DNA of 64,000 nucleotides from Cordilura impudica (Eukaryota; Arthropoda; Insecta; Diptera; Scathophagidae), in assembly GCA_963682025.1 (NCBI GenBank), contig OY821521.1, positions 164,693,461 to 164,757,460 of the forward strand, written 5' to 3'. The notes beneath the pieces were generated by a model. That model was not told where the DNA came from. It made no database searches and worked only from the letters and a program-made list of their open reading frames with translations. This document shows, in pieces, positions 1-64,000 of the stretch; position 1 is the stretch's first letter; each line of letters begins with the position of its first letter. The position numbers and the translations under genes are program-made.

Positions 1-608
1 GAATTTTTTGATGAAAAGTTACATCTTTAGGAAAAGGTGCATTTTAAGACATTAAAAAAAAAACAGTTTTTAAGAACACGTTGTTTTTCGAAAAGGTATT
101 TATTTAGAAAATGTTCTTTTTTAAGAAAAGGTACTTTTTTAAAAAAAAAGATACTTTGTAGGAAAAGATGCCTTTTTAAGTCATGTTACTTACTTTCTTA
201 AGAAAATGTACTATTTTAAGAAAATGAACTTTTTTATGAAAATTTACTTTCTTAGAAAATGGTCTTTTTATGAATCATACTCTATTAAGAAAATGTACTT
301 TTTTATGAAAAGGTGTTATTTTTAAGAGAGAAGGTACTCTTTCAACAAAAGATACTTTTTTTCCAAAAAACATTTTTTTTAACATAAGGTACTTCATTTA
401 ACCAAAGGTATTTTTTTAAACAAAAGGCATGTTTTAAAGAAAGCTACTTTTTGGAAAGAGGAATTTTCTAAGAATAGGTACATTTCTAAGAAAAGGTAAT
501 TTTAGAAAAGCTAGTTTTTTAAGAAAACTTATTTTTTTAAAGTAAACGTACTTTTTTAGGAAAATTTATTTATTAAGAATATTTACTTTTTTGAGGAAGA
601 TTACTTTT
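1..608 (+). repeat. 18-bp AT-rich satellite array, block 1
   Basis: Degenerate tandem copies of a unit close to GGTACTTTTTTAAGAAAA (18 bp) fill this stretch. Part of the unit (AAAAGTACTTTT) is self-complementary. The same unit in the same orientation resumes at 4289, directly after the inserted element that starts at 609, so blocks 1 and 2 were once one array. No gene is present. Confidence 0.85.
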
Positions 609-743
609 TATACCCTCCACTCCAGTGTGCAGAGGGTATATATAAGTTTGTCATTCCGTTTGTAATAATTAGAAAAAAAATTTTGGACCCCATAAAATTT
701 ATATATTTGTGATCCTTATAACAACCGGAGTTGATATAGCGAT

Positions 744-800
744 GTCCGTCTGTCCGTCTGTCCGTCTGTCCGTCTGTCCGTCTGTCCGTCTGTCCGTCTG
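744..800 (+). repeat. (GTCC/GTCT)n microsatellite
   Basis: Alternating GTCC and GTCT tetramers, the hallmark microsatellite of dipteran mini-me/DINE-1 elements. The matching tract of copy B, around 20653-20694, is shorter, so the tract length has changed since the copies separated. Confidence 0.9.
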
Positions 801-1508
801 TGGAAATCACGATGACGGCATCAATCGGGCAGCTAGGGTGCTTGTTGGCATAAAAAATGATTCACTAACATCCTGAAAAGTTTGCTATTTCAAATCGTCC
901 AAATCGGTCGATTAGGGCCCGAGATTTGAATGAAGAACTAAAAAAAGTCTTGAAAAAAAATTATTTTCTATGTTGTTCTTGTCACGATTACGCCCTCAAT
1001 AGTGCAGCTACAGTGATCATTTTTAGTGAGGATGATTCACCAAATTCATGGGAAGATTTCTACTTCAAAAATCATTAAAATCGGTGGAACAGGTCCAGGG
1101 AAATCTCTGAAAAAGTAAAAAAAAAATAAAAAACATGATATTTCTATATTGTTCCCGTTGTTATTCTAAATGTTGCATTGTTTTCATAGCTGGACTTGTT
1201 GTTTTTGTGGTCATTATGGTAATAATATAACAAAAACAAACCCTTTGTACATTTTTTTATCAAATCTGGTAGAACAATTTAAAAGTTTCCATTGTTTTGG
1301 CATCACTAAAAAAATATGTTAGATCATTTCCGTCATTGCCACGAGCCTGCCGGCAAAATTTCAGATCGATTGGGTCACGGGAAAGTGGTTAAAATCGATC
1401 CAAAGTTTTTTCGACAAGCAGACACGAGTTAATATAAACGGAGTAAAAATTCACCAACATCTAAAGCAAATAATTCTAAAATACCTAGTTGTTAATAAAA
1501 AAAAACAA

Positions 1509-2136
1509 TTGGGCAATTCACAATGGGTAATGTATCGTTGTATCTGTTGTATCGTGTATCACTTTACAATAGTGTAAAATTGTTGTTGGTAATTTTCACT
1601 GAAAAATCTGATACACGATCCAACTTCATTTGCTATGTTTAGTAAATGTTGTATATTGTATCATAACATATCAGTTCCAAGTGAATGCCAGTTTTTATGA
1701 AAAAGAAAAAACAAATTCATAGAATTTTATCAGCATAAATAATTATAAAATAAAATATGGCAAATAATGCAAATAACGCAAATACATCGATAAGTTTATT
1801 TATATAAAAATTAATGTTTATATTTTTTTAGTATGTATTTTCTCTTTCAGTACCAACCAAAACATTTAACATTTTTTTTTTTCATTATAAATTAAAATGC
1901 AAGAGGTACGTAACTAAAACTCCAGGGTATATCTCACGACCAAAAAGCAAACACTGACAAGTGTTTTCTCTTATACAAAATAGCAGAAGCGACGAAGCGA
2001 TCTTTCCTCGTTGGATCGAAAATTACTAAAGAAAGCGTTTTACAATATGAAAATACAACTGAGTGTTCACAATAAATGATTGTATTGTGTATTTCAATAC
2101 AACATACAATATACAACACCTGTTGTGAATTGCCCA
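1509..2136 (+). mobile_element. 628-bp TIR element (MITE) nested in copy A
   Basis: Perfect 14-bp terminal inverted repeats TGGGCAATTCACAA flanked by AAT on both sides (1506-1508 and 2137-2139). Copy B carries the same insertion at 19316-19933, while copy C has an empty site at about 55441-55447 with a single ATT. The 3-bp target duplication is therefore supported by comparison. No transposase is encoded. A 3-bp duplication would suit a PIF/Harbinger-like mobiliser, but that is inference. Confidence 0.85.
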
Positions 2137-4288
2137 AATGTAAATTTAGCAAAAAAATTTATGTATTAATTTATTTAAAGAGAAAAACACAAAAATAGCG
2201 TTTGATGTTGTATTTTTTGTGTGTAATATTTAAATATACATACATACACATATTAAATAATACAAAAAATATACATATATTATATATATGTATGTATGTA
2301 TGTATATTCATAGTAACTGCATGTTAGAAATAAATCGGTTATTTTATTTACATAAAATTCTGCAGTATTTTGTTGTGGGGAAAATACATTTCTTTTGCAT
2401 TAACAGAGTGTCACTTCATTTTGCTCAGCGTGACTATGCCACAGTAGATGGCGCCATAATTTTTGTTTGTTCTAATTAGCTTTGCAATAGTTATTTCTAT
2501 TTTAACATGAATGTTAATATTTTCAACTAGATATCATACAGAACAATGTTAAGAGTATACACGGGCTGGTCTTTTATTTCAAACGTTTTTTCATTATTCT
2601 TTTACAAATATGAACATAAGTTTGGCATATTAACTTTTTATTGTCTTTACAAAATAGAGTTACCGAGTTCGTCAATGAGTTTTTTGCTTACAAAACAGTT
2701 CTACATAGTTATATAGAATTATTATTCTCTTTACCTATAAAATATCTGATTGCGATTACATCTAATTTTTTAAAATTGTTTATAATTAATAAAGCATTAT
2801 TATTCACATAAATACAAAATTTCACTTTTTAAATTTTCCATTCAAATTTAAGAAAATATCAATTATAATAAAAACTGAAAATAAAATTTCCAATTATAAA
2901 TTAGAAAATATTAATTGAATTTCAGAAAATCATATCAAAACGTCGGAAATAATAATTTTAAATTTAGAAATATGTTTACATTTAAAAATGTTTACATTTA
3001 GAAAAAATATTGCCATTCAGGAGATATTAATAACTTTTCAGTACCGCGATTCAGTAACTTCTTTTAACGATAGTCGAATCGTAAAAAAAAAGAAAATTGC
3101 AAAATTATCAGTAAAATTTTTAAACGATATTCGCTATTGTTAAAGTCAGCTGTTGTTGTTATCTAAACGACAACCATTTTTGTGTTGTTTATTCAATCGA
3201 TAAAAACTTAAATTTTTAGGTTGAAATGTCGTCATACATAAATAAAAATCATGAAATAGTGAAAATATTTTGCTTTAATTAAAAAACTTTTTTATATAAA
3301 TAAAAAAATTAAATTCATTATTTCATTTTCAAATAAATAAACAGAAATATTAGTAAAAAAAATAAAGATATTAAACATAAACATAAAATCATCCTGTCAA
3401 ACACGAAGTAATTTGTTTTTTTCTATTCTTTGTGTTTTTCGCTTATTTTGACAGAGATGCCACTTCTTTACAATTTAAATATATACAAAAAAAAGATTTG
3501 TCAATATTAACTTAAATTCAATGAATTTAAGAAAACCTCAAATGATATTTAAGAATTGCTAACATAAAAATTGTTACATAAGTAAACGTAATTTTATGAG
3601 AATGTTATTTTTTATATATAAATTTTCACAATTTTTTTTGGATGAAAATTTTAAGTTTTTCAGAAAATAAAGATAACATAAAATTATTTTATTTAAAATG
3701 TTTGGGACTTTTCGTTTTTTGCGTTTTTCATCCCTAATTTGATTATTTATTATTATAAATTTATTCTCTATGTTTTCAAAATATGGCAATATTTTAAAAA
3801 AAGTTGAGAGAGCTTTTTTTTTTGGTTATTATTTTGTTACTCCATCCGACCTATATGGCCACAATGAAGAAATATTTGGCCAGTTAAAAGAAGCTATACA
3901 GCCATCTCCAATTAGCACGATTTAATGCATATAGCCACTCTACACAACCATTACCTTTGCAATGGAGGTTAGGGCGAGCTATTTAATTAGCAAAAACTAA
4001 ATTAAACGAGAAGTTATGTCACTATAACCGGAAACGCATGCATATAGGTATATAACCTAAATGAATGCCTATCAGCAACTACGATGACCAAAAAGCAAAC
4101 ACCGAAATAAATCCGAAATAATAGAAAAGACGAAAACCAACCCAAAGAATTTTCTGAAATAATTTGGTATTAAGTTTAACAAATTGTTTACTTTTTCCAA
4201 TATTTTGTTTACATTTATTATCAATACTCAAACCGAGGTGGAGGGTATCAAAGATTCGGCACAGCCGAATTTAACACTCTTACTTGTT

Positions 4289-4925
4289 TATGAACAGGTT
4301 GTGTTTTTAAGGAAAAATACTGTATTAAGAAATGGTAGTTTTTTGAGAAATGAAACTTTAAAAAAAACCTACTTGTTATAAGAGAGATATTCTGTGACTA
4401 CTTTTTTAAGAAATAAAACTATTTTAAGAAGAAGTACTTTTTATAAGAAAATTTACTTTTTTCAGAAAAGGTTTCTTTTTTTGAAAATATACTTTTTAAG
4501 GAAAGATACTTTTGTGAGCAGGGGTAATTCCTGAACGTCTACTTATTTAGAAAATTTAATTGTTTAAGAAAAAATACGTTTTAAGAAAACATTATTTTTA
4601 AAAAAAAGTTACTCTTATAAGAAATAGTACTTTTATAAGAAAAGGTACTTTTTTAAGAAAAGGTACTTTTTAAATAAAATTATTTTTTTAATAATGGGTA
4701 CTGTTTAAAATCAATATTTTTAGAAAACGAGTTTTTAGGAAAAGTTACTTTTTTAAAAAAGTACTTTTAAGGCATGGTACCTTTCTAAGAAATGTACATT
4801 TTTAAGAAAAAGCACTTTTTTAAGAAAAAATTTCCTTTTTTAATAAAAAGTACATTTCTTAAAAAGGTACCTTTTCTTAAAAGTACTTTTTTTTAGGAAA
4901 GTCTACTTTTTATGGAATAGCTGGA
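4289..4925 (+). repeat. 18-bp AT-rich satellite array, block 2
   Basis: Continuation of block 1 on the far side of copy A, in the same orientation and with the same degenerate GGTACTTTTTTAAGAAAA unit. No gene. Confidence 0.8.
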
Positions 4926-5713
4926 ATAGATATTATATGAAAAAGTTACAAATCGTATCTCAACCAATTTTGATCTGTTTACCACTTTAACAGTTCAATT
5001 TTCAAAATTTCTTTTTGGCTGATATTTGGGATTTCGATTAATCTGCATAAGAGTACTCCTAAATTAATTTGTTTATAAGATACGAAATGTAGCATTTCCC
5101 CCTTTTAACCCTCTCAGACCTGAGTAGTAAAACGATTGTGCTCATTGTAATAGCATATATGGGACGTTCTTTGTGAAACGGAACAACGCTCAGACCAAAA
5201 TCCGGCTTGATAAATTATAAGGATTTTGGGCTTAAAAAAATTTTTTTTTGAATCCGCTATCTGGTACCGTTAGGCGATTTTGTAAAATTTCGAAATGGCG
5301 GTTCATAATGGCGATTCAAAATGGCGGCTAGAAATCCAAGAAAAATCGAGTCTTCGGATCAAAGATTCGTGAAAAAAATTTTAAGACGAAGATTCGATTT
5401 TTCTTGGCCGAGCGTTGTTCCGTTTGACAAAGAACGTTCCATATATAAAAACTCTTTTTAGCAAAGTCTAACTTTTTGTAAGATCAGTTTTTGCACAAAG
5501 GACATTGGACGATTGTGTGCGTTAGGTCATAAGCTGAAAAATAATTCTGGCAATAAGTATTGCTTTTCTTTAATTTTATATTGTTGTATTAATTTTATAT
5601 TTCATATTCTTTTGAATAAAATGTCTTTTATTAGCTTTGGGTCATATGTGGTGACTTTTGTTTAAAAAAAAATTGCTGATCTTCTTCTTGCATATTAAGG
5701 TTCTTTATATTTT
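4926..5713. other. Gene-free AT-rich stretch with a fold-back
   Basis: No coding sequence is supported. It holds the fold-back at 5155-5446 and, at 5553-5650, a sequence repeated near 16286-16375 (shared words: AGTATTGCTTTTCTTTAATT and CATATTCTTTTGAATA). Confidence 0.6.
5155..5446. mobile_element. Small fold-back element (MITE-like)
   Basis: Imperfect inverted arms of about 37 bp at 5155-5191 and 5410-5446, sharing ATGGGACGTTCTTTGT and ACGGAACAACGCTC in opposite orientation. The interior has paired ATGGCGG words but no open frame. Target duplication was not resolved. Confidence 0.65.
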
Positions 5714-6877
5714 TATACCCTACTAGCAGATTCCAGCGCTCGAAATTCGAGTGCAATTTCTAGGCAACTTTATTTTTCAATTTACCCAATTCACAAACCA
5801 ACACTTAGACGGTTTTTTATTATTGTGAATGAAGATAACAAACTCATTAACAAATTTAGTAAAACACACATAGCAAGCATATTTATAATTTTATGTATGT
5901 GTTAGTGGCAACTTTACATGCAATTTACTCAAAATAAAGGAAAAAATTAAAAAATCTGCAAATCTGCAAAACGGCTAAAAAGAAATGCCTTTCAAATAAT
6001 ATACGTTTGGTCAAAATCGGGATAAAACGGTAGAACAAAACATCGGTCACAAGAAATCGCCTAGCCTATTAATATTATAGATAGCACTATGTGTTTTGGG
6101 TATATGACTTTGTGCTGCTGTTTGTAACTACCAAAAATATTTGACCTAGACCCATCTTTTATTATACCGATCGACTCAGAATCACTTTCTGAGTTAATTT
6201 AGCGAGGTCCGTCCGTCCGTCTGTCCGTCCGTCCGTCTGTGTGTTCATGTAAACTTTGTAATCAAATTACAGGTCGCAAATATAAATATATTTTGATGAA
6301 GTTTGGTACATAAGCTTCCATCGGCCATAGGATGAACGCTGTTGAAATTGGTGAAATTCGGAACATGTTCAGACCTAGTCCCCATACAAATGACCCCTAT
6401 GAAATCGACATAAATTGCCATAAGATCCAAATTATCATATAGATCTCAGTTGAATTGGGTTTGTATGCGTTTATTATATTCATTAATCAGTAGTCCCAAA
6501 ATAATACCTATAGTACAATTCTTAGTCTAGGCCCCATATAGACTTGCTTTCCCATCTTCACTTACATCTATCAAAAAACAAAAATTTTGCACAGATTTTT
6601 CTCAAATTTGGTTTATATATATTTTTGCAAAATATAAGTGATTTTACCAAATATGGTCAGGATCGGTCCATTTTTCGACCTAGTCCCCATATAAATATAG
6701 CATCCGATATAAACTTTTTCATATCTGCAGCCAAAAAAAATAGTAACAATGCCACTCAAATTTGGTTTATGCTCATTTTCTATATCAAATTAGTTGGACC
6801 GAAGAGATAGGGTCTCTAAGCCATGGTATAGGCTATCGTGTAGTCGATCTAAACCGATTAAAATATTCTTACTAGTT
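5714..6877 (+). mobile_element. Short DINE-1/HINE-like element, family 2, copy a
   Basis: Related to the intact copies at 54470-55259 and 61016-61806: starts TATACCCTA, has the GTCC tract near 6207-6240, and a decayed 3' hairpin then TTCTTACTAGTT near 6866-6877. It is split only nine bases from its 5' end by a Helitron at 5723-6081. Non-coding. Confidence 0.8.
5723..6081 (-). mobile_element. Non-autonomous canonical Helitron, copy 1
   Basis: On the minus strand it begins TCTATAATATTAATAGGC and ends with a 6-bp-stem hairpin CTCGAATTTCGAG, then CGCTGGAATCTGCTAG. Flanking bases are A at 5722 and T at 6082, the A^T target expected of Helitrons. Removing it rejoins the 5' end of the surrounding DINE-1-like element (TATACCCTA + TAGCACTATG). 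It encodes nothing. Confidence 0.88.
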
Positions 6878-8302
6878 TGCTTTAAAAGAGGGATAACTTC
6901 AAAGTAATGATTTTTCCCCCTCTTTTGCTTTGTTTTTTTTCTCATAAAATAATTCTCTTTTTAACAAAAATTTTAAAAGCATTCAAAGTATCACATATCA
7001 TGGCTTCAAAGAATGACAAGAAACCCCAACACAAACCAATTTATAATTATTTAACTGATGCTTGACTACAAATTAAACTCTAATTTCAGCCATTGTTCGA
7101 CAACCACCATGACTTTTCTAATCTTTGGGACATGTTGTTTCTGTTTATAACATTGAATAATATCAAACCATGACCCAAAAAATAGCTTAAGTGTCAAAAT
7201 TAAAACTTTTCCGAAGACTGTTTTATTCTTAGTAGGTAAAAACACAAAAGATGTGTGTTTAAGCTAAAATTGATTTTACTGAAAATTCATATCGATATTT
7301 CGTACACCTATAAAATGTTGGTAGATGAATATTATGACACTTAAGTTATTTTCGCGGTTAAGGCTTGATGTACGGAACTAACGTAGCTTACGTGCGTATT
7401 GTCATGAACAGGTTAACATCGACATAATTGGTACTTGTATTAGACATTTTATTACGCGATCTAGTCAAAGAATAACAAGTTTCGAAGCTATATTAACTAT
7501 AGCTTATTTTTTATATGGCTCATGCTTATCCGAACAGTTGATCCTAAATAATTAAAAAAAAACCTTAAAAACAAAACATTCCTTCTTTCAGAGCCGCATT
7601 TTGCCACTAACAAATAAGACAATAAATTCCTTCTATACACTTTCATCAATAAATTTAATATTTCTTATCTTTATAAATTAACTTTTATAACCCCTCAATT
7701 GTATTGTTCGAGGTCTACCTGTATTTAAGTTTTTTTTACGCCATAGTGTAATCTAAGAAAACTCATGCTTATTAGCAGGATTTTATAGCATGATTAGAGT
7801 TCTAATGTGAGTTTGATATTCGCATTTCTACTGAAAATGATTATTAATTGTTGTTGGCATGATTTTGCAGGATATTCAACATAAGTATAGAAAAAGTTTC
7901 TCAAGAGCATTCAGTAATTGTGAAATAAAAGGTGGGTGCTTTTATTGAAGAAGTTAAGGCTTGAATGATTATGAAGTTTTTGAATTTTGTTCTTTTATAA
8001 ATTTGTTTGTAATAAAACAATCTTGCGAAAAACTTAAAGATATTTAGATTTCTTACAATTTTTACTTTAAACAAGGGTGGCTTTCCACCTGTTTGTTTTT
8101 ATTTAGTTGAAACGTTAATAAGTAAACAAATATATTTTATCAGGTACTTTTTTAATAAAAGGTAATTTTTGAAGAGAGCTGTTATTTTTAACCCCTTGCC
8201 TTATGAATTAATTTAAAAGAAACATGAGTATTGAAACTATTTAATTTTAATGCAACTCTGTGCGGGCATTATCAGTGTTAATACATATTATATTTATATA
8301 AA
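6878..8302. other. AT-rich stretch, no gene seen
   Basis: No coding sequence or clear repeat structure, apart from two or three satellite-like units near 8140-8190 that foreshadow the large array further on. Confidence 0.5.
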
Positions 8303-8652
8303 CTAGGAGATTCCAGCACTCGAAATTCGAGTGCAAATTCTAGGAAATTTTATTTTTTTATATATCAAAGACCCTAAAGGTATGCTTCGCAATTCAACTC
8401 ATTTTAAATGAAGAAAACAAACTCAACACATTAACACAAACACATTAACAAATTTAATAAACACACACATAGCATTGTATAATTTTATGTATGTGTTAGT
8501 AGCACCTTTAAACGATCATAACTCCAGACAATGAAAATCTGTAAATCTAAAAAGAAATACCTTTCAAATGATAAATTTTTTGTCAAAATCGGGGTAAAAT
8601 TGTGAAACTTACAACGGTCACAAGAAATCGCATTGCCTATTAATATTATAGA
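8303..8652 (-). mobile_element. Non-autonomous canonical Helitron, copy 2
   Basis: Same family as 5723-6081. Minus-strand TC start (at 8652-8651), terminal hairpin and CTAG end (8306-8303), between A at 8302 and T at 8653. It lies close to satellite sequence on both sides. Confidence 0.88.
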
Positions 8653-8754
8653 TAACGGTTGTTTGTTAAGTATAATAAATTTGCTACTACTACTTTGAAG
8701 CATTTAAAACTGTGGCGGGCATATCCCGTCAATGTCGAATTTGCACTTAAGAGG

Positions 8755-11700
8755 TTAAAGAAAAGGTAATTGTTTAAGAAAAGGTACTTTTTTAATATAC
8801 TTAATTTACTTTTTTAAGAAAGGGCTCCTTAGAAAAAATTACTTTTTCTTAAACAGATACTTTTTAAGTAAACGCAATTTCTTCAGGAGAAGTAATTTTT
8901 TAAGAAAAACATCTTCTTTATGAAGAGGTACTTTTTTAAGAAAATGTATTTTTTTATGAAAAAGTATTCGTTTAAGGAAAGGTACTTCTTTAATAAAATG
9001 TTATTTTTTTTAAAGAAAATTTACTTTTTTAAATAAAGGTACTTTTTTAAGAAAAGGTACTTTTTAATAAAAGGTACTTTTTTAAGAAAAGGTAATTTCT
9101 GAAGAAAATTTATTTTTTGAAGAACAGGTACTTTTTGTAAAAAAGGTATTTTTTGTAGAAAAGTTTTTTTTTTTAAATCAGGTACTATTTTAAGAAATGG
9201 TACTTTCTTCAGAAAAGGTACTCTTTTAAGAAAAGGTATCTTTTTAAAAAAGGGGTACTTATTAAAATTTACTTATTTAAATAAAGGTGCTTTGTTTTTA
9301 AAGAAAATGTACTTTTTAAGAAATGCACTATTTTAAGAAACGATAACTTTTCAAGAAAATACTACCTTTTCATGAACAAACACTTTTTTTAATTTTACTT
9401 ATTATAAAAAGGCACCATTTTAAGAAAATTAAGTTTTTTAAGAAAATTTACTTTTTTAAGAAAAGGCACTTTTTTAAGAAAATTAACTTTTATAAAAATG
9501 TTATTTTTTTAAATGTGCTCTTTCTTAAGATAAGGTACTTTTTTTAAGAAAAGGAACGCTTTAAATAAAAGGTACTTTGCAAGAAACGCTTCTTCCTTAT
9601 GAAAATGTACTTTTAATTTAAAAAGGTACTTTTTCAAAAAATATACTTTCTAAGAGAAATAAATTTTTAAGAAAAGGTGTCTTTTTTAGAAAGGCTACAT
9701 TTTTGATATAAGATACTTTTTCCAGAAAAGGTACTTTTTTAAGAAAAGGTAGCCTTTTACGAAAATGTACTTTTTCAGAAATACTTTTTAAGAATAGATA
9801 TTTTTTTCAAGAAACGCAATTTTCTAAAGAAAATTTAATTTTTTTAAGAAAAGGTACTTTAAAAAAAAAGTACGTTATAAGAAAAAACCTTTTTTAAGAA
9901 AAGAAAGGTTAGTTGTACAAGAAAATTAAATTATTTTAAAAGTACCTTCCTTTAAAAGGTACATTTATAAGAAGAGGTACTTTTTTAAGAAAATTCACTT
10001 TTATAAAAAAGATATTTTTTTTAATGTACTCTTTTTAAAAAAGGTACCTCTTTAAGGAAAAGGTATTTTCTTATGATAAGGTACTTTTTTTAAGAAAAGG
10101 AACGTTTTAAATAGAAGGTATTATGCAAAAAACGCTTTTTCCTTTTGAAAATGTACTTTTTTAAAAGGGTACTTTTCTAAAGAATATTCTTTCTAAGAAA
10201 AATAAATTTTAAAAAAATTTAATTTTTAAGAAAGGCAAAATTTTTTATAAAACATACTTTTTCCAGAAAAGGTACTTTTTTAAGACAGGCTAGTATTTTA
10301 CGAAAAGGTGCTTTTTAAGAAACTGTACGTTTTAAGAATAGATACTTTTTTTAAGAAACGCAATTTTCGTAAGAAAAGGTACTTATTTAATACAAGGTTT
10401 TCTTTAAGAAAATTAAATTCTTTTAAAGAAAAGGTACTGTAAAAAAAACTACGTTATAAGAAAAAACCTTTAAGAAAAGAAAAGAAAATTTAATTTTTTA
10501 AAAAGGTACCTTCTTTTAAAAGGTACATTTATAAGAAGAGGTACTTTTTTAAGAAAATGCACTTTTATATAAAAGATCCTTTTTTCAAAAGGTATTCATT
10601 TATTAAAAAAAGGTAATTTTTTAAGAAATGGTACTTTTTGAAGAAAATTTACTTTTTTAAGAAAGGGCACTTTAGAAAAATTTAGTTCTTCGAAAACAGA
10701 TACTTTTTAAAGAAAGGCACTTTGTTCATGAGAAATGGTTTTTTAAGAAAAACTACTTCTTTATGAATAGGTACTTTTTTAAGAAAATGTATTTTTTAAG
10801 AAAATGTATTTTTTTAAAAAGATCCAAATTTGAGAAAAGATAAATTTTGAGATATGACACTTTTTTAAGAAAAAGTATTCGTTTAAGAAAAGGTACTTCT
10901 TTAATAAAAGGTTCTATTTTTAAGAAAATTTTGTTTTTTAAATAAAGGTTCTTTTTTAAGAACAGGTAATTTTTGAAAAAGTAGTACTTTTTGAAGAACA
11001 TGTACTTTTTGTAGAAAAGGTTTTTTGTTGTAGAAAAGGTATTTTTTAAAAAGCAGGTACTATTTTAAGAAAGGTAATTTCTTCAGAAAAGCTACTGTTT
11101 TAAGAAAAGGTACTTTTTTAAAAAAGGGGTACTTTTTAAGAAAATTTACTTTTTTAAAATAAGGTACTTTTTTAAGAAAACGCACTTTTTCAAGAAAAGG
11201 TACTTTTTTAAGAAAGGCACTATTTTAAGAAACGATAACTGCAAGAAAAGGCTTCCTTTTTATGAACAAACACTTTTTTAAATTGTACTTATTATAAAAA
11301 GGCACCATTTTAAGAAAATGCGCTGTTTTAAGAAAAGGTACTTTTTAAAGAAATTTCACTTTTATAAAAAAGTTTTTTTTAATGTACTCTTTTAAAAAAG
11401 GTACCTCTTTAAAAAGGTAGTTTTTAAGGAATATGTATTTTCATAGGATAAGGTACCTTTTTTAGGAAAAGAAACGACGTTCTAAATAAAAGGTACTTTG
11501 CAAGAAACGCTTCTTCCTTATGAAAATTTACTTTTTAGTTAAAAAGGTACTTTTTCAAAAAATTTACTTTCTAAGAAAAGTAAATTTGTAAGAAAAAGCG
11601 TCTTTTAGAAAATGTATTTTTTAGGAAATGCTACATTTTTAATAAAAGATACTTATTCCAGAAAAGGTACTTTTTTAAGAAAAGATAGTATATTACGAAA

Positions 11701-12850
11701 AGGTGCTTTTTAAGAAAGTGTACGTTTTAAGAATAGGTAATTTTTTAAGAAACGCAATTTTCTTAAGAAAATGTATTTATTTAGTAAAAGGTATTTTTTT
11801 AAAGAAAATTTAATTTTTTTAAGAAAAGGTACTTTAAAAAAAAGTACGTTATAAGAAAAAAACTTTTAAAAAAAAAAGAAAAGGTACTTTTACAAGAAAA
11901 TTGAATTTTTTAAAAAGGTACCTTCTTTTAAAAGGTACATTTATAAGAATATGTACTTTTTTTAACAAAATGCACTTTTATATAAAAGATCATTTTTTCA
12001 AAAGATATACTTTTTTTAAAAAAAGGTGATTTTTTAAGAATAGGTATTTTTTTTAAAGAAAATTCACTTTTATAAAAAATATATATTTTTTAATGTACTC
12101 TTTTTCAAAAAGGTACATCCTTAAGGAAAAGGTATTTTCTTAAGATAAGGTACTTTTTTAAGAAAAGGAACGTTTTAAATAAAAGGTATTTTGCAAGAAA
12201 CGCTTTTTCCTTATGAAAATGTACTTTTTATTTAAAAAAGTACCTTTTTCAAGGAATATACTTTCCAAGAAAAATAATTTTTTTGAAAATGTACTTTTTA
12301 AGAAAGGCTACATTATTAATAAAAGATACTTTTTCCAGAAAAGGCAGTTTTTTAAGAAAAGCTAGCATTTTACGAAAAGGTACTTTTTAAGAAAGTGTAC
12401 GTTTTAAGAATAGATACTTTTTTTAAGAAACGCAATTTTCTTGAGAAAAGGTATTTATTTAGTAAGAGGTTTTTTTTAAGAAAATTGAATTTTTTTTAAG
12501 AAAAGGTACTTTTAAAAAAGTACGTTATAAGAAAAAACCTATTTTAAGAAAAGAAAAGGTAGTTTTACAAGAAAATTTAATTTAATTTTCCATTAAAAGG
12601 TACATTTATAAGAAGATGTATTATTTTAAGAAAATGCACTTTTATATAAAAGATCCTTTTTTTAAAAGATATACTTTTTTTTAAAGAAAATTTAATTTTT
12701 TAAGAAAATGTAATTTTTTAAGAAAATATATTTTTTTAAGAATATGTACTTCTTTAAGAAAAAGTACTTACTAAACAGTACAGTACGTTCTTAAGAAACA
12801 GTACTTTATTTCAGAAAAAAATGTACTTTTTTAAGAAAAGGTACATTTTA
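8755..12850 (+). repeat. 18-bp AT-rich satellite array, block 3 (about 4.1 kb)
   Basis: Longest block of the GGTACTTTTTTAAGAAAA-type satellite. Units are degenerate, with frequent 1-3 bp indels. A higher-order pattern is visible: landmarks such as CGCTTCTTCCTTATGAAAA, TTTAAGAAACGCAATTTTC and AAGTACGTTATAAG recur at about 9600-9900, 10130-10470, 11500-11860 and 12190-12530, so longer blocks were themselves duplicated. Short open frames here are by-products of the 18-bp (6-codon) period. Confidence 0.88.
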
Positions 12851-13033
12851 AGGAAATATACCAATATTATTTTACATATATTCATTCCCATTCTATCAAA
12901 ATGTTATTATATTTTTCGTTTTTTAATTAGTATTCCCATAATATCCAATAAAGCATGCATTCAATTATATGCCCACGAAGTCATAAGGCCACATGTGATA
13001 TGTGCTGTTTATTATGAGAAAGGTAAAGATTCT

Positions 13034-13634
13034 GGGCAATTCCATAAAAATGTCAACTTTGATGAAAAAAAAATTTTTTTCATTTATATGAAGTAAGTTT
13101 AAAAATATATTAAAATGTGTTCCAAGTTACATAATGTAATTTCTTACAAGTATTCTAGATTATAAAATAATTATAAAATTTATTTGTTTACTAAATTTTC
13201 TTTTAATACATGTCTAAGAAGCTTTAGTCATTCCGTCACAGTCATTCCGTCACGTCAAATGACAGTTAATAACTTCAACACTATCATAGCTAAGTAGCTC
13301 TGAATTATATTTTTATATTGCTTATATATCATATGTAAAATATTTATTAGTTTAAAAACTGACTAGCTTCTTAATTGACAAAAGTTCCTAGGTTTTAATA
13401 CCAGGACAGAGTCATGGTAGCAAAAATGTCATTCCGTCACACAATAAGAAATTACTCAAAAATAAAAGAATAAAATAGTGAAAAAATTGTTTCTGAGTTT
13501 TTTTTAAATCTCTAACTCATTAACAATCATTTTTAAACTGAAGAATGAATTTTCAATTGAAAATAGCATTGTGAAATAGCCTTAAATTCAATTTTTCAAC
13601 TCAAAATGTCATTCCGTCACATATGGAATTGCCC
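13034..13634. mobile_element. 601-bp TIR element with repeated internal motif
   Basis: Terminal inverted repeats GGGCAATTCCATA (13034-13046) and its complement (13622-13634). The ends resemble those of the 628-bp element (both contain GGGCAATTC), suggesting the same mobiliser. Four exact copies of GTCATTCCGTCAC lie at 13227, 13241, 13428 and 13608. Target duplication is not clear. Non-coding. Confidence 0.7.
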
Positions 13635-14064
13635 TTCCTGCACCTCTACTTTTGTATGCATAATACTTGAACATTTATCATGTTGTTGGAAATGTTTCAT
13701 TCGGTCTAGGTTGTGTGAGGTGTTTATTTATACACTAAGAAATCAAGTTAGATATTTAATCGGAAATAAAAATATTGGTAGTTTCTTCCTATATTTTTTG
13801 AAAGGTTTCATAAAATAGCCTTTTAAAGCCGAATACAAAGATTGGAAAAGCTTTAACTTGTCCTAAAAATTAAATATTTCTCAAATTTTAAACTTAACCA
13901 GCTCTCTTTTACTTTATTTTTATATGCGAAATTCAATGAAGTGTCAATAAAAATGTGTTTAGATGAAAAAAAATACAGAAAATTATTGATAACCTAAAGC
14001 AATCATGCATTAAGAATCACATACTACACATACTTACGTATATGTACGTATATAGTATATAAAA

Positions 14065-14115
14065 TAAATATAAGAATCATAGTCAGTCTAGAGGGACTAT
14101 ACGATACCCTATACC
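14065..14115 (-). mobile_element. DINE-1-like 3'-end remnant
   Basis: On the minus strand this reads as the terminal part of the family-2 element (ATGGTATAGGGTATCGTATA then a decayed hairpin). The rest of the element is absent or unrecognisable. Confidence 0.5.
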
Positions 14116-16675
14116 ATGAGTTTCGAGCAAGTTTTTTAGATCCCACTTTGCTGATGTCACAATTGAATACATTCCCACAATGTTTACATTGAAAGAATGT
14201 TGTTCCAGCAAAAAGTTGTGAGTTCAAATGAAAATTACATTTTTTTTCCGAAGAAATATTTTGTTTAATTTTTCAATAGTTATGAAGCCAGAAGTGCTAA
14301 AACAGAGAAGATATCCTATAAGTTAATAACTAAAGCAATCTTTTATGTAAATTTAGTTTCTTATTTAAAGAAATAAAAAAATTATTCAGTGACAGTTTTA
14401 ATTTTAGGTGTGCGGACACTTTTTACAAGTATATATGAATTTAATTGATGGCATTGAAACATGTTCCTACAACAGATGTTTATAAACATTATCGTGATTT
14501 TGCTTTTATTTTATATAAATATGTCCTCTCGTGCTTCGCTACGACTTACCATATTTCATGGATATATATGTTTTTAAGGCCTTATCGTATTCCATGGGTC
14601 TAATCGTAGCATTCGTTATACTTAGAATAAAATGAATCGAAATTCCATATTTTGGTTTATTATTTAAAAAATACGGGCAAACGTCAGACCCTTTTTACTT
14701 TTATTAATATCCAGGTTAATTGTAACAGAGTAAAATTATTCTCAGTATTTTATTTTGGAAAATAAAACAATAATTTCGATCCAAAAATTTCGATAACGAA
14801 TGCGCCGTTTAGATATCTGTTATGAAATGTGTTCTTTGAATGGGGAGTGCCACGACTATTGGTTCTACTCACATTGATAACGTAAATACTCATGTATGGG
14901 TGGTGCCTAGGGTGGCCCTTAATAAAAAAAAAAGTGTTCAAACTCTCGGTCGCACACCCTAGATATATGCGAATAGCAAAAAACTGAGAAATACAAGGTT
15001 TTGTGTCAATCAAAAAACATTTAAAGGTGGCTCAACGCGATTGAAACTTTCAAGTGTGTTTATATGGGGAAAATATGACTTTTTTCAGATTTTACGAAAA
15101 TTTCGTTCTATAGTTTAACTTTTCCAACAAATTGTTATATAACTCGGAATCAGTATTAAATTATCTTTTCAAAAAGCTATAAAACTTCAAAATCGAAGAA
15201 AAAGTCGCCAAGGAATCGCAAATGCCCCAGATGTGCCAAAAAAAAAAACCTAGGTCATGAAATTTGATGGGATTATTTTCAAATTGATTAAAGCCATAAC
15301 TTTTTTTTTGGTCTCTATACTTATAAGTACTCAGATATGAAGTATTGTTTTATTAACATGTTGCTAACCTATTGTGCATTGAGACCGAAAATGGGAAATT
15401 TTTTTGATAAAATTTTGAAAACTCCTTTTTCAAGTTCTAAAAAATTTTCTTAAACAAAATTTAAAAAAATGGATCTGGTACCTTAAAGTTTTGTTAAATG
15501 CATGTTACAGATTAACTGTGTGAATTTTTAGTGAAATCCCTATGCCAGAGTTTTTTTAGAAGAATTTGTTTTGCGGATTTCGAGAAAAATTATATTTTTG
15601 TAAAATATTCTGTAAATGTACTCTTTCTAAATACTTTGTATCAAAAATTCATCACTATCTACTTTTAAATGTTATATTTTATCTTAACAGCCTACGGTTT
15701 CGGAAAAAATAATATGATTCCATTACCCCTTTTGGAATTGGGGTCACATATGTCCCCAAGCTAATAAAAGACAATTTATTCCAAAAATTCAAATATTTTG
15801 TAAGTGCTATTAAATTTTTAGATGCGACGCCTAAAATATAATAGCCAAATGTGTAGAACTTCCGTTCGTAAAAATTGGGATAAATCCGAGAACGCTCACC
15901 CATTACTTGCCAACGCCAGCTTTGGATTTTAAGATATTATTAAATAAAAATGACCGAAAACGGGTTTTTCTATTAAACTCGATGATGCCACTATTTAGTA
16001 TTTAAGAAAAATAAGTCGGTAAATTTTTCTTTATTTATCCCTTCAGTGATATATCTTTGGTGCAATATATATATCTTTGGTGATATATCTGTGGTGCAAT
16101 TATCTGCTTATCTAAAAACTATCTTTATTTTTCTTAATAAAATAAGGAGACCCACAAATGATCCAAAGCTAATAAAAGATAATTTATTCAAAAGAATATG
16201 AAATATAAAATTAATTCTATTTATTTTGGTGTATTTAGGGATGATTTAGTGTGCAATTGAAGTTGTTTTCTGTAATCACTTACGACTTGTAATTAGTATT
16301 GCTTTTCTTTAATTTTCTATTTCATATTCTTTTGAATAGATTGTGTTTTATTAGCTTTAGGTCATTTCTGGGCACCACTGGTGCCACGTGTAGTTTTTTT
16401 TTTATCAAGGAAATATATAGCCCATGTTACTTTATATAGCCAGGCTTGAAAATTTCAAGCAGATCGGTCCAAAGGCTTCTCTTTCACTTTTATATATAAT
16501 ATATGGAATTAAAAAATAATATTAAAAATAAAAACAGCAAACGACAATCATTTTTAGTGCTTGACAAAAAAATATAAAAAAAATTTAATATATATTTTTT
16601 AAATTATAAACGTTATAATAATAACAAATATTTTTGACAAATGCAATAACAACAGAAACATTTCAATAAAAAAGC

Positions 16676-16712
16676 TCTTGAAAATGTTCCCAAAAAGGAA
16701 CGAAACGTTGGG
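16676..16712 (+). ncRNA. Hairpin followed by CGAAAC, ribozyme-like motif
   Basis: TTCC and GGAA form a short stem around CAAAAA, followed by CGAAACGTTGGG and preceded by CTTGAAAATG. This stem plus CGAAAC arrangement recalls motifs seen near Penelope-like elements and hammerhead cores, but the canonical CTGATGA is absent. The assignment is tentative. Confidence 0.2.
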
Positions 16713-16963
16713 CAAATGATGATATAAAAGTTGTTTTATTTGCATGACTAGCAAGGACCAGTAAGCTCGTATAAAATATAATCACAATCATTTTCTTTAA
16801 CTGGTTTGTAGTTTTAATTCTGTCAGTAAATAAAAATGATTTGGTGATTATTTTACCCGTTTCCTCAATTGTGTTTTTTTTTTTTTTTTAATAAATAAAA
16901 ATCAGTTTGAAATGTAATACTTCAGTTTTTCGGAAAATAATAAAATAAAAAAAATTAATAAAA

Positions 16964-19900
16964 AACAAGTAAGAGTGTTAAATTCGGCTGTGCCGAATCT
17001 TTGATACCCTCCACCTCGGTTTGAGTATTGATAATAAATGTAAACAAAATATTGGAAAAAGTAAACAATTTGTTAAACTTAATACCAAATTATTTCAGAA
17101 AATTCTTTGGGTTGGTTTTCGTCTTTTCTATTATTTCGGATGTTTGCTTTTTGGTTATCGTGGTTGCTGATCGCCATGCATTTAGGTTATATACCTATAT
17201 GCATGCGTTTCCGGTTATATGTCATAACTTCTCGTTTAATTTAGTTTTTGCTAATTAAATAGCACGCCCTAACCTCCATTGCAAAGGTAATGGTTGTGTA
17301 GAGTGGCTATATGCATTAAATCGTGCTAATTGGAGATGGCTGTATAGTTTCTTTTAACTGGACAAATATTTCTTCATTGTGGCCATATAGGTCGGATGGA
17401 GTAACAAAATAATAACCAAAAAAAAAAGCTCTCTCATCTTTTTTTTTTAAATATTGCCATATTTTGAAAACATAGAGAATAAATTTATAATAATAAATAA
17501 TCAAATTAGGGATGCCAAACGCAAAAAACCAAAAGTCCCAAACATTTTAAATAAAATAATTTAATGTTATCTTTATTTTCTGAAAAACTTCAAATTTTCA
17601 TCCCAAAAAAATTGTGAAAATCTATATATAAAAAATAATATTCTCATCAAATTACGTTTACTTATGTAACAATTTTTATGTTAGCAATTCATAAATATCA
17701 TTTGAAGTTTTCTTAAATTCATTGAATTTAAATTAATATTTTCTGTAGTGCGATTCTGTAAATTTCAAATTCAGCGATCTGACAATCGCAAAATATATCG
17801 GCAGCTATTGTTGTTTGCACTAAGGATTAAGTGATTCACTAAGTACATACATCTTAACGACAGTCGACAAATCTGTGTTTCTATTTATTTAAATTGTAAA
17901 CTAGTGGCACCTCTGTCAAAATAAGCGAAAAACACAAAGAATAGAAAAAAACAAATTACTTCGTGTTTGACAGGATGATTTTATGTTTATGTTTAATATC
18001 TTTATTTTTTTACTAATATTTCTGTTTATTTATTTGAAAATGAAATAATGAATTGAATATGCTATTTAATTTTTTTATTTATATAAAAAAGTTTTTTAAT
18101 AAAAGCAAAATATTTTCACTATTTTATCACTATTTTATGATTTTTATTTATGTATGACGACATTTCAACCTAAAAATTTAAGTTTTTATCGATAGAATAA
18201 ACAACACAAAAATGGTTGTCGTTTAGATAACAACAACAGCTGACTTTAATTATTATGACTTTAATACAGATAATTTTGCAATTTTCTTTTTTTCACATTC
18301 GACTATCGTTAAAAGAAGTTACTGAATCGCGGTACTGAGAAGTTATTAATATCTCCTGAATGGCAATATTTTTTTTTTTAATGTAAACATTTTTAAATGT
18401 AAACATATTTGGTGTTTTTTTTTTTGGAATTTCAATTTGTGTTTAACGAATAAAATTTATATATTAAAGATGCAATTGATGTCTTCTAAATTTAAAATTA
18501 TTAATATCCGACGTTTTGATATGATTTTCTGAAATTCAATTAATATTTTCTAATTTATAATTGGAAATTTTAATTTCAGTTTTTATTAGAATTGATATTT
18601 TCTTAAATTTGAATGGAAAATTTAAAAAGTGCAATTTTGTATTTATGTGAATAATAATGCTTTATTAATTATAAAAAAATTTTAAAAATTAGATGTAATC
18701 GCAATCAGATATTTTGTAGGTAAAGCAGAATAATAGTTCTATATAACTATGTAGAACTGTTTTGAAAGCAAAAAACTCATTGATGAACTCGGTAACTCTA
18801 TTTTGTAAAGACAACAAAAAGTTAACATGCCAAACTTATGTTCATATTTGTAAAAGAATAATGAAAAAACGTATGAAATAAAAGACCAGCCCGTGTATAC
18901 TCTTAACATTGTTCTGTATGATATCTAGTCGAAAATATTGACATTCATGTTAAAATAGAAATAACTATTGCAAAGCTAATTAGAACAAAAATTGTGGCGC
19001 CATCTACTGTGGCATAGTCACGCTGAGCAAAATGAAGTGACACTCTGTTAATGCAAAAGAAATGTATTTTCCCCACAACAAAATATTGCAGAATTTTATG
19101 TAAATAAAATAATATACCCATTTATTTCTAACATGCAGTTACTATGAATATACATACATACATATATATAATATATGTATATTATTTGTATTATTTAATA
19201 TGTGTATGTATGTATATGTAAATATTACACACAAAAAATACAACATCAAACGTTATTTTTGTGTTTTTCTCTTTAAATAAATTAATACATAAATTTTTTT
19301 TGCTAAATTTACATTTGGGCAATTCACAACAGGTGTTGTATGTTGTATTGAAATACACAATACAATCATTTGTTGTGAACACTCAGTTGTATTTTCATAT
19401 TGTAAAACGCTTTCTTTTGTAATTTTCGATCCAACGAGGAAATATCGCTTCGTCGCTTCTGCTATTTTGTATAAGAGAAAACACTTGTCATTGTTTGCTT
19501 TTTGGTCTTGAGATATACCCTGGAGTTTTAGTTACGTACCTCTTGCATTTTAATTTATAATGAAAAAATAAAATGTTAAATGTTTTGGTTGGTACTGAAA
19601 GAGAAAATACATACTAAAAATATAAACATTAATTTTTATATAAATAAACTTATCGATGTATTTGCGTTATTTGCATTATTTGCCATATTTTATTTTATTA
19701 TTATTTATGCTGATAAAATTCTATGTATTTGTTTTTTCTTTTTCATAAAAACTGGCATTCACTTGGAACTGATATGTTATGATACAATATACAACATTTA
19801 CTAAACATAGCAAATGAAGTTGGATCGTGTATCAGATTTTTCAGTGAAAATTACCAACAACAATTTTACACTATTGTAAAGTGATACACGATACAACAGA

Positions 19901-20830
19901 TACAACGATACATTACCAATTGTGAATTGCCCAATTGTTTTTTTTTTTTATTAACAACTAGGTATTTTAGCATTATTTGCTTTAGATGTTGGTGAATTTT
20001 TACTCCCTTTATATTAACTCGTAGTGTCTGCTTGTCGAAAAAATTTTGGAACGATTTTAACCACTTTCCCGTTACCCAATTGATCTGAAATTTTGCAGGC
20101 AGGCTCGTGGTAATGACACAAATGATCTAACAAATTTTTTTAGTGATGCCAAAACAATGGAAACTTTAAAATTTTTCTACCAGAGTTGATAAAAAAAAAT
20201 GTACAAAGGGTTTGTTTTTATTATATTATTACCACAACGACTACAAAAACAACAAGTCCAGCTATGACAACGATGCAACATTTAGAATAACAACAAGAAC
20301 AATATAGAAATATCATGTTTTTCATTTTTTTTTTACTTTTTCAGAGATTTCCCTGGACTTGCTTCACCGATTTTAATGATTTTTGAAACAGAAATCTTCC
20401 CATGAATTTGGTGAATCATTCTCAGTAAAAACAATCAACCTAGCTGTCCTATTGAGGGCGTGATCGTGACAAGAACAACATAGAAAATTATATTTTTTCA
20501 AGACTTTTTTTAGTTCTTCATTCAAATCTCGGGCCCTAATCGACAGATTTGGACGATTTTAAATAGCAAACTTTTCAGGATATCAATGAATCATTTTTTA
20601 TGTCAACGAGCACCCTAGCTGCCCGATTGATGCCGTCATCGTGATTTCCACAGACGGACAGACGGACAGACAGACGGACAGACGGACAGACGGACATCGC
20701 TATATCAACTCCGGTTGTTATAAGGATCACAAATATATATATTTTATGGGGTCCAAATTTTTTTTTCTAATTATTACAAACGGAATGACAAACTTATATA
20801 TACCCTCTGCACACTGGAGTGGAGGGTATA
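16964..20830 (-). mobile_element. 3.7-kb DINE-1/Helentron-like element, copy B
   Basis: Reverse-complement counterpart of copy A along its whole length: 3' end (AACAAGTAAGAGTGTTAA, then the CGGCTGTGCCG hairpin) on the left, and the GTCC tract with the TATACCC end on the right. It carries the same 618-628-bp TIR insertion at the same site as copy A, so A and B descend from one already-invaded copy. No coding sequence. Confidence 0.85.
19316..19933 (-). mobile_element. 618-bp TIR element (MITE) nested in copy B
   Basis: Same element as 1509-2136, with TGGGCAATTCACAA ends and ATT duplicated at 19313-19315 and 19934-19936. Copy C lacks it and keeps a single ATT. Confidence 0.88.
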
Positions 20831-21167
20831 ATAATAATATAAAAAAGTAATAACAAAGAAAAACTGAAACGACAATCGTCGCGTTACTGCTTTGTACGAG
20901 TAGTTTTAATTCTGTCAGTAAATAACAACGATTTGTTAAAAATTATTACCGCTTTGTTGGGTTTTTTTTTTTTGTTTAAACATAAATGAAAAAATCTTTA
21001 AAGATACGTCGTTTTTCAAAAAAAAAAATAACAAAAAAATTATAAAGAATAATAATAATAAAAATTAAAAATAATAATAAAATTAATTTTAAAATACAGT
21101 AATAATAAGTACTGTTCTGTAGCTTTAATTCTGTCAGTAAATAATTAATTATTTTATACAGTCGTCA
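20831..21167. other. AT-rich spacer with short repeats
   Basis: No gene. TTTTAATTCTGTCAGTAAAT occurs near 20905 and, with one base different, near 21123; the first form is also on the other flank of copy B near 16810. Copy B thus appears to lie inside a repeated host sequence. Confidence 0.5.
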
Positions 21168-22209
21168 ACTTTTATTATATCGATCGATTCAGAATCACTT
21201 CCTGAGTCGCAATGTCCGTCCGTCTCTGTGTCCATGTAAACCTTGAAATGAAACTAGAGATCGCAAAAATTAATATATTTTGATGAAATTCAGTACATAA
21301 GCTTCTATCGGCTATAGGACGAACGCTGTTGAAAGTGGTGAAAATTGATTAATGTTCAGACATAGTCCCCATACAAATGACCCCTATGCGTACGACTTAA
21401 ATTGCCATAAGATCCAAATTATCATATAGATCTCGATCAAATTGGGTTTGTGTGTGTTTATTATATCCATTAATCAGTAATCGAAAAATAATCCCTAAAG
21501 GACGTTTCTTAGTCATATACCCCATATAGAGCTGCTTCCCAATCTTCACTTAAATCAATCAAAAAACAAAAATATTGCACAGATTTTTCTAAAATTTGGT
21601 TTGTATATATTTTTTTAAAGTGATTTTACATGGTTAGGATCGGTCCATGTTTCAATCTAGTCCCCATATAAATATAGCATCCAATATGAACTTTTTCTTA
21701 TCTGCAGCTAATAAAATTAATAATAACTGGCAGATTCCAGCCCTCGAAATTCGAGTTCAAATTCTAGGAAATCTTATTTTTTCATTAAATAAAGACCCTA
21801 AAGGTATGCTAATCAATTATAGCCAATTCGCAAATCAACACAAAAAAACAAACTCATTTTTATTACAAACACATTAACAAATTTAATAACCATGTATGTG
21901 TCAATAGCAACTTTAAATGCAATTTACTCAAAATAAAGGAAAAAATTTAAAAATCTGTAAATCTGCAAAATGGCTAAAAAGAAATACCTTTCAAATAATA
22001 TACGTTTTGCCAAAATCGGGATAAAACGGTTAAACAAAACATCGGTCACAAGAAATCGCCTAGCCTATTAATATTATAGTTGTCACTCAAATTTGGTTTA
22101 TGCTTATTTTCCATATCAAATTAGTTGGACCTAAGAGATAGGGTCTCTAAACGCACGGCATAGGGTATCGTATAGCCGGGCTAGACCGACTATAATTATC
22201 TTACTTGTT
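21168..22209 (+). mobile_element. Short DINE-1/HINE-like element, family 2, copy b
   Basis: 5'-truncated copy (begins within the TTATTATATCGATCGATTCA segment) ending in a hairpin region and TATCTTACTTGTT. It is interrupted by a Helitron at 21727-22080. Non-coding. Confidence 0.78.
21727..22080 (-). mobile_element. Non-autonomous canonical Helitron, copy 3
   Basis: Same family as 5723-6081, with decayed termini (CCAG instead of CTAG; AC instead of TC). The A at 21726 and T at 22081 preserve the A^T target. It is inserted in a DINE-1-like element. Confidence 0.82.
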
Positions 22210-22267
22210 CTTTTTTAATAAATGAAAAATACCTTGAATTCAACTGAAAACGTATTAGTTCGGTTTT

Positions 22268-22578
22268 TATACCTACTATATGGTCGGGGTATATTGACGT
22301 TGTATGAATTTCTGAAGTAATTTATCGATGTCTGTCTGTCTGGCCGTCCGGCTGAGTGTCCATGTAAAAGTTGTAAGTAAACTACAGTACTCAAATATGG
22401 ATATATTTTGATGAAATTTTGTAAATAAACTTCTACCAACAATAGGATGAACGCTATTGAAACTGGTAGAAATCGGTGCATGTTCTGACTTATTTCCCAT
22501 ACAAATGAGCCCTATGAGAACGACTTAAGTCGCCTAAGATCCAAATTAACATATAGAACTCGATCAAATTTGCGTATG
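22268..22578 (+). mobile_element. Short DINE-1/HINE-like element, 5' part only
   Basis: Starts TATACCTACTATATGG, with a GTCTGTCTGG tract near 22330, then matches the family-2 body up to the mariner TA at 22579. The rest of the element does not clearly resume after the mariner. Confidence 0.7.
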
Positions 22579-22580
22579 TA

Positions 22581-23886
22581 ACGGGTGATTTTTTTGAGGT
22601 TAGGATTTTCATGCATTAGTATTTGACAGATCACGTGGGATTTCAGACATGGTGTCAAAGAGAAAGATGCTCAGTATGCTTTGACATTTCATCATGAATA
22701 GACTTACTAACGAGCAACGCTTGCAAATCATTGAATTTTATTACCAAAATCAGTGTTCGGTTCGAAATGTGTTTCGCGCTTTACGTCCGATTTATGGTCT
22801 ACATAATCGACCAAGTGAGCAAACAATTAATGCGATTGTGACCAAGTTTCGCACTCAGTTTACTTTATTGGACATTAAACCAACCACACGAATGCGTACA
22901 GTGCGTACAGAAGAGAATATTGCGTCTGTTTCTGAGAGTGTTACTGAAGACCGTGAAATGTCGATTCGTCGCCGTTCGCAGCAATTGGGTTTGTGTTATT
23001 CGACCACATGGAAGATTTTACGCAAAGATCATGGTGTAAAACCGTATAAAATACAGCTCGTGCAAGAACTGAAGCCGAACGATCTGCCACAACGTCTAAT
23101 TTTCAGTGAATGGGCCCTAGAAAAGTTGGCAGAAAATCCGCTTTTTTATCGACAAATTTTGTTCAGCGATGAGGCTCATTTCTGGTTGAATGGCTTCGTA
23201 AATAAGCAAAATTGCCGTATTTGGAGTGAAGAGCAACCAGAAGCCGTTCAAGAACTGCCCATGCATCCCGAAAAATGCACTGTTTGGTGTGGTTTGTACG
23301 CTGGTGGAATCATTGGACCGTATTTTTTCAAAGATGCTGTTGGACGCAACGTTACGGTGAATGGCGATCGCTATCGTTCGATGCTAACAAACTTTTTGTT
23401 ACCAAAAATGGAAGAACTGAACTTGGTTGACATGTGGTTTCAACAAGATGGCGCTACATGCCACACAGCTCGCGATTCTATGGCCATTTTGAGGGAAAAC
23501 TTCGGAGAACAATTCATCTCAAGAAATGGACCGGTAAGTTGGCCACCAAGATCATGCGATTTGACGCCTTTAGACTATTTTTTGTGGGGCTACGTCAAGT
23601 CTAAAGTCTACAGAAATAAGCCAGCAACTATTCCAGCTTTGGAAGACAACATTTCCGAAGAAATTCGGGCTATTCCGGCCGAAATGCTCGAAAAAGTTGC
23701 CCAAAATTGGACTTTCCGAATGGACCACCTAAGACGCAGCCGCGGTCAACATTTAAATGAAATTATCTTCAAAAAGTAAATGTCATGGACCAATCTAACG
23801 TTTCAAATAAAGAACCGATGAGATTTTGCAAATTTTATGCGTTTCTTTTTAAAAAAAAGTTATCAAGCTCTTAAAAAATCACCCGT
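22581..23886 (+). mobile_element. Complete DD41D mariner-type transposon
   Basis: 1306-bp element with ends ACGGGTGATTTTTT and its complement, flanked by the TA duplication (22579-22580, 23887-23888). One intact transposase frame lies inside. A related but dead copy is at 36956-38226. Confidence 0.93.
22694..23779 (+). CDS. Tc1/mariner transposase, DD41D type (intact)
   Basis: Predicted 361-residue cut-and-paste transposase acting on the TIRs of its own element. Residues 1-60 form an HTH-like N-terminus (NRLTNEQRLQIIEFYYQN) and residues 86-130 a second DNA-binding segment. The catalytic domain has FSDEAHF (D159), QQDGATCHTA (D252) and TPLDYFLWGY (D294). There are 41 residues between the second and third aspartates, which places it in the DD41D (rosa-like) group. 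No stop or frameshift is visible, and length is normal for mariner. The ATG at 22694 is about 113 bp inside the left TIR, with a short 3' UTR before the right TIR. It is the only transposase in the window that looks functional. Confidence 0.93.
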   Translation: MNRLTNEQRLQIIEFYYQNQCSVRNVFRALRPIYGLHNRPSEQTINAIVTKFRTQFTLLDIKPTTRMRTVRTEENIASVSESVTEDREMSIRRRSQQLGLCYSTTWKILRKDHGVKPYKIQLVQELKPNDLPQRLIFSEWALEKLAENPLFYRQILFSDEAHFWLNGFVNKQNCRIWSEEQPEAVQELPMHPEKCTVWCGLYAGGIIGPYFFKDAVGRNVTVNGDRYRSMLTNFLLPKMEELNLVDMWFQQDGATCHTARDSMAILRENFGEQFISRNGPVSWPPRSCDLTPLDYFLWGYVKSKVYRNKPATIPALEDNISEEIRAIPAEMLEKVAQNWTFRMDHLRRSRGQHLNEIIFKK

Positions 23887-23888
23887 TA

Positions 23889-25862
23889 TAAATATGTATA
23901 CTACGTTGACAGCTATTTTTTTGGAATTTAGGCCGGATTATTGTGGCACTGGATCTAAAACTTTAGTGCGCAAAATTTTAGACAAATCGGACAATGCTTT
24001 CTGGATGCGCATTGAGTTCAAAATTCAAATATGCATTTATATATAAAAATGATCAAAAAAATTATTTTTCACAAAAATTTTAATGTATAATTTAATAGGC
24101 TAGGCGATTTCTTGTGACTACCGTTTTATCCCGATTTTGACCAAACGTATATTATTTGAAAGGAATTTCTTTTTAGCCGATTTGCAGATTTACAGATTTT
24201 TAATTTTTTTCCTTTATTTTGAGTAATTTGCATTTAAAGTTGCTACTAACACATACATAAAATTATACAATGTTATGTTTGTGTTAAGTAAATTTGTTAA
24301 TGTGTTTGTAATAAAATAAGTTTGTTTTTTGTGTTCATTTGTGAATAGTCTATAATTGATTATCATACTTTTAGGGTCTTTATTTAATGAAAAATAAAAT
24401 TTCCTAGAATTTGCGATCGAATTTCGAGGACTGGAATCTGCAAGTATTAATAATTTCGCTTCAATTAAACTAATTAATAAACCATAATCTACAGCAAATT
24501 ATATTTCTAATAAAATATCAAAATCTATTATCGGGTGAAAAACAGCCAAGTTATATCAAGTTCCCCTGGCAATAAATGCGGCGCAGACCACTTGATTAAG
24601 AAAATCGAGCTCACATTTTTAAAGACATTGAAATAATTTACAACAACAACATTTTTGCATTCTGTATTAAATATAAAAACTAATTGAATTACATATTTTG
24701 ATAAAATAATAAATAAACTTGAGGAATTTAATGAATACATTAAATTTCTTTTATTTAAAAAAAAAAATCTTGATGAAGAAAATATTTATAGATTTTCATA
24801 AAGAGTCAATTCGACATCAAGAGTACCCCACGGGTTAATTTCACAAAATAAGTCCAGAATATTATTTCTTAGAATTATTAAAATATTACCAACAAGTTTT
24901 ATCGAAATCCTTTCACAAATATGTGTATTATTTCGATATTTTGTTTTAAAAAAATGTAAATCTCCTTAAATTTGACCTTTGACCTTAAAGAGGGATAGTT
25001 TATAGTGCTTCAATTTAACCTAAATTTACTAGATTGAGAACCTATATCAAGTAATATAGTATTTTGACAAAAGATATTTGAAATATGAAATCGCCAAAAA
25101 GATGTAGACTAAAAGTTGAAAAAGTATGAAATATCTAATTTTTCTTCAAATCCGCTGAAATAAAAATGCTGCCCTCGTCAAATTAAGAATAGGATACCTA
25201 TAATATTTAGCATTTTTAATCACATATATTTTTGTTAATAAGACCTCATAGTCCAATCGTTGATTTCGGTAAATTTATTGAACAAAATTTTTGCAAAAGT
25301 AAAATTGGAGATTTTGAAATAGTGCTAAAAGTATGTACCGTTTTGACATTAATTTAGAGCGGCATAACGATATGCAAAATACTTTACAGTAGATCATTTT
25401 GGGATCAGGAGAATGCAAGAATGTTATTATTGTAAATTATTTCAATGTCTTTAAAAATGTGAGCACGATTTTCTTAATGAAGTGGTCTGCGGCGCATTTA
25501 TTGCCTGGGGAACTTGATATAACTTGGCTGTTTTTCAACCGATAATAGATTTTGTTATTTTATTGGAAATATAATTTACTCTTGATTATGGTTTATTAAC
25601 TAATTTAATTGCAACTCAATTATCAACATCAAAGTTTTTGTGAAAAATGATTTTATTTGATAATTTTTACATATAAATGCATATTTGAACTTTGAACTCA
25701 TTGCGCGTCCAGAAAGCATTGTCCGATTTGGCTCAAATTTTGCGCACTAACGTCTTAGATCCAGTGTCACAACAATCCGACCCGGACACCTCAAAATACG
25801 ACCAACAGGTTTTTTTTTCGTACAAACCGCTGTCATCCCAATATATTTACGAGTATATAGTG
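23889..25862. mobile_element. Large fold-back element (about 2 kb)
   Basis: Two inverted arms: about 23935-24664 (with a Helitron inserted) and 25412-25790. They share GGATTATTGTGGCACTGG-type sequence, CGGACAATGCTTTCTGGA/TCCAGAAAGCATTGTCCG and GCGGCGCA blocks in opposite orientation. The centre is non-coding and AT-rich. The right end reads TATAGTG before TAA at 25863-25865, so its complement starts CACTATA after TTA. The left end is obscured by the mariner. Target and family are unproven. Confidence 0.65.
24084..24444 (+). mobile_element. Non-autonomous canonical Helitron, copy 4
   Basis: The only plus-strand copy of the family. Decayed TG start, hairpin near 24418-24430, end CTGGAATCTGCAAG, with A at 24083 and T at 24445. 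It lies within the left arm of the fold-back element, and the right arm lacks it. Confidence 0.82.
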
Positions 25863-25865
25863 TAA

Positions 25866-25955
25866 TAAACATATATTTTTGGTAGTTGCAAACATCAGCA
25901 CAAACTCATTATATCCTCCTCACATAGATGTAAAGGGTAATAAATATATAAAAGT
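25866..25955 (-). mobile_element. DINE-1-like 5'-end fragment
   Basis: On the minus strand the sequence up to the fold-back edge matches the family-2 5' region, including a degenerate form of TTTGTGCTGCTGTTTGTAAC. Only about 90 bp remain. Confidence 0.6.
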
Positions 25956-26639
25956 ATGAGTTATGCCAAACTAACATTTCAACACCTGTCCTACCTGACC
26001 ATATTCTATATTCTTTTTGCCAATATTTACTATATCCTTTTGCCATTCGGGTTGATATTAAACTATCTATCAAATACATTTTGTTAGCTAATCAAGTGGA
26101 AAAATAGTTCTGTGACAAGCAAGTCAATATCATTGGTTTAATGGCCGTCATCACATTGACTAGAGAAAGGAGAAGGTATTGGCATTGATTGAGATCAATG
26201 TAATGATGACCAAAAGGTGTTTGAAAAAAAGGTATTCCAGGTTGTGTTTCATGTAATATATTACATTTTAAGTGTGTAATTTATCGGATATTTAACAAGA
26301 ATTAATTTCAGTTTCATAGGGAGAAAAAAAAGTAGACATTTTATGAGTTGTGCAAGGAATTTAGAAATTGATATAGAATATACGAGGGCGGTTTGATAAC
26401 TCAGTTACACTTCAAATAAAAGATATCTTTTACGTAAAATTTAGGTTGAAGCTTAAATATTGCGTACCCATTTTGTTACAAGTATTGGTTGGGCTAGAAA
26501 CATTGTCACACCTTATTTTCGGTTGACGGTCATATTTTCTTTATTTACCACATCAAATGTTAAAACACCTTTAATTCCACATGTAAATTTAAAACTTTAA
26601 AATTTCCTTTGAAACGTTGTCCTATATATTTAATATTTG
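25956..26639. other. AT-rich stretch, no gene seen
   Basis: No coding sequence, inverted repeat or known element could be supported. Confidence 0.5.
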
Positions 26640-27315
26640 ATGAAAATACTTTTCGAAAAAAATTTCCTATTCAAGAAGTACTTTTTAATAGATGTTGCTT
26701 TAAAAAAAATAAAGGGTACTTTTAAGGAAATATACTTTTTTAAGGAAAGGAACTTTCTAAGCTAATTTTTGGGAAAAGATATTATTAAAAAAAAAGTACT
26801 ATTGCAAGAAAATATACTTATTTAAGAGAGATACTTTTTTAAGAAAATGTACTTTTTAAAAAAATTTACATATTTAACAAAAGGTACTTTTTAAGAACAG
26901 ATACTTTTTTAAGAAAAGTTACATTTTTATATAAGGTACTTTTTTAAGAAAATATGCTTTTTAAGAAAAGTACTACTTAAGAGATGTACTTTTTAAAGGA
27001 AAAGTACTTTTTGACGAAAAGGTACTTTTTAAGAAAATAATTTTTTTAGAAAAGGTATTTGCTTAGGAAAATGTGTTTTTTTAAAGAAATAGTACTTTTT
27101 AAGTTAAATTAAAGGGTACTTTTTTTTAATAAAATTCAACTTTTTAAGAAAAATTACTTTTTTAAGAAAAAATATTTTTAAAGAAAATTTACTTTTTAAA
27201 GAAATGGTACTTTTTTAAAAAATGTACTTTTTTTTTAAAAGGTACTTTTTAAGAAAATGTAAATTTTTAAGAGAAGGTACTTTTTAAAAAAGCTTCTTTT
27301 TAAGAAAAAGTATGA
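26640..27315 (+). repeat. 18-bp AT-rich satellite array, block 4
   Basis: Degenerate GGTACTTTTTTAAGAAAA units in the same orientation as all the other blocks. No gene. Confidence 0.85.
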
Positions 27316-28154
27316 GTGCATAGAAAATTTAAATATTAATCATACTTAATTCCAGAGTCACTGATGAGCTTAGCTAGAAAATATTTAATTTTTTTTTTTT
27401 TTTTTTGGTAAAGGAAAATAAAAGTCTATTAGTATTAGTTGGAATACAACCTTGCGTTTGGTATCAATATCAAAACAAAAAAACAAAAAAATCAACAAAC
27501 AGTTGCTTTTTAGTGTTGGCCACATTTGTACTAGAATGAACTTTTCCTAATTTATATAACCGTTACAACATATTTTTTAGAAAATTCAACATTAATTTTT
27601 TTTATACTTTAAGGATTATTGAAAACGAAAAGAAAAATTAAAATTGACTACTTGATACTCTACATCATGTCGTCTCAAAATTTTAAAAACGCGGTACTAA
27701 ACTTGAGCCTAATGGGGATCAAATACAAATAAAGATACCATTAGCCTAAAACTAAAAAATCTATAATCTTGGACACATCTTATAAATAAAAATGGAGATT
27801 CGTCTGTTTGTTTGTGGTTTATAGGAGGTTACACTATTGGACCGATTGTCTTGAAGTTTTTACAGTAAGTAACTGCTTATCTGAAAGGAAAAATTGGCTA
27901 TATTTTTTTGGATTTTTTAACATTTTATTTTAACATATAATATCTGGAGTACTACGACACCCAGAGTTCTGAAACTATGTACATGTCCATTATTAAACTA
28001 GTGTGAAGAGTCACGGAAAAATGGGAGGGATCGGACCAATGGGCGTCTACCAAAGTGAATATACAATATCATTTAACTGAAGTACTATACAAGATATATG
28101 ACGTACTATGAAAGCGACAGTCTTGAATCTTTTGATAAGTACATTAATAACCAA
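27316..28154. other. AT-rich stretch with a Helitron-like 5' start
   Basis: No gene. At 27778 the sequence TCTTATAAATAAAAATGGAG, preceded by A and followed by TCTGTTTGTTTGT and GGACCGATTGTCTTGAAG, resembles the 5' terminus of arthropod Helitrons. The matching 3' end was not found before the next element at 28155. Confidence 0.4.
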
Positions 28155-28522
28155 GTAGCAGATTCCAGCCCTCGAAATTCGAGTGCAATTTCTAGGAAAC
28201 ATTATTTCTCAACTTAGCCAATTCACAAGCCAACACTTTTTTGGTTTATTAATATTGTGAATGAAGATAACAAACTCATTAATAAATACATTAAAAAATT
28301 TAATAAACACACATATAGCATATGTATAATTTTATATATGTGCTAGTAGCAATTTTAAGTGCAATTTACTCAAAATAAAAGAAAAAATTTAAAAATCTAT
28401 AAATCTGGTGAACAGCTAAAAAGAAATACCTTTCAAATAGTATACGCTTGGCCAAAATCGGGATAAAACGGTAGAACAAAGCATCAGTCACAAGAAATCG
28501 CCTAGCCTATTAATATTATAGG
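28155..28522 (-). mobile_element. Non-autonomous canonical Helitron, copy 5
   Basis: Same family as 5723-6081. Terminal CTAC and CC instead of CTAG and TC, hairpin retained, A at 28154 and T at 28523 flanking. Confidence 0.83.
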
Positions 28523-28554
28523 TGAAGTAGTCGTGGAAAATATGTGCGGTTTCA

Positions 28555-28990
28555 CCAAAACCGAAAACCTCGAATAACAAAAATCGCCAAAATAAAAAAA
28601 AAGTCAAATCAAAAATCGCAAAATTCAAAAATCGCCTAAATAAAAAATCGCAAAAATCGCAACAAAAAATATCGCCATATTCCAAAATCCCCAAAACCGA
28701 AAGTCGCGATTAACAAACCTCGCAAAAAAAATTGTCAAAACCAAAAGTTGCCAAACCCGAAATCGCGATTAACAAAAATCGCCAAAATCAAACATTGCCA
28801 AAAATTAAAAATTGCCAAAACACAAAACAGCGAATAACGAAAATCGCCAAAATCAATAATTGCAAAACACAAAAATCGACAAAGCAAAAATTGCGAATAA
28901 CACAAATCGCCGCAACCAAAAATCGCCAAAATCTAAAATCGCAAAAACCAAAAATCATAGAAAAAGCAAAATTCGCCAAAAATAAATAAA
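28555..28990 (+). repeat. AATCGCC-rich degenerate minisatellite
   Basis: Irregular tandem repeats built from AAAAATCGCCAAAA, with longer units containing GCGATTAACAAA or GCGAATAAC (28705, 28764, 28830, 28893). Open frames on both strands here result from the repeat and are not taken as genes. Confidence 0.75.
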
Positions 28991-29400
28991 ATAGTTTTCT
29001 ACAAAATGTATTTAAAATTTTATTTCGTTACGATGTGTGTAGCGAAACGCTTCGCATTACAGCCAGTATTATATAAAATGTCTATTGATTAAGCCAATAT
29101 TATTAAAGTTTGATTTAACAAAATTTGAATTAACCAAAAAAGAAAGAAATTTATTCTATATGGATTTTCGTTAAATTCTTGTACCAAGAAGTGCCTGTAT
29201 TGTAACGATTTCTATAAGTTTTGAGCCAGGTTTTCCCAATCTGTTGAGTATCCGCACCATTTCCGTTTCACTTAAGATAGCCAGATAAATCTTGGGATGA
29301 ATTTAGATAGAATATTAACGTAGAAGAACTATACAAATGATCTTCCTTTTAGGAAATAATAGTTGTAAATTATATCCGAAATATATTAAATAAAACAAAT
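28991..29400. other. Spacer, no gene seen
   Basis: AT-rich sequence without a supported gene. A short hairpin GCGAAACGCTTCGC lies near 29042. Confidence 0.45.
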
Positions 29401-30092
29401 AAAAAGATTATAGTATGTTAGACCGACAACACGTTACTCTATACCATGCGTTTAGAGACCCTTTCTTTTAGGTCCAACTAATTAAATATAGAAAATAAGC
29501 ATAAACTAAATTTGAATAGCAATGTTCTTAATTTTTTGCCCTCGGATATGAAAAAGTTGATATCGGATGCAATATTTATATGGGGACTAGGTCAAAAAAC
29601 GTACTGATCCTGATCGTATTTGATTGCCAAAACATATACAAACCAAATTTGAGAAAAATCTGTGCAATATTTTTGTTGTTTGGTAGATTTAAGTGATGAT
29701 CGGGAAGCGGCTCTGTATGGGGGCTATGACTAAGAATTGTCCTATAGAATTTATTTTTTGCCTACTGATTAATGGCTGTAATTAACAAACACAAACCCAA
29801 TCTGACTGAGATCTATTTGATAATTTGGGTCTTATGATGGCAAGTTAAGTCGATCTCATAGGGGTCATTTGTATGGGGACAAAGTCAGCACATGCACCCA
29901 TTTTCACCAATTTCAATAGCGTTTGTCTTTTGGCTAATAGAAGCTTATATACCTTTCATCAAAATATAATCATATTTGCGACCTGTAGTTTGATTAAAAG
30001 ATTTATATGGTCACTCAGACGGACGGACGGACGGACATACATCGCTAAATCGAATCAGAAAGTGATTTTGAGTCGATCGGTATAATAAAGGA
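29401..30092 (-). mobile_element. Short DINE-1/HINE-like element, family 2, copy e
   Basis: Minus-strand copy: 5' side truncated near 30092 (CGATCGGTATAATAAA), GTCC tract near 30018-30040, body matching 54470-55259, and a decayed 3' hairpin near 29415-29435. Non-coding. Confidence 0.78.
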
Positions 30093-31020
30093 TTGTAGAT
30101 ATGTTTCAAACTCAGCGGAGGTTAAAACGAATATTACTACTTATCTTTACACATTTGCTTATTATTGTTAAATAGATTGCAAATAAAAGCTGCATAAAAA
30201 GAGGAAATCTCGTAAGGTTTCATGACGCTTTTTAATGTTACCGAAGTCACTGACTCCTAATCTGAAGTCCGTTTTTTTGTACACGCCAGGGAGAGGATTA
30301 ACAAATAGTTTAGATATTTTTCTTTATTTAAACATATAAAATATAATATAACAATATATACATATATAATATAAACATAAACAAAGAATGCGATATAGTT
30401 CTGTGGTTTTCTAGAATAACCGCGTATGTCTTAAAATCAAAATGTTCAGGGGAGCCAAAAAACGTTATATTTGAAATTATGGGCTCGATATAAAGTTTTT
30501 AGAGCTCTATATTTAACAGTCCTGTAGATATGGGCAATAAATACTTTATATAAAATTTTGAGTCAAAAATATTCAGAGGAATAGATCCCAGAGAAGGACG
30601 AAAAAACAATATGTAAATAACACTTAAAGTGTTGCAGATAAAACAACTTATGTCGACAACCATCGTTCTCTTTGAAAAAAAAAAACTACCAATGCAACCA
30701 CCCATGTAGACATAAGTTGTTGTTGCTTGAAAAATGGTTTTTTTGTTCGTCAACAAAAAGTTAACGGGACTTAGGATGAGAATATAACAACGTATCAAGA
30801 ATAATAGTGACAAAAATAACAGAAATAAACACAAATTTTTATAAGTGGGGTTATAAATTGAAAAATAATCCAAAATTATTTTGCATTTTTTTTCCTTAAT
30901 AACAACGTATGTCGCTATGTGTCGTTTTCTGAGAAAATAATTTGTCATCGATCAAACGTAGGTTGACACACGTCGATAGTGCTGCAAATTAATTTAATAA
31001 ACATTTAAGTTACGTCGTTA
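30093..31020. other. AT-rich stretch, no supported gene
   Basis: A 149-codon minus-strand frame (30948-30499) is hydrophobic and low in complexity, with no recognisable motif, so I do not call it a gene. Nothing else is evident. Confidence 0.45.
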
Positions 31021-31512
31021 TTTAAAGAAAAAACTCCGAAATGCAAGGCATCTACTTCATCAAATAACCAGCATCCTCAACTCTGAGCAGCATATGACTG
31101 TATGGATCTACATACCGACTGAAAAAGTTTCCATTTTACTTCTAATGTTATATCATTTTTGTTCAAAAAACTACTCCAAATGGTATTAATGATATTTTTA
31201 GCTGAGTTATTTCTCTTGTCGAGGTGTTTTTTAAAAACCATTTGGGGTGTTAAGATTACACCTACATAAGTAGTTATATTCACTTACTATTTCTATAAAT
31301 TGTTCTCTATATTTTATTTTTTCATGAGCTGAAAGCCGGCCACCTTTTCTAAAAACCATCATCTGAGACTTCACCAAATTAAGTTCCATATTCCACTGGT
31401 CACAATATACCTCCAAATTTTTGACCATAGCTTGCATAACTTTTATGTCATCTGCGAATAGTACAATAATCGCCTGCATATAATAGTAAGCGCACATTAA
31501 CACCATCAATAA
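31021..31512 (-). pseudogene. LINE reverse transcriptase, C-terminal part
   Basis: Downstream half of the LINE whose upstream half lies at 34959-36460. It starts at the TTA duplication (31510-31512) with residues IDGVNVRLLLYAGD, where YAGD is a decayed form of the YADD catalytic box. After a frameshift it continues FADDIKVMQ, then a thumb-like segment (YCDQWNMELNLVKSQMMVF). A second frame (31283-31077) has the post-RT region ending SYAAQS. Several frameshifts make it non-functional. The clade is not resolved. Confidence 0.8.
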
Positions 31513-32125
31513 CACAAGGGAACAATGGTTCTGTTGATTAAGAACTGAATATTGTTTTTAAGGTTATTTGGGACGCTGAATCCAAATCTGCCCTTGGTTT
31601 TTTTCTATCAGCTCGACTTTTCGAGATATACCGTTATGTTCAAAATTAAGGCACTTCCGCTACATATATTGGAATAACTTGAAAACGGTTCACCATATTA
31701 AATTAAAAAAAAAATCCGAAACTCGCAAACAATATTCTCTTAAAGCCGTGCTTACTTTGTTTTTAAATTTTCCAAGTAGTTTTAGAGATATCGTTCAAGT
31801 TTTGAAAAAAAAATTAAAATTTTTTTAAAAAAAACATTTTTTTTGTTCTTTAAAAATTCCTAAAAAATAAAAATGGGACAAAAATCACAGTTTTGGTCTA
31901 CAAGCAGTTAGTTAAATATATTTCGAATAAAATGAGCTTTATTTCATTGCAATCGGTGCACAACTTTTGATTTTGTTCACGATTTACTGAATTCATATAA
32001 ATCGCGATTTCCATACAAAAATAACATTTTCTAATGTGTAAGTGTTTGTATGTAATAAGTTAGTTTTTTATGATTCTAAGAATTAAAAAAATTAAGTAAT
32101 AAAAAAAGATTATTTCATTTTTATG
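31513..32125 (+). repeat. Left long terminal inverted repeat, copy 1
   Basis: Reverse complement of 34334-34955. The inner edge ends at a block (32118-32139) that is also conserved in copy 2. Confidence 0.88.
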
Positions 32126-32558
32126 GTTGCGGTAGCAAACTCATAACGCCTATAAATTTTATTGTCCCTTTATGACACCTAGTCAGTTCACAGTCAATTA
32201 AAGAGAAAAAAGAAAAGTCCACTTGTTTTTATTGATGTGTGGTTTACCGTTGGTAACGGATGATTTTTTAAAGGAATTCCCCTGAGCACATGTGTTCATT
32301 CATAAGTGACTGTCAATAAAATTGTGGATATAATTTTTTTTGGTACTTCAGTAAAAAACTACTAAGTATTTATATGGGTTCATTCAACCAATTTTTCTGA
32401 TTCAACAAGTGTTTACGAAAGCGAAAAGTATAACGACAAAAAATATAAATCATTTTACATTGAACATTTAATCAGTCAACACAAAAAAGTTCAATTTTGT
32501 TCCCGTGTGTTATTTATTGAAAATTGTGTTACTTTGATATATACTTCAAAATTGTGCA

Positions 32559-34250
32559 ATGGCTACGTCAAGAAACACCTGTAAAATCAATCCCAACTAT
32601 TTTTGTAACATATGTGGCGAATACACGTTTATAAAAAATAGAAAAAGTGTGTCAGATTTTATTAAAAAAATTTATTTTGACTACTTCGGATTTACCATGG
32701 AAACCCGTGACAAGTACTGGATTCCTAATACTGTATGTAAAAACTGTGTAGAGTATTTAAGGTTATGGGCAAACAAGCAACGGACCCACTTCAAGTATAA
32801 AACACCAATGATCTGGCGGGAACCTTCGAATCATTATGATGATTGTTATTTTTGCGCTGTCAACATAACAGGCATTAATAAAACAAACCGGTCTAAATGG
32901 ATTTATCCTAACGTGTTGTCTATTACCCAACCAGTCCTGTACTCTAGTGAGGATTCAGAACCACAACCATCTACATCTACACACAATTTCCACGACTTAC
33001 GACAAAATGTTCCTTCACCAATTTCTGAATTTGGATCAGATGACTTGCATTTAGATATTTCTTCTGAACGCGAGCAATTTAATCAGGAGGAGCTTAGTGA
33101 TTTAGTGAGAGACCTTGGACTTTCTAAAAAAGCATCTGAAATTCTTGCTTCTCGATTAAAGCAAAAAAATCTGTTAACCCAAGGAACAACAATTTCATAC
33201 TACCGTAACAGAGAAAAAAACTTACTTCCATTCTTTTCCGAAGACGATGAATTTGTTTATTGTTCAGATGTTCCTGGTTTAGTAACAGCGATGGGATTAG
33301 AGGAGTATGATCCAAATGACTGGCGACTATTTATAGATTCTTCTAAACGCAGCCTAAAATGTGTACTTCTGCATAACGGTAATAAATTGGGTTCGTTGCC
33401 CATTGCACATTCAACTAAAGCTAAAGAAGAATATTCTACAATTGCCTCAGTTATAAATAAAATAAAGTACAACGAACACCGCTGGCTAATTTGTGTGGAT
33501 CTAAAAATGGTGAATTTTCTTCTAGGCCAACAAGGTGGCTACACAAAATATCCGTGTTTCATTTGTTTATGGGATAGCAGAGCCAGATCTGAACACTGGA
33601 GTAAGAAAGACTGGCCTTCGAGGGAAGCTATGGTTCCAGGAAACCACAATATAGTTAATCAACCACTTGTAACCAGGGATCGCATAATACTGCCACCTCT
33701 CCATATCAAGCTAGGACTTATGAAACAATTTGTCAAAGCTCTCAACGAGGACGGTGATTGTTTTAGATATATCAGTAAAAAGTTCAACAATTTGAGTTCG
33801 GAGAAACTGAAAGCTGGCATTTTTGATGGCCCTCAAATCAAAAAATTAATCAATGATGAAAATTTTAGTAATTCCATGACAGATATTTAAAGAAATGCTT
33901 GGAATGAATTTGTTTGGATAGTGCGCAATTTCCTGGGAAACAAAAAGGGTGAGCACTATTCGGACCACGTGGATAACATGTTGTCACATTTCAAGCAGCT
34001 TGGTTGTAATATGAGCATTAAGGTGCACTACCTACACAGTCATTTGGATTGTTTCCCTGAAAATCTTGGAGACTTCAGTGAAGAACAAGGTGAACGTTTC
34101 CATCAAGATATCCGCACTATAGAGGAGCGGTACCAGGGTCACTGGGATAAGCATATGATGGCGGACTATTGCTGGAGCATTAAAAAAAAAACCTCTAAAC
34201 AAGGTTATTTAAGAAAATCTTATAAAAGAAAATTTTTCGATGAGTTGTAA
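32559..34250 (+). pseudogene. Transposase of the long-TIR family, copy 1 (one internal stop)
   Basis: A single 563-residue frame broken only by TAA at 33888-33890 (codon 444). N-terminus with CxxC pairs at 16/19, 60/63 and 96/99, probably zinc-binding. An acidic, Ser-rich linker spans 125-180. The core has FIDSS (D260), CVDLK (D314), CFIC (C333/C336, 19 residues after D314), LPPLHIKLGL (379-388), KVHYLHSHLD (H490, H493, H495, D497) and SEEQGERFHQD (E509/E512). The order D, D, CxxC, His cluster, E, and the 19-residue D-to-C spacing, parallel RAG1 as I remember it (D708/C727), so an RNase-H-like DDE fold is inferred. Unlike copies 2 and 3, it has no intron at the GP-motif. The 5' leader contains a near-copy of the element's right end. 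I know no gene name. Confidence 0.82.
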
Positions 34251-34333
34251 TTACATTGTAATATTTGTGTATTAAAATTTTTTATTTTTCTTTAAAATTC
34301 TCTTTTTGTGTTAAATTAAAAAGTATAGCTGAC

Positions 34334-34955
34334 CATAAAAATGAAATAATCTTTTTTTATTACTTAAATTTTTTAATTCTTAGAATCATAAAAACCTAAC
34401 TTATTACATACAAACACTTACACATTAGAAAATGTTATTTTTGTATGGAAATCGCGATTTATATCAATTCAGTAAATCGTGAACAAAATCAAAAGTTGTG
34501 CACCGATTGCAATGAAATAAAGCTCATTTTATTCGAAATATATTTAACTAACTGTTTGTAGACCAAAACTGTGATTTTTGTCGCATTTTTATTTTTTAGG
34601 AATTTTTAAAGAACAAAAAAAATGTTTTTTTTAAAAAAATTTTAATTTTTTTTTCAAAACTTGAACGATATCTCTAAAACTACTTGGAAAATTTAAAAAC
34701 AAAGTAAGCACGGCTTTAAGGGAATATTGTTTGCGAGTTTCGGATTTTTTTTTTAATTCAATATGGTGAACCGTTTTCAAGTTATTCCAATATATGTAGC
34801 GGAAGTGCCTTAATTTTGAACATAACGGTATATCTCGAAAAGTCGAGCTGATAGAAAAAAACCAAGTGCAGATTTGAAATCAGCGACCTCAAATTAGTAA
34901 AAATTTGCTATAAATTTCAAATCAACACAAAAAAGTTCAATTTTGTTCCCTTGTG
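34334..34955 (+). repeat. Right long terminal inverted repeat, copy 1
   Basis: Partner of 31513-32125. Its last 35 bp are also found, in direct orientation, at 32476-32510 with one mismatch. Confidence 0.88.
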
Positions 34956-34958
34956 TAA

Positions 34959-36460
34959 TTAAACCTCCATCTAAATTTTCATGAAGGTCATTCAGATAAA
35001 GAGTAAATAACAAAGGCGATAGAAGACACCCTTGCTTAACACCAGTATATGTTTCAAATGATTCTGATAATTCGTTACCTGTCCAAACAGCTGATTTTGT
35101 GTAACTATATATATTTTGTATCATATTAACAACTTTTGTAGAAATGCCTAGTACTTCCAGCTTGTATATTATGGCAGCTCTTAGAACTCTATCGAAGGCA
35201 CCTTTGAAATCTACAAAGAAGGCGTATGTTTTTTCTTTTCGTTGAAATTGCAATGAACTATAGACGTTAAATTAAATATGTTATTAACTGTAGAATATAG
35301 TGGTCTGAACCCAGCCTGAAATTCATTTAAGATATTGTGATTTTCAACCCAATTTATTAATCTCGAAGAAGAAGAATTCCGATTAGCACCTTACCCACAC
35401 AATTCATAAATGAGATTCCTCTGTAGTTACAAGGATTATTTTTATCACCTTTTTTGTGAATCGAAAATACTATACTTTCCATAAACTCTTCTCCAACTCT
35501 GGCTGTTTCAAAATTGATATTAAAAGATTTAACCAATTCATTTAAAAATTCTATTGTTGCATTTTTAAACATTTCATAGGAAACTCTATTAGCTCCTGGT
35601 GATTTTTTTCGCTTAGTAACCTGCATGACATTTTTTAATTCTTCAATTGTTATGTCTTTGTCCCAGTCATCATCTCTATGCCACAGTGATGCATAATTTA
35701 TACCATTAGTTATTTGTTGCTGATTTAGAAGACTTTGGAAGTGTTGCTTAAAATTTGATGCTGATATGTTTGAACCCACTCTGAAACAATCACCTCTGAT
35801 TTCTTTCGCTAACTTCCACAAATTTTTAGAATCATTTATATTATTGATTTTTTTGTTGAGCTGTATGTAATATCTTTGTTTTTGGTTATTCCATTCCGAG
35901 ACATAACGTTTTTTGCTTGATGATATTTCAATTTGTCTTGCATATGTTTTGTTCTTTTAAATACATTTAAGAGGTCGAACGCAGTTTTTCTTGCTTTTAA
36001 AGGTTTATAATTAAACCATCTGTTTTTAAAGACTGGTTTTTTTTTGAAATTTTCTCTCGATTTGGCAACGAAATTTTAATTATATTAACTAATTGTTCCA
36101 AGTTTAAAAAATTTCCTTGAACGATTTGTAACCTTATGTTCGTATTTAGGTTTTTCTTGTATTCTTCTTTTTCATTTTCATTCCATTTATATTTTGGCAA
36201 CAAATTCATTTGTTCTACGCATTCACATAAGCCCTCCACATCTAACGATAGCTTTAATGGCATATGATCTGACCAGGTCTTTGATTCAACTTGAAACTGT
36301 TTCACATACCCCAGAGCTTCTTGCGATATTGCACAAATATCGTTGACAGAGTTTCCTTGCGTACTTATATATGTATAAGAGCCTTGTACGTCCATTCAAT
36401 ACCACCAAACCATAATCATTAAAAAAAAACTCAATCAACTGTTTGCCTTTAGAATTTACA
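34959..36460 (-). pseudogene. LINE endonuclease/reverse transcriptase, N-terminal part
   Basis: Minus-strand non-LTR retrotransposon ORF2. At the right, an endonuclease C-terminal part (NSKGKQLIEFF, VVLNGRT, YTYISTQGNSVNDIC, WSDHMPL). Then a linker, an RT region (KRKKSPGANRVSYEMFKNA, IHKKGDKNNPCNYRGISFMN), and FFVDFKGAFDRV with TGVKQGCLLSPLLFTLYLND. The frame reaches GGLI at the TTA target of copy 1 and resumes at 31512. Frameshifts separate the blocks. The 5' side is interrupted by the hAT at 36469. Confidence 0.85.
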
Positions 36461-36599
36461 ATTTAGCCCAGCCATGGCCAAACTTTTCGACTGACGGGCC
36501 ATTATCTAATTAGAAAATTGCCCGGGGGGCCAAAAGAGATTTTTTTCTGAAAAGCAGAAATAAATTTAATATATTAAATTTTTAGCAATAAAATAATCA

Positions 36600-36955
36600 A
36601 ATTTTATTTAGTGCGATACATTTAGTTGTTTACAATTAGTGCTTAATTTTTCAATATCTGGATAGAAATTACTTGTTGAAATTCTTAGTATTGCATACAA
36701 ATTTTCATCGCTTATCCTAGATCGAGATGGACTTTAATTTTAGTTCATTATAGGGAACATTTGTTCGCAAATGTATGTTGATCCAAATATAACCAACATT
36801 TTTGTAGCCAGATTTCCTATATTAAGGTATTTTTCTTTATTCAGAAGACGATAAAAATTTGGTAAGTTGTCCATTTGATGATTAAATAAATCTTATCACA
36901 TTGTAAATCAATTAATTCCAGCTGAATATCACTTGAAGCACTCTCGACATTAGTA
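36600..36955 (-). pseudogene. hAT transposase, C-terminal dimerisation part
   Basis: Minus-strand frames give NVESASSDIQLELIDLQCDK, then, after frameshifts, MLVIFGSTYICEQMFPIMN and ISDENLYAILRISTS, the hAT C-terminal dimerisation region in the GTF2IRD2/ZBED-like style. It continues from 38227 across the mariner: removing the mariner rejoins NPFA with TNVESAS in frame. Confidence 0.82.
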
Positions 36956-38226
36956 AAGGGTGATTTTTTAAGAGCTATAGGAAAGTTTTCCAAAAAAAAA
37001 AAAAACACATAAAATTCAGAAAAATGCATGAAATCATTATTTAATCCATAGTACGGTCCATATAATTTAATGTTTGAAGATTTTTTCATGCAAATGTTGA
37101 CCGTGACTGCGCCTCAAATGGTCCATCCGCTTAGTCGAATTTTGGCATAATCTTTCCAACATTTCGGCCGGTATCTCACGAATAAATGCTTCAATGTTGT
37201 CTTTCAATGCGTCAATTGAAGCGGGATTGTCTGTATAGACATGAGCTTTAACATAGCCCTACAAAAAATAGTCTAAAGGCGTTAAATCGCACGATCTAGG
37301 CGGCCAATTGACCGGTCCCGAATGTGTTTAAAATGTTCGCCTCTCAATAAGTCCATTGTTGCGCGTGCTGTGTGGCATGTGGCACAGTCTTGCTGAATCC
37401 ACATGTCATGCAAGTCAAGCTCTTGCATTTTGGACAAAAAAAAGTTGGATACCATCTCTCGGTAGCGCTCACCATTCACAGTTACGTTACGATTCGCATC
37501 ATCTTTGAAGAAGTACGGTCCAATGATGCCACCAGCCCATAAACCGCACCAAACTGTGACTTTTTCTGGATGCATTGGTAGCTCTTCCAATGCTTCTGGC
37601 TGATATTCACTCCAAAATCGACAACTCTGCTTATTTACATACCCATTGAGCCAAAAATGAGCTTCGTCGCTGAACACAATTTTTCGGTAAAAAAGTGGAT
37701 CTTCGGCCAGCTTTCTAAGAGCCCATTCATCAAAAAATCTACGTTGCGGTAGGTCGTTCGGCTTCAATTCTTGCATCAGCTGTATTTTGAAAGGCTTCAC
37801 ACCTAAATCATTCCGCAAAATTTTCCACGTTGTTGAGGAACAGAGGCCCAATTGCTGCGAACGGCGATGAATCGATAAACAGCTGCGATATTTTCTTCAG
37901 TTCGCACTCTACGTAAGCGTGTTGGTGGTTTAATGTCCAACAATGTAAATTTGGTGCGAAATTTAGTTACAATAGCCCGAATAGCCGCTTCAGTGGGTCG
38001 ATTAAACTGACCGTAAAATGGAAGAAGCGCGCATGAACTTTCTTAACAGAGCACGCATTTTGATAATAAAATTCAATAACTTGCAAGCGTTGTTCGTTTG
38101 TAAGACGATTCGTGGTTAAATTATAGACCAAACTGAAGATGTTGGACAATGAAACAAAACACGAAACGTGCGTCAGCTGTTTAAACCAGTGTTGCCAAAA
38201 AGATATTAGCTAAAAAAATCACCCTT
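36956..38226 (-). mobile_element. DD41D mariner, degenerate copy
   Basis: TIRs AAGGGTGATTTTTT; TA at 36954-36955 and a mutated TT at 38227-38228. It is inserted in the hAT transposase gene and related to the intact element at 22581-23886. Confidence 0.88.
37100..38149 (-). pseudogene. Mariner DD41D transposase, inactivated
   Basis: Minus-strand homologue of the intact 361-residue transposase. The N-terminus (NRLTNEQRLQVIEFYYQN) is followed by a frameshift near 38050 and a small deletion near 37880. The central frame (37851-37282) keeps FSDEAHFWLNG, but QQDGATCHTA has become QQDCATCHTA. The C-terminal TPLDYFL box is followed by an in-frame TAG (near 37257) where the intact copy has Trp. The ending MDHLRRSHGQHLHEKIF is preserved. 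Not functional. Confidence 0.88.
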
Positions 38227-38682
38227 TTGCAAATGGATTGCGAATAATTGAAAAATCATTTTGAATTATACGAAAACAATCAAATCTTCGATTAAATTCA
38301 TTTGCTAAAGCACGTACATTTTCAGCAAATGCTTTACATTTTCTCGAGCGACATCTTGGAGTGTTTTAACTGTAGGAAAATGATTAAAATTTTTGTCCAA
38401 TAAATTCTGTTCGAAAAGTCTTAATTTTATCTTGAAATAATTTAAGCTTTGTACCATAGTATGAGCATAAATATTTTTGCCTTGTAAAACTTTATTAAAT
38501 TTATTGAAATGGTACACTAGATCGACTGAAAAGGCAAAATCGGAAAGCCATGACGAATCAATTAACTCAGGAAACTCTTCTTTTTCATGTATTATTAAAA
38601 TAGTTATAATATCTTCTTTAAGATTCCATACCCGTCGCAGAACTTCACCTAAGCTTAACCATTGAACATTGTTGTGGTATAA
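38227..38682 (-). pseudogene. hAT transposase, middle part
   Basis: Minus-strand frame YHNNVQWLSLGEVLRRVW through FELIDSSWLSDFAF-like and LQGKNIYAH to NPFA. It resembles the VRWLSRG...LQGK region of GTF2IRD2-like hAT proteins. The upstream part continues at 42087, where removing the long-TIR element rejoins AEYSNVL with YHNNVQ in frame. Confidence 0.85.
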
Positions 38683-39042
38683 CACAGTACAACGCATGAT
38701 TTCGGGACTCAATTTTGATAATTTTGTGTGAAAGTAGCCTTAAAAATAAGAACTTCTGTATCATTCGTTTGGTCATGTTACATCAACAAATAATTTTAAT
38801 ATTTTTTTGAAGTTAGTAAGTATCGTATAGGGGAATTTGTCACGTTTTAGGCTCTTTTGTTTGGCATAACTCGAGAACCACTACTCGGATTTTGCTGAAA
38901 CAATTTTTGAAAAATCAAGAATTACAATTACTTTCATCTGTTTATATAACGTTTCGCTACATAAGCAACAGTTTCGCAGTTATAAATAAATGTATGAAGA
39001 AAAAAAAATATTTTTTGCCTAAAAATTTTTTTTTTTTTTTTA
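38683..39042 (+). repeat. Left long terminal inverted repeat, copy 2
   Basis: Reverse complement of 41714-42083, starting CACAGTACAAC. The first 20 bp differ in length between the arms; the rest aligns closely. Confidence 0.88.
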
Positions 39043-39616
39043 ATTCATAAAAAATCCAAAACGGTCAAAAGTGCCAAGTCGTATTACTTTTGCGTAAAGT
39101 CACATAACCTATGAACAAAATGAGACATAAATCATGAAAATCGATGAACGCGTTTCGCTTTTATTCACAATTAAGTGAAGGTATGAATTTCAAAAAATTG
39201 CTCGAGATATGCAGAAAATTCTTTGGAAAAAACATTGATGACTTTTTTTATGATTTTCAGAATTAAAAAAAAAAAATGTAATAAACAAAAGGTTATTTGA
39301 TTTTTATGATTGCGGTAGCAAAGTAATAAACGCTAATAAATGTGCGTGGACAAAAATGAAAAAAGGAAACTGCACTTTTTAAATGAATTGGGGTTTTCCG
39401 TTAGTTACCTGAATAATTTTTTTACGGAAATTACGGAAATTTGCGCCCATTCATAAGTACCTGTCAGTAAAATATTGAAATATACGTAGTATTTATAGGT
39501 GTTCATTGATCGGTTTTTGTCATTCAACCATTGCCGACGAACACGAACAAATAACAAGCTATTTTTTTCCGGTTTTTTAAAAGTGAATAACAACAAAACA
39601 TATAATATATTTCAAT

Positions 39617-41551
39617 ATGGAAAATAACAATTGCCCAAAATTGGACGATTTTTGTTACGTTTGTGGTCATATCGTCCTAAAAATAGACTAAAAGGGTCGA
39701 AAAAACTTGTTTAGTGAGGAATTCAAAACAGCGTATTGTCATTATTTTGATGAAGCAGATTTAAGTGGTGCAAATTTTACGCCGAACACAGTGTGCAAAA
39801 ATTGTTATAATACCCTTATAATGTGGATACGTGGAAAAGGTGGAGAGTTTTCTTTTATGAAGCCAGTAATTTGGGTGGAAGACCTAGGTGGACATAATAA
39901 ATCCAGGTGCTACGCATGCATAAATTCTCGTCATGGATTAAATAGAAAACAATTGAAAACAAAAGTATACATTGCTGCTTTTACTGCCACACTTCCAGTT
40001 AAACGCGCTGCTGATATCGATACACCTAAACCTCCGAGTCTGGATACTGTGTCCCTGCCAGCCGAAACCGTTTTCACCAATCCGACCAATGTAAATGATG
40101 CAGATTGGACACCCGATATTGAAAAAAATGCACCACAACCGCTAACACAAATCGAAATGGATTACATTGTTGCCAAGATGGGACTATCACAACAAAAATC
40201 CCAAATGTTGACATCATTTTTGAAGAGCAGAAAACTCACACAGCAAAATGTCAGCTCAACATCATACCGAAAACGCCAACCTGAATTTCAGAAATTTTAT
40301 TCCCTTGACGAAGCAAATACGTTCACTTACTGTCATGATATCCCAGGTTTAGTGCAAAAATTGGGAATGGATTATATTGCTGCCGACTGGCGTTTATTCA
40401 TCGATGGTTCAGTTTCAAGTTTGAAGGCTGTTGCACAAAACAAACAAAAAACCGTCCATTCCATTGGGATTCAGCACAACTATGAAGGAAACGTATGAAA
40501 CATTGGGCGAAATTTTGGAGAAAATCAAATACAATGTACACAAATGGAAGATTTGTTGTGATCTAAAGGTTGTCAACATAATACAAGGCATTATATTAAA
40601 GGGCGGTTTTCCAAAATACTTCTGCTTCCTTTGTAATTGGGATTCGCGATATGCAGAGAATCAATATCAATGTAAAGATTGGGAAGCAAGAACTCCCGAG
40701 CTGGAGAAACAATTAAAATTACGTAATGAACCTTTGATAAAGGATCTAGCTGATATTTTGTTGCCATCGCTCCACATGAAATTAGGAATAGCTGGGAAAT
40801 TCGTCGAAGTGGTAGTCAAAGATATTTATGACGCCTATGACTGTTTGAAATCCATCTTTCCAAAACTCAGTGAAGCTAAAATTAGAAAAGGTACGTATCG
40901 TTGTCTGTATTTAAATATTATCATATCTAAATTTGTTCCCTTCGATAAATTCGCATTACCAATAATTTTTTCGAAAATGTTTTTTTTTTTTATATTTCAA
41001 ACAGGTACTCTCAATGGACCGGATATACAAAAGTTAATGAAAAGCGAATCTTTCACAAATATGCTTTCGAACCATTATAACCACCTATGTGCATGGGACG
41101 CATTGAAACAAGTCATCGAAGGCGTTTTAAGAAAGAACCGTGTACAGCGAGATGACATACAGACACGAGTGGACAACTTGCTGATTTATTTTGAGAAAAT
41201 CAATGCATCCATGACGTTAAAATTACATTTCATGCATTTCCACCTTGATACATTTTTGGCACAATTACCTCAGGAATCGGACGAACAAGGAGAGAGGTTC
41301 CACCAGGTGACCATGCCAATGGAAAAGCGATTCAAAGGCAAAAAATTGGATGCATTGCTTGCGGAGGTTTGTTGGTGGAGTTCTAAAATTATGCAGTTTG
41401 AAGATGAAAGCACCGAAGATGAAGATGACACTGAAATTGGTGGACACACTGAACAAAACATGCCCTTGAATATTATGTCTAACTCGGATGATGATGCAGA
41501 CTCAGAACACGAATATGAACAACCTACGAAGAAACCAAGGTCATCAGAATA
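39617..41551 (+). pseudogene. Transposase of the long-TIR family, copy 2 (stop, frameshift, intron)
   Basis: Homologue of 32559-34250. The ATG at 39617 leads into FCYVCGHIV, then TAA at 39689-39691; the same frame goes on to NTVCKNC, CYACINS, and DWRLFIDGS. A frameshift near 40428 leads to CCDLK, CFLCNWDSR and LPSLHMKLGI. A 114-bp GT-AG intron (40891-41004) splits the codon before TLNGPDIQKL. The second exon has LKLHFMHFHLD and SDEQGERFHQ, then an acidic tail with KKPRSS, a possible nuclear localisation signal. The intron is a multiple of three with no stop, so retention would keep the frame. Catalytic-type D, D, CxxC, HxxHxHxD and E are all kept, though the CDLK-to-CxxC distance is 21. Confidence 0.82.
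40891..41004 (+). other. Intron in copy-2 transposase
   Basis: GTACGTATCG donor; T-rich tract and TTTCAAACAG acceptor; phase 1. The same position and phase hold an intron in copy 3 (63319-63378), and none in copy 1. Confidence 0.8.
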
Positions 41552-41713
41552 ACAAGCGTCAACTTCAACGAGGATGGATAGTGACAATAATTGAAAATGT
41601 TCTAAATTTTGTTTCCATGCACAGATAACATATAAAAATCACATATTTTCTGTGTAAGAATAGCTGTAATATGAATCGGAATGTTTTTTTCATGCAAAAT
41701 AAAGTTTACGAAA

Positions 41714-42083
41714 AAAAAAAAATAAAAAATTTTTATGCAAAAAATATTTTTTTTTTCTTCATACATTTATTTATAACTGCGAAACTGTTGCTTATGTAGC
41801 GAAACGTTATATAAACAGATGAAAGTAATTGTAATTCTTGATTTTTCAAAAATTGTTTCAGCGAAATCCGATTAGTGGTTCTCGAGTTATGCCAAACAAA
41901 AGAGCCTAAAACGTGACAAATTCCCCTATACGATACTTACTAACTTCAAAAAAATATTAAAATTATTTGTTGATGTAACATGACCAACCGAATGATACAG
42001 AAGTTCTTATTTTTTAGGCTACTTTCACATAAAATTATCAAAATTGAGTCCCGAATCAATAAGCTTAAAAATGTTGTACTGTG
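41714..42083 (+). repeat. Right long terminal inverted repeat, copy 2
   Basis: Partner of 38683-39042; ends GTTGTACTGTG before TAA. Confidence 0.88.
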
Positions 42084-42086
42084 TAA

Positions 42087-42700
42087 TACATTTGAGTATT
42101 CAGCGTCAAGCTCTTCAAGCAAAAATATAAATTGTCTGTGTCTTCAACCTTTTGATCGAAAAAAGTTTACCAGTTTAATTATAACCTTAGTTACGTGTTA
42201 TATTTTCAATACACTTTTACACAATACGTATTGATATATAATACAGTGAATCATAATAAGCTGTTTATTTGGATCAATCGTGTGAAACTTGTCTTGAATT
42301 CTTTTCAGTAGGCCTATATTTGAACCCGCTAAGTTTGGGGATCCATCGGTAGTCACATTAACAAGATTTTCCCCATTTAATATTATATTTCAAAAGACAT
42401 TTTTCAACTTCGTTAAAAGGTTCTGCCCCGGTAGTTCTATTTTTCATTGAAGCCATGGATAACAGCTCCTGTGTAATTTCAAATTCTTCATTAATTGATC
42501 GAACAAAAATCAATAGTTGTGCAGTATCTTTTATATCGCAGCTCTCGTCTAAAGCTATGGTCTATTTGTATTTTCTAATTTTTCTGAAAGCTGCTCATTT
42601 AAATTATCATTGATTTGACCAATTCTTCGCGTAACACTTTGTCTGGACAGGGACATACTTTAAAATTTTGAACTTAGTTCTGGGCACAAAAATTTAGAAA
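42087..42700 (-). pseudogene. hAT transposase, N-terminal catalytic part
   Basis: Minus-strand sequence encodes DESCDIKDTAQLLIFVRSIN, EEFEITQELLSMASMKN, TTDGSPNLAGS, IHCII, then FRSKG, RHRQFIFLLEELDAEYSNVL. This is the hAT RNase-H region (DExxDIxDxxQ, TDGxPN, HCxxH). Frameshifts and stops are present. It continues at 38682. The start of the gene beyond 42700 is not clear. Confidence 0.82.
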
Positions 42701-43081
42701 CTCATACCACACAATTTTTTATAAAATCACCATCTGCAAATGGTTCCTAATGGTTTTGTTCCTAATTGTTATACTCTTTTTGTTCCAAGTTCCAAATTTT
42801 AATATTCTCTTTGTCTAATTCAACTCAACCTCCGAAATTTTAATTTAGTTTAGACCCAATTTTTTTCTTTTAGTTCCAAGTTTTTATTTCTTTTTGTTCC
42901 CCAAGTTTCAGTTTCAAGTTCAATTTGGATGCAATTCAAAAAACACCTATTAATTGCTACCATTAAGGAGTTTTAATGATTCTTTCTATAAATTGTACTA
43001 GAAGCTTTGGAAAAAAACTTTTTTTTTTGTTTTGTAAAATAAAAAAACATCATATTTAGAATTTTTGTTTGGCCATGGCTG

Positions 43082-44734
43082 ATCTAGCCCATGTAAAAAA
43101 TTTGATTTATGTATATCATCTATATGCTGCTGTATGATTAACATATATTACCGACTCCTATATCTTTTTCCAGAGGATCATTTTTTCTTCTGGGTTGTAT
43201 GCCCTCCATACCCTTCTTAGCGAGCTCCCTTAGAAATTTTATGATTTTTGTAAAACTTTATAGAAACAAAATCCTTTTTTAGTTTCGTTAAATAATTTCT
43301 TTTCTCATATTTAAATTATATATCTGTTACAAAAATATAATTTGTATAAATTTTCCTTTAATAAAATTTGTTCTTATATAAAATTCTAAAAAAAAAATAA
43401 CATTATGTCATTAAACTTTTTTCCCATTAATTTTTATTCGAAAAAAAAATTCTACTAAAAAGGCGAATGTAAATCATTCTAGAAATAATGCTTTTTATTA
43501 AGTATTCACCTAATATTTTTTATCGCATTAAGCAAAGGAGCTTAATGCAAATAAAAACCCAATTAACTTTTATTAAGTACCTTTGTCTAACTACAATACG
43601 CTGAAAACCATGAAATTGCAAAATAAAACATAAGTACAATTACAATCATACTATCATCATTCATTCTTTCATTCATTTATTCATTAACTTTGCATAGCTA
43701 TTTGTAACAATAAATTATATTAAGTATTTTTCGTTACAGGAACAACAACAAAATAAAAAAAACAAACAAATATTCCTCTTAATTTAAAACACTTCATGTA
43801 AATTGTTTGTAAAAGTTTTCACACCTTTTTTTTTTAAACAATGATAAAGTTTTGTGTTGTTTCATTTATGTACAGGTGAAATTTAGTTACATTATGGCGG
43901 GTATTTTAGTATGCAAAAAAAAACGTAATAATATTTTATATATAAGTATACATATACATATACATATATATTTTTTCAGCTGTCAGTTAGAGAGTTTCTT
44001 AAATGTATGAGTAAGTATAACTGAGTATCTGTAGCTATTTAAGCTTTTTTTGAAAAGTTTAATTTAAAATACTTAACGTTAAAAGCACATGGAAACGCAC
44101 AATCGTCTCAACATATCGTAAATAATTTATTGCTAAAGTATTTTTCTTTCGTTTTTTCCAATAGAAGGAGAAAATAAATTTGTTAAGCTTCTTTTTTTAG
44201 AATTTTTTTTTCTTATTACAAAAAAAATTCTTCTTTTTGCTCTATTTTTCATATATTTTTTTTTTCGGTTTTGCTTTTTTCTTTGTAATGAGAAAATTTT
44301 GTTTGTATTCCTTCTTTGGTTAAAGACATTGTTTACGCCTGTTTGAGCTTATAACTGTGCAAATAATTTATACTTTTTGAAAACTCATTTTGTTTGGATA
44401 TTATTTTTCGTATTTTTTTCCTTTAGGTACTGGGGAGTTAGGCCAGAACTCAACCACAGATTTTTTTCTGAGTTTTATTAAAAATTATTGCGAAAAACCA
44501 ACAAAATGCAAATGTTTTTTTTTTACAATCTAAAAATTAATTTCGTTGCAGAAATTTGTTTTTATTAACAAAATGTGGAGATTGTTTTGAAAAAAAAACA
44601 GTCTTTAATAAACCTTTTTTTAACCTGTACTAAGAAGCGAGGTGGTAAAAATCTGAACAAACTCTTCTTCTTTCTTAATTTGCTTATTCGTTGTCCGAAA
44701 TGTAATTATCTTATATTACATTTCCAAACATTTC
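43082..44734. other. AT-rich stretch with possible LINE remnant
   Basis: The minus strand at 43220-43120 reads RELAKKGMEGIQPRRKNDPL, possibly more of the LINE endonuclease displaced by the hAT. Beyond this I see no gene up to 44734. Confidence 0.4.
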
Positions 44735-45183
44735 GTGTCTATTTTTCGCCCTACTCCAGAGAATCCCTTCATACCAGCCCATACCTGTATATTATTAAGC
44801 CATATTATATCCTTTCGTCCTCTAGTAGGCTTTCCTCCAATATTTGCTCGCGTAATAATTTTCAGCAGCTTATATTTTGGTTTAGATAGCAGAAAGCCAA
44901 CACCGTGGCTTCTGGTTGCCCACTCGGTTTGCCGGAGAATACAAAGGTGTATCTATCTGATGTAGAAAACTCACCAAAGTCTGGCCACCTTGTTTCAGAC
45001 AGCCCTAGGATGTGGATATTATATTGTTTGCACTCTTTACATACTTGAGCCAGGCGAGATTGTTCCAGTAGTGTTCTAATATTCCATGTTCCTATGCGTA
45101 TCCGTGATTTCATGCCAAAGGTCGTCATCAGATTGTCGGGTTGATTTCTTCTTCTATTTGTTGTGGTTTCAGTAATCAGAGGC
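44735..45183 (-). pseudogene. RTE-like LINE endonuclease start, inverted
   Basis: Minus-strand frame with an N-terminal leader then RIRIGTWNIRTLLEQSRLAQ and ILGLSETRW, the first motifs of an APE-type endonuclease. After a frameshift at GFLLS, the sequence continues as KYKLLKIITRANIGGK and RGRKDIIWLNNIQVW, which resembles the C-terminal tail of a LINE. Its 5'-most end meets the plus-strand RT at 45184, a head-to-head junction. Confidence 0.75.
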
Positions 45184-46173
45184 ACTGCGTTGCAAGGGCG
45201 TGCCGGAAAGAATCGTTACGTTAATAAAAAATCTGTATACAGATGCAACTTGCAGCGTGCTGCATGAGAATCAGCTCAGCAATCGGATCAGTATCAAAAC
45301 CGGCGTTCGACAAGGCTGCGTTCTTTCACCCACTTTGTTCAACCTAGTCGTCGATGTCATTATGCTTAAGGCGATGAGCAACCAAAAAGGCATACAATGG
45401 GGGTTGCAAGGAAAGCTGGATGATCTGGACTATGCAGACGACATCTGTCTTCTAGCACACAAATACGAAGATCTGAAAGCAAAGCTGAATGCGTTAAGCA
45501 CGCTTGCCTCCAGGGCTGGGCTCGAAATTAACATACAGAAAACTGAAACTCTGCGTATAAATACAAACATCGATACACCGTTTGAGATCAACAGCAGCTC
45601 AATCGAAAACGTACAGCCTTTCTGCTACCTGGGTAGCATAATAACAACTAATGGAGGCAGCGATGATGACATCTTAAACCGGGTAAAAAAGGCTGGTCAG
45701 GCATTCGGCGCTCTTAAAAATATCTGGAACTCGACAGTGCTATGCCGCCGAACAAAAGTCAGAATCTTCAACTCGAATGTCAAGTCCATTTTGCTCTACG
45801 GTTGCGAAACGTGGAACGCGTCTCCCAGGCTCGTAAACCATCTTCAAGTTTTTGTGAACCGATGTCTCCGCCGTTTGCTCAGAATAAGGTGGCCTGAGGT
45901 AATTACCAACGATCGGTTATGGATATTATGCAGCCAAACGCCTATTGGTATTGGATTGGCCACACGCTGAGGAAACCTCCTTCCGACATAACCAGAAAAG
46001 CAATCGACTGGAACCCACAAGGATCTCGTAGAAGAGGATGTCCGGCACATACGTGGAAAAGACAGCTCATCAAAGACTTCGAATCAAGGCGAACGAGTTG
46101 GAATGAAGTGAAAGGTCTAGCGTCAGACAGACGGAGATGGAAGCAATTTGTTGTGGCCCTATGCTCCTCATAG
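45184..46173 (+). pseudogene. RTE-like LINE reverse transcriptase, C-terminal half
   Basis: Plus-strand frame GVPERIVTLIKNLY, TGVRQGCVLSPTLFNLVVD, LDDLDYADDICLL (catalytic YADD), then KTKVRIFN-like TKVRIFNSNVKSILLYGCE. A frameshift near 45930 leads to IGHTLRKPPSDITRKAIDWN and CPAHTWKRQL, the usual RTE-like C-terminus, ending in CSS at 46173. A short 3' tail with TAATATATA follows. The finger part of the RT and most of the endonuclease are missing, so it is dead. Confidence 0.85.
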
Positions 46174-46800
46174 GAGTGACAGGATTTAATATATATAATA
46201 TATATTTTGGTTTCCTCATAATGTCGCCCAATCACATGGTTAAGAGCTCTCTATTGCAATGTATTTTTCTCAGTACTTCGCTGGTATTTTGAATAGCCAT
46301 CGATAAATCCACATTTAGAAGTCTTCCAGCTTCTTTATATCCACTGTTTTTATTAAAAAATTCTTCTCTTGCCACTTTAATGGGGTCATAGATTAACACG
46401 TTCGCCACTCAGCGTCACATATGTGTGACGTGGGAGTTTTCATAAAAACTCATGTCACATAATTGTAAAATATATTAAGCTTTTATTTCACGAAAGTTTG
46501 TAGGAAGTAATTTTCTGGTATGTTTTAGTCTCTGGCAATGTGTCAGATATGTATGAGTGCTGCGGTTTGAGGATACGTTAAGCAGTACTTACAAATTTCT
46601 TTTTTTCGGGTATTCTCCAAAATTTTGTTGTGTACTAATTTATATGAAAACTAACTTTAAATGCGCCTTTAATAGTTCATTCGTGTCACAATAGCAATAG
46701 AAGAAGGTACTATTTTGTAAAAGTGTAAATATTGTTATTGATATCAAGAATTTTAAAATAAGTTTTTTACAATTTTGCAATTTTTAGCTATCTATGTATA

Positions 46801-47107
46801 CTAGCAGATTCCAGCGCTCGAAGTTCGAGTGCAATTTCTATGCAGCTTTATTTTTAAACTTAGCCAACTCACAAACCAACACTTTTATGTTTTATTATTA
46901 TTGTGAATGAAGATAACAAACTCATTAACCAACACATTAACAAATTTAATAAAACAAAATAAAGGAAAAAATTTAAAAATCGGTAAATCTGCAAAACGGC
47001 ATAAAAGAAATACCTTTCAAATAATATGCGTTTTGGTCAAAATCGGGATAGAATGGTAGAACAAAACATCTGTCACAAGAAATCGCCTAGCCTATTAATA
47101 TTATAGA
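46801..47107 (-). mobile_element. Non-autonomous canonical Helitron, copy 6
   Basis: Perfect TC start (47107-47106) and CTAG end (46804-46801) between A at 46800 and T at 47108. It is about 50 bp shorter than copy 1 because of an internal deletion, and sits in the piggyBac element upstream of the transposase. Confidence 0.88.
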
Positions 47108-47156
47108 TGCTTATATAGAAAGCAGGTATGTGTGTATGTATATTATTCGCTGATTG

Positions 47157-48100
47157 TTTAGAAAGGAAGGTCCCAGAAAAGAAATAGTTTCTGAAGAGGA
47201 AATTCTTGAGGCAATTTTGAATTCCAGTGATATGGATTTTGAAGATTCTGGATGCAGCTTTGCCCCAGATAGTGAGTGTGATATAATGATATAAAATAAA
47301 AGGCGATCATGGTGCAATTGTTACATATAAAGATGATTGGTTTGATGTGGAGCCCGAAACGCAACATATTGAATTTACTGGTGAAGAGAAAATATCGATT
47401 GATTTACCACGTAATACAAAACTAATAGATTATTTTATGCAGATTTTCGATGACGAGTTATTGAAGAAAATTGTTTTGTGGACAAATGCACACGCTAATT
47501 ATATGTCTAAAAATAAGAAACTAAGCGCAAAATCTAATATTCTTAAATGGAAAGATGTGACCGTTGAGGAAATAAAAAAAGTAATTGTTTTTTGTATTAC
47601 AATGCCCCTTAAAAAAAAGCCGGAAATGAGACTATTTTGGAGCAAAGATCCAATTTATTTTTAAAGTATTTTCCGTGCAACTGTGAGTCGCATAAAGTTT
47701 GCATGGGTTTCTATTTCCCTGAACAATGTATGTGATAAGTCTGACCGTCTATACAAAATAAAAAATTTCGTATATCATATTCTTCAAAAAAATAAACACA
47801 ATCTACAGTCCCTCTTAAAACTTGTTTTTGGATAAAACTTTTCTGTTGTGGAGACGAAGACTTTTATTTCGGCAGTATATTCCGAACAAGAGACCTAAAT
47901 ACGGAATAAAGTTTTACGAAGTATGTCATCAAGATGGATTTTTAATAAATATGGTTATCTACGCTGAAAAAGCTACCGTTTGCAATGGAAAAGGACATCA
48001 GAATTATTTGCAAGAGGGACACACACTATATATGGACAACTATTATACATATGGACAACTATTATAGCGTAGAGCTGGCATAATATTTCTTGTGTAACAA
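47157..48100 (+). pseudogene. piggyBac transposase, degraded
   Basis: Acidic N-terminus (EEEILEAILNSSDMDFEDSG) then stops. The frame at 47347-47664 matches the early DDE_Tnp_1_7 region (FFDDELLKKIV-like, NMSKNKK-like, LFWSKDPIYF). The frame at 47822-48067 carries LSFRQYIPNKRPKYGIKFYE-type sequence and YMDNYYT, the conserved DNYYT/DNFYT box. The catalytic VDESM equivalent reads LDKTFLLW, so a key Asp-Glu pair is altered. The C-terminal cysteine-rich domain was not found. Inactive. Confidence 0.85.
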
Positions 48101-48455
48101 AACAACAACGTATGGAACCTTAAGAGCAAATAGAAAACGTAATCTCACTTATGTTATAAAAAATAAGCTCACCAGAGGAACAGCAGCATGGAGGCATAAC
48201 GCAAAGGCGTTATTGTTTTAAATTTCTATTTTATTGATATAAATCAAAACATTTAGTGACTCACATATGTGACACGAAGTCATCACAAAACTCATGTCAC
48301 TTATATGTGACTTCTAAGTATGTCACATATACGCGACACACAGTTTCTCTTAAGAAAATTTATCTTTAGAAAACTCATGTCACATATATGTGACATATTT
48401 TTTTTGCTCGTGAGTTTTTATTGAAAGCGCGAAAAATTGGTGAGTGGCGAACGTG

Positions 48456-49293
48456 TTAAAACTCTGAGATATTAAAAATCTGTACTTTTCGACGTAGAAG
48501 TTTTGTATCTTTAAGGTGGTTGTGTTGGCTTTTTTTTCTACTCACCAGAAACTGAGCACACCTGGAACTTTTTCGGAAATTTAGTCTGCTTTTTGGATCC
48601 TAAACGTATCTCCGACATTTCCTCTCATTTTAGTAACATGAAAATTTTGGAAGCTGCGAAAAATCTGCCAGCACACAAGTTTTATCGTCCATTACGCAGC
48701 AGAAGTATTTTTATATAAAACACGATTTCAATTTGCGTGCTCTGATTTTGGCCTTCAAATTTTTTGCAATGTTCCTGGAACTTTTTGGACCTTGTATATT
48801 TTCAAACCTGCATTGACATAAACTTATCGCACCAAATAGTCCGAGCAGTGAGCATACTGGGCAGCTTTTCTATCGAATGTCTTGGAAGCCTTTTTCAATG
48901 TGCTTTATATTTTCTTGGCCTTTGAGATATCATACAGACCTTTATTTTTTCCCAAATAATAATAATAATAATAATCAAATTTTTTTTGCATTTTATGAAC
49001 ACAGCACTTTGAGACCTTTCGATTGATGTATACGATAAGGTTTCTCTTAATTCAGAATATATAAAGAAATACACTTTTCGAAAAAAGTGGAAATAAAATG
49101 CAACATTTTTTGTCAGAAAATTAAACGGCATAAATATTTACATTTGTTTTAATATTTACGACTTTTTTAAAGAAATTCTAATGGAAGCTTAATATATTGT
49201 TTTTTTTTTTTTTAATTTAGATAAATTACCAACGTTATTAAAAATAAATACTTGAATTCGCTAGAAATAAAATATTTTAGAAAAAAACAATAA
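48456..49293. other. Spacer, no supported gene
   Basis: Mostly AT-rich. Minus-strand coding-like residues on the other side of the piggyBac (46390-46230: DPIKVAREEFFNKNSGYKEA) are not clearly continued here. No gene is called. Confidence 0.4.
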
Positions 49294-50149
49294 AACAAGT
49301 AAGAGTGTTAAATTCGGCTTTGCCGAATCTTTGATACCCTCCACCTCGGTTTGAGTATTGATAATAAATGTAAACAAAATATTTGAAAAAGTAAGCAATT
49401 TATTAAACTTAATATCAAATTTTTTCAGCAAATTCTTTGGTTTGATCTGGATTTTTGTTTATTTCAAGAGTTAGTCTATAAAGCTCTCTCACATTATTAA
49501 TTCGCGCTCCAACGGGGAAAGATCGTTTTCGTCTTTTCTATTATTTCGGATAAAAGAAAACACGTTTCGGTGTTTGCTTTTTGGTCATCGCGGTTTCTGA
49601 TCGGCAAGCATTTAGGTTATATACCTATATGTATGCGTTTCCGGTCATATGATATAATTAGTTAATTAATTTAGTTTAAGTTTTTGCAAATTAAATAGCT
49701 CGCCCTAACCTCCATTGCGAAGGTAATGGTTGTGTAGGGTAGCTATATGCATTAAATCGTGCTAATAAGAGAAGGCTGTATAGTTCCTTTTAACTGACCA
49801 AAAAATTCTTCATTGCGGCCGTATAGGTCGGATCGAGTAACAAAATAATAACTAAAAAAAAAGCTCTCTCAATTTTTTTGTTTTTTGGAAAATAATTTTT
49901 TTTTTTACATACTAAAAGGGAGTTTTCACTATTTACACAATACAATACAAAATCTGGCACCACTGGGTGCCAACTTTTGATTTTGAATTAAATTATGTTA
50001 ATAATTTAACACAAATACACTCCAAATACTACTACCTGGGAATTATTATCGAACTTCAATGTTTTGGGTTTTACCTTGCTTACCATGAAGTCAAATTTTG
50101 AAGTCATCATGAATACTAGTTCAAAAATTGTGAAAAATAATATACTTAT

Positions 50150-53100
50150 ACCGGCCCAGGAAGAGGGGGGTCAGGTGGGTCGTTTGACATGGGCCTCTTA
50201 ATTCAGGTGGCCTCCAAACAACACTACATATTTGAAACAATACAAAACGATTAAAAAGTTTATTTCACACTTTTACGTAGGGCACAACAAAAAAAACTTA
50301 AAATTAAAATTTTCAAATATAAAATAAGAAATCGTAGTAGGCTTTGAGTTGTTACATGAGTTCAAATTTGTGTAATAAAAGGTTATTAAGTATTTAGTGG
50401 TCTATCTCGGAGGTGGTTAAACCTTAAAACTATTGTTAAAGTGTTTTGTTCTATTCATTATTAAAGTGTTATTGAATTTTATAACTGAATTCTTTAAACT
50501 TCCAAAAATTAAAATAACTGGTAATATTTTTTGTGTCTTTGATTATTGATAATAAATAAAAATATATATACTAGGGAGGTAATTAAAACATGAAGAGGTC
50601 TTTTGAAAGTGGCGCCAGCAAAAGGCAAAAGAAAAAACTTAAGGAGTCAGCTATTAAAAGTTTAAAACCGATTTCACATTTTTTAAATAAGGATTCATCA
50701 AATCAACCCGAAAGACCTTCAACATTTAACACAGAAAAATCCACAGTTGAAACTGCAGTAAGTGATACGGTTATCGAAAAAGAGGAACTGAATGAAAATA
50801 CTGTTGAAATTGAGAGTATTGAAATTGTAACCACAGTGCGAGAGGATGTAGTTAGTGCAATGGAATTACCAGATGAAAATGATCAATTGAGGACCGTGCA
50901 AACGGAAGGTGAAGAAATTGAAGTAAATCTATTGAATACTGAAACATTAAAGTGTACGGATATTGGAGTGCTTGATAAAAATAATCAGGCGCAAATGAAA
51001 TCAGTTATGAAAATTACTCGTTTTGAAATCCCAAAAAATATTTCGAAAGACGCAACCAACCGTGGATTTCCATATCGTTTACTTTCAAAAAAACTTGCAA
51101 ATGGAGAATCGTGTGAAAGAGATTGGATATGCTGGAGCGTCCAAAACCAATCAATTTATTGTGCTGCATGTTACATTTTAAACAACAACACGCATTTCCC
51201 ATATTTAACAGATAAATTGGGATACAACATAAAAAATGGTTGGAAGAAGTTAAATGACTGGATAAAATCTCACGAGAATTCTATTTTACACAAGGAAATG
51301 TATATTTCATGGAAAAATGCGCAAAAAGCTGCTTTAGCTAATCGTGGATTAGATAACTTACTGGCAAAAGAACTAAAAAATGAAGTTACATATTGGAAAA
51401 AGCTGTTGGAGCGTTTCCTTGATATAATATTTTTTCTCTCCGAGAGAGGACTAGCTTTTTTTTTGGATCTAATCAGCGAATAATGGAAATTTTCTTGGCT
51501 TAGTTGAACTTTTAAGTATATATGATCCGATATTATCAGAGCATGTTACAAAAGGTAGAGCATCACAAGAAGAAGAAAAAAGATTGCAAGTTCATTATCT
51601 TTTAAATAAAATTCAAAACGAGTTTATCGACCTATGGGCTCATTTGTTCAAAGAAAAATTATTGATGAAATTAATAACGCTAAGTATTTTTCTATTATTG
51701 CTGATGCAACTCCAGATACATCTCATAAGGAGCAGACAACTTTGATTATTCGTTATGTTAAATTAAGTGAATTGGATTTTTCAATTGAAGAACGCTTTCT
51801 ATGTTTTGATGATTTTTCGGAAAAAACCGGCAAAGAAATTGCTGGTGGCTTATGAAGTCTCTTAAAACATTTAACCTTGAATTTTCAGAACTGTGTCGGG
51901 CAAGGATATGATAATGGTGTTAATATGGCTGGAAAATATAACAGCGTACAAGCACTCCTTTTGCTCGAAAATTCAAATTGCACGTTCAGCAGCTGCGGCA
52001 ATCATACTTTAAATCTTGTTGTAGCTGACTCAGCAGAATGCTGTAAAGAAGCAATAACATACTTAGAACTATTCAACAAGTATATAATTTTTTTAGTAGT
52101 AGTCCAAAAAGATGGGAGGTTTTATAAAAACATCTTTACGGAATTTCTTTACACAACATTTTAAAACTAGATGGTCTGCAAGAATAGATGCTGTTAAGCC
52201 AGTTGCCCATTTGAAATCCTTATTATCAGCTGTCAACGAATTTGAGCTATGTAGTCTTCCAGCTACACATTTGAATGTGTATTAATGTCTACAATTTGGA
52301 TTAAGGTTTTGGTTTTATTGCATCAAACAAATCTAATTCTCCAAGCGCGGAAATCAACATTGACAACGGAAAAAATTAATATTGACAAACTTATTGAAGA
52401 TATAAAGGAAATTAAAAATGCATGGTCTTCGATTCTTTCCGAGTCAAAGCAAATAGCAGCAGCTTATGAAACTGTTACAGAATTTACAACAAATCGACGA
52501 ATAAAAGATCAAGTATCTGCACAAGTATATTTTCACAACGACATTTTTAACAGGATCATTGAATCATTAATAGATGGACTTACGCGAAGATTTAAAGCTG
52601 TTTCCTCTATATGCAACTTATTTGAAGTTCTATGGAATTTTGATGAGATGTATGAGAAGAGCTTAATTGCAGCAGCAATTATTTTGCAGAAAAAATATAA
52701 AAATCAAATTAATGAAGAAATTGTAGAAGAATTTAAGTTTCTGAAAAGAGTGTATAAATACAATTTTAAAGGCTGCACGAAACCGTGTGAACTTTTAAAA
52801 GAAATAATTGAAATGGGTTTTCTAAATATATATCCAAATATTACTACTTTTTAGCGTAGCAGAGGCAGAAAGGAGTTTCAGCGTACTCAAACGAATAAAA
52901 AATTATTTAAGAGCAACAATGGTGCAGGATCGTGTAAATGGTCTGGCGACACTAAATATTAATTGGGATATTGCAAAAAATGTGGACTATTCCGAACTAA
53001 TAGCTTCATTTGCAGCTCTAAAGGCCCGAAAAGCTTTATTTTAATTTTTTTTTTTTTTCATTATATTTCATTTTATATTTTTTTGTTTCATTATATTTTG

Positions 53101-53246
53101 TTTTTTTTTTATATATTTTGAATTATGAACTATAAATTTTTTAATTTAATAAATTTTTTTTACCAAAATAACAATTTTTTTAATTATATAGAGGGCCGCG
53201 TATGTTTCTTGACCCGGGCCTCCAAGTGGCTATAACAGGCCCTGTA
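50150..53246 (+). mobile_element. hAT transposon, ZMYM/TTF type, inserted in copy C
   Basis: Interrupts copy C between sequences that adjoin in copy B (near 17620-17640). Ends are GC-rich and loosely inverted (CCGGCCCAGG on the left, GGCCCTG on the right). I could not resolve exact ends or an 8-bp duplication. One plus-strand transposase gene is present, disrupted. Confidence 0.75.
50590..53044 (+). pseudogene. hAT transposase with TTF/ZMYM-like zinc finger, disrupted
   Basis: The first frame (297 codons) has a basic start, an acidic linker, then a TTF-type finger (GESCERDWICWSV, YCAACYIL, HENSILHKEM) and LERFLDIIFFLSERGLAF. Frameshifts follow near 51460 and 51640. Later frames give YFSIIADATPDTSHKEQ (hAT first catalytic Asp region), GQGYDNGVNMAGKY, CGNHTLNLVVADSAE and TRWSAR-type residues. 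After 52860 the C-terminal dimerisation part reads AEAERSFSVLKRIKNYLR and RVNGLATLNI. At least four frame breaks make it non-functional. Confidence 0.88.
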
Positions 53247-54165
53247 CATATAAATAACATTCTAATCAAATTGCGCTTTATTTATATAAAAATGTTTATG
53301 TTCGCAATTCTTAAATATCATTTCTACACTTCATTGAATTTAAATTATTATTTTCTTATCCTGAAATGATATTAATGTCTCCTCAATCGCAATATTTTTT
53401 TTAATTTCAGTTGATTTTTTAAATGTAAACATATTTGGTGTTATCTGAATTTCAATTTGTGTTTAAAGAATAAAATTTATATTTTAAAAATTCAATTGAT
53501 GTCTTCTAAATTTCAAGTTATTATTTCCGACGTTTTCTGAAATTCAATTGATATTTTCTAATTTATAATTGGAAATTTGAATTCCAATTCTTAGAATTGA
53601 TATTTTCTTAAATTTGAATGGAAAATTTAAAAGGTGCAATTTATATTTATTGTAATAGTAATGCTTTATCAGATATCTTGTAGGTAAAAGAGAATAATAA
53701 TTTTATATAACTATGTAGAACTGCTTTGAAAGCAAAAAAAAACTCGTTGTTGAACTCGGTAACTCTATTTTGTAAACACAACAAAGAGTTGACATGCCAA
53801 ACTTATGATCAAATTTGTAAAAGAATAATGGAAAAACGTATGAAATAAAAGACCAGCCCTGTGTGTACTCTTAACATTGTTGTGTTTGATATCTAATTGA
53901 AAATGTTTACATTCTTGTTAAAATAGAAATAACGATTGCAAAGCTAATTAGAACAAAAATTGTGGCGCCATCTACTGTGGCATAGCAACACTAAGCAAAA
54001 TGAAGTGCCACTCTGTTTGTTAATACAAAAGAAATGTATTTTCCCTAAAGCAAAATTGGAGAATTTTTTATAAATAAAATAATAAACCGATTTATCTCTA
54101 ACATGCGGTTATTATGAATATACATGTATAGAATATATCGCACTTTAAATACAAAAGTGACACAA

Positions 54166-55314
54166 CTCAAAATTTTCCAAAATTGACTTTTTACCATAAA
54201 TTAATTCACAGTACACATTTCTAACTACTGCAAAATTGATTTCTCAAAACTATCTTCTTTAACACGAAAAATTCCGTTATATCTGGGGCACAACTTGAGA
54301 TAATATCACTAGTCAAATTAAAAGTTTTCAGTCAGAGTGCCATAACTCAAAATTATATTTTATTTCCACAAACACAATATATATTTAAAAAAAAAGTGAA
54401 GCAAAACTTTCCTCAAAATGGACATTTTTCATAATACAACTAAATTTTTTTAAATAATACATTAATTTTTATACCCTATACCACTATGTGGTTTGGGTAT
54501 AATGACTTTGTGCTGCTGTTTGTAACTACCAAAAATATTTGACCTAGACCCATCTTTTATTATACCGACAGAATCAGAATCACTTTCTGATTCGATTTAA
54601 TGATGTCCGTCCGTCCGTCTGTGTGTCCATGTAAAGTTTGTAATCAAACTGCAGGTCGCAAATATGAATATATTTTGATGAAATTAGGTACATAAGCTTT
54701 TATTGGCCATGGGATGAACGCTATTGAAATTGGTGAGAATCGGTCCATGTTCAGACCTAGCCCCCATACAAATGACCCCTATGAAATCAACATTAATTGC
54801 CATAGGATCCAAATTATCATATGAATCTTAGTCAAATTGGGTTTGTATGTGTATATTACATCCGTTAATCATTAGTCCAAAAAAGATCCCTATGGGACAA
54901 CTCTTACTCATAGGCCCCATATAGAGCTGCATCCCGATCTTCACTTAAATCTATCAAAAAACAAAAATATTGAACAGATTTTTCTCAAATTTGGTTTGTA
55001 TATATTTTTTCAAAGTATAAGAGACTATACCAAATATGGTCAGGATCGGTCGATTTTTCGACCTAGTCCCCATATAAATATAGTATCCGATATGAACTTT
55101 TTCATATCTGCAGCGAAAAAAATTAATAAAAATCCCTCTCAAATTTGGTTTATGCTTATTTGCTATATCCAATTAGTTCGACCGAAGAGATAGGGTCTGT
55201 TAACCATGGTATAGGGTATCGTATAGTCGGGCTAGACCGACTATAATTTTCTTACTTGTTACATATACAGTTTTTTGCCTCTCCTGAATATTTGAAAATT
55301 TTGAGTTGTGTATA
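54166..55314. mobile_element. Inverted-repeat insertion around a DINE-1-like element
   Basis: ACACAACTCAAAATTTTC (from about 54171) and its complement (to about 55313) bracket an insertion absent from copies A and B. Related words CATAACTCAAAA recur inside. A family-2 element (54470-55259) is inserted within. Exact ends and duplication are unresolved. Confidence 0.5.
54470..55259 (+). mobile_element. Short DINE-1/HINE-like element, family 2, copy f (complete)
   Basis: 790 bp. TATACCCTATACCACTATG start, GTCCGTCCGTCTGTG tract near 54604, and a perfect 8-bp-stem hairpin ATAGTCGG (55222-55229)/CCGACTAT (55236-55243) followed by AATTTTCTTACTTGTT. This matches the DINE-1 3' layout as remembered. 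Confidence 0.88.
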
Positions 55315-56280
55315 TTATTTTATTATTTAATATATGTATGTACATATATGTAAATATTACCATTAAAAATACAACATCAAAAGTTATTGTTGTGTTTTTC
55401 TTTTAATAAATTAATACATAAAATTTTGCTTGGTAAATTTACATTGTTTTTTTTTTTATTAACAACTAGGTAGTTTAGTATTATTTGCTTTAGATGTTGG
55501 TGAATTTTTACTCCCTTTATATTAACTCGTAGTGTCTGCTTGTCTGCTTGTCGACAAAATTTTGGATTGATTTTTAACCCCTTTCCCGTGACCCAATCGA
55601 TTTGAAGCTTTGCAGGCAGGCTCGTATCGATGTCAGAAATGATCTAACAAATTTTTTTAGTGGTGCCAAAACATTGGAAACTTTAAAATTTTTCTACCAG
55701 AGTTGATAAAAAAAAATTTACAAAGGGTTACTTTTTATAATATTATTACTACAACAACCACAAAAACAACAAGTCCAGCTTGACAACAATACAACATTTA
55801 GAATAACAACAAGAACAATATAGAAACATCATATTTTTCATTTATTTTAACTTTTTCAGAGATTTCCCTGGACCTGTTCCACCGATTTTAATGATTTTTG
55901 AAACAGAAAACTTTCCATGACCTTGATGAATCATTCTCACTAAAAATGATCAACCCAGATGTCCTATTGAGGCCGTGACCGTGATAAGAACAACATAGAA
56001 AATCATATTTTTTTCAAGACTTTTTGTAGATCTTCATTCAGATGACGGGCCCTATTCAACCGATTTGAACGATTTTAAACAGAAAACTTCTCAGAATGTC
56101 AATGAATCATTTTTTATGCAAACGAGTACCCTAGCTGTAGACGGACATCGCCATATCAACTCCGCTTTTTATAAGGATCACAAATATATATATTTTATGG
56201 GGTCAAGAATTTTTTTCTAATTATAACAAACGGAATGACAAACTTATATATACTGTCTGCACACTGGAGTGGAGGGTATA

Positions 56281-56642
56281 ATTATGAAATAAAATAATGT
56301 GGAGAAAATTTGTAGCATTCTTTAGAATTAGAAGCAATTCAACGATCTTAATTGAACATAATTTGACAATAAGCAAGTTTTTTCTTTTAAATAACTTTAC
56401 ATGCAAACTCATTAAAATGCGTTTATCAATAGTAACAATATTGACATTTATATTTTAATTTATTTATTACAACTAACTTTGTATATTTCTATAAATAACA
56501 AATTATGTAGAACTCATTTGAAATGCAAAACAAACTAAACGTGCCACTGATTACTAATGATAACACTGTAAAGTACCAACTACTTTGTAGTAAAAAAATC
56601 TAAAGAGTTACAAACACGCATAGTAGCACGAGCAGCACAACC

Positions 56643-56676
<34 letters not shown>

Positions 56677-56999
56677 CTCAGCTGCCAGTTACAACTAGCT
56701 TTTCATTTGACAAACAAAGTACTAAGCAAATGACAAAGTTTTGTCGGTTGATTACAACTAAAGCTTAGAGAATTTTCAAGAAATATATGAAAATAAATAT
56801 GAATGGACATGCAAGCAACAACAGCAACATCGAAAAGAAAAATTGCAGTAAAACAAATAAACGACAGACATTGAAATGATGACAAGTGTTGCGTTGGTTT
56901 GTTGCATAATCGGGCAGATTCTGAAGTGATTTAAAATAAAATATGAAGAAATTGAGAGTCGGCTGTCGAAATCGCTCATAAATGAAAACAAAAGCTTTT
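56281..56999. other. Spacer with a CA microsatellite
   Basis: No gene. A (CA)n tract lies at about 56644-56672. The rest is unremarkable AT-rich sequence. Confidence 0.6.
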
Positions 57000-59900
57000 G
57001 AAGAGAAAGGTATTTTTTAAGAAAAACTACTTGATTGAGAAAATGGTCTTTATTAAGAAAAGGTACTTTTAAAACAAAAGTACATTTAAATAAAAGGTAA
57101 ATTTTAAGGAACATGTACGTACACCTTTAAGAAAATTAACTTTTTCAAAGCAGCTTAAACATACTTTTTTAAGCTACTTTAAAAGGTACTTTTTAAGAAA
57201 ATGTCCTTTTCAAGAAAAGATTCCTTTCACGAAAAAGACTTTTGACGAAAGGCACTATTAAAGAAAATGTAAATTTTGAAAAAAGGCTTCCTAAGAAAAA
57301 ATATTTCTTTGAGAAAATGTACACTGTTTAAAAATCTACTTAAAAAAAAGAAGAATGGGTACTTTTTAAGAAATTATACTTTTTTACGAAAAAGTACCTT
57401 TCTAAGAAGAGGTGATTTCTTAAAGAAAATTTACTTTTTAAGAAAATGTACCATTTTAATCAAACGTACATTTTTAAGAAAATTGTCTGTTTCAAGAAAA
57501 AACACCATTTTAGGAAAATATACTTTTTAAGAAAATGTACTTTTTAAGAAAATGTTCTTCTTAAGAAGAAGTATTTTTTAAGAAAGGGTACTTTTTTAGA
57601 AAAGTTTCTATTTAAGAATATTCACGTTTTCAAGGAAATTTGCTTTAGAGAAAAGGTAACTTTTTAGGAAATTTACATTTTTAAGAAAGGTAAAAAAATG
57701 AACTTTTTTTAGTAACAGGTACTTTTTTAGGAAAACGTATTATTTTAGAAAGCGTACTTTCTTATGAAATATAGTTTTTATAGAAAACATTACTTATTTA
57801 AGAAAAAGTACTTTCTTAAGAAGAGGTACTTTATTAAGAAAAAGCACTTTTTTTGAAAATATGTACTTTTTTAAAAAAAGGTACCTTTTTAAGAAAATGT
57901 GCTGTTTAGAAGTACTTTTTTAAAAAGTAGACTTTTAGAAGTATTTTTTTTTTTTTTTTTTTGAGAAAAGGTAATTTTTACCAAGAAGATACTTTTTTTT
58001 AACAAAATGTACTTTTTGGAAAAGAGGTGCTTTTTTAAAACAAGGTACTTATTTAGGAAAAGTTACTTTTTAAGAAAAAAATACGTTTTTAAAGAAAAGT
58101 TATTTTTTATCAAAAAGTATTTTTTTTTTTGGATAGGGTACTTTATTAACAAAATTTACTTTTTAAGAAAAATTGTTTTTTAAAGAAAATGTACTCTTTG
58201 TTGAAAGGATACTTTATAAGGATTACCACTTTTTTTAAGAAAGCTACTTTTTTAGGAAAAAGCCTGTCTTTAAGAAAAAGTATTTTTTAAGAAAGGCCAC
58301 TATTTTGAGAAAAGTACTTTTATAATCTTTTAATAAAGGTTACTATTTGAAGAAAAATTACTTTTTTAAGAAAAGGTACGTTCTTAAAAAAAGGTACTTT
58401 TTTCTATCAAAAGCTAAATTTTTTAAAAAGGCACCTTTCAAAAAAAAACTTACTTTTTTGACAAAATGTACTTTTTTGAATAAGGTAAATTTATATTTAA
58501 GTAATACATGTTTAAGAAAAGTACGTATTAAGAAAAAGTACTTTTTTGAGAAAAAATTTACTTTCTTAAGAAATTCAACTTTTTTTTAACGTAAAGTTCT
58601 AGGTTGAGAAATTTCACCTGTTTTAGGAAAGGTACTTTTTAAGAAAATGTACTGGTTAACTCAATGTACTTTTTTAAAGAATTTTAATTATTTAAGGAAA
58701 TTAAATTTTTTATTAAAAGGTTCGTTTTTAGAAAAGGTACTACTACTTGTTAAAGAAAATGTACTTTCTTAAGCGAAAGTGCTATTTTAATAAAAGTTAC
58801 TTCCTTACGAAAATGAGCTTTTTTTAAGAAAACTTTTTCTTTAAGAAAATTGACTTTTTAAGAAAAAATAGCATTACACGGAAAGGTGCTATTTTAATAG
58901 AAGATACGATTTTAAGAAAAATTATTTTTTAAGAAAAGATACTTTCTAAGAGATGCGCTTTTTAGAAAAGTTCCTTTTTTCATAGATAGTACTTTTTTAA
59001 AAAAGGGAATTTTTTTTAAGAAAATTCATATTTTAGAAAATGTTACTTTTCTAACAAAATTTACTTTGTCAAGAAAATGTTGAAATTTTTAACCAAAAAG
59101 CATTTTTTAAGAAGCATTTTTTGGAAATGTACTATTTGAAAAGGTACGTTTTTGACAAAAGGTACTTTTTTGGAAACGGTAGTTTTGGAAAAAAGAAGAT
59201 TTAAGAAATAGCAGTTTTTTAAGAAAATATAAATTTTTTTTAAAGAAAAATAACTTTTTTTAAGATAAATTTTTTTTTTTTTAAGAAAAAAAACTTTTTT
59301 ATGAAGAGGTACTTTTTAAGAAATTTTTTTTTTTTAGAAAATGCACTTTTTAAAAAAAGGTACTTTAAAAAAGCTTTTTAAGAATACTTTTTCTAAAGAG
59401 GTACTTTCTAAGAAAAATTACGTTTCTAAAAAGTGTAAGAAAATGTACTTTTTTAAGAAAGGTATTTTCTAAGTAAAAGCACTTCTTAAGAAAAAGTACT
59501 TTGTCAAAAAAGGTACTTTTGCAAGAAAAAGTTATTATTTTTTAAGAAAAAGTACTTTTTTAAGAAGTACTTTTTTTAATTTACTTTTTTGAGCAAAGAT
59601 GCTTTTTTTGAAAAAATTTACTTAATTGAATAAGATACTTTTTTGGAAAGTTTACTATTTTGATATCAGAAACTTTTTAAAGAAAATTTACCTTTTTAAA
59701 GATGGAACTTTTGAGGAAAAAGTATTTATAGGGAAAGAATATTTTTTAAAAGTAGGCTATATTTAAAAAAAAGTCAGTTCCTCTGTAAGAAAATTTACTT
59801 TCTTTAGAAAAAAATAAATTTTTTTTTAAAGTACCTTAACAAAAAAATTTTTTTTTTATAAATGTTATTAAGAAATGGCACTATATTAAGAAGTACTTTT

Positions 59901-60245
59901 TTAATAATTTTTTTAAGCACGGAACCTTTTTATAAAAATTCATTCACTTTAGAAAAAATACTTTAAAAAAATAATCGTTTCAAGAAAACGTACTTTTTGC
60001 AAAGGTATTTTTGAAGAAGAATTACTATTTTTATATTTAAAAAAAAAAAGTTTTTTTTGAGAAAACGTAAGTTTGTGAAAAATTTAATTTTTTTGAAGAA
60101 ATGTTCTTTATGAAAAAGGCACTATTTTAAGAACAGTTTCTTTTTAAGAAAAACTAAATTTTTTAAGAAAAACAAAATTTGAGAAAAGTTATTTTTTAAG
60201 GAAAAAACTTTGTGGAGATGAGGTACTTTGTTAAGAAAATGTAAT
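57000..60245 (+). repeat. 18-bp AT-rich satellite array, block 5 (about 3.2 kb)
   Basis: Same unit and orientation as the other blocks, more diverged, with longer T and A runs. Frames with KxTFLRK repeats (for example 57276-57530) come from the 6-codon period and are not genes. Confidence 0.87.
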
Positions 60246-60460
60246 CTATATATATTAACACGTGCAGGTAAATCTTTCGACCAATTTTTAAACAAAACGC
60301 GCGAACAGAGGAGTGCAAAAGTTGACATAGTTATAGTTCATATGGAGGAGAAGTGCAGAATGATAAATGTTATGTGTTAAAAATATATTACATTAAATTA
60401 AATAAAATATTTATAATAAGCAATGTTAGAAATTTATAGTTGACCTGTTGTTTTAATATG

Positions 60461-60728
60461 TGATGGGGTTTTCTTGGTTTGGCTCAAGGTCATCAATTAA
60501 AAATAAAATTAAAATTTTAATGTTTTAATTTTTAAATTTTATTATCTTTTCCATATTTCGAACAGTTCCGCTGTTCATCTTCAGGAAAAAACTTAACTAT
60601 CTTTTAATAAAGCGTGGAGTTATGTTATTTCAAATAAGAAATAAGATAAAATTTCAAATAAGATATAAGATAAATTTGAATTTTATTTTTAATTGATGAC
60701 CTTGAGCCAAACCAAGAAAACCCCATCA
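60461..60728. mobile_element. Stem-loop element with perfect 50-bp arms
   Basis: Arms at 60461-60510 and 60679-60728 are exact reverse complements over 50 bp (outer TGATGGGGTTTTCTTGGTTT). The 168-bp loop includes, on the minus strand at about 60584-60551, CTGAAGATGAACAG then CTGTTCGAAATATGG, a small hairpin followed by CGAAA. No target duplication was established and no coding sequence is present. Confidence 0.7.
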
Positions 60729-61015
60729 TAATAAATAAAAGTAAAAAATAAAGAATTGAATTATAAGAATAACAATGGCCTCAAGCTTAACTATTTTTAT
60801 CTAAAAATTACAGCAAAAAGGTCGAAATAACAATCAAGTTTATCATAATAAACAATTTTAGCCATTTCACAATTCATCACCTGTGCATTTATTACACCGC
60901 GTTACACACATTCTGTCCTATGAAACAAATATACTTTTTCGGAAAGGGGAGAAAAAATAAAAATACACGTGTATCGGCGATTTTAATGTACACGTCAGAA
61001 TTTTTTTATTTTTTT

Positions 61016-61806
61016 TATACCCTATACCACTATGTGGTTTGGGTATAATGACTTTGTGCTGCTGTTTGTAACAACCAAAAATATTTGACCTACACCCATC
61101 TTTAATTGTACCGATCGAATCAGAATCACTATCTGATCCGATTTAACGATGTCCGTCCGTCCGTCCGTCCGTCCGTCTGTGTGTCCATGTAAAGCTTGTA
61201 ATCAAACTGCAGGTCGCAAATATGAATATATTTTGACGAAATTTGGTATTTGATCTTTTATCGGCCATGGGATGAACGCTATTGAAATTGGTGAGAATCG
61301 GTCCATGTTCAGACCTAGCCCCCATACAAGTGACCCCTATGAAATCAACATATATTGCCATAAGATCCAAATTATCATACAAATCTTAGTCAAATTGGGT
61401 TTGTATGTATATATTACATCCATTAATCAGTAGTCCAAAAATGATCCCTATTGGACAACTCTTAGTCATAGGCCCCATATAGAGCTACTTCCCGATCTTC
61501 TAAAAACAAAAATATTGCACTGATTCTTCTCAAATTTTTTTTGTATATATTTTTGCAAAATACAAGAGACTTTACTAAACATGATCAGGATCGGTCCATT
61601 TCTGGATCTAGTCCCCATATTGATATAGCATCCGATATGAACTCTTTCATATCTCCAGCCAAAAAAATTAATAAAAATCCCACTCAAATTTGGTTTATGC
61701 TTATTTTCTATATCCAGTTAGTTGGGCCTGAGAGATAGGGTCTCTAAACGCATGGTATAGGGTATCGTATAGTCGGTCTAGACCGACTATAATTTTCTTA
61801 CTTGTT
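61016..61806 (+). mobile_element. Short DINE-1/HINE-like element, family 2, copy g (complete)
   Basis: 791 bp, nearly the same length as copy f and closely similar. TATACCCTATACCACTATG start, GTCC tract near 61150, hairpin TAGTCGG/CCGACTA near 61769-61788, end TTCTTACTTGTT. Confidence 0.88.
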
Positions 61807-62027
61807 TATGTATAAAGTATAAAGCTCGTAGTGTCCATCTGTCCGCCTGTGTGAAAGACTTTGGATAGATTTTTAACCCCTTTTCCGTGATCCAATCGAG
61901 CTGAATTTTTGCAGGCAGACTCGTGGAAATGTCTGAATTTTTTTTTTTTTTTTTTGAAAAAAAATCTTTTTTTTTTTCACTTTTTCCAGCATAACTTGAA
62001 GGGACTCCAAATTTTTAAACTACTAAA

Positions 62028-63809
62028 GCGTTCCGAAACATTCAGTGCCCGACTCGAAATAACTCTTGTTACGTTTGTGCTTATTCGCAGCAAGTAAAAA
62101 TTTGAAAAATATTACGAAAACAGTGGTTAATTCGTTTCAGAAAATATTCAAGACTGCTTATGTTCCTTACTTGTGGTAAACTCCGGAAGTAGTGTGCGAC
62201 TATTGCTATAGAAATTTATGCAAGTTTACTGATGGAAGGTCAACAATAAAGTACGCTGTACCAACAATTTGGCTACCACGTACGTACGGAGCACGCAAAC
62301 TAAAAGGTACCAATACTTTCGCCGCAACAAAATTCTCTACGCTAATATAGAATCGGTTAGTCCAGCGGTTCTGTACTCACCAGAAGAACGTATAGCAGCT
62401 TCAGTGGAGATATTTGATGATGTTCCCGAATTAAGCCATGGAGAACCAACAGTAGTACCAACAATGCTATCAACATTTCTTGCATCGAATGCGAGATGCG
62501 AGAGTCCAGAAGTATCGGAATTTGTACCAACACCCAGTGAACTTGGGACTGCAGTGCCACATTTAGTAACGCAAGCCGACTTCAATGGCCTTGTACGAGA
62601 CGGAAATTTGTCGAGGAGAACAGCCGAACTCTTTGCATCATGCTTTAAGCAGTGGAATACAATGGCGGCTGATTTTAAAATAACAGCCGCTCGTGATCGA
62701 CGTAGCACTATTCCATATTACGAATTTTTTAAATTGCACGAAGATCGGGAAAAAACCTGGCTTATTGTTATGATATTTATTCGATGTTTGCAAAAATTGG
62801 TTACCCTCATATTTGAGAGGAGTGGCGACTTTTCATCGATGCATCGGTCAACAGCCTTAAAGTCGAGCTGCTTCATATCGGTAACAAACATCCATCTGTC
62901 CCGATCGCATATGCCACAAACCTCAAAGAAACATACGAAGGCATGGAATTAATATTACAGCTGATGAAGTACCAAGACCATAATTGGAAAATATGCTGCG
63001 ATCTGAAAGTGGTCGGATTACTTATGGGTGTTAAGCGTGGTTTTCCAACCCATCAGTGCTTTTTGTGTACATGGGAAGGTCGCAAAAGAGATCAGCATTA
63101 CACAGAATTTAAGTGGAAGCCGCGAGCATGCTACAAAGTAGGCGTAGAAAGTATAGAGAATTTACCATTGGTGCAGCCATCTCAAATCATTTTGCCACCA
63201 CTACACATTAAGCTCGGTCTCGTATCAAATTTTTTTAAAAAACTGGATCGTGAGGGTGAGGCGATTGCAAGTTTGCGCAAAATTTTTCCGAAATTGAGCG
63301 GCGCAAAGATTCATGCAGGTATTTTTTTAAGAAGTCATTCAGTAACTTTATTTTTTTTAATGATGTGTATGATTTAAGCCGTTTTCAATGGTCCGCAGAT
63401 AAAAAAAATTATGAATTTTATGAATTTTCATCAAAATTGAATGCTATCGAACAACGTGCATGGAAAGGCACAGTTGCCGTTATTGAGCAGTTTCTTGGCA
63501 ACAAACGAGCTGCCAATTATAAAAATATTGTCGCAGAAATGATTTCGGCATTTGGCGAAAAGGGCATATTAATGTCGCTAAAGATCCATTTCCTTCACAA
63601 TCATTTAGATTTTTCCTGATGATTTAGGAGCTTGTAGCGATGAGCATGGCGAAAGGTTCCATCAGGACATTGCGGCTATTGAAAAGCGCTTTAAAGGACA
63701 AGACATTACGAATATGCTTGGCGAATACTGTTGGTCTATTTGTCGCGATACTGACACAAATGCTTACAAACGCAAAAATAAAAGGTCTAAGTTTCTTAAA
63801 AAGCATTGA
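62028..63809 (+). pseudogene. Transposase of the long-TIR family, copy 3 (multiple breaks)
   Basis: Homologue of 32559-34250. A degraded N-terminus (SCYVCAYS, VVCDYCYRNL, VPTIWLPR) lies in shifting frames. The frame at 62269-62952 covers the linker and PYYEFFKLHED; a frameshift near 62755 displaces EEWRLFIDAS and SLKVELLHIGN. The frame at 62943-63377 has CCDLKVVGLLMG, CFLCTWEGR (19 residues after the Asp) and LPPLHIKLGL. A 60-bp intron follows, then FNGPQIKKI, KIHFLHNHLDF, another frameshift near 63619, and SDEHGERFHQDIAAIEKRFK to the stop at 63809. All catalytic-type residues can be found, but across frames. Confidence 0.8.
63319..63378 (+). other. Putative 60-bp intron in copy-3 transposase
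   Basis: GT...AG segment (donor GTATTTTT, acceptor GATTTAAG) at the same codon and phase 1 as the copy-2 intron. Splicing joins AKIHA to VFNGPQ. Short size is typical of fly introns. The acceptor lacks a strong pyrimidine tract right before AG. Confidence 0.65.
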
Positions 63810-64000
63810 AATTTTTAATGTAACAATTTTTAATTTTAATATAACAAAATTAATAAAAAAATTCAGTTTTTTAACAAACTGAAACCGTTACAAAAAAACC
63901 GATAACCATTTTTTCAAATAAAAAAATCTGGAAAATCTGAGAATTGATAAAAATCTATTTTTTAAAATAATTTTACGTGATACAGACATGTCCACGAGTC

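Follow-up and report, generated by a model that had tools for sequence, protein, structure and literature searches.

The window analysed here, a stretch of 64,000 nucleotides from Cordilura impudica, contains an element (copy 1) that encodes a RAG1-like transposase between long inverted arms and has two ends of unequal spacing. To which superfamily does it belong, and does the inequality of its ends reflect a pairing rule like that of antibody-gene assembly? We conclude, with a probability of about 0.85, that copy 1 is a cut-and-paste transposon of the Chapaev3 group, with a zinc/DDE transposase and insertion at TWA; its chemistry, the binding of zinc, the joint use of one short and one long end and the flipping of its gene segment we infer.

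Organisation of the copy 1 element

The boundaries given for this element in the earlier note are exact: CACAAGGGAACAA starts at 31513 and its reverse complement, at 34943-34955, finishes at the last base of the element. The long terminal inverted repeats and CAC ends claimed there are likewise present, as arms of 557 nt with 98% complementarity and as CAC..GTG tips. The features of copy 1 are as follows.

31513..34955, + strand: complete element assigned to Chapaev3 (copy 1), 3,443 bp, with tips and target-site duplication (TSD); near-identical copies lie in the host genome, G000
31510..31512, no strand: left TSD, TAA, with base A outside
34956..34958, no strand: right TSD, TAA, with base T outside
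31513..31592, + strand: short (S) end, the 13-bp tip and outer region up to the shared arm; family majority 80 bp
34866..34955, − strand: long (G) end, with the 13-bp tip of the S end; tip-to-arm distance 10 bp greater in the family majority
31571..32127, + strand: left long inverted arm, 98% complementary to the right arm
34332..34888, − strand: right long inverted arm
32476..32509, − strand: internal relic of a G-type end, slightly altered, just 5' of the gene and followed by TTAT
32559..34250, + strand: transposase gene, with one in-frame TAA at 33888-33890

The space between the arms holds a single long open reading frame and no second, RAG2-like gene. Because of the in-frame TAA in the transposase gene, copy 1 itself is probably inactive. 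It sits within a reverse-transcriptase-like frame, the right flank matching RVT_1 (E 2.1e-15) and the left flank having no Pfam match, and when the flanks are joined the frame is open for 125 residues over the insertion point. Since each TSD copy is 3 bp, the frame is the same whether one or both are kept, and the joined frame is thus no test of the duplication.

The internal relic of a G-type end occurs in 30 of 31 aligned rows of the copy 1 family, being missing from L011. The TTAT that follows it resembles an insertion boundary. One possibility was that the relic marks the end of a small independent element made up of the initial ∼1 kb of copy 1. No free unit of this kind was seen: all 40 scored matches to this region (of 1,613 candidates) start at base 1 or 2 and extend beyond the relic to base 1003.

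In the 1.49-Gb host genome at least 95 copies, scored over the first 443 residues, are all 99–100% identical, and 3 of these 95 have a stop within those residues; many copies outside the window have open frames. The inner regions of 28 copies differ from the majority sequence by 0–7 substitutions, with five variants each common to two copies and none more widespread. Genome-wide, 928 sites match the short tip (≤2 mismatches), with none for the reversed control, and 1,015 match the long tip exactly, again with none for the control. As judged from its sequences, the copy 1 family has spread recently, and it may still be moving.

Two types of end

The S and G ends are identical over their first 13 bp, and the arms follow behind 80 bp at the S end and 90 bp at the G end; the majority sequences of the two arms agree at 534 of 535 positions. 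In 19 copies the distance from each tip to one constant arm position was compared, and the two ends differ by exactly 10 bp in 13 of them. Among the rest, the window copy has a difference of 9 bp (tip to arm, the G end being the longer), three copies with small deletions have 15, 18 and 22 bp, and two were unmeasurable.

Both tips are recognisable in 36 of 41 copies of the copy 1 family (28 of 31 in one set and 8 of 10 in a second), drawn mostly from the top of a protein-match ranking, comprising 40 places and the window's own copy; the count of end types applies to these 36, and leaves aside L014, L018, L030 and two of the second set, in which a tip was not recognised. Every one of the 36 has one end of each type, with S before the gene in 27 and G before the gene in 9, and none has two ends of the same type. 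In 35 of them matching 3-bp TWA duplications, flanked by A and T, enclose the element, the sole exception being L015 (TTA/TTG). Excision by the transposase would take place at the CAC..GTG tips, and insertion would produce a 3-bp TWA duplication; the enzyme would pair one short with one long end, as under the 12/23 rule, the spacings of the two being about one helical turn apart. Such counts within one family are no proof of selection, since a single S/G master yields S/G copies and since flips between the arms preserve the S/G combination without any rule.

Neighbouring, convergent ends less than 9 kb apart were also joined into pairs among the exact ends listed on C1:1-81.38 Mb, of which 78 are S and 100 are G. 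This gave 73 convergent pairs, of which 69 are mixed, three are G/G and one is S/S, and left 32 of the 178 ends unpaired. Among the four same-type pairs, three have duplications that differ from each other. The exception is a G/G pair at C1:16830306, spanning 7,656 bp, with TAA at both sides; both of its G ends are recognisable, the left one with a 3-bp deletion. This pair may have moved as a unit, or the TAA match may be due to chance, which would not be rare given that TAA and TTA are the usual duplications. Matching duplications in 35 of 36 mixed copies compared with one of four same-type pairs give a Fisher p of 0.0016, for groups that were sampled differently, the mixed copies by protein matches and the same-type pairs by end patterns. 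Given the mostly unlike duplications, and with small numbers, the same-type pairs look mostly like products of recombination between copies rather than of transposition.

Related elements in the window

Three homologous proteins with a set of shared motifs had been claimed for the window. The motifs are present, and searches by tblastn with the copy 1 protein (its stop treated as X) link the three copies, with E 3.5e-62 for copy 3 and E 6.5e-52 and 6.2e-33 for two parts of copy 2.

38683..42083, + strand: copy 2, a complete element of 3,401 bp from a second Chapaev3 family, with tips CACAGTACAAC and TSD TAA
38701..39051, + strand: left arm of copy 2, 95% complementary to the right arm
41705..42055, − strand: right arm of copy 2, with a tip-to-arm distance 10 bp greater than on the left
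39692..41552, + strand: copy 2 transposase, broken by a frameshift into two frames (39692-40498 and 40425-41552)
40891..41004, + strand: intron-like GT..AG insert of 114 bp in copy 2, near residue 420
62129..63794, + strand: copy 3, a broken transposase of a third Chapaev3 family

When aligned, copy 3 too has an insert at the position of the intron-like insert of copy 2. Arms were found at the right end of copy 3, and no CAC tip was recognised on it; the tips of its family are visible in another locus, L083. When the window was scanned for the pattern A-TWA-[CAC..GTG]-TWA-T, with 11-bp tips and at most one mismatch, only copies 1 and 2 were found, and five block shuffles gave no match.

The window also contains the remains of other mobile elements. 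An open frame of 361 residues at 22694-23779, mariner-like by eye, matches the DUF4817 helix-turn-helix (E 1.2e-14) and has a decayed inverted relative at ∼37040-38209. Frame pieces at 50587-53044 are of hAT type by eye, the first piece having no Pfam match; a fragment at 47290-47664 matches DDE_Tnp_1_7 (Transposase IS4, E 2.5e-9), a domain of piggyBac type; and a reverse-transcriptase fragment lies at 45176-45970 (RVT_1, E 1.1e-16). A very large inverted repeat in several pieces, with 92–98% complementarity, joins 605-4308 and 16944-20834. Large AT-rich arrays with 18-bp steps occupy 59-12743, 26750-27362 and 57074-59493, and the largest repeat family of the window has 230 copies of an 81-nt reference.

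Conservation of the end offset among families

The offset between the two ends is found again outside the copy 1 family. It measures 9–10 bp, immediately behind the tip, in six of six families, and both the tips and the spacers differ between these families. The copy 2 family has an offset of 10 bp, both in the window's element and in each of the four other members accepted by the tip scan, with protein identity as low as 75%. These four came from ten other members; of the remaining six, two carry an S tip and a G tip with TSDs ATA and TAT, three have one tip and one has none. The L017 element (6332-7536) is 1,205 bp long and has Chapaev3-type ends and arms of ∼470 bp; its offset is 10 bp behind the tip and 8–11 bp deeper in, and its inner motif contains ACAAAAACC, the RSS nonamer consensus.

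The copy 3 family, represented by L083, has an offset of 10 bp, with a second value of 13 deeper in; the window's own copy 3 (L082) provides no tip pair. L085 has an offset of 9 bp, adjoining a T run. In L087 and its relative L086, the latter paired by reading its ends, the offset is 10 bp near the tip, and in L087 it is 5 bp deeper in, where an A run carries an indel. The L086 element, at ∼1608-3900 with TSD GTA, seemingly lies inside another Chapaev3 transposase gene. A contrary case is L084, a second element of the copy 3 family with matching TTA, in which the ends are offset by 54–62 bp because the left subterminal part aligns to neither end type.

If offsets from 0 to 15 bp were equally likely, six values at 9–10 bp would have a probability of ∼4e-6, a figure that measures conservation and not independent origin, because the families are related. 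The sharing of the offset among families is stronger evidence than the counts within one family, for families that share an ancestor and one host genome. The alternative is that these are ordinary Chapaev3 elements in which a difference of ∼10 bp between the ends, without function, was frozen as an accident of ancestry. We consider this unlikely: although the families probably have a Chapaev3 ancestor in common, most of the S/G counts stem from a single recent burst, and one G/G pair does have a matching TSD, the difference has stayed at 9–10 bp in every family despite the divergence of tips and spacers, and three of the four same-type pairs lack matching duplications. The boldest reading, put forward tentatively and at a little less than even odds, is that Chapaev3 obeys a 12/23-like rule older than the split between Chapaev3 and Transib-RAG; the V(D)J rule would then be an inherited trait of the CMCT clade as a whole, and the nearly perfect arms would permit flips of the gene, with the rule preserving one end of either type.

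Proposed flipping of the gene segment

Homologous recombination between the arms would flip the gene segment and leave one end of each kind. Seven of 28 copies are flipped, with the G end 5' of the gene. No inner variant is common to two flipped copies, and of the five inner variants that each occur in two copies, two are found in one flipped and one unflipped copy, a pattern consistent with repeated flipping between the arms. It is possible instead that the copies with G before the gene form a separate subfamily. A single early flip, followed by the spread of both forms, is compatible with the variant data, and the inversion event is not directly observed; we nevertheless doubt this explanation, in view of the variants that bridge the two orientations, the lack of any common to two flipped copies, and the near-identity of the arm majorities (534/535).

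The transposase and its relatives

The intact database homolog of the copy 1 transposase, P0001, matches 98% of the query at 98% identity, and the residue numbers are those of this protein. In an alignment of 63 relatives, Asp260 and Asp314 are conserved in all 63, Cys333 in 61 and Cys336 in 62, Leu381 in 63 and His382 in 62, and His490 and His495 each in 62. Glu509 and Glu512, either of which could be the catalytic glutamate, are likewise each present in 62. Three N-terminal CxxC pairs are kept in 57–62 of the 63. The step of 19 residues from the second Asp to the CxxC pair, proposed in the earlier note as a likeness to RAG1, corresponds with Asp314 to Cys333, and the suggestion that the protein is built like RAG1 agrees with its predicted fold, in which the core appears to be an RNase-H-fold DDE domain of the RAG1/Transib type.

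Profile searches give weak matches. Among Pfam families none matched the window transposases above its cut-off; P0001 matches zf-AD below the cut-off of that family, 27 of the 63 relatives match it at E≤1, and RAG1_imp_bd is matched by copy 2 (E 0.012) and by one of the 63 (E 0.12). In a profile search of the PDB the best match is a RAG1 fragment, over two CxxC pairs, with E 0.22; with a narrower alignment (A1) there was a single match at chance level. A Chapa domain, part of the RAG1 N-terminus, has been reported in Chapaev, Chapaev3 and, in truncated form, TransibSU (PMC4411706), and the sequence of the N-terminal CxxC region is consistent with such a domain, without being proof of it.

The relatives number 2,463 database proteins at E≤1e-3, out of 5,535 candidates, and constitute a real gene family. 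Hosts named among the 120 matches listed include a worm lizard, a frog, beetles, a grasshopper and Hydra, and none of these 120 has a precomputed Pfam domain. Pattern matches in viral contigs and in bacterial and archaeal contigs were in neither case confirmed by tblastn.

Assignment to Chapaev3

Several named groups can be compared with the element directly. A 4-bp duplication marks Chapaev sensu stricto, and CACTA/EnSpm elements have CACTA-type tips; the duplication here is 3 bp, and the tips read CACAA, CACAG, CACCG and CACTG. For the superfamily as a whole, PMC4079192 gives duplications of 3–4 bp. Transib elements duplicate 5 bp, and RAG and RAG-like elements carry the second gene that is absent from copy 1.

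According to PMC4079192, Chapaev3 elements are recognised by tips of the form CAC..GTG, by insertion between A and T with a 3-bp duplication of TWA, and by three transposase motifs, C(2)C, LH and H(4)H. Copies 1 and 2 both have such tips, as do other members of the copy 1 family and elements at other loci; the duplication is that of the two-tipped copies described above, exceptions to TWA in other families being ATA and TAT in relatives of copy 2 and GTA in L086; and the motifs accompany the DDE residues in the column counts over the 63 proteins. The earlier note had proposed a RAG-related DDE lineage without a name, of which the RAG1-like build stands, as a predicted fold, and the absence of a name does not. 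That the element represents a new RAG-related lineage outside every named superfamily is very improbable, for while its transposases lack a Pfam family at cut-off and have a RAG1-like predicted fold, its tips, duplication and three motifs are those published for Chapaev3 (PMC4079192). We conclude that the element is most probably a further member of Chapaev3, and that its asymmetric ends are the part that specialists would find of interest.

Comparison with known systems

These ends bear on how the 12/23 rule of antibody-gene assembly arose. Should a remote branch of the same transposase clade indeed use ends one helical turn apart in spacing, the rule could far predate RAG2 and immunity; being young and present in many copies, the element is suited to a test of such pairing. 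The assignment also bears on annotation, with 2,463 database proteins in the family and no precomputed Pfam domain on the 120 listed. Outside Repbase Reports and most subscription journals, a literature search found no report of end asymmetry in Chapaev, and the main text of PMC4079192 does not mention an asymmetry of spacing.

The closest likeness is to the Chapaev3 elements Merrow, Garfield and Conan, from distant animals, which share the CAC..GTG tips, the TWA duplication, the motifs and a transposase of ∼560 residues (PMC4079192). Merrow, from lampreys, measures 2,451–2,455 bp and Garfield, from silkworm, 2,289 bp in that account, compared with 3,443 and 3,401 bp for copies 1 and 2; elements at loci beyond the window span 2,296–3,655 bp, and the arms of all these elements, copies 1 and 2 included, are of ∼160–560 bp. 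Merrow has a first exon of 75–78 residues (PMC4079192), whereas copy 1 is intronless and copy 2 has its insert near residue 420. Transib differs in its 5-bp duplication, given for HzTransib and Transib5 (PMC8355894 and PMC4411706), and canonical Transib is described without a Chapa domain in PMC4411706.

Asymmetric ends are known from the RAG signals (12/23), some Transibs and a RAG-like element of Aureococcus (PMC8355894 and PMC9435367), and other Transibs have symmetric ends (PMC9435367). The Aureococcus anophagefferens element, AanRAGL, is alike in having a 13-bp tip element, an inner element and asymmetric spacers, of 4 and 13 bp, and differs in having RAG2L and 5-bp TSDs, according to PMC9435367. 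RAG1/RAG2 itself differs in that the element here has one gene and a duplication of 3 rather than 5 bp. The V(D)J signals have spacers of 12 and 23 bp, and the inner motif here lies ∼15–20 or 25–30 bp from the start of the tip; by analogy, the difference of about one helical turn between the two ends, as in the antibody-gene signals, may reflect the same pairing rule in both.
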